NCBI GenBank assembly: GCA_015179025.1
Contig: WHUX01000084.1
Location: 62,001-126,000, forward strand
Length of the DNA: 64,000 nucleotides
DNA from: Terfezia claveryi
Taxonomy: Eukaryota > Ascomycota > Pezizomycetes > Pezizales > Pezizaceae
Direction: 5' to 3'
In this document: positions 1 to 64,000 of the stretch, piece after piece
Layout of the letters: each line of letters starts with the position of its first letter
Numbering within the stretch: the first letter of the stretch is position 1
Notes under the pieces: model-generated
Seen by the model: only the letters and a program-made list of their open reading frames with translations
Databases searched by the model: none
What the model was told of the DNA's origin: nothing
Program-made: the position numbers and the translations under genes

Positions 1-769
1 ATAAAATCTGCCTAAAGACATCTATGGTTCCCTACTGCTGGTACTGTCAGACAGCACTTAATCTCCACCGCTCCTTCATCCCCTAACTGTTCCTTCAATA
101 CAGGAAAACTCTCCCCGATTCTGAATTGTATAAATTCATACAACAACCTCAAGTAATCTGCGGCCAAATCTGCCGGTTTTTTTCCCGCCGGGATCGCCTT
201 GATTGTTGTTTGGAGCTGAGCGAGGTTTGTAGATTTGCTCTCCGGATACCCTTTCAGCCCCTTTCTTTTGAGCCGTTGGAGAAGTTCCGCCGGGGTGGAG
301 TAATCGCCTTCGTTCAGTAGGAGCTTAAACCACTCGAGACGCTTGCTGGCCGGTGTTGCTGGTACGTTACCCCATTTGATACCCTTACTGCTATATCTTA
401 AAACCGAGGGAACTTTGTCGGAGGATTGATTCTATAAAGTTTAACGTTGGAAGAGGTAACGTGGGGGGAAGGTAATGAACCTGATCAGGCCAATCTTGAT
501 TATGATGTGTTTTATCACTGGCTAAATTATGCTGTGATTGTGACGGACAAATTAGTGGTCAGTCAAGAATATGAAAACGGGATTTATAGATAGGGGCCTC
601 ATACCCAAGCTACACCAGAGAATGTAGTCCCAAAGTCAATTCCAATGATAAGTGTGTTTTGCTGGGGCTTTTTTGCTGGGGCTGCTGTAGCATTGTTTCC
701 TGCTGGTCCAGCATTATTGCTTGCTCGCAGCTTGTATGCTGCGGGTTTACGCTTACTCTTCTTTGGCAT
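1..769 (-). CDS. Hsp70-family (HSPA12-like) ATPase, 5' part, three exons, runs off the window
   Basis: Reading the minus strand, an ATG at 769 opens a lysine/alanine-rich leader followed by IIGIDFGTTFSGVAW, the phosphate-1 motif of the Hsp70/actin ATPase fold. Proposed exons are 605..769, 481..531 and 1..431. The first intron (532..604) is GTATGA...CACAG with a CTGAC branch site. The second (432..480) is GTTCAT...TATAG, and both preserve phase 0. Exon 3 reads DKVPSVLRYSSKGIKWGN, then LEWFKLLL, and later IKCCLTVPAV, the order seen in fungal HSPA12-like proteins (usually VLTVPAVW). The leading TAG near base 12 is probably in a third intron starting around GTAGGG, but it could be a lesion. The protein would be a cytosolic ATP-binding Hsp70 relative; its client is unknown. 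It diverges from the gene at 1233. The family call is from motif recognition only. Confidence 0.75.
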
Positions 770-1232
770 GATTAGTGTTTAGGTAGCTGTTGGAGACGGC
801 AGGGAGAGTAGTTGTTGGAGAGAGCAATCGTGAAGAGACTGAAGAGAGCAGAGTTTAATGAATGACACCACGGTGAACGTCACAGTATTAATAGGCTCAC
901 AAGCCATCACGACTTCCACTCTCATGGAACAATGCATGATTCTGGATGGCACAAGCTAGTTTGGTTGAACCACCCACCACCCTGGAGGGGCAAAACCAGA
1001 CTACATTGCATGCATTGACCATCACCCCATTACGAGCAACGCTAGTCTGGTTGAGCAACGCTTGAATATTATATCTTATTTAGGCCTAGTATATGTGAAG
1101 GACAGCAACAAACACCAGCAGGCGCGCAAACGGATCGTCATCTATCTTCTTCCCTCTTCTAAGAAGCGATATCCACGCTAAAGAGGTACTATATGGTCCC
1201 TTGGACAAGAAACGGTTTGAGCATCAAACAAA
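770..1232. other. Divergent intergenic region
   Basis: The stretch lies between the start codons of the leftward Hsp70-like gene and the rightward gene at 1233, so it should hold both promoters. I see no convincing TATA box or repeat. A TAGTCTGGTTG motif near 1040 recurs elsewhere in the window. Confidence 0.5.
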
Positions 1233-2949
1233 ATGCTACAGTCCTTCATTATTTTTCATCCACTTCAGGTATTGCTTTCTTGTTTTCCCTGGTTACCGCA
1301 GATCCACGAAAATTGGAGTTATGAAGCACAGGCAAGGCATCCACATTCAATATCAAGACATAATAGCAACTGACCTCATGGTTTCAGGGCCTGCGAGGTG
1401 GCACAGCACCCCATGTCGACACTGCAATCCTGAAAGCCCAGATCGACTGCCTCACGTCACAGCGAGATGAAGCCCTTCATGTGCTCCAAGAACTTGAAGA
1501 TTTCGCAAACGCCGTTTACCCCGCATACAAAAGACTCTCTCTGAAGAATCTGAAAGCCAAACTGAATTTACGGGGAGACTGTAACTCAAAGCTCCACAAA
1601 TTCTATCAAACCACCCTATATCTTCTATCGGACTTAGAGAAAAGGAAGGATACAGTTTCTACTCTAACAAGTGAGATTCTGCGATTCGGTGATACCCAGC
1701 TTGAAGCAAATCGAGATGACTATTATTATGCCACTAAGTTTGCCGGAGTGTTTAGGGCGGTGGAAGAATGGGTGTATCTTAAGTTCCTGGATGCAGATAT
1801 TGAGCAACAGCTAGAGGCAGAGGCGGTGAATTTATTACGTGAGAGGGTGGGGGGGGATTGGCAGCGATGGTTGAAGGAGGAGCATCTCCTCCTGTTAACG
1901 AGTGTTGTGTCCGAGATGCTTGTGAGTCAGGTGCTAGAACCCCCCCTACTCGGGGTGGTCGATAGTTGTGTTGCTCTTGTCAGGTCGGCTATTGAAAAGT
2001 CGTTCCTAGAAAGTAGGCAAGAAGGACCCTGATGCCGGCTCAACCTCAAGGCTTACTCTGTTCAAACTTCACAGATACAGAAGAAGACATCAGGTGGCGT
2101 GCCAAAACCATTGAGGTCCTGACCGACTCTCCACTATTCTGGGAGGCATTTCAGGCGACCGCATATGACATGTTCGACAGCATCCTCAACAATTTCTCCC
2201 CTCTAACCTACAAAGGTACTGCAACGCGCACTAAGAAACTTGCAGCACTGATTGAGGAAGGGGGCTCGGTTGCAATTGAATGCCAGAGGGAGCCATCACA
2301 GTTCAAATTCAAGAGGTTCCCCCCAGGATCAAGATGTAAGGCGAAATTGGTCTCGGATGCAAGGAATAGAGTTAAAGATAGGATGTTGGAAAGGGAGGAA
2401 GATAAGTGGGTAGTTGCTATGACAGTTGCGCCTGCTTTGTTGAGAGTCTCGCATGGATCTGGGAGGGTGGTTGTCGTGGTGAAAGCAAAGGTAGTGCTTG
2501 TGGAGCGAGCTCAGGAGAGTAATGGGATCAACAAGGAGGTAAGTGGTAGTGAGGAGGAATTCGATGATGGTGCCAGTTGCAGTGAGGAAGAAGGAAGTAA
2601 TGAGGAGGGTGGGGAGGAAAGCAGCAGCGAGGAAGGCGGGAGCAGGGGGGAAGATGGCAGCGAGGACGGCGGGAGCATGGGGGAGGAAGGCAGCGGGGAG
2701 GGAGGGAGCAGCGGGGAGGAAGGCAGCGGGAAGGGAGGGAGCAGCGGGGAGGAAGGCAGCGAGGACGGCGGGAGCAGGGGGGAGGAAGGCAGCGAGGAGG
2801 GCGGGACTATGGGCGAGGAAGGCAGCGAGGAGGGCGGGAGCAGGGGAGAGGAAGGCAGCAAGAATGAAGAGAGCAGCGATGAGCTTGAGGCAGAGGAGCT
2901 CGTGAAAGTGAGCGGTGAGGAAACAGGGATCAATTCAAAGCTTGCCTAG
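1233..2949 (+). CDS. Hypothetical protein, three exons, coiled-coil N-terminus and acidic repeat C-terminus
   Basis: I do not recognise the family. Two overlapping frames join into one gene if GTGAGT at 1922 is spliced to AGTAG ending at 2016 (95 nt); this restores one frame through 2949. Upstream, an acceptor TTTCAG ending at 1387, with CTGAC about 15 nt before it, links the open frame to a 36-nt first exon at 1233..1268 (donor GTATTG). The model is 1233..1268, 1388..1921 and 2017..2949, about 500 residues. The N-terminal part is helical and charged (ILKAQIDCLTSQRDEALHVL). The middle is a globular-looking region with DSPLFWEAFQATAYDMFDSI. The last ~130 residues are a Glu/Ser/Gly repeat. No membrane segment or signal peptide is seen. 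The first exon is the least certain part. Confidence 0.6.
2580..2875 (+). repeat. In-frame minisatellite encoding Gly-Glu-Glu-Gly-Ser repeats
   Basis: Units of about 30 bp (GGGGAGGAAGGCAGCGAGGA with variants) are tandemly repeated inside the coding region of the preceding gene. They give a string of GEEGSEEGGS-like decapeptides, with Lys, Thr or Met replacements. All units are multiples of three and keep the frame. The opposite strand is open as Ser/Pro-rich reading, which is a by-product. Confidence 0.85.
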
Positions 2950-5392
2950 GCAAACAGACTAGCACTACGATATTAAAGATCTACAGCGTCAAGTCAAAAT
3001 TGCAGCTGGAATAACATCTGGGTCCATATCGCGGCAGTAACAAACAAGTGCTTAGGCATGAGGCCTCCAACCTGTACGAGCATAATTATAAGCTGTTTCG
3101 GGGACTAGTGTGAGGCCTCCAAAGATGTCACCAACTAACTGTGCATGCTACAAGTGGGCTATACGTATACAGATTTTCCGCACATTACGTAGATCAGGGC
3201 AAGTCTTCGGCCGGGTTAGCTGCCTCGAGAATGCAAACGCACGCGGTTGGACATGAGAACCCTGCTGAATAGCTGCCAACAGGCCCGCAACCCAGAAGGT
3301 CTAGCGTCAGGCCTCCATACACGCGGGGACTTGGAGGCGGCGGCAATGCAACCAGGGTAGCAAATAATTTTTCCTGCAGGTCTATCACTTTGTCACTGAG
3401 TAAACCAATCCGCGTCGACTTTGGCCACCATAAAGCGAGCTAGTGTAGGCGCAGGAGGGTGTGGTACGCGCATTGTCACGAGTTTTCACGTTTGTCTTTC
3501 GCCGATCGGATATCTGACTATCTCCAGTCAAGGCCTAGGTAAGCATCTAGCAGTTGCCGGTTAATGACAGCATGGGAGCTTTGTGTCTATGAATTTTCCT
3601 ATTTCCTATTTGTTCTTCATGTATTTTGCACTAGTCTGGCAAATCTACCGGGTTGCTTTAGTTTGCTTTGATAATGACGTAATGTGTTGGAACCGACGGT
3701 TTATTCATGATTCATATATGAATTGTATTCGGTATGCTCAAATGAGAGTAGAAATTCAGCTGTAAACCCATGCATACACTGAAAGTTTGGTCTCGTCAGA
3801 ACCGTTAAAGTTGTAGGATGTACAGATCCGTGGTGCTAGAGTAGGCCAATATGCTGATAGAATTCACATGGGGCCTAGAACTTTGTTTGCTACACATACC
3901 ATAACGCTATATCATAAATAATGTTCGCTTAGCAATCCCCATTCCTTCACCTTAAGAAGCTACTTAAGTATGCGTGATTGACTAGTCTGGTTAGGCGTGG
4001 GCAACGACCCCAGCTGGTGCGCGGCTGCGTCTTGCGATATTAGCCGCTTATAGGTACCTAGGTCTTCTATATCCCAATGGATGCTTGTTTCTCCAGCAGT
4101 TCTCATACAGACTAGTACGATTATGCGTTAAATTTTCGCGTGCAGTACTATAAGTGGTTACCGGTCGAGCAAGAATAGAAGTAGAAGCGCCAATACCATG
4201 TTGACTTCTGGCAATACTTCTCATGGCAGGGAGTATGCAGGAAGTAAGTGTGGGAGTGTTGGGGTGTGGGGAGATGTGCGGGTAGTTCCATTTCTTAGCA
4301 ACTACATACGGTACCGCCGACTCTCAGAATGTAGAGCACACCTCAATGGTAACCAGACTTACACCCTCCGGGAGTTATTTTATGTTTCTGAAACATGCCG
4401 AAATATTCCAATACCCTTCAAAATCCGTGTACTGTAATATTTCCCCAGTAAAGTTCAAATTGGATCCCTCTACCGACGTGACGTACATAGTTGAGGATCT
4501 TGACCACAGTTTCTTTTTTTTATCAATGAAATTCGGAGTCTCTGCAAGGGCTCTCGTGGTCAGGATGCACCAAGGTGTGCGCCGGCGGAAAGTACTCTCG
4601 AATGTGGATGATTGCGTAGGGTACAGTGCTGTACACCGGCATTATTTTAAATGAGAGCACTCACAGTTCACAGTCTCTATGACCATTAATACCACAGTGA
4701 AAGCTAATCTCATTGGTAGATTGGGTGTAATGTACATATGTGGGTATCTAGTGGTTCAAGTTGCCTAGAGTTGTAGTACATTTTGTAATAATAGCGAACT
4801 TCATGATAGAAATTTTACTGTCAGGGATCATGCTGGCCAGGCTTCTAAATTAATACCAGACTGGAGTGTAAAAGAACCCAACTGCAACAACATGGGTAGT
4901 CAATCACAGCGTCTCGTACCTAGCATATGCCATGATTTCACCCTGAATGGGAGTTGGTCATCTACCTGAAGATAAGTGTGTGCATAAGGCCCATTCAGGG
5001 TAACTAAACTATTTCGTTGTTCAGGTAAGAACTGGTGGATTCGAAACTGTTAAGTATAACCATAAATTCTACCTCTGTGATTTGAAAATCATTTCAATAA
5101 CGATTTCAAGAGTTCAGAAGCATTTCCGGGTTCCTTTCCGATTCTGATGGTTGCTCATGCTTATCCAGGTATTTCGTCCCGGACGAAGTGCCCGAATAAG
5201 CGAAAGAGGTGGTGGAACGCCTTAGTCATGGCACCAATGGAGAATTGGTGGTACTAGATATAGAGGTGGCTAAGCAGGGTTTCCTTACTCAGCTGTTGTG
5301 TAGGTAGGTATAGGTGACCTAGGTTATCTCCATCACCCACTACCTACTTCAGACGTGGGATTGATGGACATGCTGTATAATTGACTACAAGC
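2950..5392. other. Intergenic, no gene recognised
   Basis: Only short, unconvincing open frames are present (for example around 3583, 4198 and 4346). Codon patterns look random and I could not assemble a spliced gene. No clear repeats or RNA genes were seen. Confidence 0.4.
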
Positions 5393-5400
5393 AAGATATA

Positions 5401-6382
5401 TGTTCTGGGCCACCCGCGGGCAGCATATGCCTCCCGCGGGCAATTTATTCAATTACTGTATTTGGTACATGATGCACTTGAATTTATAACAATATAGACA
5501 TATTCAATGGGTTAGAGTTGAGCTAATTGATATGCTCTATGAGCCTGAGGGGAAATATAAATGGATCGTTGTATGAAAGACTATTATGGCAAGTGGTGTT
5601 ATCTTGCTCTATTAGAAGATAAAGTGATAAGTTAAACTTATTAGTATAAGTAATACGGTACTAATATTATTAATCGGAGTCTGTTACATCTGTAATGACA
5701 ATATGGATTCACCTTTATAGCCCATCTGAAATTTCATAGTCTGGTAATGGTGGAGGAATTAAGGGCGAAGTTGAGCATTTATTATAGCTTGGACTATCAA
5801 AATTAAACATGGAAAATCTCGCACACCTCAAGTCCAAGGGCTTTGTCAGTTGAACATGCCAATGGAGTTAGTTGTACAATCTCGTCAATCAAAGGTAATA
5901 TGCCAAACTTACTGTAAAATCATAGCCTGAATACCACCATTATCCGACCAAAGATTTGAGCCAGCAACTGATGTTATGGGCTTGGACAATGAAATTGTAG
6001 ATACTCTAGCTACTCAAAAATCCATAATCACTTTAGCCAATGCTTCTCGGCAGGCATCTATAGCAACTGGGGTTTCTGTCTCATGTATTTACGAAAAGAT
6101 GCTCAATAAATGAGTTGAAACGCTCACTCTTTTTTCATACTAAAGTGTTAGCAGACATGACTGGAGTAACGTCCCAGCTCTAGCTGAACGGATACAAATT
6201 GGACTACTGGATAATAGCCTAATTAATATGGAGTATCACTCCATCGACCCGGAGGACAACCAATAGCCTACTTGTATGTATCTAATATAGCTTTAGTTAG
6301 GTATATTTCTATTAATTCAAGTACGTTATATACGGTACTAGATGTTGTAATCATATAAATTGCCCGCAAGCGGCCCAGAACA
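5401..6382. mobile_element. 982-bp TA-flanked inverted-repeat element (Tc1/mariner-like, degenerate)
   Basis: The left end TGTTCTGGGCCACCCGCGGG at 5401 is matched by the right end, whose reverse complement is TGTTCTGGGCCGCTTGCGGG (ending at 6382). Both ends abut TA dinucleotides (5399-5400 and 6383-6384), the target duplication of Tc1/mariner elements. Around 5990-6110 the plus strand reads like the start of a helix-turn-helix (LATQKSIITLANASRQAS, then ATGVSVSCIYEKML) before stops, so a decayed transposase is possible but not demonstrated. It could also be a non-autonomous MITE. Confidence 0.6.
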
Positions 6383-6985
6383 TATATATCTTATTGGTGC
6401 TTCACGTATAGCCTGCTACTTGGTGACAATTCATCATAAGCATATGTGAGTAAGCAATAAAAGGTATGGGAAATGATAATGGGAGACTAGAGTTTACTGT
6501 ACTATGGAAGTCCGAGGGGAGAAGGGAAAGCGAAAAAAGAACTAGTTTACCAGTGAAGTAGTTCTTTTTCTTCTCCAAAAGGGGGATGACTGACCTTGCC
6601 CTCCCGGACTGCACCTTCGCCTGATTTTTTTTTTTTTTTTTGGGTCCCAGTAGCCTTTGCCTAGTCTTCCTAATAATGTTAAAGTATACTCAAGCGTAAC
6701 ACGCTGCTAGTTCAGTTCATGATAATAGCCGCTCGAGCCGGCACGAAACTCCCATCATATAGCTCGAGCCGGCTCGAGCCCAGGCACAGTAGAATGCTAA
6801 AGATAGTTTCATTTATGTATATGTTTCAATTTTTAGGCTGAGCTGAATCCTAAGATTGGACGCAGGCACATACCATTATCAAGCCATCTGCTGTAATTTT
6901 CCATATAGGAAAGCTTACGTCGAGTGATTTAACCATCTCACTGTGCTCAAAGTAGCATTGAAACGAACTAAGGTATTTGACCTAG
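6383..6985. other. Intergenic with a poly(T) tract
   Basis: A run of T at about 6626-6641 is followed by GGGTCCCAG, the same arrangement as the minus-strand LINE 3' ends elsewhere in the window (poly-T, then a GGTCCC-containing 3' UTR). It may be a short minus-strand LINE tail. A CTCGAGCCGG motif is repeated near 6730-6780. Nothing else was recognised. Confidence 0.35.
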
Positions 6986-8440
6986 TTTTATTTATTTTTT
7001 AATATCCGTTTTTGACCTATCGAAGACACCTAGAATACAGAAATTAGTAAGAGCTATAAAAAAGTTAGTCCAGTCGAAGTTTTCGATCTATCGAAGACAC
7101 CTAAAATACAAAAGTTAATAGGGGCTATAAGAAAGAGAAACCCGAGTTGAACCGACCTGTTAGTCCAGTCAAGCATTGGGCCTACGGTGTCCACCGTATA
7201 TCACCAAGTCAGTAAAAGTAATCCCAAAGAGGTAATTCAGTCCGAGCTGAGATACATACATATTAGTATAGAGATCTTTGACCAATAGTTTCACCTAATC
7301 CACATAAAAGTCAGTGAAGGGCATGCAGAAGTAAGGCATTTGAGTTGATTCACATACCTGTTAGTCCATGATGTCTATAGGCTTTCCGTTACGGGTTTAT
7401 CGGGCTTCTCCGTAATTCTCCTCAGAGGATTCCAGTGACAAGGCAAAGCTGGAGTTTGAAGAGGAGTCTGACCTAATTGTACTCCTACAGACATAAGAGG
7501 TTAGTAAGAGGCAGCTTCAGAAGAGAGGGTGTGCGAGTTAATAAAACGTACCTGTTAGTTAGTCGAAATTTTGGACCTTTCGAAGGCACCTAGAATACAG
7601 ATGTTAGTAAGAGCTATAGAAAAGTTAATCCAGTCGAACTATCGAAGACACCTAAAACACACAAGTCAGTAAGAGGTATAGAAAAGAGTATTCGAGTTAA
7701 TCTACATACCTGTTAGTCTAGTCGAAGTTTTCGGATTATATTATACACCTACAAACACTCGGAGTCAGTTAGGCAAACACATAGCAGAGAAACCAAAACA
7801 TTCAAGTTAAATCAAGTCACATACCTGTTACAGATGAACCTCATTACAAGCATACCTAATATAAGCATATATTGGTTACAAGCATACCTCCCATAGTAAA
7901 TAAGCATATTTTCATTATAAAAATATTCTTATTTTTTTGGCTCAGCCACCATACATATCTTGTAACCAGAGATGCGCGTTACTCAATTAGGTATGCTTAT
8001 CGATAACAAATAACCCCGCACAACAGAGCATCCACACGCAACAGGTCACTGAGTATACATCTCATATTCATCAGTTTCCAACGGAATCCACATGGCATCC
8101 GAATAAACCCTACAGTGTCACCATGCTCAGCGCAGGATCACAGATTTTCTGGGTCATTCTGCATCCGGAACCTCCTCCACTTCTTGATCTCTCCTGTTAT
8201 TTCGATGTATCTGGTACCCATAGTCTCATTCCGCACCTTTTCATAAGCCCGCGCTACCTTTTTTCCATATGTATTTGTTTTCCCTTAATATAAGAATATA
8301 TTGGTTACAAGCATAACCCACCTGGCTCCGGCGATATGCTTGTAATGAGGTTCATCTGTAGTCCACGTCATACGCTTGTTGCAGTCCATGAGGAAGAGCA
8401 AGAAAGACAAGGATGTGAAGAAAACCTAAAGGTAGATTAA
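6985..8440 (-). pseudogene. Decayed multi-exon gene made of tandem mini-exon/intron modules
   Basis: On the minus strand, short segments ending in GGACTAACAG are followed by GTATGT (or GTACGT) donors. About 50-70 nt later comes a CTTACTAAC/CTTACTGAC branch site and a TTTTAG/TCTAG acceptor. Apparent exons are 7710..7748 (39 nt), 7552..7589 (38), 7358..7484 (127), 7260..7294 (35) and 7157..7181 (25); introns include 7749..7824, 7652..7709, 7485..7551, 7295..7357 and 7101..7156. Three exons begin with a close match to GTGTCTTCGATAGATCGAAA, so the module was duplicated. Two modules have lost their donors (near 7050 and 7630), and no single frame stays open. A Leu/Phe-rich segment near 8380-8425 (FFTSLSFLLFL) may be from a first exon. 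The family is unknown. Confidence 0.5.
7831..8358. mobile_element. 528-bp TA-flanked MITE inserted in the mini-exon gene
   Basis: The terminal inverted repeats are CAGATGAACCTCATTACAAG at 7831 and its exact complement ending at 8358. They are flanked by TA at 7829-7830 and 8359-8360. Removing the element and one TA rebuilds CATACCTGTTAGTCC, the exon/donor junction seen in other modules of the surrounding gene, so the insertion is later than the module duplication. Internal copies of the TACAAGCATA motif repeat near both ends. No coding capacity is seen. Confidence 0.8.
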
Positions 8441-8457
8441 ATACAGTTAGGTACTTC

Positions 8458-8466
8458 AGCTATGGT

Positions 8467-8500
<34 letters not shown>

Positions 8501-8507
8501 TATGGTT
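8458..8507 (+). mobile_element. Poly(A)-only retro-insertion with 10-bp target-site duplication
   Basis: AGCTATGGTT occurs at 8458-8467 and again at 8498-8507. Between them is only ATTTT followed by a run of A (8468-8497, 30 bp). This is the structure expected from a LINE reverse-transcription event that stopped within the tail. Confidence 0.75.
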
Positions 8508-8647
8508 GATTGGACAGTTTGCGGGGTTGTGTACGGCGCTAGAAAACTGGAGGGCGTAGCCCTAAACCCGAGATAAGGGAGGTTTGTATGAGAAACAGGT
8601 CTCTGGGTCTAGAGCTACTGAGCTCGAGAACCTTCTGGAAGCTTGAG

Positions 8648-11585
8648 CAGTGTTCTCAACAGGCCAGGCCAGGCCGGCCGAAGCTAAGGCCGGGGCCGGC
8701 CTGGACCACTCTAAAGCAGGCCGGGCCTGGCCTTCTTATTCAGGCCGGCCTGAAGGAAGGCCTGAGCCTGTCCAGGCCGCCTGAATAAGGCAGGCCGCCT
8801 GAATAGCCTGAATAGCCGGTTCCACACAAGGATCTAGAAAACATCGAGAGCTCAATTTAACAACCAATACCTAGCTACCTAACTACTGATCGGAATCTTT
8901 ATCACGAATACCTTTTGCCTCTAGTTGATCCAACATGGCTTGTACCTGCTCTGCTTCCTTAAATGCAATAATTCCACTATCAATACGCCATGACTTCATA
9001 CACTCAACTGCCTCGATAATATCCTCCTTCAACCTATTTCGCCGGTCTGTCACCATCAATCCTGTACTACTAAACACACGCTCTACCTCTGAACTCATTG
9101 CCGGAATTGCTAGAATGTCAAGCGCCATTCTAGATAGTCGTGGGTAGTCCTTTTGGTGCTGAATCCACCAAAGTCGGGGGTTCTCAATGTCTATAGTAGT
9201 GGAGGAGATGAAGTCATCGAGTTCATCTTTTTGCCGAATTCTAGGTGCTCGCTTGGATCTCCACAAGCGCAATGTGGATTCGGTGCTTTCTGTACTTGGA
9301 CTGCTGGTACTAGTTATTTCTGCCGATGATTTGCTTTCTCCAGTGACTTTATATCTATAGTGGTAGATTTAGTATAATGAGATTTAAACAGTGAAAACAA
9401 ATACTTACTTAGTCTCCCATAACAACTGTACTTTGGCCTTTGCATTCTCAATTTAAGTCAGGTGTTCAGCCCAGTTTGTCTCAAAGTAGTTGAGTTTCAT
9501 GGATGGGTGAAGAACAACTGCAGCGTATAGGACAGTATTTGCATCAGTAAGAGTATAATACTTATCGAGCTTGCTCCAAGCTAAGTTAATTGATGCGAGA
9601 AGATATGGAGTGCTATTGCTAGCTGTATACATAGTTAATGTCGACTCAAGATACTCTAACAGATAGTCCATTGTTGGAAGTAAATCATATAGAGCACCAT
9701 TGCTATAATGGCCTTCTAATTCCAAAGTACATCAATGAAATAGCTCCAAAATGGTAACAATATCCTGCAACTCCTTCCAGTCATCAATATTCAGTTGATC
9801 CTCCTCTAGGCCATCATGAATATGTCGAGCTGTAAAAACTTCGAAGCCATTTCTGAGTTGTAATGCATGCTTAATAGCTCTGAAGTCGCTATTCCACCGA
9901 GTAAGATTTGCTGCAATTGGCTGAAATGCTAATTCTTCTAGTAGAGCTTCTTGAACGAGACATGCAAATTCCTCTCGATATTGTGGTGTCCAACAAATAT
10001 AGGTAATAATATTCTGCAACTTACCATATGGTTCCTGCTTGCGTCAAAAGGTTAAAGGCTCTTCCAACTCCTATATTCCAATATCCGATTCAATTCCATA
10101 TAGAAAAGCCTTCATAACAAGATTAATGATATGTTCAAGATAGCGAAGCCTATGTTCTGATACATTGAAAGAAACTCCTACCTCCTGTAAACATGTAGAA
10201 AGACAAATTAATGCAGAGCCATTATTTGTAGCATTATCCAAAGTAAAATATCCAACCTTCTTCGTTAATCCATACTCCTATAATAAGGTCATGATAATTT
10301 GACTTTGGTTTTCTCCTATATGTGCTTCATGCAAATGATGAAAACCTAATAATGCTTGACAAGACTGACCATCCATATTAATCCAATGTCCAACTATTGC
10401 TAATAGTGTAAGATGATTGTTCGATATCTACAAATTAAAACTAAAATAAATAAGGGGAATATCTCTTAATGCTTGAATTAACAGCTGCCTCTGAGAAGTA
10501 TAAATCTGTATTGTCCATATGCGAACAATATTTCCAGAACGAGGTAAACAGCGTGGAATTGCAGTATAAGAGGCAGAAACAGAAGTAAGATATATAACAA
10601 TAAACGAAAACTAGCCTCTTTAACTTGCCGAAAACTTATATTAGATAAAACTATCCATTGAACTAAAAGCTGCTTAAACACATCGGAATTAAATTGAATC
10701 TTCAGTGTACTATTTCCAAAGGCCTGCTGAATAATACTTGGTCCCGTTGTGGTTCTGCTGGACTATTTTCCGTCATATGATGTCCTTATAGATATTGAAT
10801 AGGATGTTTAGTAGATCCGTCTGCATATCTCTTTGCCTGTCCAGGTCGGCATAAGTGACATTGCCAAAATTGCTTATTATTAATAGTGACTGCTTCACCA
10901 TACTGCCAAATCCAACTTCGTCGTAGTGTATTTCGCATGCGCCATAGGGAGGAGGGTGCTGCTCCTGAACTATCATCACCACCACTTGTATCGATTGCAC
11001 TCGGAGACTGTTGACTTGATGGTATTATGGAAGTCTCCGGATCAAAATTCGTAAATTGACTAGATGATAATTGCGATAGGTCACTTATAGTCTCCTGATC
11101 ATCATCGAAAATCCCCGACATATCCATAGATGAAGTGTCAAAATTATCCATATCTTGCATATGGGTCAGCATACAGTTTTTTTTGTTGCAGAAATAAAAT
11201 AGGTAGGTACTTACCACGATAAGTGATTAAACTGTTGCCTTCACGTGGATTGACCCGATAGCAATGGAAACACCTACAATTATATGCTAATTCCCTTAAG
11301 CGGCTGTCCTGCATAGCCTGGACTGCCGCTTGAATAGCCTGGACCACGGCCTGAATAGCCTGGACCATGGCCTGAATAGCCTGGACTATGAATAGCCTGA
11401 ATAGCCTGGACCCGGCCTGAATAGCCTGAATAGCCTGGACTATGGCCTGGACGGCCTGAATAGCCTGGACGGCCTTCTGAGGTCAGGCCGGGGCCGGCCC
11501 AGGCGGTTTCAGGCCCGCACGGACCTTGGCCCCCAGGCCAGGCTTCAGGCCGCCTGGTCGGCGGCCGGGCCGGGTGAGAACACTG
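8648..11585 (-). mobile_element. hAT transposon copy A (degenerate)
   Basis: The ends are CAGTGTTCTCAAC at 8648 and ...GAGAACACTG at 11585, typical hAT termini. Both flanks carry GC-rich subterminal arrays: CCTGAATAGCCTGGAC-type repeats at about 11300-11580, and GGCCGGCCTGAA-type repeats at 8655-8820. These are probably transposase-binding repeats. The copy is inverted relative to copy B (12534..15411). The 8-bp sequences just outside the ends (AGCTTGAG and GTACTAAG) do not match, so no target duplication is visible. Confidence 0.85.
8883..11151 (-). pseudogene. hAT transposase, copy A, broken
   Basis: The start ATG is at 11151 (MDNFDTSSMDMSGIF). A BED-type zinc-finger segment follows (RRSWIWQYGEAVTINNKQF, then WQCHLCRPGQAKRYA), then the transposase core in several frames, and a C-terminal hATC dimerisation region near 8883-9272 (MSSEVERVFSSTGLMVTDRR). 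The reading frame is cut by stops and shifts; one stop just after KHPIQYL replaces the Gln codon present in copy B (CAA to TAA). An intron of the same type as in copy B lies around 9350-9410. It would have been a cut-and-paste transposase acting on the element's own ends. Confidence 0.85.
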
Positions 11586-12313
11586 GTACTAAGAAGTGGT
11601 GGGATGAGGAACTCTCCTCATAGCTTTCACGAACGAGACATACCTCTCCTTCATCCTACAGAGAGGAAAGCAAGGCCCTCCGCAAACTTATTCGGAAAAA
11701 GAAAAGAGCCTGTTGGGCAAAGTTCTTGGTAGAACAGGGCAATCGACACCCCTGGGATGTAGTTCGTATTGCAAAGGACCCGTTCAGATGCGCATGTTTT
11801 ATTCTTTATTAGTCCCGTTGGTTATCTCGTATCATTAACCATTTTCCATAAGTCCAGCTCTCATTCCACAAATTTTTTCATAAAGCCCAGTTTATTTTCC
11901 TCCCAGGTCATCAATCTTTAGTTCCCTTCAGTTCTTCAAGTTAGGAGGCTCAGTCAGGCCCACGGGTCTTCGGCCAGTCCGTTAATGACAGCACGGGGCC
12001 TCCTCTCCGTCTGTGTATTTAGTTTGCGCGGGGTTGGCAGATTAACTTGCCTCTCCCTTCAATCCACCCGGGTTTCCGGGTGGCTCCTCATGGCCCCCCT
12101 AACGGGGCCGCATAGGTAGTAACTAGTTTAAAAAAAAAAAAAAAAAAAAAGTTCAGATGCGCAACAACCTGTGGGGATCTCAAAGACCAGAACGGTCAAA
12201 TACATAAGATAGACAAGGAAAAGTGCGAGGCCTTCCAGACCCACAACTTCATTATACATGAAGACACCCCCTCTACTACCCTTCTCATTGTACACAGTCC
12301 AATCCCCTTCCAA
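11586..12313 (+). pseudogene. LINE ORF2 fragment (segment between endonuclease and RT)
   Basis: The plus strand encodes KKWWDEELSS, then (after a shift) ALRKLIRKKKRACWAKFLVE and HPWDVVRIAKDPFRCA, the region after the endonuclease in Tad1-like LINE ORF2. The frame is interrupted at 11795 by a 356-bp insertion and resumes in the same frame at 12164 (TTCGDLKDQNGQIHKIDKEK). It ends against copia LTR sequence at 12314. It is part of a decayed LINE copy; the RT core is missing. Confidence 0.7.
11795..12150 (+). mobile_element. 5'-truncated LINE 3' end inserted in a LINE ORF, 13-bp TSD
   Basis: GTTCAGATGCGCA is present at 11782-11794 and at 12151-12163. Between them is a 3' UTR ending in poly(A). 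It contains GGCTCAGTCAGGCC, a TGGCAGATTAACTTGCCT block, GGGTTTCCGGGTGGCTCCTC and CCCCTAACGGGGCC. The same blocks form the 3' UTR of the LINE copy ending at 28550. Removing the insert restores an uninterrupted host ORF. It carries no coding sequence of its own, so it could be catalogued as a SINE-like derivative. Confidence 0.9.
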
Positions 12314-12533
12314 ATGTTAGAATGAATGTAGTACATTCCGTTCATTCCGCCCATGCCTTGCTACCTATACCATATGTAGCCGTCAGCGGCTTGCACATCA
12401 TATTGCGTACTTCACACCTTGCTCGCACTCATATCGTTGCTTCATGCCTAGCTATACGGCTTGCAATGGACATGTGCTACTCCTTCTCATTCTTCTTCAT
12501 ACTTTAGATGTACGCTCATACATACATGAATCT
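12314..12533 (+). repeat. Diverged, truncated copia LTR
   Basis: The sequence starts TGTTAGAATGAATG and then tracks the copia LTR at 49592 (TACATTC...TTCATTCCGC, CATGCCTTGCTA, and the later TCCTTCTTCTTCA-like and TACGTTCAT blocks) with many differences. It is cut off by hAT copy B at 12534. No internal copia sequence accompanies it, so it is a truncated or solo LTR. Confidence 0.65.
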
Positions 12534-15411
12534 CAGTGTTCTCAACCGGCCCGGCCGCCGACCAGGCCGCCTGAAGCCTGGCCTGGGGGCCGAGGTCTGT
12601 GCGGGCCTGAAACCGCCTGGGGCGGCCCCGGCCTGACCTCAGAAGGCCGTAGTCCAGGCTATTCAGGCTATTCAGGCTATTCAGGCCGCGGTCCAGGCTA
12701 TTCAGGCCGTGGTCCAGGCTATTCAAGCGGCAGTCCAGGCTATTCAGGGCTGTTGCTTAAGGGTGGTTAGCATAAAACTGTAGCCATGTCCGTTGCTCTC
12801 AAGTCAATCCGCTTGAAGGCAACGGTTGTATTACTTATCGTGGTAAGTACCTATATTATTTCCGCAATAAAAAAAAGACTAATCTATGTACAGGATTATG
12901 GATAATTTCAACAGTTCATCTATGGATATGTCGGGGATTTTCGATGATGACCAGGAGACTATAAGCAACCTATCGCAATTATCATCTAGTCAATTTACGA
13001 ATTTTGATCCGGAGCCTTCTACTATACCATCAAGTCAACAGTCACCAAGCGCATTTGATTCGGGTGGTGGTGATGATGGTTCAGCAGCAGCAGCAGGTCC
13101 CTCCTCTTTATGGCGCATGCGAAATACCCCCCGACGAAGTTGGATTTGGCAGTACGGAGAAGCAGTTACAATCAATAATAAGCGATTTTGGCAATGTCGC
13201 TTATGTCGACCTGGACAGGCTAAGAGATATGCAGAGGTCAACAAAACATCCAATTCAACATCTTCAAGGACATCGCATGACAGAAAATGGTCCGATGGAG
13301 GTAGCGACAGGACCTAGTATTATTCAACAGGCTTTTGGCAATAGCACACCGAAGATTCAATTCAATTCCGATGTGTTTAAGTAGCTTTTAGTTCAATGGA
13401 TGGTCTTATCTAATATAAGTTTTTGGCAAGTTGAAGAGACTAGTTTTCGTTTATTATTATCTTATCTTACTTCTGTTTCTGCTTCATATACAGCAATTCC
13501 ACATTGTTTACCTCGTTCTGGAAATACTGTTCGCACATGGACAATGCAGATTTATACTTCTCAGAGGCAGTTAATAATTCAAGTATTGAAAGATATTCTA
13601 CTTGTTCATTTTAGTTTTGACTTATGGACATCTAGCAATTATCTTGCATTATTGGGAATAGTCAGACATTGGATTAGTATGGATGGTCAGTCTTGTCGAG
13701 CATTATTAGGTCTTCGTCATTTATATGGAGCACATACAGGTAAAAACCAAAGTCAGATTATTATGTCCTTGTTGCAAGAGTATGCATTAATGAAGAAGGT
13801 TGGATATTTTACTTTAGATAATGCTACAAATAATGACTTTGCATTGACTTGTCTTTCTATATATTTATAGGAGGTTGGGGTTTCTTTTAATGTATCAGAA
13901 CATAGGCTTTGCTGTTTTGGACATATTATTAATCTTGTTGTGAAGACTTTTCTTTATGGAATTGAATCAGATATTGGGATGCAAGAGTTGGATAAGCCTT
14001 TAACCTTTTGGCACAAGCAGAGACCATATGGTAAGTTGCAGAATATTATTACCTACATTTGTTGGACACTACAATGTCAAGAAGAATTTGCACGTCTTGT
14101 TCAAGAAGCTTTACTAGAAGAATCAGCATTTCAGCCAATTGCAGCAAATCTCACTCGATGGAATAGTGACTTCAGAGCTATCAAACGTGCATTACAACTT
14201 CGAAATAGGTTTGAAGTTTTTATAGCTCGGTATATTCGTGATGGCCTTGAGGAAGATCAACTGGATATTGATGACTGGAAGGAGTTGCAGGATATTGTTA
14301 CAATTCTAGAGCCATTTTATCGATGTACTTTGGAATTGGAAGGCCATCATGGTAATGGTGCTCTATACAATTTACTTCCTACAATGGACTATCTGCTAGA
14401 GCATATCGAATCAGCATTAACTATGTATACAGCAAGCAACAGTACTCCACATCTTCTTGTATCGATCAACTTAGCTTGGAGTAAGCTTGATAAGTATTAT
14501 GCTCTTACTGATGCAAATACAGTCCTATACGCTGCAGTTGTTCTTCATCCATCGATGAAACTTGACTATTTTGAGACAAACTGGGCAGAGCATCCGACTT
14601 GGATTGAGAATGCGAAGGCTAAAGTACAGTTATTATGGGAAACTAAGTAAGTATTAGTTTTGCTCTTTATATCATATTTTGTTGTACTAATTATACTTCG
14701 ATAGATATAAAGACACTGGAGAAAGCAAATCATCGGCAGAATCAACTGGTATTAGTGGTCCAAGTACAGACACCACTGAATCCACTTTGTGCTTGTGGAA
14801 ATCTAAGCGGGCACCTAGAATTCGGCAAAAAGATGAACTCGATGACTTCATCTCCTCCACTATTGATATTGAGAACCCTCGACTCTGGTGGATTCAACAC
14901 CAAAAGGATTATCCACAACTATCCAGAATGGCACTTGACATTCTAGAAATTCTGGCTATGAGTTCAGAGGTAGAGCGAGTGTTTAGTAGTACAGGATTGA
15001 TGGTAACAGACCGGCGGAATAGGTTGAAGGAGGATATTATTGAGGCAGTTGAGTGTATGAAGTCATGGCGTATTGATAGTGGAATTATTGCGTTCAAGGA
15101 GGCAGAGCAGGTACAAGCTATGTTAGATCAACTCGAGGCAAAAGGTATTCGTGAGAAAGATACCGATCAGTAGTTAGGTAGCTAGGTAGATATTGGTTTC
15201 TGAATTGAGCTCTCGACTTTTCTACACTGTCGTGCAGAACCGGCTATTCAGGCTATTCAGGCGGCCTGCCTTATTCAGGCCGCCTGGACCGGCCCAGGCC
15301 TTCCTTCAGGCCGGCCTGAATAAGAAGGCCAGGCCCAGCCTGCCTTACTGTGGCCCAGGCCGGCCCCGGCCTTAGCTTCGCCTGGCCTGGCCTGGCCAGC
15401 TGAGAACACTG
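12534..15411 (+). mobile_element. hAT transposon copy B (near full length, inactivated)
   Basis: The termini CAGTGTTCTCAAC at 12534 and GCTGAGAACACTG at 15411 match copy A. GC-rich subterminal arrays with CAGGCTATTCAGG repeats lie at 12540-12760 and 15235-15400. The outside 8-mers (ATGAATCT and AATGGCAG) differ, and the two flanks are different elements (copia LTR on the left, LINE ORF2 on the right). So either a deletion or an ectopic exchange happened at this copy. Confidence 0.88.
12898..15173 (+). pseudogene. hAT transposase, copy B, few lesions
   Basis: A 5' UTR intron (12843..12893, GTAAGT...TACAG with a GACTAAT branch) precedes ATG 12898. The protein runs MDNFNSSSMDMSGIF, a BED zinc finger (WQCRLCRPGQAKRYA), the transposase core (NLTRWNSDFRAIKRALQLR) and an hATC dimerisation domain (AMSSEVERVFSSTGLMVTDR). 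A second intron is 14647..14704 (GTAAGT...GATAG, branch TACTAAT), and the frame is preserved across it. Lesions are a frameshift near 13235 and TAG stops at 13381 and 13868. Both stops replace CAG (Gln in copy A or in the expected sequence). Confidence 0.88.
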
Positions 15412-15726
15412 AATGGCAGTATGTCTTCTCTCACTTTAAGATCTCTCTTTACACATAAGGTCTATCTTCCTCTGGGGTGCGGAATTCTAGTTCCATCCTT
15501 CTTTTCTCTACTAAAATGACACACGCCTTTCTAGGATGGAGCTCCTAGTGTATCAAGCCCTTAGGAAAATTTGTGGGGCATATCACGACAGCTCCAAGGA
15601 CAAGCTAGCACTCATAGCAAATATCGGACCTCTAGAGAACAAGCTACATGACATGGCAGCCTGCTGGGTGTTATTAGTGACCCGAATTGGGAACAAGGCT
15701 CTCCTTTCCCTCCTCTCCATTCCTAC
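15412..15726 (+). pseudogene. LINE ORF2 fragment between RT and RNase H, left of gypsy-1
   Basis: It reads MSSLTLRSLFTH, then in another frame a piece matching IFLWGAEF, then MELLVYQALRKICGAYHDSS. The same region in the LINE piece at 44627-44848 is RTIFMWGAGLRNRPGVAS and MKRLVYQASRRLL. It is interrupted at 15727 by the gypsy LTR and resumes at 24665, with CCTAC duplicated on both sides. Confidence 0.75.
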
Positions 15727-16003
15727 TGTCAGACCGGCCAGAGGCCTGTGACAGATGATGTAGGTGTATAACCGGCCAGAGGCGGTGTTGCAAAGATGCG
15801 TGTGTATGTATATATGTATTGATGATGATCTCTAACTGAGAGCCCCCGAGAGCTTAAGGCTTCCCGGGTCTTGCTAGTGCGCGGCGCGTGCCGCGCTACG
15901 CTATCTACATGCCACGCTATGCTACCGACATCTATCCTAGGCTATCTACATGTCGTGCTATGCTATCTGCTATCTATACATGCTATCTATCTGGCTCCTT
16001 ACA
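15727..16003 (-). repeat. gypsy-1 3' LTR
   Basis: 277 bp starting TGTCAGACCGG and ending CTCCTTACA on the plus strand; apparently identical to 24388..24664. The 29 bases between it and the pol stop contain a purine-rich stretch on the element strand (GGCGGGGATG next to the LTR), the likely polypurine tract. Confidence 0.95.
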
Positions 16004-16032
16004 CATCCCCGCCGTCACACAGGCGGGTGTCC

Positions 16033-19000
16033 TCACCTTGCCTCCAGCCTGGCCATGAACTCGGTCAGGTCTGTGTCGTTTGTTGTCCATTCCGTACGAG
16101 AGAGGGGATCGACGTTGACATGGTCTTTCCCCGGCCGGTAGAACACCTCTATGTTGTCGATGAATGGTGCGAGGAGCATTCGGAATTTATCGATCCATAG
16201 GCTGTATTGTGTGTTCGCTGATGATCGTAAGACTTCTCTTATTGCTGCATGGTCCGCAACTATCATTGTATGAGATCCTTCTAGCAGGTGGCGGAGTTTC
16301 ATGAACGCCCAGGCCACACACGCCAGCTCCCTTTCGGTTGACTCGTAGTCCCTTTCAAAGCTTTTGGTATTCCTAGAGATGTATAGGACTGGGCGCTCTT
16401 TTGTTTGGCCTTCTCGGGGGATTACGATCTCGTATGAGAATGGCAGGTCTGGTGAGGACTTGGTTGATGTCACTGCTGGCATTGAGTCCTTCAAGGTCCA
16501 GCATTCACCGAGATTTGGGACGTTCCCTCGTATCCACGATTCAGCACTCCTTGCTTCCAGTGTACGTGCCGTGGCCGTGTGGTGCCTCAGTCTTTGTCTT
16601 TCTTCGAACTCTGCGACCAGTGCTTCCGTGACGTCATGTTCACCCAGCCATTGGGCCTCTTCCAGAGGGTATCCTATCCATCGTACGTGGTACTTCTTTA
16701 ATCCTCCTTTGGTTGTGCGTTCTCCTATTATCTCGGCTAGGAATACGTTGTCCCCTTCTACCGGAGGGGGTCTAGGATATCCCCTTTGCCAGGGGTCGCT
16801 ATCGGGGTTTCGGGCTTTCTCGACTTGTTGTACTGATACCACTGGATACATCTTCATTTCCGGAGGTAAATCCAGGCGTAAAGCTCTACCCCCGCTGAGC
16901 ACCTCTTTTATCCGATAAGGTGGCAGCTTTTGCTGAGATAGCTTGTTGTGTCTCACTGCTGTTGGGTGACGATCCAGTCTGAGTGACACGAAGTCACCTG
17001 CTTGGAAGTTTGGGATAGGTCCATGTCGACGGTCGTAGTATCTTTTTTGTGTCATTGCAGCGCAGCGTATAGCCTCTTGTGCATCCTTGATTCGGATCTT
17101 GTTTCGTTCCAACCATTCTTCGATGGATTCTTGTTGTGGATTAGTGCCCATGCTGGTTGGTTGTAGTAACCTCTTAATTACATCATGTGGTTGCGCGTAC
17201 AGTAGGCTCATTGGGGCTTCTGCTGTAGATACGTTACGTGTAGTGTTGTAGGCAAGTGCTGCCAGTGGTAGAGATTTCGACCAGTCATCCTGTAGGGGTG
17301 AGGTGTAAGCGCGCAGCATGCCCTCGATGATTTGGTTCAGTCGTTCAGTGGCCCCATCTGTTTGGGCATGGTATGCAGTCGATGCCCTATGGCGAATCCC
17401 CATCGCGGTCATCACGCCTTGCCAAAAGTCTGACAAGAATTTAGCATCCCTATCAGTGATAAATTTTGATGGTAGCCATCCTTGGCAGACGACGTGTTTG
17501 ACAAATAGGTCGGCTGTCGATATGGCTGTATAGTTCGATGTTGTCGGTATAAAGATCCCAAATCGAGTGAACTTGTCAATTACTACCATGATTGCATCGT
17601 AGCCATCTGAAAGTGGGAGGCCTACAATGAAGTCGATACCCACACAGTCGAACGCGCCGAGTGCCATTCCATTACTGGGGATATCGATGGGCATCATGTT
17701 CCCGGGTAGTCTAGCCCGAGAAGTCTTATTTACCATACACTTTGGATATCGTGAGATGTAGTTTTCAACGTAGGCAGCCAAACGTAGTCGGAAGAATTCT
17801 GCTGTGATATGGTCGTAAGTTTTCTTGTAGCCCATGTGGCCCATTAGATCATGAGCGATGTATATCGTTTCTCGGAGAAGTTCTGCAGGTATGCAGATTC
17901 GAGGCCCCCCTGTTGTCTCAAACAGTAGCATTCGATGTTCAATCCAGTATCCAGAGTCTTTCCCCTCATCCGACGAGCTGAGTTTCTTGTAGACATGTTT
18001 GAATATAGGGTCTCGTTTGTACGCTGAATCCCAGTCAAAGTCTTCCATGCTTTCCAGTATCTGATATTCTAGAGACATGTCATCAGCGCTTGTATCATCA
18101 GTTGTTACGTCGTGAGCTGAATCTGGAGGCTTTGCATCCCACGTTGGGAGGTCGGTGTCCTCTTGGGGTCCGGTCTCTTTATTAGACTCATCCACAGGTC
18201 TCACTGTTCCTCTTATCTCCTCTTCCCCTCGTAATTCATTCCTTCTGACAGACTCATCCACAGGTCTCTCGACTCTCTCTGGCTCCTTCTCTTCCTGTGG
18301 TAAGTCCCTCTTTCGTTGGCTTTTTACCCTGTTACTGCGGTGGACATATATCTCTGCACCCTGGGCATTCCCATTCGAGTCCCCTGCAGTTTCAGGTGGT
18401 GACGTCAATCCCATTCCCGAGACCATAAGATTCCAAGCCTTCTTCAGTGTCCTCCAGAGTCCGTTCCCTGTTTCCCCTTTCTCACAATCGCTCCCATTCC
18501 CTTCTTCCTCTTCGTCATAGTCGCTCTCCTCACTCATATCAGAATTACAAGAAATATTTGGGACAAAGGAAATATCACATAGCAAAGAAGTGGCATGTTC
18601 GCCCAGTTCCTCCGTTTCAGTCCTACAACCGCTCTCAGCTGCAACGTAGGTTGTTGCTCCATCAGCCAGGGCAGGAATCAAAGAAATATCAGATACAAAG
18701 GAAATATTGGGGTCTAAAGAAATTTTTGAAACAGAGAGATCCTCGAAAACAGATGTAGCGTCCAATACCATCGACAAACCAGATACCTTGCCTTTTTTAC
18801 CCTCCTTGCTTTCCCCTTGTTCATTTCCCTTCTCCTTTGCGGTGTCCTCCACTTGTCCTACCATATCCTTGTAGCTTCTCATCAGGTGGTCTCCCTCGTC
18901 CCCTTGTGCGTAGTCTTTCCTTCCCCATACTTGTGTGAGGACTGCAGCGAAAGCATCAGCTGATGCATCCGTGTACAAAATGAATGGGCGGTCAAATAGA

Positions 19001-21474
19001 GGGTGGGCTAGGATTGGGGCTGTGCACAGTCGTTTCTTCAGCTCGTCGAATGCGTGTTGACAGCTGGAGTCCCATTGGATTGGTGTTTTTGAGTTGTATG
19101 CAGGTTTTCGATCGTTTTTCGGGGTGGCTTTGTCGGGGTCCTGTCGTCCGCGTTTTAGGTCATTTAGTGGTTTGCTGATTTTTGCGAATTCGTGGATAAA
19201 CGATCGATAATAGCCGAACATGCCCAGGATCCTGTGCAGGGCACCCAGAGTCTTTGGTGGGGAAAGTGCTGCAATCGTCTGTACTTTCTCGCTCAGGGTA
19301 TGAAGGCCATATCGTGACAACTCATGGCCCAGCAGTTTCACATCAGCGAAACCAAATCTGCACTTTTCCAAGGAGAACATAATTCCTGCTTTCCTTGCCG
19401 AGGATAGGATTGTTCTTAGGTGTAGTATATGGTCCTGCCATGTTGTGCTGTATATCAATAGATCGTCGATGTATACCAGAGCAGCCTGCCATCTTAGTCC
19501 TCCAATCACTTCGTCCATCAGCCTTTGGAACTGGGCAGGGGCGTTCTTTAGACCAAAGGGTAGGCGTTTATATTGGTATAGCCCTTTGTGTGATATAAAG
19601 GCTGTCTTGTGGCGGTCGGCTTCTTCCAGTTCGACCTGGTGATATCCCTTGAGTGCGTCTAATAGGGTAAAGAACTTCTTTCCAGCCAAAGTAGAGAAAA
19701 CATAGTCTGATCTCAGCATTGGGTATGCATCTCCTACCGTTATCGAGTTCAGCTGTCTGAAGTCCACGCAGAATCGCCATTTATTGTTTTGCCACACCAT
19801 TACGATCGGGGATGCTGTGGTGGATGTCGATTTCTCAACTACGTCCCACGCAAGCAGTTGCTCAATCGTTTGATCAATTATCTCTCTTTTAGCTGGGCCC
19901 ACAGGTTGTGCGTGTTGTAGTGTGGGTAGGGGACCTTCCGTATTCACTGTTGCTTTGTAACCTTTCACTTTGCTAAGTCGTGCTCCTTTGCTGAAAACAT
20001 CCAGGAAGTCTAGTACCAATCCAAATAATTCCTCCTTTTGCGCGTCTGAAAGGTGTTCCCCCATTTTTACGTCATCTTTCGATACCTTTTCTTTGTTGGT
20101 TTCTGTATCGTCCTTCTCTGGTAGTCCTGTTGGGATTGGGCCGAATAAAGGGAGCTCGTCTTCGAGTTTTGGGTCAGGTAGTTCTCCATATGGGCGAGTT
20201 GTTGCTTTTCCGATTCTCTTCCATAACTCGTCTTCTGTAATAGAGCGTTGGCGTGAATTTTCCTGGCCTTCCGCATTAAACGCCAAAGATTCAGAAGGGG
20301 CCAGCCAGTCACGTTGGGGGCCTGAGGGGTCATTACGGACGATGTCTGCTAGGAAGTTCAGTTCTTGTGTCAAGGTTTGAGTACCGGCTGTTTCGGGTGC
20401 TTGGGAGTCATAGAACGCTGTAGATACGTGTGTTGGGGCTCTGTTCCCATTGTTTTTCCTTCTAGGTCCGGGTCTGACGAGATCGGCCCAGTCCATGGAG
20501 ATTCCTGTTTCAGTCAGCATTGAGAGATCTCCCATTGTTGCTCTTCCGATCACCTGGTTCTTTTTGAGGTGGATTGGTTGTGTACTGCTGTTCTGGAACA
20601 TCAGGAACTTAACGTTGGAATTAGTAACCGCATAGGGTAGAGATAGGGAGGGGAGAATGGCTGCTCCTTGGTTTACGAATTGGTGTGGTGCAAATACGTA
20701 GTCTCTATCTGGGAGCATATGCGATTTGATCGGAATTGCGCGGCAAGTCCGTCCCCCTACTGTCATATCTTCTTTCAATCGTACGAGTACTGAGCGAAAC
20801 TTGCTGTCAGTGTATTCGACGTCATAGGAGAATCCTTCAGCGCATGCCCTTCCCTTGGATATCATTAGGTCAATTCCATAATCCGTCAGAGCGTCAACCC
20901 CCAGCAGTATCCCATAGCTGAAGTCTTCCAGCACGTGGAATTCGGCTTCGATCTCAATCAAGCATCTTTCTTGTGAGTTTATGTCGCCCTGGTAGCCTTC
21001 CAGCCATATGGGGATCGAGCAGAACCCTATGGTCCCAGACCGGCCAATTCCATGGATTTCCACTCGGGTCTCAGCATTGATTATCGTATTTGGATAGTTC
21101 TCGATCAGGGTCTTGTGGTCAATCAAGCTGATGTTCGAGCAGACATCGTTGAGCATCCGTCGGGGACTTTGCGTAGGGTCTCCAATGCGTACTGATGAAG
21201 ATAGTGGTACGGTTTTAAGGTAGTTACGACCGGGTTGGCTGTTCTGTAGAATTCTTCTTCCTTTCATGATCTGGGGAGTATCTGTTTCCACTGTGGGGGG
21301 TTGTGGTACTCTATTGAGTTTGTCGTTTATATTGTTCGTCTCAGTGGTTATCTCTTCCTCTTTCTGTCTCCTTCGTGAGTCTTTACCTTTCCCACCATAT
21401 CGTAGTTCAGTCTTATTCGGAGGGGAATGTGTTGATGGGGGTTTGGCCTCCTCATGGGCAAACCCCCCTAGGCT
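16033..21474 (-). CDS. gypsy-1 Pol: protease, RT, split RNase H, integrase, chromodomain
   Basis: The -1 frame relative to gag is open from the frameshift site to the stop at 16033. Residue numbers count from a GTG at 21291. Protease region: NDVCSNISLID near 48-58 (noncanonical), ILLGVDALTDYGID near 128-141. RT: about 470-700, with YIDD at 607-610. First RNase H strand: ILYTDAS at 771-777 (D775). Acidic low-complexity linker: about 800-1075. Integrase zinc region: 1146-1186, then the DDE core D1220, D1280 and E1316 (35 residues apart). Chromodomain: about 1516-1563 (KKYHVRWIGYP). Then the remainder of RNase H at 1633-1732: VLYISR, ERELACVAWAF (E1653/E1655), ADHAAI (D1680), RPGK and VDPLSR (D1728). 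The first Cys of the HHCC finger is Tyr here (RYPKC). Confidence 0.93.
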   Translation of the reverse strand, partial: SLGGFAHEEAKPPSTHSPPNKTELRYGGKGKDSRRRQKEEEITTETNNINDKLNRVPQPPTVETDTPQIMKGRRILQNSQPGRNYLKTVPLSSSVRIGDPTQSPRRMLNDVCSNISLIDHKTLIENYPNTIINAETRVEIHGIGRSGTIGFCSIPIWLEGYQGDINSQERCLIEIEAEFHVLEDFSYGILLGVDALTDYGIDLMISKGRACAEGFSYDVEYTDSKFRSVLVRLKEDMTVGGRTCRAIPIKSHMLPDRDYVFAPHQFVNQGAAILPSLSLPYAVTNSNVKFLMFQNSSTQPIHLKKNQVIGRATMGDLSMLTETGISMDWADLVRPGPRRKNNGNRAPTHVSTAFYDSQAPETAGTQTLTQELNFLADIVRNDPSGPQRDWLAPSESLAFNAEGQENSRQRSITEDELWKRIGKATTRPYGELPDPKLEDELPLFGPIPTGLPEKDDTETNKEKVSKDDVKMGEHLSDAQKEELFGLVLDFLDVFSKGARLSKVKGYKATVNTEGPLPTLQHAQPVGPAKREIIDQTIEQLLAWDVVEKSTSTTASPIVMVWQNNKWRFCVDFRQLNSITVGDAYPMLRSDYVFSTLAGKKFFTLLDALKGYHQVELEEADRHKTAFISHKGLYQYKRLPFGLKNAPAQFQRLMDEVIGGLRWQAALVYIDDLLIYSTTWQDHILHLRTILSSARKAGIMFSLEKCRFGFADVKLLGHELSRYGLHTLSEKVQTIAALSPPKTLGALHRILGMFGYYRSFIHEFAKISKPLNDLKRGRQDPDKATPKNDRKPAYNSKTPIQWDSSCQHAFDELKKRLCTAPILAHPLFDRPFILYTDASADAFAAVLTQVWGRKDYAQGDEGDHLMRSYKDMVGQVEDTAKEKGNEQGESKEGKKGKVSGLSMVLDATSVFEDLSVSKISLDPNISFVSDISLIPALADGATTYVAAESGCRTETEELGEHATSLLCDISFVPNISCNSDMSEESDYDEEEEGNGSDCEKGETGNGLWRTLKKAWNLMVSGMGLTSPPETAGDSNGNAQGAEIYVHRSNRVKSQRKRDLPQEEKEPERVERPVDESVRRNELRGEEEIRGTVRPVDESNKETGPQEDTDLPTWDAKPPDSAHDVTTDDTSADDMSLEYQILESMEDFDWDSAYKRDPIFKHVYKKLSSSDEGKDSGYWIEHRMLLFETTGGPRICIPAELLRETIYIAHDLMGHMGYKKTYDHITAEFFRLRLAAYVENYISRYPKCMVNKTSRARLPGNMMPIDIPSNGMALGAFDCVGIDFIVGLPLSDGYDAIMVVIDKFTRFGIFIPTTSNYTAISTADLFVKHVVCQGWLPSKFITDRDAKFLSDFWQGVMTAMGIRHRASTAYHAQTDGATERLNQIIEGMLRAYTSPLQDDWSKSLPLAALAYNTTRNVSTAEAPMSLLYAQPHDVIKRLLQPTSMGTNPQQESIEEWLERNKIRIKDAQEAIRCAAMTQKRYYDRRHGPIPNFQAGDFVSLRLDRHPTAVRHNKLSQQKLPPYRIKEVLSGGRALRLDLPPEMKMYPVVSVQQVEKARNPDSDPWQRGYPRPPPVEGDNVFLAEIIGERTTKGGLKKYHVRWIGYPLEEAQWLGEHDVTEALVAEFEERQRLRHHTATARTLEARSAESWIRGNVPNLGECWTLKDSMPAVTSTKSSPDLPFSYEIVIPREGQTKERPVLYISRNTKSFERDYESTERELACVAWAFMKLRHLLEGSHTMIVADHAAIREVLRSSANTQYSLWIDKFRMLLAPFIDNIEVFYRPGKDHVNVDPLSRTEWTTNDTDLTEFMARLEAR

Positions 21475-24386
21475 TTTCCCGATCCGACTTCGGCTTCAAC
21501 TTCGTTAATATAACTGTGTGGGGTAGTTGAGGCATCGTCGGAGTCTGAGTCAGATTCCAGAGTTTCAATCCATACTGTATGGACAGCAGCCCTTGTACCG
21601 CACTCGAACCCAAAGTGCCATTGGTCTCTTTTCCCGAGCTTCTCGCAGAACTCGCAGGGTCGTTCAATGAATTTTACAGTTCCATCCGACCTCAGGAACG
21701 ATCGAGTCCTCTTGTTCGTTGCAGGGTTTAGTCGGTCGGCTATGGTCTTCATTCGTACTTCGTTTCTCTTCGTATATTCTACGGTTCTATCCCTCGCTTT
21801 TGCTCCTTCTTGTGTCGTTACGGGCAATAGTAGTCTGGCTTTTGGCATGGGTTGCAGAGGCACTGGCCCAGGATTGGACTGGTATTTCGAGTAGGGTGTC
21901 GAGGAACTTGTCTGGTAGGGGGGTCTTGAAGGGTACGTTGGCTTCTTTGGAGGGTGTAGTTTGAGATGATCGTCATACAAGCGTATCTCTGAGGCAAATC
22001 GTGACAAGGATTCCTGTTCACGGATGTAACGATCAGCTTGTGCATCGTTAAACTTTGCTCGAATTCTTGCGATGTGGGTAGCTTCTTTCGATTCTGGGAA
22101 TGCCATGGCTAGCATTCGTAGTTTTTGGAAGTAGTAGATCAGGAAGGTCTCTTCCGGTAACTTATGTCTGTCTTCTGCTTCCCTCTGAGTCACAGAGATT
22201 GACTTAGACCATGCCTCCCTCATCTTCACTTGGAAATTAAACCAGCATCCTGCTTCCTTCGTCATGTTCGCGTGATTGCGGCCACCCAGCATTGAGTACC
22301 AGATCCGAACTGGGTCCTTTTGAGGGAAGCAGTTGAATGCAATCTGTGGACATACGAGGGTTTCTCCGTGAGTATCTATGATTTGCTCCATCTCCATTAG
22401 CCATAATTCTAGATCATCGTCATGCTTGAACTTAGGCATCGTGTTTGGGTCAAAACGGGGAGTTTTTCTCCATTCTTTGTCAAGGTCCTGATTCCTGACT
22501 ACCATCTCCCTGTTGGCTGGGGGTGTTTCGAATAGGGTGGTCCAGGTTCCGTTATCGATGGCTTTCAGTTCTTCATCGTATAACTTCTTTTTGGCCTCGA
22601 TTTCCTTTTTCCGAGCGTTCATATTGGCCGTTTTGGTATTGTCTGCGGTGGCAGCTACTGCATCAATCTTCTGGTGGAGTGGTCTCAGCATCTCTTCCAG
22701 TATCTTTTTGAAGTCCTCTTGTGACATTCTGAATCCAAAGATAGTTCCTGAGTTCCGTTCGGGTGTCGTGTCAGTGTTATCGGGTTTGTTAGGTCCCCGG
22801 TGGTAGTGCTTGAGGGGCGGTTCCACGATCGGGTTGAAACAGTTGTGATTGAGTGATGTGGAGAGGAATGGGGGTCTGTAGTGTTCTGGAGAGCGGTAGA
22901 AGGTAGGGAGGAGGGGTTGGGGAGGCGTTTCAATCCACTTGAAGGCTGACCTGGGTGGGATGGGGCTGTGGGGTCTCTGGGTTGGCCCTGTTGGCCCTAT
23001 TGGGAAGGTGCGGATATCCGACTTCTTGTTAGCGTTGCAGTGGTCTTGGGTGCTAGTGCCATCAATGATTTCCCTTATTGTTCCGGTGAGTGTTCTCTCG
23101 TTGACTCTGTTTTGCTGTTCCCCAAGGGTATCCGGCGATGCTGAGGCTGCTGTTTTTGGTGGACCTGTACCAACTGTTTCTCTCGATACTTCTGGTGGTC
23201 TGGATTTGTCCATTCCTCCGTTTAGAGGTACGTTGAGGGGAGGGGTGGGTTCCAGTATATCTACCACTGTATGCGATGGGGCGGCCATGTCTACCGTCGA
23301 GAGGGGTGTCTCGATATCGCCAAACCTCGGGCAAGGTTGTGCTAGACAATTTACTCTCCGAGGGCTTCTGGGGGGTGAGTGTGGTCCCGGTAGTTGTCCC
23401 GTGGGATCTGATTCTTCTTGTTCATTCATTGTCGTTGGTTCCCTCCCAACGTTTTCGAATCCCGTTTGGCTCAACCAGTTGATGGCGCCGGAGGCTGCCT
23501 TTGTTATTCCGCCGACCGTGGAGAAAGCCCCGGTGACAACGGAGCCTGCCATTCGTCTGACTATCTTCTTCGGCTTGTTCTTGTGCAACAATATCGATGT
23601 CTCCATGGCTTCAGGTGGTTGGCAGTCAGTGTTGACCTGGAGGGTGGTCCTCGAAGGTGCCCAAGTGGGGTCCGGGGAGCATGTCGTTGTGGAGGTTCCC
23701 TCTTCCGAGTGAACGATGGGGGGGCTGGCCCTGCCCCCAGCGGTGACGAAGTTGTCATGCACTTGTAGGCATTCGACTTCTGCGTCGTGGTTCTGATCCC
23801 GTTGACAGATCCGCCTCCTTGTTTCTCCGTCTCTCTTGTTCACCGTGTGGCTGCCTGTTACTCCAGCTCTGCCTTCTGCACTTTGTGGGCTTTCTACGGT
23901 TTGGACAGGTTCGGGTGATACGTTGGTGGCAGTGTCCCGTGTTGGCTGGCGTGTTGGCTGGTGCTCTGTCTCCGCGCTTTGAGTTTGGGGGCGTGAGTCG
24001 GTGGTAGCTGTCAGCAATTTCTTTGTACGTTTTGGTGGTTTCGGAGTCAGCTCTCCCGGGGGAGATCTTTTGTTGTGTCCCAGCCATGTATCGTTCATAG
24101 CCTCAAATTCTCTGATGTCCTTTGGTGAGGGTATCGGTGGTCCCGCACCAGATCTTGTGCTTCGTTCTGGGTGAAGCATGGCTGCTTTTTCGATGTCCAG
24201 CATAGCGTCTAGGACTGTTGCCACTTTTTGGAATAGGTGTATCTCTATGGCTGAACGCTGAGTCTTCGGCTTTATGTAGTTGTAGAGCAGGGCAGCTGAA
24301 CGCCTGAGTTTCAGGCTGGGTGCGGGGAGGGGCTTTGCCTTTCGCTTAGGCGAGCTCGGGTCCTTCGATCCTGTGCTTGACGCCAT
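21468..24386 (-). CDS. gypsy-1 Gag, 972 aa
   Basis: The ATG at 24386 lies one base inside the 5' LTR boundary. The N-terminus (SLKLRRSAALLYNYIKPKTQ) is clearly homologous to Gag of gypsy-2. A long Pro/Thr/Ser-rich central region is followed by a capsid-like helical part (FNFQVKMREAWSKSISVTQR). Near the C-terminus, residues 911-929 form CEFC...H...C with spacing CX2CX9HX4C, a longer version of the retroviral zinc knuckle that is conserved in gypsy-2. The frame ends at TAG 21468-21470, just after the putative frameshift site. Gag forms the virus-like particle that packages the element RNA. Confidence 0.9.
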   Translation of the reverse strand: MASSTGSKDPSSPKRKAKPLPAPSLKLRRSAALLYNYIKPKTQRSAIEIHLFQKVATVLDAMLDIEKAAMLHPERSTRSGAGPPIPSPKDIREFEAMNDTWLGHNKRSPPGELTPKPPKRTKKLLTATTDSRPQTQSAETEHQPTRQPTRDTATNVSPEPVQTVESPQSAEGRAGVTGSHTVNKRDGETRRRICQRDQNHDAEVECLQVHDNFVTAGGRASPPIVHSEEGTSTTTCSPDPTWAPSRTTLQVNTDCQPPEAMETSILLHKNKPKKIVRRMAGSVVTGAFSTVGGITKAASGAINWLSQTGFENVGREPTTMNEQEESDPTGQLPGPHSPPRSPRRVNCLAQPCPRFGDIETPLSTVDMAAPSHTVVDILEPTPPLNVPLNGGMDKSRPPEVSRETVGTGPPKTAASASPDTLGEQQNRVNERTLTGTIREIIDGTSTQDHCNANKKSDIRTFPIGPTGPTQRPHSPIPPRSAFKWIETPPQPLLPTFYRSPEHYRPPFLSTSLNHNCFNPIVEPPLKHYHRGPNKPDNTDTTPERNSGTIFGFRMSQEDFKKILEEMLRPLHQKIDAVAATADNTKTANMNARKKEIEAKKKLYDEELKAIDNGTWTTLFETPPANREMVVRNQDLDKEWRKTPRFDPNTMPKFKHDDDLELWLMEMEQIIDTHGETLVCPQIAFNCFPQKDPVRIWYSMLGGRNHANMTKEAGCWFNFQVKMREAWSKSISVTQREAEDRHKLPEETFLIYYFQKLRMLAMAFPESKEATHIARIRAKFNDAQADRYIREQESLSRFASEIRLYDDHLKLHPPKKPTYPSRPPYQTSSSTPYSKYQSNPGPVPLQPMPKARLLLPVTTQEGAKARDRTVEYTKRNEVRMKTIADRLNPATNKRTRSFLRSDGTVKFIERPCEFCEKLGKRDQWHFGFECGTRAAVHTVWIETLESDSDSDDASTTPHSYINEVEAEVGSGKA
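21474..21480 (-). promoter_or_regulatory. Putative -1 ribosomal frameshift heptamer GGGAAAA between gag and pol
   Basis: In the gag frame the sequence is G GGA AAA, followed by GCC TAG. It fits the X XXY YYZ slippery pattern and moves ribosomes into the pol frame exactly as needed. The gag stop is the second codon after the site. In gypsy-2 the equivalent is A GGA AAA, so only the second position can re-pair fully. Confidence 0.6.
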
Positions 24387-24388
24387 AT
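24376..24388 (-). promoter_or_regulatory. gypsy-1 primer-binding site overlapping the gag start codon
   Basis: Reading the element strand, the 5' LTR ends ...CTGACA and continues T-ATGGCGTCAAG. TGGCGTCAAG would be the primer-binding site (TGG pairs with a tRNA CCA end), sharing bases with the gag ATG. gypsy-2 has the same ten bases at the same offset. The tRNA is not identified. Confidence 0.5.
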
Positions 24389-24664
24389 GTCAGACCGGCC
24401 AGAGGCCTGTGACAGATGATGTAGGTGTATAACCGGCCAGAGGCGGTGTTGCAAAGATGCGTGTGTATGTATATATGTATTGATGATGATCTCTAACTGA
24501 GAGCCCCCGAGAGCTTAAGGCTTCCCGGGTCTTGCTAGTGCGCGGCGCGTGCCGCGCTACGCTATCTACATGCCACGCTATGCTACCGACATCTATCCTA
24601 GGCTATCTACATGTCGTGCTATGCTATCTGCTATCTATACATGCTATCTATCTGGCTCCTTACA
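24388..24664 (-). repeat. gypsy-1 5' LTR
   Basis: 277 bp, apparently identical to 15727..16003. It is followed by the CCTAC target duplication at 24665-24669. Transcription of the element must start in this LTR; I cannot place a TATA box with confidence. Confidence 0.95.
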
Positions 24665-26183
24665 CCTACCCCTTCTTCTATAACCTCGACATTTAACATT
24701 GCCACCTCCTACTCTCTCTACTTAGCTTCGGAAAGGAATTCCTCCTATCTCTAAGTGCTCTGATACCGGTCACCCTCTACCAACCCACAGATGTGCTCTC
24801 TAAAGACAGGTTCAGATGGGCCCTCAAGCTGGGAATCCTAATGGAAGAGGGCTGGTGCATTTGCTACACCGATGGCACCGGAAGAAGTGGACATCATGCA
24901 GCAGCCTTCTATTCAGAAGATAGCAGGAACAACCCCACAAGCTCCGGTCAATCATACTTGGGCACAGAATCTACAGTGGCTGATGCAGAAAGACAAGTAA
25001 TCTTCCTGGCTCTTCAGGCTAGCAGAGAGTTCCCAATGGTCGTCATTGGTCGCTCTCATCTTCGGCTCAAGTGCAGCCATTTCCTCAGCTGTCAGCCTCT
25101 CCCAAGGCACCGTCTAGTCGCAGCAGTATTGAGCGCGAACTCGTCACTCTACTTGAGGAACGAGAGGCGAACTCTCAAGACACTACCATTTCCTGGGTCC
25201 GCTCTCACATTGGGATCCCAAGCAACGAGAAGGCAGACCAGCTGGCAGCTTTTCCTTCTGCCCTTGGCCAGCTCTCCTGCTCAGACTCGATGGTGACAGA
25301 AGGTGGGATCAGACAGGGTTCGAAAGCCATAAGAAGCCAAGCTCGCACAGCAGCAGGGTTTGGCATCCAAAGGACAACTTGGAATCGCCACTCCCTCTCT
25401 GCATACACCTGGTGTCGTACAGACAAGGGGCCTCAACTAGCCTGGCTCCACAAGATCGGTAAGGCAGACTCCAGCACCTGTCCCTGCGGACATCACTCCC
25501 AAGATGGCCAGCACTTGGTCTTCGACTGCCTTCTCCTACATGCTCACAGACAAGCACTCGACAGTATCAAAGACTGGGAGGATCTCGACCGCCCAATCTG
25601 GATCCAAGAGGAAGAGGAGGACGACTGGGACGCAGTAGAAGCTTTTTTCGGTTTTTTGTATAAACGGATGGTTGGAAGATAGAGAAATATCCATTCACGC
25701 TAGGATGGGCTGGCCTTAGTTGGCTGGTAGCACTCACGAGTTCCCTTACACGTTATCTCATTCCTGTTACACATATACATCTTGCATTGTTTGTCTATTT
25801 TGTTTTGACGCAGGCTTCAGTCAGGCCCCTCGGGGTCATCTGCCATTTAGGCGGTTAATGACAGCATGGGAGCTTCGCGTCACTCGAGTCCAGTTTTTCA
25901 CGCTTTCAGACATCTCGAATGGCACCGTCTCTGGGCCCGGGGAGTCTACGATTTCCCTTCACACTTGTTGTTTCACACTTTCAGATATCTCGATAGCACC
26001 GTTTCTGGGCCCGAGGAGTCTACGAATTCCCTTCACACATGTATCTATCTTTTGCTTTCTGCGCGCCGGACCTGGCAGATTAACTTGCCTTGTCCTGAAT
26101 CCACCTGGGTTTCCGGGTGGCTCTTCATGGTCCCCTTACTGGGACCGAATTAGAGTAACAAGAATTTTTAAAAAAAAAAAAAA
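24665..26183 (+). mobile_element. LINE (Tad1-like) 3' portion, right of gypsy-1
   Basis: This continues the LINE interrupted at 15726. It contains the RNase H region, a 3' UTR with the shared blocks (GGCCCCTCGGGGTCATCTGC, TGGCAGATTAACTTGCCT, GGGTTTCCGGGTGGCTCTTC), then TTACTGGGACCGAATTAGAG and a poly(A) ending near 26183. That 3' UTR signature recurs at many sites in the window and defines the family. Confidence 0.85.
24793..25682 (+). pseudogene. LINE ORF2 C-terminus: RNase H and zinc-finger tail, frameshifted
   Basis: The first frame gives GWCICYTDGTGRSG (first RNase H Asp) and ESTVADAERQVIFLALQA. At about 25040 the sense moves to the second frame (ALIFGSSAAISSAVSLSQG), and at about 25125 to the third (IERELVTLLEE, SWVRSHIGIPSNEKADQLA). 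The tail has CPCGHHSQDGQHLVFDC, the CCHC-type motif of Tad1-like ORF2. The usual SDS motif of the third RNase H strand reads FGSS, so a catalytic Asp is lost as well as the frame. Confidence 0.85.
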
Positions 26184-26640
26184 ACTGAAATTCAACTAAA
26201 AGGTAGTGGAATACGTGAACTCATACAAAGGGAACTCGTGATAAAGCTTGAGGTGAGCTATCGAAGTGAGCTCGTAATATAGAAATTTGAAAAAGGCCTA
26301 CGTGGCCTCATAGGTCTCCTCTCCTGCCTTTCTCCATCCCTGCTTGTCGAGCTCCTCCCAACTACGCTTCTCTCCCAGTACAGCCCTTCTGGAGCGGCCG
26401 AAGCATGGGCAGCCGAAAGGGATATGTTCTCCCGTTTCCGGTGGGTGGCCGCAAGTGCACTCCGCTGACTCCGCTTTGCCGATGTGATGGAGCCAGCTCT
26501 TCTGAGGGCCTCTGTTCGTTCGCAACCAGGTGTAGGCTGATAGGGCATGCCGGTCCCACTCTACCCTCCTGACACCATATCCTGCCCTCGTTCTGGCTTC
26601 TTTCCGTGCTGCCTTAGAGGAAGCGCGGAGCCCCCGTTGC
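26184..26640 (-). pseudogene. LINE II (minus): ORF2 C-terminal part and 3' UTR piece
   Basis: The minus strand encodes a C-terminal ORF2 tail: WLRTNRGPQKSWLHHIGKAE, SAECTCGHPPETGEHIPFGC, EELDKQGW. The frame is broken. Its upstream half is displaced to 30019 onward by LINE I, and the 14-bp GGAGCCCCCGTTGC is duplicated at the break. The left end abuts the poly(A) of the plus-strand LINE. Confidence 0.8.
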
Positions 26641-27240
26641 TTTTTTTTTTTTTTTTTTTTAAATACTCGTTACTCTTATTCGGTCCCAGTAAGGGGACCA
26701 TGAAGAGCCACCTGGAAACCCAGGTGGATTCAGGACAAGGCAAGTTAATCTGCCAGGTCCGGCGCGCGGAAAGCAAAGAATATAAAGTAGACTCAAGAGA
26801 CGCGGAGCCCCCATGCTGTCATTAACCGCTTAGATGGCGGAGGACCCCGAGAGGCCTGACTGAGACCCACGCCGGAAAAGACAGAACCCCAAAAGGTGTC
26901 AAAAGAAATGTATAAGGAAACTCGTGAAAAAGCTACCGACCAGCTAAGGCCAGACCACCCAAAAACCCCGCGCAGGTGAGCAAGAGAAAATTGGAAACCG
27001 CTCGCCAGTAGAAGTCCGCCTAAAACAAAATGATAATGTCTCGCAAGTGGGAACAAGAAAAATCAACAGCCTGCTCGAGTGGAAAACCCCAGTCCTAACC
27101 CCCTGCCAACATAACCAGCTGGAAAGCAAAATGTGTCGTGTGTAGGAAACCCCTCGGAAGGAATATTATATATTCCAATTATACGCTGTGGTGCGGAAGA
27201 CTCGCTTGCCCATGCGAAGCCCGTGTGTAGTGTCGAAACC

Positions 27241-28140
27241 CCCCCTTATTTACAAAAAAATCATAGACCCCAAGTCCGAGTCCTCCAAGCACCTAGGCCC
27301 TTGTGCAGCAGGTATAGGATCCATTCTGGAAGAAGGGTGGAGGGTCTGTTATACGGATGGCACGGGACGAAAAGGGATGGTAGCAAGCGGGATCCATAGC
27401 GAAGACCGGACAGGAGGCCCTCCTGAGGATTATGGTGGCTTCCTAGGAGACCAAGCCACAGTAGCGGATGGTGAACTCTTTGCAATGCAACTAGCCCTAA
27501 GCAAGGAGGACTCGGATATGCTGGCAATCCTGTCAGACTCCCAAGCAGCAATTCAGGCGGTCCGCAATATGAGTTCGGGCTCCCCCCCAGGTCTAGTATC
27601 GAGAAAGAAATAAAGGCGCTTTTGATTTCTAACCCACACAGGGACCTTCAGTTATCGTGGGTCAGGGGTCACCTGGGAATCCCAGGGAATGAAAAGGCAG
27701 ACCGGATCGCGAGTTTCCAATCTCATTTGGGAGAGTTCACAGGCCGAGAGCGCACAGCCACGGAAGGGGGCCTCCGTGCGTCCTCTAAAGCCATACGGAA
27801 AGAGTCGAGAGCGAAAGCAGGGTACGGAGTCAGAAGAGTGGAATGGGACCGACATGCCCTCTCAGCCTTCACATGGATGCGAACCAACAGGGGTCCACAA
27901 AGGAGCTGCCTCCATCACATCGGTAAAGCAGTGTCAGCAGAGTGCGTATGCGGACACCCCTCTGAGACGGGAGAGCACATCGTCTTCAAGTGTCCACGCT
28001 TTGACCGGCCCCGAAGGCACTGTTGGGAGAAAGGAGCAGTTGGGTGGAGCTCGACAAACCAGAATGGAGAAAAGAGGAAGAGGAGACGTACGAGGCCACG
28101 GAGGTCTTCTTCAGGCTGCTATTCCATGAGCTCACATAGA
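27241..28140 (+). pseudogene. LINE III ORF2 C-terminus with RNase H
   Basis: RNase H motifs are unusually well kept: CYTDGTG, TVADGELFAMQLAL, LAILSDSQAAIQA and WVRGHLGIPGNEKADRIA supply Asp, Glu, Asp and the HxGxxGNExAD block. A one-base shift near 27592 breaks the frame, and another near 28010 breaks the C-terminal tail (CVCGHPSETGEHIVFKC zinc motif, then EWRKEEEETYEATEVF in a shifted frame). It is truncated upstream, so no RT remains. Confidence 0.85.
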
Positions 28141-28550
28141 AAGAACGCTGCCGGCATTGGGAGCCTGCAAAGTGTGTTATCAAGATTTATTTACGAGTCC
28201 CCTTTGTTTCAGTCCACAATTTCTTCTATCTTAGTTCATCTTTCCCGCGAGTCCTCCAGCTCGTCAGTTTTCAGCCCACAAGTTCGTCTATTTTAGTCCA
28301 TCTTTCCCGCGAGTCCTCCAGTTTGTCAGTTTTCGTCAAGTTTAGGGGATGAGGCTCAGTCAGGCCTTCGGGTCATCGGCTAGTCCGTTAATGACGGCAT
28401 GGGGCCTCGTCTTTGTTTGTATACTTAGTTTGCGCGGGCCTGGCAGATTAGCTTGCCTCTCCCTTGAATCCACCGGGTTTCCGTGTGGCTCCTCACAGCC
28501 CCCAACGGGGCTGCATAGGAGTACCAAGTATTTAAAAAAAAAAAAAAAAA
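27241..28550 (+). mobile_element. LINE III: 5'-truncated LINE nested in LINE I
   Basis: GTGTCGAAACC at 27230-27240 and GTGTCGAACC at 28551-28560 form an imperfect target duplication. The insert begins inside ORF2 and ends with a 3' UTR (CCCAACGGGGCTGCATAGGA, then ACCAAGTATTT and poly(A)). It is on the opposite strand to LINE I. Confidence 0.85.
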
Positions 28551-28595
28551 GTGTCGAACCCCTCCGCCATGTAGATGACGAGAGATGATGCCAGC

Positions 28596-29500
28596 TTACC
28601 GGCTCTTCTGCCTTCTTGCAACAGCCAGCGGATGCCCAGAATTTGGGCCCCCCTGGTTATCCTCTTCGATCCATCGGCGCATGAGACCGGGTTTGTACTT
28701 CATAGGGGCTGCGTGAAATACAACAGCTTGTGTTCGTTTTTTTTTTGGGGTTGCTTGCGTTGGTGTCGTCTTTTTCTTAATCAGTGGTACGCGGTCAGGG
28801 TGGACCCTCTCCATCCCTTCCTGTGATGGTGGTAGAGTACTCGGAGGGTTCGGGGGTGGTGTTTGTGTTGTCATCTTAGCTTCCCCTTGCCCTTTCCATT
28901 CGGTGGGGATGTCTTGACAGGCGGCGGCGATATTGTTACTGTAGCTTGTGTGGCGGCCTCTGCGTACGTACGTGCTGGTGTGGGGATAGGTGGGTGTGTC
29001 TGGGACGCCGCATCAACCTGGAGCACCTCCTCTTCAATCGTCTGGGTGCCTGTGTCTGTCACTGGGACGTCGTCATCATCGTCGTCGTCAGCGGAAGAGT
29101 CCTCGTCCTCGATCTGCTGCTTTATCTGCCGCTCTAACGTCTGGTACGTCTCCTCGCCAAAAGACCTTGCGGCCTTATAAACATCGCAAGGTGGGTTGAA
29201 TGCCAGGTTATTCGCACTGGCTAGTAACTCTGTGAGCTTGTAAACATAGTACTTCCACTCACCCTCGAGGTAAGGACGATTGCCAAAAAGGGGAAGGGGA
29301 CGATCGTCAGTAGGTCGGTGCTTATTTGGCAAACGGCATCTATCTAAGTGGAATTGCGGTTGGAGTGGCGGCCCTGTGGCTGGGGTGCTTGTGGGGACTG
29401 GTGGCTTTGTGGCTTCGCTTGGGGCTGGAGTTGATGGTTTGGTGGTGGCTGTGGTTGGTGTCCGGTGACTGGCAGTCGGGTTTTCAGTGGCGGGTTACGC
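28596..29500 (-). pseudogene. LINE I ORF1 (Gag-like nucleic-acid-binding protein)
   Basis: The minus strand from about 29500 down encodes a Pro/Thr-rich start, then PLFGNRPYLEGEWKYYVYKL, an acidic stretch with seven Asp in a row, and SPPPVKTSPPNGKGKGKLR. The C-terminal part AVVFHAAPMKYKPGLMRRWI is the recognisable ORF1 signature of fungal Tad1-like LINEs. No ATG is in frame at the start; an ATG (29544) exists in an adjacent frame, so the N-terminus is probably shifted. Confidence 0.65.
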
Positions 29501-30018
29501 TTGTCGAGCTTGCCCGGGTTATCTTTCCTCTTCCCCTGAGGCACGGGTACTGTGTGGGAGATACAAATTCCCTAATTGGGTGGTGCCGACATGTGTGGGT
29601 GCTCTCCCGGAATCGTGGACCAATGCCCGTGAGGGGCGATTTCTGTGGGAGCGAGGAGGAAGAAGAGCGGAGGAAGAGGGGAAAAAGCTTCAATCGAGGG
29701 GGAAAGGATCGCGATACTTGTTCCCCGAGTTTCGAGTAGATATTCCTGTTGTGGGCGGCGAGGGCTTTCTCGTGGTGTCGTCCGTTTGTCTGTAGCTGTT
29801 CTGGTTGTGGAGATCCGACCAAGCGCTCGTCCTGGAGCTGGAGCCACCCGTCACATTCAGGGTTGCGGTGGGTAGCTTACGTGCAGAGGTTGGGCAGACA
29901 CAATATGAGGACAAGCAGGGAATTCATGACGACGGGGGATGTGAGTTAAAGATTGGGGTGATATAAAGTGGGAAATATCAAGCTGGGAAAGGCTGGGAAG
30001 ATGGGAATGGGAATTAAT

Positions 30019-31650
30019 GGAGCCCCCGTTGCTGCATGTGTGGTACCTAGGTGTGTCCCTAGGTGGGACTGGAAACTGGTGTTGTGGTCCGCCTTCTCGT
30101 TCCCCTCGATGCCTATATGGCCTCTGACCCATGAGAACCTGTGCGTTGATGACCAACATGGACTTAATGCTGCTCTCGATGCCAGACCCCGGGGGTGAGC
30201 CTGAGCTCAAGTTGCGAATTGCTTGAATTGCCATCTGGGAGTCCGATAAAATGGCGACCATATCCGACTCCTCTTTCCCCAAGGCCAGGTGCATGGCATA
30301 AAGTTCTCCGTCCGCTACAGTAGCTTTGGTCCCCCAAAAAACCCGTAAATCTGAGAATCTCCCCCCTTCCAGTCCTCACTATGCATTCTGCAGCCATATT
30401 TGCTGTTTGGAAGAGGTAGAAAGAGCGATGTATTCTGCCTCGACCGTAGAGGTAGAAACACAACGTTGCTTTACCGATCTCCAGCAAATGGTATTGCCAG
30501 CAATCTGGAATATGTTTCCCGTGGTGGATTTCCGGTCATTCCTGTCACCCGCGAAGTCTGAGTCAGAGTAGCCCGATAAACTCACGGTAATGGGCTTCCT
30601 ATAGGTGCTTCTCGTTCCCTTAAGGTAACGGAGAGTCTGTTTTAGTACACCCATATGAACTTTTGTGGGTTCTGACGAGAACTGGGATAGAGAAGAAACG
30701 GTGAATGCAAGATCGAGCCTGGTACCAATCACTAGGTACATGAGAGAACCAATTATCTGCCTATAGTTGGATGGATCAGCAAGATCGCCTCCCTCACGGG
30801 CTTTTAACAAATTCTTCAATTTGCTAGGATCCATGGGAAGAGAGACCGGGTTGCAGCTCTGCATTCCAAATTTTTGGAGCAATTGGTCAATATATGCTCT
30901 GGACTCCACGGCAACCTCCCCCCCCTCCCTGTACCATCGGGTAGCACACCCTCCAACCCTCCTCTACAATAGATCCTATCTCTGCCGCCCAAAATCCTAG
31001 GTGTTTAGATTTCTCGGATTTAGGGTCTAAGATTTCCTCGTAGATGATGGAGAAGGGTTCCGTGTCCTCTCTGTTGCCAAAGATAGTTCCTCCGGGTCAG
31101 CTGCAGTTTGGTAAAAGGCTTCTGAAATAGGAGTCCTGAGGTGATGTGGATCGCTATCGTAGTGCCATGAACTATCGTTGTCAATAAAAGCCCTGATCTG
31201 GCTGTCTCCTGTCCTAACTGCCTTTGCGGCCCATGATCTGGAGATATCGCTGAGTTGTCTTGTAGTGTCTCTATGTTGGCGATGTAACCTAGAGCTTCAT
31301 GGCTGCTGCCGTGATATCCTCCTGTGATCTTTCGTAAAGCTTTGTATTCCAATCTGCTCATTGGTTCGAGGAGGCGGTGTCCCGCATTTGGTCTGTTGAA
31401 TAGTTCTGCTCCCCACGTGAAGATTAGTCTGGTTGCACTACCCCTCGCAGAGGCGTGAAGATGCTGCGAATGCATCCAGTGTACAGGGCTCTGAGGGCTA
31501 TGGGGCTCATGCCTCCATTTGCGACCGCAGGCTTCCGCGAGTTTATACTTCTTGCGGCTAGCCCCCGGCTCATATTCATGAGATGAGACTGCTAACGGGA
31601 CTAATAAGAGATGGCTCGAGCTTGGCATAGAGATGGAGGAACAAAGAGAA
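30019..31650 (-). pseudogene. LINE II ORF2: RT-to-RNase H region
   Basis: The right part (31020-31628) encodes RLIFTWGAELFNRPNAGHRL and RLEYKALRKITGGYHGSSHE, the segment after the RT. The RNase H follows on the minus strand: EEGWRVCY near 30950, then VADGELYAMHLAL-like sequence near 30300, then ILSDSQMAIQAIRNLSSG, and a HIGIEGNEKAD block near 30110. It is interrupted by a copia fragment at 30384-30912 and ends at the LINE I target duplication. Several frame changes are present. Confidence 0.8.
30384..30912 (-). pseudogene. Copia RT/RNase H fragment embedded in LINE II RNase H
   Basis: An open segment reads AYIDQLLQKFGMQSCNPVSL, IIGSLMYLVIGTRLDLAFTV, SGYSDSDFAGDRNDRKSTTG and CVSTSTVEAEYIALSTSSKQ, the C-terminal RT and RNase H of a Ty1/copia element. 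It resembles 61080-61610 but is a different copy. No LTR accompanies it. On one side LINE sequence ends just after the CYTDGT motif, and on the other it resumes at SED, so it replaces about 25 bp of LINE coding sequence. Confidence 0.85.
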
Positions 31651-32480
31651 ATCCGTAACAGGGACTGTTATTGGTGGGCAAGCGACCTGGATTCTTGGCA
31701 ATCCCCCCGTTTTTTTGATAAAACAAGTCATTACTCATATGCGGTCCCGTTCGGGGGACCTGTTAGTATCGAGTCCGAGTACAAGAGGTCTCCAAATGCG
31801 TGAGGAGCGCATTTTGGCTACTGAGTCCCGACGCTGCACCGTAAGCCTGCACAAGGTATACGGCCTGATCAACCATAGAGGGTCGGGCCGGATACAGTAA
31901 GGAGTAGAGCCGTTCAAATAGTCTGGTTGGCACAACACCCTCCTGTGGCCGTTCGCAATACAAGACACCTACGAAATGTGCAAGGGGAAGTGCGCATGCA
32001 ATTAGCTGCCTTCGAATTGGAATCGTGGTCCATTAGTCCGGAAGCGATACAGCTATCTCACCATATTAGGCTCCAAATGAGTCTCGCTAGCAGTTCGACG
32101 AATCGACACATAATGACGTTGACATACAACCGGGTCGTCATAGTGAATAGGGTAAATAACACGGAAGTCTATAAGGCTACATAAGTACCTTCATGTATTC
32201 TAGTTTGCAAGATCCAAGCACTGTTCTGTGTGAGGCCCTGCCATTAAATATTCATTTCCATATAATACCTGAACTCGTAACATTGACCAGCCAAAGACTT
32301 GTCCCTTGAACGTAACAGTGCTAAACCGCCCTCTCACACATACGCATTTCGGCCACATTCCTATTAGGACCATGATGAGCCACCCGGAATTACTTAGGGT
32401 TTGGCGCCAACAGAGTCTTATGGCACAGGCACGCACTGACAGCCTACAAATGGCTGCGCACCACCCGAGGGCCCACTCCT
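31651..32480. other. LINE-derived remnants, no intact gene
   Basis: Around 31711-31760 a poly-T-like run is followed by ATTACTCATATGCGGTCCCG and GGGGGACC, a minus-strand LINE 3' end. Around 32340 and 32480, GGACCATGATGAGCCACCCG and CCCAGTAAGGGGACCAT look like two further minus-strand 3' UTR pieces. The motif TAGTCTGGTTGGCACAACAC occurs at about 31919. No open frame is convincing. Confidence 0.4.
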
Positions 32481-32489
32481 TTTTCGATC

Positions 32490-32900
32490 CCAGTAAGGGG
32501 ACCATAAGGAAACCGAGGGCCCTTCAACAGCTGGCTGTTCACCATCAGGAAAGTAGACTCGCTGGCATGCCCACATTGCAACCATACAACAAAAGATGGA
32601 TACCTCTTCGCATTTTGCTGCCCCCAATCACTTGCCAATTTTTTTTTTTTTCTAAATACTTGGTGCCCCAGGCAGGCCAACGATGATGCCCTTGAAAAAG
32701 GAGCAGAGGAGGACGAGCTCCGATGGGACCCGAGCAAGGAAAGCCGACTAAACTTTCACTCCAAGGGGAAAATAAAGTTGTGCACAACACTATGCATCAT
32801 AGTGTCCAGCAACCTCTCATGGAAAACACATATCGATCGACGAACAGCCAAGGCAGCCAGTGTACCATTCGTATAAGGCATTTTCCAACTCTATCCATTG
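32490..32900 (+). pseudogene. Fragments of LINE ORF2 (zinc tail, then RT end)
   Basis: 32510-32640 encodes, across frames, GPSTAGCSPSGK and LACPHCNHTTKDGY, resembling the post-RNase H CCHC tail of the LINEs. After a T-run at 32641-32652 the plus strand gives ELRWDPSKESRLNF and IVSSNLSWKTHIDRRTAKAA, the end of a LINE reverse transcriptase. The order is scrambled, so these are two separate relics. Confidence 0.5.
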
Positions 32901-33354
32901 TCCGCTTCGAACTCTTGCTGTTGTTGGCTGAATTTTGCTCAACTGAGAAGTTGAAGCACTAGTTGATAAGCCTCGTGACCATCTTGGATTCAAGATCTTG
33001 CTAATTCGAGAATTACTGATGTTCTTTGGTGCATATTTCTCACCAAATCACCGCTTTATATCTGGATAGCTAAGTGTAGGATATAGCGTATGCTGTCTAC
33101 GGATAACAGCTCTCTCTTTCCCAGTCCATGCTTGCCGAGTGGTGGCCTGCTTAGATGACAAAATAGATGTTCAAGTTCGCAATTTATCTTGCAAAAATAG
33201 AAACTTTTAGGCAGAATAGAATATTGCGCCCTTGGTTTGGTGGTGGATGTGTAAAGAAACAATGTGGTTGCTGCCAGGTGCACATACATATATATGAAAC
33301 TATATGTGTTGCTACTTTAGCAGATCTTTCTTATGTCAGGGGTTTCTTATCTCG
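32901..33354. other. Intergenic, nothing recognised
   Basis: Short AT-rich sequence with no convincing open frame, repeat or RNA gene. Confidence 0.4.
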
Positions 33355-33418
33355 TAGTCTCATGCCAAGATTGCAAAAGCGAAGCGATGCGATCGACTAG
33401 AGTCTTGGCATGAGACTA
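33355..33418. mobile_element. 64-bp hairpin micro-MITE
   Basis: TAGTCTCATGCCAAGA at 33355 is matched by its perfect complement ending at 33418 (16-bp inverted repeats, 32-base centre). CTTATCTCG (33346-33354) and CTTATATCG (33419-33427) flank it, a probable duplication with one mismatch, close to the 8 bp made by hAT transposases. A half copy, AGAGTCTTGGCATGAGACTA, occurs at about 34807 inside a LINE. Confidence 0.6.
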
Positions 33419-33427
33419 CTTATATCG

Positions 33428-33781
33428 AAGGGTTTCCTATATTAGGAGTTCTTATGATGTACAAGAATCACAACGAAGTCAAGAAACACTTCAAACTGAA
33501 ACTAGGGTGTTCCACTACTATGCGTTATTTGTCGCTCAGACGGTCAACGTGATGATTCCGATGAACAAAGATAATGGGCCATCCTTATAAGGTAGTGATT
33601 CCGCTTCCTATGAGAACTTATCAATCCCTCACGACACAGCCTCAGACGAGGAAGAAGCTTCAGAAATTTTCCAAGTGGTATTCAGTCCCTTGCTTCTGCT
33701 CTGCTGGATCCATCTCCAATGCTTGGCAGTGGCTGGAGAGTTTTTTTTTTTTTTTTTTTTTCGTTTTGACCTGAGTACTTT
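33428..33781. other. Intergenic with two T-runs
   Basis: No gene is recognised. A T-run at about 33741-33761 sits just left of the LINE 3' end at 33780 and may be a second, tail-only LINE insertion on the minus strand. Confidence 0.35.
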
Positions 33782-35007
33782 TTTTTTTTAAATACTTGTT
33801 ACTCCCATGTGGACCCGTTAGGGGGACCATGAGGAGCCACCCGGAAACCTGGGTGGATTCAAGGACAAGGTAAGTTAATCTGCCAGGTCCAATGCTAAAT
33901 ACATGAACTAGATAACTCTAGCGGGAACGAGGGAACCCATGCTGTCATTAACGGAACAGTGTCCGATGACCCCGAGGGGCCTGACTGAGCCTCAATGAAC
34001 CCCCTATGACAGAAACCGACCTGAACCCTGAACCCGGAAACTGAAAAGTGACCCAATGGACTCGCGGAGAACTCGTGAAATAAACTGAAACAGAATAGGT
34101 GAGCTAAAGATAATTCTCTAAGGAAGAGGAATGGGTGAGCTCGTGGTAAAGATAATTAAAGAACGCCCTCGATGGCCTCATAGGACTCCTCCCCCTCCTT
34201 TCCCCATACTGGCTTGTCTAGCTCTTCCCAGCTGTGCTTGGTCCCCAGAAGCTTGTCTCTCGGACGTCTAAATCGTGGGCAGTCGAAATGTGATGTGCTG
34301 CCCATTAGTCTCGATCAGACCCTCGTAGAGGCTGCCCATCCTCTTAGTGCCAACGTGCCAACCAGACTACCATCCTCTATCTAGTGTCCGCATTTGTAAG
34401 CTACTGGAATCTGCCTCGCCGATGTAGCCTTTCTGGGGACCTCGATCTGTGCGCATCCAGTAGTCTGGTTGGCACAACACCCTCCAAAGCCAGGTATATG
34501 CTGGGAGTGGCGCCCCCATTCGCACCTTCTCATCCCAAACCCCGCCTTGTTCCTTGCTTCCTTTCGGACGGCTGTGGAGGCAGCGCGTACCCCCCCCCCC
34601 CCCCCAATTCCCCCCGCGCCGTGGCTGTGCGTGCCGTGCCTACATACCCTCCTAGAAAAGACTCGAAGAGAGCTCTCTGGTCTGCCTTTACTACCCCGTT
34701 GTGACACCTGACCCACGCGATCCTCCCGTCCTTGAAGTCGGCGAATCTGCACAAAGTTTCCTTGATGTTTGTCTCTATGCCGGACCCGGGGGGTGCACCC
34801 TTACCTAGAGTCTTGGCATGAGACTACTGCCTGGATTGCGGCTTCGAGAGTCTGACAGCAGAGTAATCATGTCGGAGGATCGGTGCTAAGTAGTCTGGTT
34901 GCATTGCATTGCGTGAAGTTCCCTATCCGCCACCGTCGCCATGTTGCCGAGGAAGCCGCCGTAGGTAGCATCAGGTCCGCATTTATAGTCCTTGCTAAAG
35001 ACCGCAC
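33780..35007 (-). pseudogene. LINE (minus): RNase H tail and 3' UTR, interrupted copy
   Basis: A poly-T at 33780-33789 and AAATACTTGTTACTCCCATG mark the 3' end. The 3' UTR blocks (GAGGAGCCACCCGGAAACC, TAAGTTAATCTGCCAGGTCC) follow. ORF2 pieces on the minus strand include DRGPQKGYIGEADSSSLQMR and, near 34950, GGFLGNMATVAD. The RNase H start lies beyond the inserted element, at 38495-38575. Several short foreign insertions (motifs at 34356, 34461, 34807 and 34886) break it further. Confidence 0.7.
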
Positions 35008-35391
35008 TACAGGCAAACCTGGCTATAGTAAGGGTACTCAAAATTAAATTCACGCACAAACGCATGCATAAAACTAAAAAATCTGGCGCCTTGGCCGCAT
35101 GGGACTAAATTTCTAGCCAATGAGCTTCAATGCCAAGCTTACGACGTAAGTCTACATGATGTATTTAATCATGCACCGAAATCGATGGCTAAATTCTGGC
35201 ACGTAAGTTTTGTATCTGCGTTTTCGCTGACAAAGCCATAAATCCACAGCCAACCCAACCCCACCTACGAAATACCCGCAACCCCACCTGCGAAACACTC
35301 ACAACCCCACCTGCAAAACACCTACAACTCTACCTGAAATTCCATTACCAACCCCAACAATTAGCAACCCGAACCCAGAGGAGAAGACCTA

Positions 35392-36328
35392 TAAGGCATG
35401 GTCAAAAGAGAAGGTAGAGAAGCTTATCGGTTGGATGGAGGAAAACCAAGAAGTATTACAAGGTCTGCAAAGGAAATGGCATAAAGATATCAAAGAGGAG
35501 GTTTTCGCAGATGATGAGAATATCATATTTAATCGTATTCGAGATAAGGTCTTAAATATAAAAGCTGCATGGTCTCAGGCAAAGAAAGCTCGTGATCAAT
35601 CTAGCTGGAGTCTAAAGCCAGAAGATTATAGCGATAGTCAATAAAGCTTTTTGGAGAAGAAGTGTGCATTTTTCTATCGTTTGGATGAGATATGGGGGAC
35701 ACGCCCTAATAGCACTTCTGTAGTTCTAGAAAACATAATGGGGCCAACACAAGAACTTGAGAGTTTTGGCACCAAAAATCTCAACAAATACAAGGCATCA
35801 ACATCTGCTACTCCACTTCCATAGAGTCAAACCCCCCCTCCAGGGGCCGAGCTCCAATTGAGCCTCAATATCCAAGCTGAGCGAACCCCCGAAATTCCTG
35901 CTTTAGCGAGCTTGGGAAAGTCAGCTAAGCAAAGCTCGCAAAAACCTACTGAGTGCAAGTTACAAGTTCAAGCTATTTCAGACTCAGAACTAGAATCATC
36001 CTCAGCAGTCCTTAGCCACAAGATACCAGCAAACCCTATGCACCCCCTACCTAAAAGAGATACACGAGATCGAAATGGTACCCTTTAGGCCATTATAGGA
36101 GACAAGCGCGAGTTGGAAGAGCTGAAGATCAAAAGTAAGAGGGAATTCCAGCGAGAGTTATACAAAGAGTGGCTTGAGGTGGCGGAGAAGCAAATGGAAT
36201 CCAATGAGAGAATTGCGCAAATTCAAGCTGATGTGGCCACAAAAGTTGCCCAAATTCAAGCTGACACTCAAGCCAAAACCTTTGATGCTTTAATGGCGAT
36301 CCTTAACCAAAAGTCTGGCACTCAATGA
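35392..36328 (+). pseudogene. Harbinger accessory DNA-binding (Myb/trihelix-like) protein, broken
   Basis: The frame opens with KTYKAWSKEKVEKLIGWMEE and continues FNRIRDKVLNIKAAWSQAKK, a Myb/SANT-like fold as in the second ORF of PIF/Harbinger elements. Downstream come a Pro/Ser-rich linker and a coiled coil (KREFQRELYKEWLEVAEKQM, IAQIQADVATKVAQIQADTQ). In-frame stops occur after EDYSDSQ (35642), after ATPLP (about 35822) and after RDRNGTL (about 36087). Upstream, a possible intron GTAAGT...CACAG (35203..35249) suggests a further 5' exon, but I could not make its frame agree. It converges on the transposase gene, 67 bp away. Confidence 0.65.
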
Positions 36329-36395
36329 GAGGGTATTTTGGAGGCTATATTCTATATACATCATTCTATTCTATGTACATCGTTCTAGTTCAATA

Positions 36396-37646
36396 TCATT
36401 CTAGTTCAACAATACGATCTCTTAACATTTCCCTTCGCAGCATTCTAGCTCTTCTTTCAGCTGCATTTGCTTCCCCAACCCCTGCCAACTGATATCGTCT
36501 ACCACCCCCTTCTTCTTCTAAAACATGCTCCTCCTGTGCCAACCATCTCTCATCATCTCTCATGTGCCAAAGCATGTTGTATAGTGTAAGGCAGGCTAGA
36601 GTCCAACTAATACAACGTCTATGATCTCTTTCAATACTCCCATTCTGAATTCGAATTGGTAGATTGTATAAGGTTGGCCATCGAGCTTTGAGTACTCCAA
36701 ATGCATGCTCTATCTTTACTCTGGGAATTGAGAGTTGGAAGTTGAAGGTGGCATTGTCCTGTTGCTGAGCATATGGGTCTTTGTATGGGGTGATTATATA
36801 GTGTTCCAGAGCATAAGCCTTATCTGCTAATAGATATTGATCCTCAGAGAATAGTTGTGCTCTCTTCTTATACATAAAACAACCTTTCCAAGCTGTTGAA
36901 TCATATACCACAGCTGTATAACCCATTGAGGCCCCTATAAATTTCCTATTCCAATCACATACCACTTGTAGATTGAAACCATAGTTCTTCTTCCTAGAGA
37001 AGTATGCTTCTGGATTGTTCTCTGGTCGGTATTTTAGGATTATAATTGAGCCATCCAGGAATCCAATGCATCCAGGAAATATATTTCCCTCTCTTTGTCC
37101 AACAGATCTAGTATGAGATTGTGCATCCGGCCACTCAACCCACTCTTTAACTGTTGCTAATACCCAGCTAATGAATTGCCAAAGGTATAACCATACTGTC
37201 CCTTCACCGATATTCAAAGCCACCCTAGTCCGCAACCCTATGTTCCCCCCTCCTCCTCCTAAAACATACAGTGCAACTGCCAATTGCTGATATATCGGAT
37301 GTGCCCTTCTTCCTCTCCCTCCGCCCTGTCTTCTGCTTGGCCAATTTGGCGTAATTACATCCACCAGCTGCCAAAATGAGCTTTGATGCATCCAGAAAAG
37401 CCCTAAGAAGGATCGTTCTGGATAATCATGAATTAAAGACTCCAAAACTAGAGCATCATGATATCCAGCATGTCCACGGGGGGCCAGATACCGAGGGATA
37501 GCCACTAGTATAATGATATTGCATAAGTCAACAATCCAATCCCATACCCAATCATCATAAAGATCAATTTGAAGTATCGCTTCGAAATTCTCGATGAGCC
37601 TCCAGACATCTTCCAGTACCTGTGATTTGTACCCGACTCGAGGCAT
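36396..37646 (-). CDS. PIF/Harbinger transposase, intact, 416 aa
   Basis: The first ATG in the frame is at 37646 (MPRVGYKSQVLEDVW). The DDE catalytic triad is visible as GFLDGSI (D198), LLADKAY (D275) and RVKIEHAFGVLKARW (E313). An N-terminal helical region contains FLGLFWMHQSSFWQLV. The frame has no stop and the TIRs are perfect, so this copy may be able to make transposase. The partner DNA-binding protein of the same element is broken, so any activity would need it from another copy. Confidence 0.92.
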   Translation of the reverse strand: MPRVGYKSQVLEDVWRLIENFEAILQIDLYDDWVWDWIVDLCNIIILVAIPRYLAPRGHAGYHDALVLESLIHDYPERSFLGLFWMHQSSFWQLVDVITPNWPSRRQGGGRGRRAHPIYQQLAVALYVLGGGGGNIGLRTRVALNIGEGTVWLYLWQFISWVLATVKEWVEWPDAQSHTRSVGQREGNIFPGCIGFLDGSIIILKYRPENNPEAYFSRKKNYGFNLQVVCDWNRKFIGASMGYTAVVYDSTAWKGCFMYKKRAQLFSEDQYLLADKAYALEHYIITPYKDPYAQQQDNATFNFQLSIPRVKIEHAFGVLKARWPTLYNLPIRIQNGSIERDHRRCISWTLACLTLYNMLWHMRDDERWLAQEEHVLEEEGGGRRYQLAGVGEANAAERRARMLRREMLRDRIVELE

Positions 37647-38494
37647 GCTTGTGCGCAAATGTGTGTGTGTGTGTATGCGTATCTGTGCGTTTGTGCGTAA
37701 GGTATCTTGGGTACTCAGTTGAAAAATCTGCGTTTTGGCCGAAAAGAGTTAGACTTGCATATTGTGGCGTCCACGCTATATATCGTAAAAGTGCGTGAAT
37801 TTAATTTTGAGTACCCTTAGTGAACCTCGACGTATTGTAAACCCGGCTGTATGGAAGGGATTTGTCAGACCATTCCTGCACGCAGCTAAAGTACCCTGCC
37901 TATAGTGAAACTAAGCGGTATAACGATAGTAGTCTCGGCTCCCGAGACTATAGCGATAGTGAAGAGATTTCCGCGCCTAATAAATTAAATCATAGCAATA
38001 CTATATTGGCTATAGTGAAACTAGTAGTGCGCTAAAAAAAGAAAAAAAAAAGAAAATGGAAGCCAATAATAAGGGAAAATACACGGAATAATATGTAATA
38101 CATACAATACAAGGGAATGACAAGAATTCACCTTGGAATAGAAAGGTAGAGCTTCAAATAAAAACTAAGAAAGTGACGGGCGCTTGCAGAATTCCCCTAA
38201 TGTCATTTCTCGATGTCGCTGTCCTTGCAACCTGTCGCGCTTGACATATCTGCCATTTCTCCAAGGCGGTACGCCCATATCTTCGGAGAGGAGGCATGTT
38301 GTAGGAGTGGAAGCAGAGAGAACACAAATTGATCGAGCTGAAGTAGAGAAGACACAAATTGACTACATCCTATCTTTTTACTCCGCACTTCTCCTTTACC
38401 TGCGGGCACGTGACATATTGTTATTGCGAAACCTGGGTATAGTGAAGGAAAGAGGTCGGAATCTTGGCATTCGTTATAGCCAGGTTTGCCTGTA

Positions 38495-38575
38495 GCTACC
38501 CCGCTTTCCCTTCATGTGCCGTCAGTGAAGCAGACCCCCCACCTCTCATCTAGCATTGACCCTGTTCTCGTGCCA
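38495..38575 (-). pseudogene. LINE RNase H start, displaced by the TIR element
   Basis: The minus strand reads GSMLDERWGVCFTDGT followed by a stop. It is the same segment as GSILEEGWRVCYTDGTG in LINE III, and it joins the LINE at 33780-35007 once the inserted element and one TA are removed. Confidence 0.7.
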
Positions 38576-38836
38576 AGACTCTAGGTATCTGTCGCGAAAT
38601 AATTATTTCTGCTGCGCTAGCTAAGAGTCTGGTAGTAAACACCTCCGAAATTGACTCTAATTCAGCTCCATGCCAACACGCTATGCAATAGGCTAGTGGC
38701 TTTGGAGCAGAATATGTAATACAAGCCTCTACTGAATACAAGCCTATACTGCTGCGAGCGAGCTTATACTGCTCCCAGCAAGCCCATACTGCCCCGAGCG
38801 AGCCCATACTGCCCTATTCCTCTAGAAATAGATCCA

Positions 38837-39535
38837 CTTGTGCCCAATTGCTGATCAAATCGCTGCTTCAAGACTGTAACACTGTATAGTTGATATCCTA
38901 TGTATAGGCGCTTATAACCTCCCCTCTTGCCCCCCCCCCACTATCATAAATGTACACCTGAACTCCGGAATAGCTTGCTAGCTCCCTAATTCACAGGTTA
39001 ATCAGATAGCCAAAGAAAATCTTGCTCCGGGGGCAAATCGCTGCTCCAAGAAGTGGATAGTTGATATCCTATGTATTAGCGCTCATGACCCACCCCCCCC
39101 CCCCCCCACTCCCCTCCAACTTTCATAAATGTACACCTGAACTCCGGAATAGCTTGCTAGCTCCCTAATTCACAGGTTAATCAGATAGCCAAAGAAAATC
39201 TTGCTCCGGGGGCAAATCGCTGCTCCAAGAAGTGGATAGTTGATATCCTATGTATTAGCGCTCATGACCCACCCCCCCCCCCCACCCACTCCCCTCCAAC
39301 TTTCATAAATGTACACCTGAACTCCGGAATAGCTTGCTAGCTCCCTAATCCACAGGTTAATCAGATAGCCAAAGAAAATCTTGCTCCGGGAGCAAATCGC
39401 TGCTCCAAGAAGTGGATAGTTGATATTCTATGTATTACACCTGAACTCCGGAATAGCTTGCTAGCTCCCTAGTTCACAGGTTAAAAAGAATAGCCAAAGA
39501 AAATCCTGCTCTAGGAGCAAATCACTGCTCCGAGA
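38837..39535. repeat. Tandem repeat, about 180-bp unit, 3.5 copies
   Basis: The block AACTCCGGAATAGCTTGCTA, then CCTAATTCACAGGTTAATCA, and GGATAGTTGATATCCTATGT recurs at a spacing of about 180 bp, starting near 38960, 39140, 39320 and 39450. Units are separated by poly-C runs of varying length. The last copy has an internal deletion. Non-coding. The bases from 38576 to 38836 hold a small GAGCCCATACTG-type repeat near 38740-38815. Confidence 0.85.
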
Positions 39536-39701
39536 CTATAATACAGTGGTAGTTGAATGCACGGAGCAATATAAGCTCGAGGCAATATAAGCTCACTCGC
39601 AGCAATATAGGCTCGTTTGTTTGGTAGTTATAAAGCTCGTTCAGCTCGCTCTGAGGATCTAGAAGCAAGTATCCGGACCATATTGGACAGAATCTAGCCC
39701 G

Positions 39702-40216
39702 AGCATGAATACTCATGCCGGAGATGTCTGAATTCACATGTTCGAGATGTGTGAATACTCATGCCGGAGATGTCTGAATTCGCATGTTCGAGATGTCTGA
39801 ATACACATGCCGGAGATGTGTGAATATTCACATGTTCGAGATGTGTGAATACTCATGCCGGAGATGTCTGAATTCGCATGTTCGAGATGTCTGAATACAC
39901 ATGCCGGAGATGTGTGAATATTCGCATGTTCGAGATGTATGAATACACATGCCGGAGATGTGTGAATACACATGCCGGAGATGTGTGAATACACATGCCG
40001 GAGATATCTGAATTCTCATGTTGGAGATATCTGAATGCTCATGCCGGAGATGTCTGAATGCTCATGCCGGAGATGTCTGAATTCGCATGTTCGAGATGTC
40101 TGAATGCTTATGCCGGAGATGTCTGAATGCTCATGCTGGAGATGTCTGAATGCTCATGCCGGAGATGTCTGAATTCTCATGCCGGAGATGTGTGAATTCG
40201 CATGTTCGAGATGTCT
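39702..40216. repeat. Minisatellite, 23-25 bp unit, about 22 copies
   Basis: Units alternate CATGCCGGAGATGTCTGAAT and CATGTTCGAGATGTCTGAAT with 3-5 variable bases. A short block of the same repeat occurs at 43265-43345 on the same strand. The minus strand is partly open (HISGMCIH...), but only because of the repeat. Confidence 0.9.
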
Positions 40217-40310
40217 GATTCTCTCCATCATGTCCTGTATCTAGTTGCTCTAGGCAATAAATACCTCTTTCCCGAATATCTGCTCGAGTGTAGCTCAGAC
40301 TGCCTCGCAC

Positions 40311-42835
40311 TACGTCTGGGCACGAGACGGCACCTGGTCTCGAGACTCTAGCTAAAGGGTCTCGAGACTTTTGCCAATCGAGGTCCCAAGATAATAATAT
40401 TTGAACTCATAAGCTAGCTACCTAATCATCATCATCATCATCGCCTTCAATGTCCATATCACCTTCTGTTCCCTCTTCTGCCAACCCTTGCTCTAAAATC
40501 ATGTCTAGTGGCATAAACTCATTAAACCCCAACCAATACTTGCAACACATGATCACATTAGCCATTCCCTCCATCATAGCACTTCTCCACTTAGTTAATA
40601 CATTCCCTGCAATAGAAAAACAACACTCAGAAGGTATACTGGTAGCAGGAATAGCAAGATAATCTCGAGCCATATGATTAAGGTTAGGAAACCAGACTCA
40701 TAAGTATGCCACCATTCAATCAGATCAACCTGCAGAAGTTCAACTTTTTCCTCTAGAAATATATCTACCTCTGACATCTCTGGAATTGTACTAGCTTATA
40801 AAGAACCAAATACAGCTGTTATAAAGTCATCTTGAGATATTGGGAGCTTGCTGGAGGAGGTGAGTAGAAGGGCATGAGGATATAGCAGCCAGAGCATACT
40901 AGTTCTGATAAATTCATTAGATAGCTTCTTCCACCTCTAAAATCCACTCAGTTCGCCATCTAAGATTCTGGAATATTTGAACTTTGCATCATAGATCCAA
41001 CATAGTTGCGATTGCTTGTGCAGAACAAGTTTTGCTATAATATTCATTAAGCTTCTGCCAGCTAGCAGTACAAGCCTCAAAGAAAATTGATCTTGAAGTA
41101 GACTCGCACTCTACTATAGTCTCCAAATGAGTTAATAATACTAAGAAGTATGGAAGCTATGCAGATAAGGTAGGATAGCTACTTCCACTCAAATGTTTAG
41201 TAGTTTAATAAAGATATAAGAATATCTTTGAGTTTTTGGAGAAGTACTATTCTTCAGTATGAATTTGTAAATTCTAGAAATATTCTTCCAATCTAAAGTA
41301 GTAGTATAATTTTTAAAAATCTGAAGTTAAAATCATACATACTTATATACAGCATCAATTGCAGGACATAATTCCAATATGTATTCAAGTATAGTATGTG
41401 TAGAATTCCAGCATATAGGTATATCGAGGATTGGATGTTTGGATGGTATGCATGCTGCTTGAGCCTGAGCTTTTAGAGATTTTAGAGAAGATATTATATT
41501 GGATTTTTATAATGATTTTGCGTACTTTATAGGATGCATATGCTAGTTGAGTTCCTTTAACCTTCAAAGTTTTCTTACCATCTTCATTATCAGCTAGGTT
41601 GACTTCATTTTGTATGGAATTGTATGGAGGTTTTTCAATAAGGTTTGTACTGCTAGGTTAATAACATAACTTATGCATTACATATGTATCATCTTGTTTA
41701 AATCTAGACAAATTGCCTTCTCTTTAAGTCTTTAAAACATAGTAGTATTAACTGAAGCAGAGTCAGCAGTAACAGCAAATAGCTCCTGTAACATGAAATT
41801 TTTGTAAACATGCAACTAGAACTTGGCCTAAAGCTTATGCAGAATGACTTCCATCAAAGTTCAAATCCCAATAACAATGATCGAAACTTCTAAGTTACAG
41901 GTTCAATAAAATGTACAGTAATTCCCAAAAATAGTATCTGAGTAAATAACTCATACATCTAAAGTAATACTAACTCTACCTTATAAATAACTGTAAACTC
42001 ATAGCATATTCTGAATTCGAGGTAACAACTTAGAATATAAACTCATAATATCATGAGATGAGTACATCTGGATATCATAATAGTAGAGAGATTACAATAT
42101 TGAAGTAACTCCCAAAACTAGAATTCTTAACAACAGATAAAGAAGCATTAGTATTAATTAAAAAAGAAGATATATGCTCGTAAACTTATTATCAAATCGG
42201 TCTGCTTGTTTTCTTGCACTTGCTGTTTTTCCTTGCGCCATTTACTGAATGGAGTCTGCTCTTTTGTTGTTTACCTGAAGATCTTGCTAGCTGTTCCAAT
42301 TTGTATTTCTTCTTCTTGACTGGTTGGAATCAAAGGATGTCACTGTCGGAGATGTCGCAGCTGTAAACTGGAAGTAGTAGATTTGGACTCCCACAGTCCA
42401 CCCTCCTCGTGTGCAGTGTGTATAAAAGATAATATGCTTACTTTCATCATGTTCCAATGTCTTCCGTATTAGTATCTTTCGGGTATAAACATAACTGCTG
42501 AATTTCCGTGAGGCCGCAGTTCCGCTAATAGTACGTGAGTCTTGTAAGGTAGCATAGCGCCCTGCTAAAGCCTGCAATATATTCATCTGGTGTACGAGCA
42601 GCCGATATGGAAATTTGGCTCATGGTGGACATTAGTTAAGGAATGTGCAGATAGAGCAGAGAGAAGGAGAACTTTAAGTTGCCTGCCTCTAGTAGCGAGA
42701 ATAACACTAAAATAGTCCAACCAGACTATAAAATAGTGCTTGAACTTGGATTTCCGCAACCGATGAATTTTTGCAGCCACTGAAAAATTTTCACCCAAAG
42801 TCTCGAGACGTCTCGTCTCGTGCCCAGGCCTACAG
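40311..42835 (-). mobile_element. Degenerate hAT-like transposon X
   Basis: The left end TACGTCTGGGCACGAGACG is near 40311, and the right end, in reverse complement, contains TAGGCCTGGGCACGAGACG near 42833. Repeated TCTCGAGAC blocks lie just inside both ends. CCTCGCAC (40303-40310) and GCTCGCAC (42836-42843) may be an 8-bp duplication with one mismatch, though the ends are not exactly aligned. The transposase inside is decayed. Confidence 0.65.
40422..42623 (-). pseudogene. hAT-X transposase, decayed
   Basis: The start ATG at 42623 gives MSQISISAARTPDEYIAGFS before a stop; the sense continues in another frame at 42287-42586. At the far end 40422-40673 encodes LAIPATSIPSECCFSIAG and FNEFMPLDMILEQGLAEEG, an hATC dimerisation region ending in an Asp run. 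The middle (40700-42280) is AT-rich with many stops. Confidence 0.7.
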
Positions 42836-42882
42836 GCTCGCACCTGCATTTGGATATGTCGCCTCCCATTAGACTCTGGTTT

Positions 42883-43130
42883 CGCCCAAGTCCCCGTCGC
42901 CCCATCTAGACTCTGGTCTCGCCCAAGTCGCCTGCTCGCCTCGCTTACCTTGCTCGCTTTGCCTGCCCTGCTCGCCTTGCTTGCCTTGCCTGCCTCGCTT
43001 GCCCTGCTCGCCTTGCTTGCCTTGCCTGCTTTGCTCGCCTCGCTTGCTCGCCTCGCTTGCCCTGCTTGCCTTGCTCGTGCCTGCCTCGCCCTGCTCGCTC
43101 CTGCCTCCCCTCCCATCGGTGGTTTGGATA
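42883..43130. repeat. CT-rich low-complexity repeat (GCCTTGCTTGCCTTGC type)
   Basis: Short units TGCCTCGCT, TGCCCTGCT and CGCCTTGCT alternate over about 250 bp. The minus strand reads as (AGQARQARRA)-like peptides; I regard these as a by-product. Confidence 0.75.
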
Positions 43131-43264
43131 TGTCGTCCCGCTCGACACTGGCCTTGTTGGAGCTCTGGTCTCGCCCCTAGCTTGTAGCCCTCCTAGCTGA
43201 CCCCCGACACCCGCGTAAGCCCACTTACGCGAGTGCTGGCCTTGCCCCGCCACCGATTCATAAC

Positions 43265-43345
43265 AATACTCATGTTTGAGATATCTGAATACTCATGCTG
43301 GAGACGTGTGAATTCGCATGCCGGAGATGTCTGAATACTCGGCTA
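43265..43345. repeat. Short block of the 39.7-kb minisatellite
   Basis: Three units of GAGATRTCTGAATACTCATG type, same orientation as 39702-40216. They lie on the other side of hAT-X. Confidence 0.75.
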
Positions 43346-43844
43346 TCAATATTCAATCCTATAGTGTATGTTCTCTCCGCTAGGAGTGGAATACCTCTAT
43401 ACCCGAGCAGGATTGTATGACCTGGAGCAGGACTGGAGCAGGACTGGAGCAGGAGTAGATGAGCTGGAGCAAGATTATATGACCTTGAGCAGGATTTTAT
43501 GAGCCAGAGAAAGGTTTTATAGCTCTGAAAGGTCTGCTCTGGGCATTGTGGAGCTGGGCGGAGCAAAGCAAAGGTATGGGCTAAACAAAGTGCTGTTGTT
43601 CTGTGTCAGTATTTGCTCCATTATCATAGAAAAAAAAATAAAAAAAAATAGAAATGCAGCTCATAACAACGCTAGTACCTCCGAAACAGGCTATGCACAC
43701 GCTAACATCTCCGGGAATCTTGGCACCGGAGATGATTTCGGAGATGATTTCGGAGGTGTATAGTCCCAGACTCTCTTCTGATTAAATCGCAGAAGCGAAT
43801 GCCAAGATCAGGCTAGAGTCTGGGTACGAGAACACATTAACCCC
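43346..43844. other. Intergenic with GGAGCAGGACT-type short repeats
   Basis: Around 43410-43530, units of CTGGAGCAGGA repeat irregularly. Around 43630 there is an A-rich tract. No gene is recognised. Confidence 0.4.
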
Positions 43845-44335
43845 AAGCCTGGGCAGGAGACACTTCTGTAAAAGTCTCGAGAAAGTCTCGAGATTTTGTG
43901 AAAACTTTTCATTGGTTGCGACATGCAGATATCTGTAGAGAGTTTACCTAGCAGCCTTTGAGACACGTTATGACAGTGTGACACCCTTCGCTTGTGATAT
44001 GTATTATTTGGTGCTTAAAGGCAGAGATTCCTTCTTAGCTCATTAGGTATCTACACACTCCTGATACCTGCATCATCAACCAGCACAATGAGCCAAATTT
44101 CCGTGTCGGCTGCTCGCACACCAGATGAGTTTATACCGTTCGACATGATTTTAGAGCGAGGGTATGTAAGTGGAAGAGGGCATATAGAAGGGGGTATTCA
44201 AGTTGAAGCTGAAGCTGAAGATGAGTGATGAACTAGGCAGCTAGCGAGTATAAATATAATTATGATTGTGTTGGATGCTCGATATGCAAAAGTCTCGAGA
44301 CAATTAGGGTCTCGAGACGTCTCGTGCCCAGGCCT
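43845..44335 (+). mobile_element. Internal-deletion derivative of hAT-X
   Basis: The left end AAGCCTGGGCAGGAGAC and the right end GTCTCGTGCCCAGGCCTA match hAT-X termini, with the same TCTCGAGAC repeats inside. The interior keeps the transposase start and its end but not the middle. Length is about 490 bp. Outside 8-mers do not match. It lies in a minus-strand LINE fragment. Confidence 0.75.
44088..44228 (+). CDS. 46-aa fused remnant of hAT-X transposase ends
   Basis: The frame reads MSQISVSAARTPDE, identical at 13 of 14 positions to the start of the hAT-X transposase, and continues FIPFDMILERG, matching the C-terminal FMPLDMILEQG of the same protein, then an acidic tail. The deletion junction is at GATGAG/TTTATA and kept the frame. 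It lacks the catalytic core. Translation is unproven. Confidence 0.5.
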   Translation: MSQISVSAARTPDEFIPFDMILERGYVSGRGHIEGGIQVEAEAEDE

Positions 44336-44860
44336 AAAATTTGATCCTATCTCTGCTACCCAGTAGCCCAGGTGTCTCGACTTCTCAGATCTCGAATCCA
44401 TAACCTCTTCCGAAATCAGTGGGAAAATCCTGGTGTCATCTCTATTGCCAAATGAAAGTTCTTGTGGGTCTAGAGCGGTCTTGTAGAAAGCATCCGAGAT
44501 GGGGCTACCTCGCCGGCAGTGGGGATTGCGGCCATCGTGCCCAGTGCTGTCTGCATTGAGGAAGCCTTTAATCTGTGGGTCACCTGTTCGGAGAGCTCTG
44601 CCCATGATCTTGAGATATCATCCAGTTTATCCTACAAGGGCTCGATTTTGCCTAGCTTTTCGTGTACGCTCCAGTAATCTTCGTGAGGCCTGATATACAA
44701 GCCTCTTCATACGATCTAGCTTTGAGGCTACCCCTGGTCTGTTACGGAGCCCAGCACCCCACATAAATATTGTGCGGACTGCCCCCGTATATAGTGCCCT
44801 GAGAGCTGTCGGACTCATTCCACTATTGGAATTTCCAAGCCTTATCAATAACTTGAGGAG
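44336..44860 (-). pseudogene. LINE ORF2 fragment (end of RT to RNase H start)
   Basis: The minus strand encodes SGMSPTALRALYTGAVRTIF, GAGLRNRPGVAS and RLVYQASRRLLERTRKA, then after stops SRSEKSRHLGYWVAEIG, the segment leading into RNase H. It is cut at 44336 by the hAT-X derivative. Confidence 0.75.
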
Positions 44861-44929
44861 GTTGGCTGCCTTCTACGTCCTGTTCTTGATATGCTTGTCC
44901 AAGGAGAAGTTGTTTTGGATCAGGATTTG

Positions 44930-45020
44930 AACTCAGAACTCGTGTGCGCAACCTTAACGGTCCACCTGGAAGCCCGGACCGTGGACCCAATGGTCTGTCT
45001 GCCCTGAGCTAACTATGTTC
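44930..45020 (-). ncRNA. tRNA-like sequence with Pol III A and B boxes (SINE or tRNA relic)
   Basis: On the minus strand TTAGCTCAGGGCAG fits an A box, and about 70 bases later AGTTCAAATCC fits a B box. Between them GGTCCAC and GTGGACC form a perfect 7-bp stem. The acceptor stem does not pair convincingly, so it is not a functional tRNA by eye; it could be the head of a tRNA-derived SINE. Confidence 0.35.
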
Positions 45021-47031
45021 AAAGTGTTAAATATATAAATCAAAAAATAAATAACATTGAAAACTTCGTTCAGCCCCCAGCAAATTGAAATTCCCTTCAG
45101 TGTCCAGCTGTGGGCGCACCGGCGACGTGGTATCCGTCTTCTGTTGGGTGGTCGCAGGCACAACCTTGACCCGCAACCTTAGTTGCCCACAACGTTGGCC
45201 CACTCGCATCCTTACCCCATTCTTTCTCCGTCACATTCAACCAGCCAGCGAAACCCAACCGGAGCTAAGACAGCCTTTACATTCATCTTGCTGCGTCTAC
45301 ATTCAATGCCGCAACAGCCAATGAAGCCACTGCGAACGGCTGGCAAGAACGACAAGATGGGTGGTAAGGAGTTTCTTAGCCCTCGCATCCTTACCCCGCA
45401 TTCAATCCCACAAGCTAGACTACTAGAACTTAACTCTACAAATCTCTTATTATATTCCACTAAATCCCGTGTTGCAATTATTGCCATAGGGAGCTACTGC
45501 AATTACTGCTGGCTAGTGAGTCCATAATTAAGATGAATAGTGTGTCCTGTTGGTTCGGACAGATTGAGCTAACGAAATTGGGATCGGGGAATCTAATTAG
45601 TTGGATACGAAAGTTGCTGGAGGCCTTAATCTGGGAAAGGATCTTTGTTGGCTCGCACTTGCGAATCGCGATAGATAACCACGTTTCCCACATTTGCCCT
45701 TTTTTAAATTTTTTTTTGTAGGGGCTGGGGATCTCAGAACGAATGAGCAACCCCTCCAATATCAACCTGGCAAACCAGCATCCAAATGAGCCCGAAAAGA
45801 AGCCTAGCAGATCAAGCAAAAAGGAATTTGGGGGTTGGGGGTAACCATGGGTGACTTCAGGGTAATACCATTAAAACTCCCTTCCCCGACCAGCTAGGGG
45901 CTGTTACAGGTAGGCAAAGTACGTCTCCACTGTGTCCCATCTATGCTCTTCTCCCTCTTCCTTCTTCAGATCGGTTGACCCAGATCTTCCCACGTTGAGG
46001 GGTTCCCTATAAGCTCCCAGCGTTGTACTTGGTAGGCCTATTCTTTCCTAACCTCAACCTCAGATGAGGAGAAGGGAGTTGGCGGTGGAGGTCATTACGG
46101 TTGTAGCGATTTTATTGCGGTTTCCTTTGTTATTTCCTAGGTTCGGGAGGCCGGACCCGCTTCCGGTACCGAAAGCATAGGTTGAACTTTTAAAGGGGAG
46201 GCATCGGGACCCTGCCATGTCCATCGCGGGTTAAGACTATTAAAAAAAAAAAAAAAAAAAGGAACAGCCAGCCGTTGAAGGGCCCTCGGTTGGTGCTCGT
46301 GGCTCGAGTAAAGGTGCTTCGTGATGTAGCCTCTCTCAACGACAAGCGGTTTATGTCGTATATTTGTCCAACTGAGCTAACTCTGGATGTGTAAAATTCG
46401 GTGGAGGCGGCTGTAAGTCCTGTGTTAGAAAATAAATTGAGGATGTCATGGATGGTCAGCATTTGATATCGGCTTTCGAATAATCTTGTAGAGCAACTGC
46501 TTCGCCTTTGTAGCATGGCGATCAATTCTAGGAATGTATACTGAAACGAGTTCTCCAACTTCAAATTCAGCCATCTCATGGGTTTTTCTGTATTGATAGT
46601 CATTTGTGTACGAGGTAGGGCGGTATTATCCTGAACCCGGGCAATGTTAAAGCAACTGCCAAACCCGTCGTTTTTTAAATGTATGCAGTTGAGCCGGAGC
46701 GCTTGATGTCGCCCAAAAATATCAAATATAAAAAACAAGTCTTGTTCCAGTCCGTCCTCCTCCGCCTCCCCTTCTCAAGAAGACATAATTCTTGAGCAGG
46801 CCATTCTGCTTAGCCGGTCTATCTATTTTCTACTACTTCACTTCATTGCGTACCTCACTTCTTAATATCTACTATATATCTTGATTTTACTCAGTTAGGA
46901 AATTATGAGCTCCGAGTTCTCCCGGCTGGCCTGGGCCAGCTGCGAGACATTAACAGCTCCCGCAAGGGGCGCGGGCCATCTGCCGGCCAGGCCTTTCGCG
47001 GATATTGTGTTCTCATGGGTGGCCCGCCACA
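45021..47031. other. Mostly unrecognised; poly(A) tract near 46242
   Basis: Several frames of 60-180 codons exist, but none shows family motifs. The longest (46190-46738, minus) contains RSSCSTRLFESRYQMLTIHD and ends in the translated poly-T, so it may be a decayed exon next to a retro-insertion. A plus-strand poly(A) at 46242-46259 follows GTTAAGACTATT, resembling a LINE tail. Confidence 0.35.
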
Positions 47032-47038
47032 TATATAA
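47032..47038 (+). promoter_or_regulatory. Putative TATA box
   Basis: TATATAA, about 265 bp upstream of the ATG at 47301; the only good TATA match before that gene. Confidence 0.4.
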
Positions 47039-47300
47039 GACTAGACTGTCCGGCGATCTACAGATTGACAATCAATAAGTCAATACGCACTTCGCTCGTT
47101 GTGCTCACTGCTACACTCCACGCTTCATACTATCCGCTGACTCCCACGCTCTTGCTATCAAGCTGATTATTCCCGCTTATATTCATACCCATTAACATTC
47201 CTTAAGGCAGATCCAGATTTGTTAACACACTTCGTAGATACTCTCTGACCCCAATTGAAGGAATTTATTAATTAACAACCTTAAACAAGTGCGAACAACT

Positions 47301-47828
47301 ATGAGCGGCGCCAATAGCTCCAATCACCTGGAAAACCACCCTCGGCCGGCCTGGTCAGTACTTCTCACACACAATGCCGCTAACGGTGCTACTTGCGAAC
47401 CTCAAGCCCTCGTCTCACATACGCCTGTTCTCACAGTCCGAGTGGCACGACACTCTTCTCCCAAGCGGTTATCTCTCTATTTCGAATCATTTCCCACCGG
47501 CCACCTGTTCCCCCTTGTGTACGTCAAGTCTGACACTCGGACCATCTTTATCAAGTTTAGGCACAGTTCGTTCCACAGGGGATTGGTCAGTGAAGAACTC
47601 ATGCGGGAAATGGGTGGGCCTATTCAAGAGCAGTATATAATTACACATACGAGACACGAGTTTGAGTTGCCGGACGAATTTAGCACCACTAAATGGTCAT
47701 GGCGACGATTTAGGGCTCCCAACGGACCGGGACCTGAGGGTAGGGGCGGTGCCCATGTGTTGGAAGTGATCTTTAGGGAGGACTTGGAAGGACAGGCAGA
47801 GGAGAATGAGATGCAAGTGGACAACTAG
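47301..47828 (+). CDS. Hypothetical protein, 175 aa, single exon
   Basis: I do not recognise the family. I chose the ATG at 47301 (MSGANSSNHLENHP) over an upstream GTG. The sequence looks coding: a compact central part (RLSLYFESFPTGHLFPLVYV, TIFIKFRHSSFHRGLVSEEL), then a charged stretch and an acidic C-terminus (EENEMQVDN). No signal peptide, membrane segment or transposon motif is visible. It could be a real host gene isolated between repeats, or the last exon of a larger one. Confidence 0.5.
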   Translation: MSGANSSNHLENHPRPAWSVLLTHNAANGATCEPQALVSHTPVLTVRVARHSSPKRLSLYFESFPTGHLFPLVYVKSDTRTIFIKFRHSSFHRGLVSEELMREMGGPIQEQYIITHTRHEFELPDEFSTTKWSWRRFRAPNGPGPEGRGGAHVLEVIFREDLEGQAEENEMQVDN

Positions 47829-48032
47829 ACATTTGCCGTATTTGAGATCGTGAGCCTTACAGCTCGACGCAGCCGTAATCATACGCTTGAATAGAGCACT
47901 ACCTATTTGACCCTTCACATTCAGAAAAAAAACATGCCATTAAACCTACTATATTCCTCCTCTCAAATGTCTGTTATCAAAACCTAAGTGTCATTCCTTT
48001 CCCCTCCATCAATAAGCTGGCTTTCGACCAAG

Positions 48033-48518
48033 CTAATGATTCCATGGTAATGGAGATCTAAGGAATATCTTCTCTAGTTTCCCATTCCCTGCTTTGACAA
48101 TAACAGTTCCACCCGTCCTGAAGTCATTGTTTCCATTATGGCCTGCGCAAAGTCCCCAAATCAACAGCGCACCCTTAAGTATCGTCTTCAAGTCAACTTG
48201 GTTCGAGTCGCCCATGTACCCAAGGTGACCATGGGAGGTGCTAAAGCAAATATTATAGGCACGATGTTCCGGATCACGGTAACATTGTGAGGCAAATTCT
48301 GCTGCAAATCGAGCTTGTTCGACTAAAGTGTACCCCTCCTTAACTGAAACACTGTAGCCAATAGGAGGCGGAATGCGCCTTACGCAGTCTAGTGTGATAG
48401 GTTCATTGTCGCTCGTTGCCGGGAGTTGGTCGGGAGAATCGGGTGAGGTCACCGGGACTGAGAAGGCACCGCTTGCGGCGAAGGATAAGATAAGGGTAGA
48501 GATGTGAGGGAACTTCAT
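48033..48518 (-). CDS. Small secreted four-cysteine protein, 161 aa
   Basis: The ATG at 48518 starts MKFPHISTLILSFAASGAFS, a classical signal peptide with likely cleavage after residues 18-20. The mature part has four cysteines (45, 79, 91, 124), enough for two disulfides, and includes EQARFAAEFASQCYRDPEH, SHGHLGYMGD and GGTVIVKAGNGKLEKIFLR. There are no introns or stops. TATAAAG on the minus strand at 48632-48638 lies about 115 bp upstream. It would be exported to the cell exterior. Size, cysteines and a repeat-rich location are those of fungal effector candidates, but I recognise no named family. Confidence 0.7.
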   Translation of the reverse strand: MKFPHISTLILSFAASGAFSVPVTSPDSPDQLPATSDNEPITLDCVRRIPPPIGYSVSVKEGYTLVEQARFAAEFASQCYRDPEHRAYNICFSTSHGHLGYMGDSNQVDLKTILKGALLIWGLCAGHNGNNDFRTGGTVIVKAGNGKLEKIFLRSPLPWNH

Positions 48519-49299
48519 GATGGGTTCGAGAATATGGCAGTGGTTTATTAATTGCTGTTCTAGTCCTTGCTGGAATAGTTCCAAGCCCTGAGGTTGGATG
48601 GATGTGATTTTCAGACGTGCTCGCCCTCCGGCTTTATAACAAGAATGGGAAATATGGCCATTCTTGTGTATGGCCTGATTAATGTCGTGATATTGAATGA
48701 GGGGAGGATTTATGCTGGTGGAAGACTTGCATGGCCATATACCAAACACCATACTACATATTCAATTTAGATATCAGCTTAGAAATATAGTAGGTATTCT
48801 GAGGCAAATATTATTGGTCGCTGCCTCATTGAAGGGTTTGGGAGCTTTGAAAACAGGAGACTTACGAATTGACACATCAAATTCTCAACACCTTACACCA
48901 CATACATTTGGACGCAGCCGTTGTGGGCTGATGTTGGGAGAGCTAAACAAGTGGATGCTGGCGTGATGTGTGATGTGCTAGTGGTACGATTTAGCTTTGC
49001 TGAGGAAAAAGTAAATGTAGGAGTGGAGATATACGGTATATAGCTGCAGTAGAACCATATCCTATTGTGCTGGTTCCAGACTCTGAGGTTTATTTCTTAT
49101 CTCTTATACCACTGCTACAGCCAATAGACAGGCAAGGAGTCTATATATCAGAGCCGACAGTACACAGCAGTTCTCGCTTCCCTATATTAATGCAAGTGCC
49201 ACTCGCCACGAGGTACATTCGGCTTTGTTACGCTAATGCCCTTCGCAATGCTCTACTCACCGAACATGGCAGCCCTGCCACATGTAGCATACCCATACC
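48519..49299. other. Promoter side of the secreted-protein gene, then unrecognised DNA
   Basis: Apart from the TATA-like site at 48632-48638, I see no gene or clear repeat here. Confidence 0.4.
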
Positions 49300-49591
49300 C
49301 TCACTATCGCAACAACCCCAGACCGCGATTGGGCGAAACCCAAGCGGAAGGAGAACCTTCTTCCCTCCGAAGAATCTCCTCTCACATCACATTTGGATGC
49401 CCCCTCCTTTCTCCCCAACGACAAGCCCTAGGCAGTATCAAACCTCGATCTCCCAATATGGGTAGAAATGGAAGAGGGGGACAATTGGGACGCGGTGGAA
49501 GCCTTCTTTATCTTCCTGTACAAATGGATGGTCGGAAGGGAACGTGGCGGAGGATAAAAGAGGTGGAATAGGAGGTTTGGAATAGGAAGGG
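49300..49591 (+). pseudogene. LINE ORF2 C-terminus, left of the copia element
   Basis: The end of ORF2 is recognisable across frames: SSHITFGCPLLSP, then LDLPIWVEMEEGDNWDAVEA and FFIFLYKWMVGR, the same tail as DNWDAVEAFFGFLYKRMVGR-like sequence at 25600-25680. The copia element interrupts it at 49592 and the LINE resumes at 62453. Confidence 0.75.
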
Positions 49592-50020
49592 TGTTAGTGA
49601 TTGAATGCCGTACATTCATTCATTCCGCTCATGCCTTGCTATTCCACATGCGGCGACCTTCGGCCTGCAGATCTTATGGCAAGCAACGGCCTTCTCAGGC
49701 ATTGCGTGCTCTGGCCTGCAGATCATATGGCAAGCATCGGCCTTCACAGGCATTGCGTGCTTCGGCCTTCACAGGCATTGCGTGCTACTCATATGTCCTT
49801 CTTCTTCTTCACTTTCTTATGTACGTTCATTCATGTATATATATCTCGTTCGTTTCCTGTTGGATAGAGACATAACAATCACATCACAACGCATCTCTTC
49901 GCTGCAATACAGCTCTCACTTCTTCATATCTCTACGTGACAATCTCACTTCGCTCATTCGTATTATCCTTCAGTGGACATTTGGATCTCACTGCTGCACT
50001 TCCCTCCTTTATCTCTTAAA
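49592..50020 (+). repeat. copia 5' LTR
   Basis: 429 bp. It contains a doubled motif, CAGGCATTGCGTGCTxC, and GGCAAGCA/TGGCCTGCAGAT blocks. It ends TTAAA rather than the usual CA; this end is defined by agreement of both LTRs and the AAGGG duplication. Confidence 0.9.
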
Positions 50021-50065
50021 GGTTCTGAGCCCTCTACGCTTTGACTCTCTACGAATAAGCACAAC

Positions 50066-50999
50066 ATGTCTTCCGAAGCAGGACCATCAAGGCAACCACG
50101 AACCCGTTCGAGAGTTCACCAAAATCAGCCTGATAGCGAAGAAGAAATCCTCGAAACCGTTGTACTCTCGCAACCACAACCACTAGCTATTCCACAACCA
50201 CAACCTCTAGCTCCTGAAGCTACACCACCCCAAGTTCAACCGGCTTTAGCGCTTGCTGCACAAGCACCGCAAGCGGCAGTACCTATTCCTGTCCATCGGG
50301 ACTTCAGGTCTAGTATTAAGCTAGAAAAGCTAGCAATTCTTGAAGGCGCAAAGAACTATGATCTTTGGTCACAACAGATGCTGATGATCTTTGACGCTCT
50401 AGAAGCTACACAAGTAGTTGTCAACGGCTATATTCCTCCGCTCACAGCAACAGCTGCTGAAATAACACATCATAAGCATATAGAGACAGAATCTCTTCTG
50501 CTCCTTATTCAAGTTGTTTCGCAGAAAATCATGCTGCAGATTGGTAGGCATAGGTCTGCAAATAAGATCTGGCATTATCTCCGCAAAACATACTACAAAG
50601 ATACCCCGCTGTCCTTTGTACATGAGATTCATGCCTTTAATTCGCTTGCTTCCACACTTGATACCTCGCAATCAATTTCTCAGTTCATTGACACTTTTGA
50701 GATTCGATGGATGCGGTTGCACCAATTGACCTCGAATGCACGTCCTGGCAGCTTCAAGGCTGTGTATAGGACTTGAAGAAGCTAAGCGCGAATATCTCCT
50801 CGCTTCCTTAGTCACTCACTACCCCAATGTGGTAGATAACCTGACTACTAAGGAAAATCTCTCGTATGATGATTTGAAGGAGAGGCTAGTAGGTCTAGCG
50901 ATCAATAACCAACTCTCTAGCTACAATGGCGGAAACCAGACCAACACGGCGCTACTAGCCAACGGTCGCCCGAATAAGGCTAGAAGGAAGAAATTTGCG
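50066..50999 (+). pseudogene. copia Gag with one frameshift
   Basis: ATG 50066 gives MSSEAGPSRQPRTRSRVHQN, a Pro/Gln-rich linker, and the copia gag core (LEKLAILEGAKNYDLWSQQM, LRKTYYKDTPLSFVHEIHAF). At about 50770 one base is missing, so TYRT-like sequence runs into TGA; the sense continues in the next frame as LEEAKREYLLASLVTHYPNV and ENLSYDDLKERLVGLAINNQ. No CCHC zinc knuckle follows; the repeat array begins instead. Confidence 0.85.
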
Positions 51000-51208
51000 C
51001 AAGCATACCAGCAAGCGCAAGCACACAAGCAAGCTTACCAGCAAGCGCAAGCAATCAAGCAAGCTTACCAGCGACCGCAAGTGCAAGCACACAAGCAAGC
51101 TTACCAGCGAGCTTACCAGCAAGCAATCAAGCAAGCTTACCAGCGAGCTTACCAGCGAGCAATCAAGCAAGCTTACCAGCGAGCTTACCAGCAAGCAATC
51201 AAGCAAGC
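51000..51208 (+). repeat. copia tandem array, left part
   Basis: The array starts with diverged units (CAAGCATACCAGCAAGCG, CACACAAGCAAGCTTACCAG) and becomes the regular 36-bp unit. It encodes AYQQAQAHKQ-like then AYQRAYQQAIKQ peptides in the gag frame. gypsy-2 inserted at its end, in CAAGC. Confidence 0.9.
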
Positions 51209-51512
51209 TGTGAGGTCACGAATCCCGTGGACAAAACCTGTGGACGAAGCCAGGGGGAGGACGAAGCCTAGAGCATGTGTGTGCGTATATGTATTGATGA
51301 TGATGATGATGATGATCCCTCCTCCCGGGAGGCTTAAGGCTCTCCCGAGATGCGCTAAACTCTAAACCTTACTTCTTCACGGGCGCCCTAGCGGCGTCCG
51401 TTCTAGCTATGCTCGGGTGACTATCTATGCAATAACAAAAGCAGGTGACTATCTATGTAACGACAACAATCTATGTATGGTAAAGCAGTATGTGTTCTAT
51501 CTAGTCCTGACA
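51209..51512 (-). repeat. gypsy-2 3' LTR
   Basis: 304 bp, TG...CA, containing a (GATGAT)n stretch; apparently identical to 58567..58870. Confidence 0.94.
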
Positions 51513-51543
51513 TATGGGGGGGGAAAAAAGAAAGACAGTGTCC

Positions 51544-54500
51544 TCAGTTGTCTGCATCGGTATGGTTGGTGGACCATTGGGCCCGGGACAGTGGGTCGAC
51601 ATTAGTCATTTCCTTCCCTGGTCGGTAGACAACCCGCAGTTTATCGATGAAGGGAGCAAGCAGCATTCGAAATTTGTCTAGTCGGATACTGTATTGTGTA
51701 GAGGCTGAGCTGCGGAGCACCTCTCTGATGGCGGGGTGATCTGTCACCAGTACCTACCGTGTCGGATCCTTCAAGTAAGTGTCTCAACTTTGTAAATGCC
51801 CACACCACACATGCTAGCTCTCTTTCAGTCGACTCGTAATATCGTTCAAAATCTTTCGTGTTGCGCGAGATATATAGTACTGGTCGTTCCACGTTCTTGC
51901 CTGGTCTGGGGATTCGGATCTCATACTTGAAGGGTGCGTCGTCACCGGAGTGGATGGCATCTTCGCCTCCGTTCGTTATGGCCAGGCACTCAGTTAGTAC
52001 TGATGCACCGACCAGGGCTTCAATGCAGTTCACTGTCACCCGTTCCTTACGCTTTTTCTCCTTTTCTTCATAATCTCTTACCAGGATGTCCGCCACATCA
52101 TCTCTTCGCACCCACTGGTCTTCATCCGACGGATAGCCCACCCAGTGGATGCGGTATCTAATGTCCCCCCCTCTCGTAAAACGGTGCCCGATAATTTCCG
52201 CCTGGAATAGGCCTTCAGCCTCATCAACTGCAGGGGGTCGTGGATATTCACGGTTCCAGACATCCATTTGGGGTTCTGCAGCCTTCTCGATCTGTTGGAC
52301 AGATACTACGTTGTGTATCTTGATATTGTCGGGGAGGTCCAGTTCGACTGCTCGGCCCCCGCTGAGTATGCGTTTAATCTGGCAGGGTTGTAGCTTTTGT
52401 TGTGATAACTTGTTCAATCGGATATTGGTGCTGGGGTGTTTGTCGAGCCTTAAGGAGACATAGTCGCCCTTCTTGTAGGAGGGTAGAGGCCCATGTCTGG
52501 CGTCGTAGTATTTTTTCTGCATTTGGGATGCGAAACGCATTGACTCCTTTGCATCTTCAAGTTTGTTCTGGGCAATTTCAAGCTATTCCTCTACCGATTC
52601 CTTTTGTGAGTTTCCCGTATTGATCGCCTTCGGCTGTATCAGTCTCTGCATCATGTCCTGGGGTTGTATGTAGAGTAGTTGTATAGGGGAGTAATCTGTA
52701 GAACTACTTCGTGCCGTATTGTAGGCGAGCTGGATTAGTGGCAAGTGGTCACACCAGTCATCCTGCATTGGGGATGTGTATGCCCGCAGCATAACTTCCA
52801 GTGTCTGATTTAGACGTTCGGTAGCTCTGTCAGTTTGTGCGTGGTAGGCTGTGGATGGTGCGTGTTTGATGTCCAGTGCTTGCATCAGCGCTTTCCAGAA
52901 CTCTGACAGGAATTTGGCATCTCGGTCGGTAATAAATTTTGATGGCAGCCATCCCAGTGACACCACATGAGTGAGGAATAGGGTTGCAGTAGATTCTGCA
53001 GTGTAGTCAGACGTTGTAGGAATGAAGATGCCGTAGCATGAAAACTTGTCAATCACGACCATGATTGCATCGAAACCTCGAGATTTGGGCAGTTGTACAA
53101 TGAAGTCGATCCCCACGCATTGGAACGCTGACAGTAAACCTTTCGGTCCTGGTACCTCGATTGGCATCATATTCCCAAGTAGTTTCGATCTCGAAGTCTT
53201 GTTCATGGTGCATTTGGGGCAACTTTTTACATATCTCTCCACTGTAGTGGCCAGCCGAGGACGGTAGAAGTTGGCTGTTATACGGGTATAAGTCTTTCTA
53301 TAGCCCATGTGACCAAGGGAATCATGTGCTATGTGAAGAGCTTCTCTCAGCAGTGATTCGGGGATGCACGTTCTCAAGCCCGTCCTTGTCTCATAGGTCA
53401 AGCTTCCATCCTCTTGAATAGCGAATCCATCCGAAGGTTCGCCAGTTGAAGATATTCTATTGTAAGTTGTCCGAAATATTGGGTCTTTGCGGTAAGCGTC
53501 ACTCCAGTTGAAGTCTCCTCCTTCCTCTAATAATTCATATATCAGACTGCCTTCATCCTTATCCTCCTGTGACCCTTCGCTACTGTCTGCCCTGCCAGCT
53601 ACATCCACCACTGCCTTTGATCCTTTCTGCCCTTCTTCATTGGCTACATCCGACGCTGCCTGCGATTCCTTCCTAATCGTATCCAGTCCTTCATTGGCTA
53701 CATCCGACACACCTGCGATTCCTTCCCGATTATATCCAGTCCTTCATTGGCTACATCCAACACCGCCTGCGATGTTCCCTTCTCATCATTGTGGTCCTTT
53801 GATCTTCCCAGAAAAGCCCAAACCTTACCCATCAGTCCTCTCCATATCCCGATCTTTCCTTCAGTTTCAATCTCTTCCAGCCATTCTTTCTCTCCTGATA
53901 TTGCAAGTGTTGTGGTTCCATCCATAATGTAGTCCGAACGCTCCCATGTCTGGCACAGCACTACTGTAAAGGCTTCTGCTGAGGCGTCCGTGTACAATGT
54001 GAAAGGTCGGTCGAAGCGAGGGTGGGCGAGAATAGGGGCTGAGCAGAGCCGTTGTTTGAGTTCTTCGAATGCATCATTGCATTCTTTTGACCACTGGATG
54101 GTCTGTTTTGAGTTGTATGTGGGTCTTCTGTGGTTTGGGTCGGTTTCCTTTGGTTTTGATCTCTTCAACTCATTCAATGGTCTGGAAATCATAGCGTACT
54201 GATGAATGAAGCTTCGATAGTATCCGAACATCCCCAGTATCCTGTGTAATCCACCAAGTGTAGAGGGTGGAGCCAGTGAGGTTATTGTTGTTACTTTTTC
54301 TGTCAGTGTGTGTAGTCCATATCGTGATAGCCCATGCCCTAGTAATTTAATGTCAATATAGCCAAAACGGCATTTTTCCAGTGAGAACACTAAGCCGGCG
54401 TTCTCTGCAGCTCTGCATATTGTTCTCAGGTGAGACATGTGTTCTGACCATGAGTTGCTATATATTAGCAGATCATCGATATATACCAATGCGGCTTGCC

Positions 54501-56744
54501 AGCGCAGCCCGCCAATTATTTGATCCATCATTCTTTGAAATTGGGCTGGTGCGCTTTTCAGGCCGAATGGCAGACGTTTGTATTGATATAGTCCTTTATG
54601 GCATATGAATGCTGTCTTTTCCCTATCACCTTTTTGTAGTTCCATCTGGTGATAGCCCTTCAACGCGTCGAGTAAGGTAAAGAACCTTTTACCTGCAAGC
54701 GTAGAGAATACATAGTCAGACCTAAGCATTGGGTATGCATCTCCTACTGTAATGGTATTCAGCTGTCGAAGTCGACGCAGAATCGCCACCTGTTATTCTG
54801 CCACACTAATACGACCGGAGAGGCTGTCTTCGACGAGGAAGGCTCTATCACGTCCCATGCAAGTAGTTGTTCGATTGTCTTATCTATTACCTCTCACTTG
54901 GCGGGACCAGTGGGGCGTGGTTGTTGTGGGGCAGGTAGCGGTCCTTCAGTTGTGACTGAGGCCGTGAAGTCCTTTATTTTTCCAAGACGATCTCCTTTGC
55001 CAAAGACCTTTATATGTTCCAGAATCACGTTAAACAGTTCGTCTTTTTGAGCATCTGTGAGGTTGCTGCCCATTTTTACATCTTCCCTATGGATTATCTC
55101 AGGTGCGTCTGATGGTTTTCCTCCCAGGACAGGACCGAAGGGTAGGCTCTCCTCTTCCAGTTCAGCATTTCCCAGTTCACCTATAATCCTCGGTTTTGCG
55201 GACGCCAGTTTTTTCCACAGTTTGTCCTCTGTAATGGATCTCGCCTTTGGTATTTCCCTGCCATCTGCCGAGAATGTCATGCTTTCTGAGGGAACATTAA
55301 TTTCTTTCTCGGTATATAGTACATTGTTGGCTAAGTAGTTTAGTTCTTCCTCTAGCGAAGGGTGGTCGCTTGTTTTTGTTGTGTAGAAGGCTCTAGATAC
55401 CATTCCTGGGGCTTTGGTCCCGAATTGCTTTCTTCGTGGGCCGGGTTGCACCAGGTCGCACCAGTCAATCTCTGTTCCAGCTGGACCAATTGCTGTCAGT
55501 TCAGTGGTTGCCCGTCTGATGATTTGTCCTTTCTTCAGGTGTATTGGTGTGTCAGATACATTCTGAAACATCATCCCCACTGTATTCCGGTTAATTATCG
55601 AGTAAGGTAGAGATAGGGATGGGATAATCGGCTTCCCTTGTTGAAGGAAAAAGTTTGGTTCGAACAGGTAGTCAGTATTGGGTAGTATGTGAGAAGTGAT
55701 AGGGATACATTTGCAGGTTCGCCCAAAGATCGATACGTTTTCTCTGACCCGAATGAATACTGAGCGGAACTTTGTATTGATTGAGGAGACAGGGTATGAG
55801 AACTCTCCCCCAGACATTGTAGCTATCCCTTTGGTAACAAGGAGATCTACTCCATAGTCCACCAAGGTATCGAGACCCAGTAGCAGTTGGTGGCTGAATT
55901 TCTCCACTAGATGTACTTCAACAAGAATCTGTATAAGGCACTTTTCGGACCCTTTTGTACCTTCCATCCAGACTGGGATTCTGCAGTGCCCAACACTTGA
56001 GGAGACCCCAATACCATGGATATTCAATACATGTGAAGTATCAATTGGTACGTTGGGATAGTTTTTCCGAAAGGTGTCTACATCGATCAGTGATACATTA
56101 GAGCATACGTCATTTAAGATGTCGATTGCATTGGAATGTGGAGAGCCAATGTGTCCTCGAGATGATAGAGGGGATGTCTTTAAGTAGTTTCTCCTGGGTT
56201 TTGTGAGTTCTTTCGAGCGAACGGCGGAGAAGATCTTTTGTTTGCTGTCGTTCGTTTCATTCGTAGTTGTAGGGTCGCGCTCTTCATGTTCCCCATTGAT
56301 TGGTATTTGCCCATTTATCTCATTGGCTGTGCTGCTAAGATGATCGATTGTCTCAGTCTCTATAAAGAGATCACACTTGTCATCCTGATCTAGCTTGCAC
56401 GTATTGCCTATCTTGCCATTTAGATGATCGATCGTCCCAGTCCCTCGTGAGGGATCACACTTGTCATCATTTCTGGTATTTGGATTCAGAACGTTCGGCC
56501 CAACTCCCAACAGGGAGCCACACTTGTCATTATCCTTTCCTTTTGAGGTATCATCCTTCTGCTTCCCTTCCTCCGACGAGTCACTCCAATCGTACTCTGT
56601 GTCCGAGTCAGAGTTGGTGTAGGGGCAGTTTTCTTCTCCTCGTTTGGATGTTTTCCCTTTTGCGCCATGGTGTAAGACTGACTTTGGTTGAGGAGGTATT
56701 ATCAATGGGGGTTTACTGTCCTCTGTCGTAGACCCCCTTAGGCT
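51544..56744 (-). pseudogene. gypsy-2 Pol with split RNase H, multiple lesions
   Basis: Order on the minus strand: protease region (NDVCSNVSLID, QLLLGLDTLVDYG), RT (YIDD in LVYIDDLLIYS), first RNase H strand (FTLYTDASAEAF), acidic linker with repeats of VANEGLDxIxKES, integrase (CPKCTMNKTS, DFIVQLPKSRG, TDRDAKF, ATERLNQ), chromodomain (IRYRIHWVGYP), then the RNase H remainder (PVLYISRNTKDFERYYES, TDHPAIREVL, NVDPLSR). Lesions: TGA at 54894-54896 (Arg in gypsy-1), one base lost near 54777, a frameshift near 53700 inside the linker repeats, TAG at 52583-52585 (Trp in gypsy-1), and a 4-bp GGTA duplication near 51755. Confidence 0.92.
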
Positions 56745-58565
56745 TTTCCTGGATTGGGAAAAGCTGGGTTAAGGAATACGTGGCTGGTAGGGGAGGTAGT
56801 GTGGTCTGATGTCCACACGCCTGGGAGTGGCCAGATATCTTCAATAATGTTGTCATCAGTATCTGATGAGGTAGTTTCCAATAGCAATGTTGTGACGGAG
56901 CTTTTGTTTGGGCACTCAAAGCTGAAGTGCCATTGATCCTTTCTGCCTATCTTTTCACAGAACTCGCAGAGTCGTTCTATATACTTCACAGTACCATCAT
57001 TGCAGAGGAAGGATCTGGTCTTTTTGTTTGTTGCCAGATTGAGGCGTTCTTCGACACTTTTTGCCCTTGCATCCATTCTTTTTTTGTATGCTTCTACTCT
57101 TTCGGTTCTTGATGCGGGGTTCGGCTCTTTCCAGCCAATTGATTTCCTTTGTATCGAATTATTTGTAGGGGGGGTTGAGGTTCAGTTAGTTGAGGAGGAC
57201 GGTTGTTGTGTGAGCCTGTGGGGTTGAAGTAAGAAGGATTATATGGGGGTTGGTGGCGACGATAGTTGAGTGGATGCAATTTTAGGTGTTCATCATACTC
57301 TCGGCATTCCTCGCCGAAAGCAGTGATGCTGTGGCGTTCTCGGATGTAGCGGTCAGCCTGTGCATCATTGAATTTAGCTCTGATTCTGGAGATGTGTGTG
57401 TTTGTTAGCAGCTTAAGTTTGGAGAAGAAGAATTGATGAAATGATTCATTGGAGAGTTTGGATCTGTCTTCAGCTTCACGCTGTGCCACTGCAAGAGGTT
57501 TAGCCCAGATGTCTCTCATCTTCTGCATGAAATTTGTCCAACATCCTTCTTCCTTTGTCATAAATGCCTGCTCGCGGCCTCCAAGTAGCGAATACCACAT
57601 TCTCACTGATGTGTTGGGCGAGAAGCAGTGTCTCCATATCAGAGGGCAGACTAGTTCTTCACCAAAACAGTCAACCTCGATCTGCATCTCCGAAATCCAC
57701 TGTTCGAGGTCGTCTTCAGCCTTGAACTTTGGCATCAGGGCTGGGTCAAATCTAGCGGTCCTCTTGTATTGTTGAGTCCCATCTGGTTTGATACCTGATA
57801 TCGTCAGCTTCTGGTCATGAATCTTGAAGGGGGCTTTCCATGTTTTTTCAGCTATTGCTTTGAGTTCGTCCTCAATGGTTTTCTTTCTTGCTTCCAGTTC
57901 TGTTTGACGTGTTGTAGCCTGAGTGTCCAGAATGTGAGTTCTGTCCATTGTCAGTTCCTCGACTTGCTTCTTTAGTGCTTCGTTGCTTTGTTGTAGTGGT
58001 GCTATTGCTGTTGTCTGAGGGAGTATGCCGCGTGGGCTCCCAGGAGTTCGTCATTGACTTGGGGGTAATCTTCGACTTCGGGTGTTCTGGGTTCCATCCT
58101 CAAGGTTGTTGGAGGTATTTGCGTGTCTTCATTCGGGGTGTGCCTGGGAGGGGTCTTCTCGAATGTTGGTGTGTCTGCGGCGGGAGAGCAGGTGCGAGAG
58201 CGGTCTTTCCTGGGTTGGAGTTCTTCCAAAGGTGCCTTCCGTTTTATCCCGTTCAGAAAGGCGGATCTCATGCTTGTGAAGTCTTTGATCTCCTTTGGTG
58301 TTGGAGTTAGCGGTCTGGACCGGTTTCTGCTTGTTCTCGTGATGAGCATCGAGGCTTTTTCGTTGTCTGACATCAGGTCCAGAATGGATACAACTTCTGT
58401 GAATAGGATGTGTTCCGAGGGGGATCGAAAAGTTTTTGGTTTTAGGTATAAGTAGATGGTGCTGGCGAGCCTCTTCAAGGGGGCGCCGGGTTTGGTGGAG
58501 AGTTTCGTCTCTTTGAATGCCGACCGTTGGGCTTGAGGAGGGTTTGAATCGTTCCTTGACGCCAT
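56738..58565 (-). pseudogene. gypsy-2 Gag, frameshifted
   Basis: ATG 58565 (MASRNDSNPPQAQ) lies one base after the LTR, as in gypsy-1. Conserved parts are LASTIYLYLKPKTFRSPSEH, DLEQWISEMQIEVDCFGEEL and the CEFC...H...C knuckle (CX2CX9HX4C) near 56925-56980. Frameshifts near 58030 and 57080 split it. It ends at TAA 56738-56740, after AGGAAAAGCC, the counterpart of the gypsy-1 slippery site. Confidence 0.88.
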
Positions 58566-58566
58566 G

Positions 58567-58870
58567 TGTGAGGTCACGAATCCCGTGGACAAAACCTGTG
58601 GACGAAGCCAGGGGGAGGACGAAGCCTAGAGCATGTGTGTGCGTATATGTATTGATGATGATGATGATGATGATCCCTCCTCCCGGGAGGCTTAAGGCTC
58701 TCCCGAGATGCGCTAAACTCTAAACCTTACTTCTTCACGGGCGCCCTAGCGGCGTCCGTTCTAGCTATGCTCGGGTGACTATCTATGCAATAACAAAAGC
58801 AGGTGACTATCTATGTAACGACAACAATCTATGTATGGTAAAGCAGTATGTGTTCTATCTAGTCCTGACA
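58567..58870 (-). repeat. gypsy-2 5' LTR
   Basis: 304 bp, followed on the right by the CAAGC duplication and the continuing copia array. Confidence 0.94.
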
Positions 58871-60160
58871 CAAGCTTACCAGCGAGCTTACCAGCGAGCA
58901 ATCAAGCAAGCTTACCAGCGAGCTTACCAGCGAGCTTACAGCAAGCAATCAAGCAAGCTTACCAGCGAGCTTACCAGCGAGCATCAAGCAAGCTTACCAG
59001 CGAGCTTACCAGCAAGCAATCAGCAAGCTTACCAGCGAGCTTACCAGCGAGCAATCAAGCAAGCTTACCAGCGAGCTTACCAGCAAGCAATCAAGCAAGC
59101 TTACCAGCGAGCTTACCAGCGAGCTTACCAGCGAGCAATCAAGCAAGCTTACCAGCGAGCTTACCAGCGAGCAATCAAGCAAGCTTACCAGCGAGCTTAC
59201 CAGCAGCAATCAAGCAAGCTTACCAGCGAGCTTACCAGCGAGCAATCAAGCAAGCTTACCAGCGAGCTTACCAGCGAGCAATCAAGCAAGCTTACCAGCG
59301 AGCTTACCAGCAAGCAATCAAGCAAGCTTACCAGCGAGCTTACCAGCGAGCAATCAAGCAAGCTTACCAGCGAGCTTACCAGCAAGCAATCAAGCAAGCT
59401 TACCAGCGAGCTTACCAGCGAGCAATCAAGCAAGCTTACCAGCGAGCTTACCAGCGAGCAATCAAGCAAGCTTACCAGCGAGCTTACCAGCGAGCAATCA
59501 AGCAAGCTTACCAGCGAGCTTACCAGCAAGCAATCAAGCAAGCTTACCAGCGAGCTTACCAGCGAGCAATCAAGCAAGCTTACCAGCGAGCTTACCAGCG
59601 AGCAATCAAGCAAGCTTACCAGCGAGCTTACCAGCGAGCAATCAAGCAAGCTTACCAGCGAGCTTACCAGCAAGCAATCAAGCAAGCTTACCAGCGAGCT
59701 TACCAGCGAGCAATCAAGCAAGCTTACCAGCGAGCTTACCAGCAAGCAATCAAGCAAGCTTACCAGCGAGCTTACCAGCGAGCAATCAAGCAAGCTTACC
59801 AGCGAGCTTACCAGCGAGCTTACCAGCGAGCTTACCAGCGAGCTTACCAGCGAGCTTACCAGCGAGCTTACCAGCGAGCTTACCAGCGAGCTTACCAGCG
59901 AGCAATCAAGCAAGCTTACAGCGAGCTTACCAGCAAGCAATCAAGCAAGCTTACCAGCAAGCTTACCAGCGAGCAATCAAGCAAGCTTACCAGCGAGCTT
60001 ACCAGCAAGCAATCAAGCAAGCTTACCAGCGAGCAATCAAGCAAGCAATCAAGCAAGCTTACCAGCGAGCAATCAAGCAAGCAATCAAGCAAGCTTACCA
60101 GCGAGCAATCAAGCAAGCTTACCAGCGAGCTTACCAGCAAGCAATCAACCAAGCTTAACA
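58871..60160 (+). repeat. copia tandem array, right part, 36-bp unit, about 36 copies
   Basis: Each unit combines GAGCTTACCAGC 12-mers with GAGCAATCAAGCAAGC. The three forward frames read AYQRAYQRAIKQ, KLTSELTSEQSS and SLPASLPASNQA, all without stops, and one reverse frame (LVSSLVSLLDCS) is also open. One-base losses (for example near 58940, 58982 and 59020) therefore change the peptide but do not end the ORF. A run of nine or more pure 12-mers occurs near 59800-59900. Confidence 0.93.
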
Positions 60161-61873
60161 AGCTTGAGGTATGACCTTAGGCCACGGAAAAAGGCTAAAA
60201 TTGCTGTTATTGCTGAAAACTTGCCAACCGATGCTGAAGTTGCTGAAAACTTGCCAACAGATGCTGAAGCTCGAACAAGCGATCCTACCCAGCTACCCAA
60301 GGCAATCCCATATGAGCTAGCCTTGCTTGCCGCCAACATTACCAATGAACCCAGAACTTACTTACAAGCTTCTAAAGGGCCCGATGCCCCTAAATGGTAT
60401 GCGGCAATGCAAGCAGAGCTGCAAGCTTTAGCCGACCAAAACGTCTGGAATATTGTGCCTATACCCTCTAACCGCAATATTGTCGGTTCCAAATGGGTAT
60501 ACAAAATAAAGCGGGATGCTGCTGGCAATATTAGCCGGTATAAAGCAAGATTAGTAGCACAAGGGTATTCTCAGCAACCTGGTACGGATTTTGATGAGGT
60601 TTTCGCTCCAGTCGTCAGATATGACTCACTGCGCTTGCTCATTGCCCTATCAATATGCTCAAACTGGCCAAAACCAGACCAGCTTGATATCAAGGGCGCA
60701 TTCCTATATGGCTATCTTAATGAAGAAGTCTATATGCGTCTTCCTCCTGGTTTCTTCGAAGATCAGCTGGACTCATGTGCTCTATTAAAACGATCTATAT
60801 ATGGACTAAAACAAAGTCCAAGGCAGTGGTATGCTAGGCTGACTGGCTTCCTCATACCGCTGGGCTACAAAGTAACCAACTTTGACCCTTGCGTCTTAGT
60901 ACATACCAGTCATAATATCATTATCGCAATCTATGTTGATGATATTACTATATTTGGATCCAGCCCACTTAGACAGGAGCTAAAGGCATCGCTAAAGAGA
61001 GAATTTGATCTCAGCGATATGGGCCCTCTAAACTGGCTGCTTGGAATTCAAATAGAATGGCAGTGTCAAGATTCGGTGACCTTGTCGCAACACACATATA
61101 TAGACCAATTACTGGTGAAATTTGGGATGGACTCTTGCAACCCGGTCGTTCTTCCTCTCAATCCTCACCACAAGTTGGTAAAGGCTGATGAAGGAGACAA
61201 TGACCTTGCTGATGTCTCCCTATACCAGCAAATTATAGGCTCTCTAATGTACCTTGTGATTGGCACACGACCTGATCTGGCATATACGGTCTCGGCACTC
61301 TCTCAATTCTCTTCGAAGCCGACAACAGCACAAATGGGGGCACTCAAGCAAGTCTTGCGATACCTCAAAGGCACTCGCAACCTCAAGCTTTCATATACCT
61401 CAAACGCTATTCATTTAGCTGGCTTCTCAGATGCAGATTATGCAGGTGATCGATCCGACCGAAAATCCACCACGGGCTACATCTTCCAGATAGCAACTAA
61501 CACCATTTGCTGGCGGGCTATCAAACAGCGATGTGTTGCCACTTCTACAGTTGAAGCTGAATATATCGCTCTGTCAATAACCGCTAAGCACCATGTGTGG
61601 CTTCAGTCTGCTCTGAATGAGCTCAGAATTACTGCCCCAGCTGCTCTAAGCGCTGATAACGATGGCTCTATTGATCTGACATCTAATCCTCGAATCAGTG
61701 ATAAGAGCAAACACATCGAAGTGGCTTATCATCATGTGCGAGACCTTGTTGAGTCCGGGAAACTCACGGTCCTATACGTTCCTAGCCATGATAATTTAGC
61801 TGACTTATGCACTAAACCATTTCCCCAGCCACGACTCTCTCTGCTAAGAGATCTCGTCCTAGGCAAGTCATAA
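60161..61873 (+). CDS. copia reverse transcriptase and RNase H, open
   Basis: The frame comes uninterrupted from the array and runs to the stop at 61871-61873. After a linker with a doubled ENLPTDAE it reads WYAAMQAELQALADQNVWNI, SKWVYKIKRDAAGNISRYKA, FDEVFAPVVRYDSLRLLIAL and IKGAFLYGYLNEEVYMRLPP. YVDD is encoded at 60932-60943. RNase H follows: FSDADYAGDRSDRKSTTGYI, STVEAEYIALS and HIEVAYHHVRD. These domains copy element RNA into DNA inside the particle. No protease (DTG) or integrase sequence occurs anywhere in the element. Confidence 0.93.
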   Translation, partial: SLRYDLRPRKKAKIAVIAENLPTDAEVAENLPTDAEARTSDPTQLPKAIPYELALLAANITNEPRTYLQASKGPDAPKWYAAMQAELQALADQNVWNIVPIPSNRNIVGSKWVYKIKRDAAGNISRYKARLVAQGYSQQPGTDFDEVFAPVVRYDSLRLLIALSICSNWPKPDQLDIKGAFLYGYLNEEVYMRLPPGFFEDQLDSCALLKRSIYGLKQSPRQWYARLTGFLIPLGYKVTNFDPCVLVHTSHNIIIAIYVDDITIFGSSPLRQELKASLKREFDLSDMGPLNWLLGIQIEWQCQDSVTLSQHTYIDQLLVKFGMDSCNPVVLPLNPHHKLVKADEGDNDLADVSLYQQIIGSLMYLVIGTRPDLAYTVSALSQFSSKPTTAQMGALKQVLRYLKGTRNLKLSYTSNAIHLAGFSDADYAGDRSDRKSTTGYIFQIATNTICWRAIKQRCVATSTVEAEYIALSITAKHHVWLQSALNELRITAPAALSADNDGSIDLTSNPRISDKSKHIEVAYHHVRDLVESGKLTVLYVPSHDNLADLCTKPFPQPRLSLLRDLVLGKS

Positions 61874-62023
61874 AAACAATCAAATTCAACACTCTTTTCC
61901 CTATACATATTTTTTTTCCCATATCCATGGTTTTTTATAGGTTTTTTAATGAGGTTGACTTGATTGCGTACATTTAGGAAGATAGGAGGGGCTTGAGTCT
62001 AGCAAGTATGAGCTGAGGAGGGG

Positions 62024-62452
62024 TGTTAGTGATTGAATGCCGTACATTCATTCATTCCGCTCATGCCTTGCTATTCCACATGCGGCGACCTTCGGCCTGC
62101 AGATCTTATGGCAAGCAACGGCCTTCTCAGGCATTGCGTGCTCTGGCCTGCAGATCATATGGCAAGCATCGGCCTTCACAGGCATTGCGTGCTTCGGCCT
62201 TCACAGGCATTGCGTGCTACTCATATGTCCTTCTTCTTCTTCACTTTCTTATGTACGTTCATTCATGTATATATATCTCGTTCGTTTCCTGTTGGATAGA
62301 GACATAACAATCACATCACAACGCATCTCTTCGCTGCAATACAGCTCTCACTTCTTCATATCTCTACGTGACAATCTCACTTCGCTCATTCGTATTATCC
62401 TTCAGTGGACATTTGGATCTCACTGCTGCACTTCCCTCCTTTATCTCTTAAA
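62024..62452 (+). repeat. copia 3' LTR
   Basis: 429 bp, apparently identical to 49592..50020; followed by AAGGG, the right copy of the target duplication. Confidence 0.9.
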
Positions 62453-62796
62453 AAGGGGTCCACGGCCGTTGAACATCCATTCACGCTAGAATGGGCTGGC
62501 CTTAGCATTAACGATTTTCCTACATACATGCATTCCTACGGGCCTCAGTCAGGCCTCTCGGGGTCTTCTGCCATTTTGGCGGTTAATTACAGCATGGAGG
62601 CCCTACTTTTCTCGCTTTATGACATTTCCTCCGCTTTCTCACACATGTATTGATCTCCATTCTGCTTTCTCCGCGCCAGACCTGGCAGATTAACTTGCCT
62701 TGTCTTGAATCCATCCGGGTTTCTGGGTGGCTCTTCATGGCCCCCTTACTGGGACCGTATAAGAGTAACAAGTATTTATTAAAAAAAAAAAAAAAA
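62453..62796 (+). mobile_element. LINE 3' UTR and poly(A), right of the copia element
   Basis: ATCCATTCACGCTAGAATGG matches the sequence after the LINE stop at about 25690. The 3' UTR blocks GGCCTCTCGGGGTCTTCTGC and TGGCAGATTAACTTGCCTTG follow, then CCCCTTACTGGGACCGTAT, AACAAGTATTTATT and a poly(A) to 62796. It completes the LINE cut at 49591. Confidence 0.85.
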
Positions 62797-63852
62797 GCCT
62801 CCTCTGCATTTTCCGCAAATTATACTGCTGCTCCTTCAACCCCAAGAAACAGGACCGACAGCAAACGGCAAAAGCAACACATGCACGGGAAAAGAAGGAG
62901 AGGACTCTGATTTCATCCTATGTGATGCATTGGCCGGATGTTTGCAATACATATGACGTTGCCTGGCCCACTATGAATTTCACTCTAGCGACATCACATA
63001 TATATATATATATATCCCCATCGAGAGCTGAACAACGACAGAGGCCGCAAGCTGCCGCCAATTCTCCAACTACGCGGTTTACTGAGCAGATTGCGGAACC
63101 GGAGATGGTCCGAGAAGAGAAGGGAAAAGGTTAGGAGATGTGGGAAGAAGGTGGGAAACTGGATTTCCAGCCTATGTTGGCGAGATAATACAAAGGAGGA
63201 ACGCTCCAGAAGTCGGAATCGGATATAGTCAGAGGACGGAGCAAGGCTCACAGAGAAGTATGCTGCTGCGAACATACAGAAGACTCTCGATACAAGCATA
63301 TCGTTCGGACCGGGAGAAGTATGCTTGTAACCAATATATGCTTATAGCAAGAGAAAATAGGTAACTATAAAATGAAGTTAACTAGCGCTAGGAAATGTTG
63401 TGGAATAGGCTTATGAATCCAAGCAGAGCATATAAACAAGAAATATCCAAACGAGAGTAGTAGGTGTGGAGGCGGGAATGTCAAAGAGAGGAGGCACCAG
63501 AAAGTCAGTGATCCTGCGCTGAACATGCAGACGCCTGCATTGAATTTCTAGAGTCTCAATACTTTTCTCCTCACGCTGTAGAACATCTTGTAGGTCCCTG
63601 ATATTGGCTGTAGGTTCAGCTTGAAGAGAAAAGGGAAGTAATCCTTCAATATGCGCGGGCGCCACCCTGAGGTGTAACCGGTCAAGCTCCGACCATGCCT
63701 GATGCTGTTGGACAACCGAAGAATTGAAGATGAGGCCACTGTTTTCACAGTCAGTATGTATACATCATCGGATCACTCGGTCTGATACAAAACCAAGTAA
63801 GCTAATTTGACAGTGAACAGGTGACATGAAATCGAGAGTGCATCATCATTTG
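62797..63852. other. Intergenic; (TA)n and a MITE remnant
   Basis: A short (TA)n lies at about 62999-63015. Around 63290-63360, ACAAGCATAT, GTATGCTTGTAACCAATATA and TGCTTAT resemble the ends of the MITE at 7831, in partial form. No gene is recognised. Confidence 0.4.
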
Positions 63853-63975
63853 ACATCTACGACCATAGACTGAAGAAAACGAGGCATCCCGTCCGCTCTG
63901 CCATATCTAAGCTTCAGATCGCCAGGCTAGTACTGCAGTGGGTGACCATGCAAGAAAGTCTCCCACCGCAGCACG
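63853..63975 (+). rRNA. 5S rRNA-like gene
   Basis: ACATCTACGACCATAG opens the sequence, then CATCCCGTCCGCTCTGCCAT, a TAAGC A-box region and CAGTGGGTGACCATGCAAG, the order of Pezizomycotina 5S rRNA. Helix II (CTGAAG with CTTCAG), helix III (GGCA with TGCC) and the loop around GGGTGACC can pair. The closing helix I pairs poorly, so it may be a diverged variant or pseudogene. A TTTTT run at 63993-63997 would serve as a Pol III terminator. Confidence 0.65.
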
Positions 63976-64000
63976 CAATAGGAGTTTAGAATTTTTCACT

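What the first reader, a model, noticed from the sequence alone, without database searches (positions are those of the whole stretch)
16033..21474. Ty3/gypsy Pol with a split RNase H: half the domain is moved behind the chromodomain
In the usual gypsy order RNase H follows RT as one block. Here the open 5.3-kb frame has only the first strand after RT (LYTDAS, D775). About 850 residues later, past integrase and chromodomain, comes the remainder: VLYISR, ERELACVAWAF, ADHAAI, YRPGK and VDPLSR, carrying the other acidic residues (E1653/E1655, D1680, D1728). The stop and LTR follow within 30 bases. A working active site would need the two parts to assemble within or between Pol chains. I know of elements with an additional RNase H, but not of one split this way.
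Basis: partly seen in the sequence, partly recalled or inferred. Interest (0 to 1): 0.92.

Follow-up and report, generated by a model that had tools for sequence, protein, structure and literature searches.

The report
Retrotransposon RNase H split by integrase
A family of fungal jumping genes carries one of its essential copying enzymes, RNase H, in two halves with the whole integrase lying between them, and this odd order has been kept in many relatives, so it is probably a working design and not a broken copy.

Summary
The window's element (minus strand, 15727-24664; identical LTRs, 5-bp target duplication) has one open Pol frame in which RNase H stops after its second strand (D775). The rest (E1655, D1680, D1728) follows integrase and chromodomain, and the stop lies 29 bases before the LTR.

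It is not unique. A degraded second element in the window and others in the host genome share the order, as do 120 of 202 distinct Pol proteins classified (window Pol included), some named Tilletia or Pseudozyma. In an RT-only tree the split elements form one group (100/97), requiring one change; the nearest group has ordinary RNase H, also present in the host genome. The four catalytic acids are almost invariant. AlphaFold models of two divergent members give both halves good confidence and align along Ty3 RT from RT into RNase H.

Best reading: a functional RNase H with the integrase-chromodomain module inserted in its beta2-beta3 hairpin. Activity was not measured; whether the halves come from one chain or two is unresolved. 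Nine searches of open literature found no description. New variant of a known kind.

The parts
15727..24664 (-). Element A, whole LTR retrotransposon (8938 bp)
   Evidence: LTR pair 24388-24664 and 15727-16003, identical over 277 bases; target duplication GTAGG at 24665-24669 and 15722-15726
24388..24664 (-). 5' LTR (TGTAA...TGACA)
21468..24386 (-). Gag ORF, 972 aa; one base separates its ATG from the LTR
21474..21480 (-). Candidate -1 frameshift heptamer G-GGA-AAA near the gag stop, leading into the Pol frame
   Evidence: function inferred
16033..21291 (-). Pol ORF as called (1752 aa)
19297..19806 (-). Reverse transcriptase core, Pol residues 496-665
18922..19074 (-). RNase H N half (beta1-beta2; D775), Pol residues 740-790
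18037..18921 (-). Long acidic linker between RNase H N half and integrase, Pol residues 791-1085
   Evidence: 67 D/E and 32 K/R in 295 residues
17332..17901 (-). Integrase zinc-binding and catalytic core, Pol residues 1131-1320
16588..16752 (-). Chromodomain, Pol residues 1514-1568
   Evidence: PF00385 26.0 bits, cut-off 25.1
16090..16416 (-). RNase H C half (beta3 onward; E1655, D1680, D1728), Pol residues 1626-1734
15727..16003 (-). 3' LTR
51556..58592 (-). Element B, degraded relative with the same order: protease 55428-56237, RT 54292-54980, RNase H N half 53938-54099, integrase 52502-53539, chromodomain part 52070-52486, RNase H C half 51556-51940 (two frames); upper end by reading of gag-like ORFs

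Best explanation
This is a member of a fungal Ty3/gypsy lineage whose RNase H is functional but discontinuous. The polypeptide makes the first beta-hairpin of RNase H (with the first catalytic Asp) right after RT, then a linker, integrase and often a chromodomain. It then makes the rest of RNase H (catalytic Glu, Asp, Asp) at the very end of Pol. Seen in three dimensions, the integrase-chromodomain module is an insertion in the beta2-beta3 turn, and the two halves fold together where RNase H sits in Ty3 RT. RNase H activity would then require RT and the integrase-bearing part to be in one complex, either as an uncleaved Pol or as RT and integrase fragments held together by the RNase H fold. 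Shown: order, conservation, grouping of the split elements on an RT tree, a recently inserted copy. Predicted: joint fold. Inferred: activity, and the coupling of RT with integrase.
Against: No activity was measured. No coordinates or PAE were available, so the geometry of the acids was not checked. pTM is 0.46 and 0.47. The last acid of P0020 (D989) lies in a block of pLDDT 61, and P0073 ends before the last acid (its alignment column holds no P0073 residue). P0073 on 4ol8_B has rmsd 14.8, so domain placement differs. Foldseek's own best alignments cover about 300 columns, roughly RT and the N half; many of its longer ones have rmsd near 20 or more. Some rows for P0073 cover RT only (7kse, 7ksf, model 1..358). 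A second, overlapping piece of element B's C half, past its frame break, has pN 0.33. P0083 has no recognised N half, and P0041 and P0089 have only fragments of the integrase core. Many copies are degraded.
Confidence: 0.85

Rival explanations
1. Assembly between chains (a sub-case of the main reading, not exclusive of it): protease cuts between the N half and integrase, or whole Pol chains pair, and the C half of one chain completes the RNase H of another.
For: In Ty3 the RNase H that acts belongs to the second subunit of an asymmetric RT homodimer (passages of PMC5371799), so an intersubunit arrangement has precedent. In the other split clade 80 of 98 proteins with a regex match show DTGA or DTGS as the first match before RT (41 further had no match), so a protease is plausible there.
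Against: No cleavage site was looked for or identified. In the window's clade the protease motif is altered (0 of 17 readable rows have DTG), which may mean less cleavage. The single-chain models align the two halves along one Ty3 RT chain.
Confidence: 0.35
2. The N half is vestigial; the C half forms RNase H alone with a new first strand supplied by the stretch before it.
For: A strand-like stretch (FSYEIVIPREGQ in the window) precedes the C half in some members (by reading).
Against: That stretch differs widely among the 13 members printed and offers no shared acid that I can see, while D775 is D in 119 of 119 split proteins and 17 of 17 without a C half in the first search.
Confidence: 0.04
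3. RNase H is inactive and a host RNase H or another element supplies it.
For: Retroviral connection domains resemble Ty3 RNase H but lack the catalytic residues (passages of PMC5371799).
Against: All four catalytic acids are near invariant here.
Confidence: 0.05
4. Assembly, gene-model or nested-insertion artefact.
For: Several copies in this genome are broken. For the database proteins introns and gene models were not checked.
Against: 119 other protein records from several sources share the order; in the window it is one open frame; the same genome holds both orders.
Confidence: 0.01

Closest known systems
Ty3 of yeast (Ty3/gypsy; PDB 4ol8, 7q5b)
   Same: RT, RNase H fold and catalytic acids, integrase; best solved matches of relative P0020 by sequence, and among the best by fold
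   Different: Ty3 RNase H is contiguous and follows RT; here it is interrupted by integrase and chromodomain
Fungal chromoviruses (Ty3/gypsy with a chromodomain after integrase)
   Same: Integrase followed by a chromodomain match in the window element
   Different: In those (recalled) Pol ends near the chromodomain; here the RNase H C half follows. Several split members show no chromodomain match
Ty3/gypsy elements with an additional RNase H (plant Tat, oomycete Archon)
   Same: RNase H-related change in Ty3/gypsy Pol (passages of PMC5348765)
   Different: They carry an additional RNase H (aRNH) next to the original one; here there is one RNase H in two pieces
DNA transposases with an insertion inside an RNase H-like catalytic domain (P element, hAT)
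   Same: A module inserted into an RNase H-like fold (recalled); PMC7776569 contains the words 'split RNase H' (search listing only)
   Different: Unrelated enzyme; inserted module and site differ (recalled)

Membership tests
Ty3/gypsy LTR retrotransposon | Paired LTRs and short target duplication | tested here: met
   LTRs identical over 277 bases, GTAGG duplication
Ty3/gypsy LTR retrotransposon | RT of Ty3 type upstream of integrase | tested here: met
   PF00078, then PF17921 and a sub-threshold PF00665; best solved match of relative P0020 is Ty3 Gag-Pol 7q5b
Ty3/gypsy LTR retrotransposon | RNase H contiguous, between RT and integrase | tested here: not met
   N half 740-790, C half 1627-1699 after the chromodomain; same order in 119 other proteins
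Chromovirus branch | Chromodomain after integrase | tested here: met
   PF00385 26.0 bits against cut-off 25.1 at 1520-1565
Chromovirus branch | RT groups with reference chromoviruses | not tested
   No reference chromovirus set was placed in the trees
Ty3-type RNase H | Four catalytic acids D, E, D, D | tested here: met
   D775, E1655, D1680, D1728 near invariant in 120 split proteins; mapped on Ty3
Ty3-type RNase H | RNase H fold docked on RT | tested here: inconclusive
   Predicted models align along Ty3 RT into RNase H, but no coordinates or PAE were available and the last acid is in a low-confidence or missing part
Ty3-type RNase H | RNase H activity | not testable with these tools
   Needs biochemistry
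Additional-RNase H elements (Tat, Archon) | A second, complete RNase H beside the first | tested here: not met
   One N half and one C half found in the window Pol

The most novel reading that the evidence does not exclude
RNase H activity in this lineage exists only when the integrase part and RT part of Pol are bound together, within a chain or between cleaved chains, so RNA degradation during reverse transcription is gated by RT-integrase assembly: a natural split enzyme used as an assembly check.
Probability: 0.4. Interest if true: 0.9.

Novelty: new variant of a known kind. Interest (0 to 1): 0.82.

Why it matters
RT and RNase H are treated as one block in LTR retroelements; [quoted passage not shown] Here a group of elements diverged enough to saturate silent sites keeps an RNase H interrupted by integrase. 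It gives a natural test of how far RT and integrase must stay together during reverse transcription; in Ty3 a CA-RT-IN construct, but not CA-IN, rescued cDNA production (PMC5371799, passages). Pipelines that look for a whole RNase H next to RT may score these elements as defective (inference).

Tried and rejected
Artefact, nested insertion, extra RNase H copy and chance were considered and rejected (see rivals). An intermediate (canonical RNase H plus a second C half) was looked for among the 191 single-RT proteins and not seen; the 11 multi-RT proteins were set aside, among them P0199, which has the split order but a broken RT. Which block moved (C half to the end, or integrase into RNase H) cannot be told, since both give the same order. 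In split members a linker of median 71 residues (117 of 120 measured) joins the N half to integrase; by reading, it resembles the linker that follows the C half in canonical sisters.

Host identity was not resolved: the host Prp8 fragment matched PDB chain 9l5r_A best, whose organism the tool does not show. dN/dS ratios could not be computed because dS is saturated. The two RT-region searches list only the best 120 of 384 and 120 of 2089 hits, so the 202 are a sample ranked by RT similarity to two split queries, and 120 of 202 is not a frequency in nature. Why the 39 proteins lack a C half (contig end, gene model, stop) was not examined one by one. The tree left out those 39 and the 11 multi-RT proteins and thinned near-copies; one search kept the 17 known then, and they fell inside the split group (82 rows, SH-aLRT 99). 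The trees are rooted at the midpoint, so 'clade', 'sister' and 'one origin' assume a root outside the split group. Some own-genome rows are partial RTs. Own-genome counts are lower bounds by the tool's note, and C792 and C175 do not show where their C half lies. Literature: nine searches in open PMC papers only; Repbase and most subscription journals were not searchable.

Full report
Observation. Element A lies on the minus strand, 15727-24664. Its LTRs are 277 bases, identical, and flanked by the 5-bp duplication GTAGG. Gag (21468-24386) is followed by Pol in the -1 frame. A G-GGA-AAA heptamer at 21474-21480, just before the gag stop, is a likely frameshift site (function inferred). Pfam finds, in order, RT (503-658), the first half of RNase H (740-790), integrase zinc-binding (1134-1190), integrase core (1220-1308, below its curated cut-off), a sub-threshold SH3 match, a chromodomain (1520-1565) and the second half of RNase H (1627-1699). 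By reading, the break lies in the turn between the second and third strands: AAGLYQ-NGPDGKEHPVLFISR in canonical P0084 against AAVLTQVW... and ...PREGQTKERPVLYISR here. I see no core residue missing.

Catalytic residues. E1655 aligns with Ty3 E401, D1680 with D426, D1728 with D469 (numbers from passages of PMC5371799); D775 corresponds to D358 by position. In Ty3, D358N, E401Q and D426N eliminate RNase H activity and D469N reduces it (same passages).

Relatives. A search with the C half found one protein, P0001 (68% identical over 72% of the query), with the same split. A search with the RT region gave 120 listed proteins of 384 hits; with the window Pol these 121 fell into 64 split, 32 canonical (2 with integrase first), 17 without a C half and 8 multi-RT. 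A search from a divergent split member, P0085, listed 120 of 2089 hits; the 81 new ones were 56 split, 22 without a C half and 3 multi-RT. In total 120 of 202 are split. The 39 without a C half end before the integrase core or within 271 residues after it, too early for a whole C half. Named split members are from Tilletia indica, T. controversa, T. laevis, T. walkeri and Pseudozyma flocculosa; many others are unnamed.

Own genome. The host assembly (72.6 Mb, 794 contigs) holds both orders. Split: the two window elements, C52 (degraded), C523 (in the other split clade) and C426 (degraded, not placed in a tree). C175 is 99.3% identical to element A over positions 541-6305 and then breaks off, and C792 is partial, so their order is not shown. 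Canonical copies lie on C334, C124, C780, C723 and C345. Element A's LTR has 10 matches in the genome, three full-length at 100% after rounding, two of them its own, so it is a low-copy but recent family.

History. RT-only trees, blind to RNase H, put the split members together: SH-aLRT 99 with 114 rows, truncated ones included, and 100/97 with 90 rows including own-genome elements, one change of state, in 100% of 200 bootstrap trees. The nearest canonical group (joined at 97/95) includes own-genome C334, C345 and C723. With a root outside the split group this means one origin and no reversal in the sample. Elements A and B are saturated at silent sites (pS 0.76-0.92); pN is 0.13 in RT, 0.19 in the N half, 0.22 in the integrase core, 0.21 in the first 68 codons of the C half and 0.33 in an overlapping later piece of B's C half past a frame break. 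Over the split set both halves are at least as conserved as the integrase core (0.575 and 0.532 against 0.500 mean identity).

How it may work. The simplest picture is an RNase H with integrase as a giant loop, so that RT, RNase H and integrase stay in one assembly. A cleaved, fragment-complemented form is possible too. In the window's clade the protease DTG is replaced in 17 of 17 readable rows of the 18 looked at, which may point to less processing; in the other clade DTGA or DTGS is the first regex match in 80 of 98, though P0055, P0024, P0085 and P0121 differ. These are inferences. Ty3 itself places polymerase and RNase H activity on two subunits, so trans assembly is credible.

Novelty. 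Nine searches of the open literature found no such element; passages of a survey of fungal LTR elements (PMC3248453) describe RT and RNase H as transmitted together. I rate it a new variant of a known kind.

Noticed in passing
window 51556-58592, minus strand: Second, degraded element of the same split type, not in the finding.
   Followed up: yes
window Pol residues 44-58 (about 21118-21162) and relatives: Protease active-site motif is DVCSN here; in the window's clade it is D[TVPI]CSN, DLYSN or DPDSN, and 0 of 17 readable rows have DTG. In the other clade DTGA or DTGS is the first regex match in 80 of 98.
   Followed up: partly
window 24386-24388: One base separates the gag ATG from the 5' LTR, so a primer-binding site would overlap gag codons, or priming is by another route.
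   Followed up: no
window 8648-15411: Broken inverted repeat with arms of about 3 kb, 87-96% complementary in pieces, with ORFs on the right arm that read like hAT-type transposase fragments (recalled).
   Followed up: no
window 58775-61873: ORF that reads like copia-type Pol (recalled) fused to a very long run of short repeats (SSKLTSELTSEQ and ASLPASNQ).
   Followed up: no
window 24793-25682 and 27622-28296: ORFs that read like the RNase H end of a non-LTR retrotransposon (recalled), near element A.
   Followed up: no
L009 (G000:C175:58001-67156): A copy 99.3% identical to element A over 5765 bases that stops matching at element position 6305.
   Followed up: partly
P0115, P0116: Two proteins with integrase before RT and contiguous RNase H, a different order (resembles Gmr1 type, recalled).
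   Followed up: no
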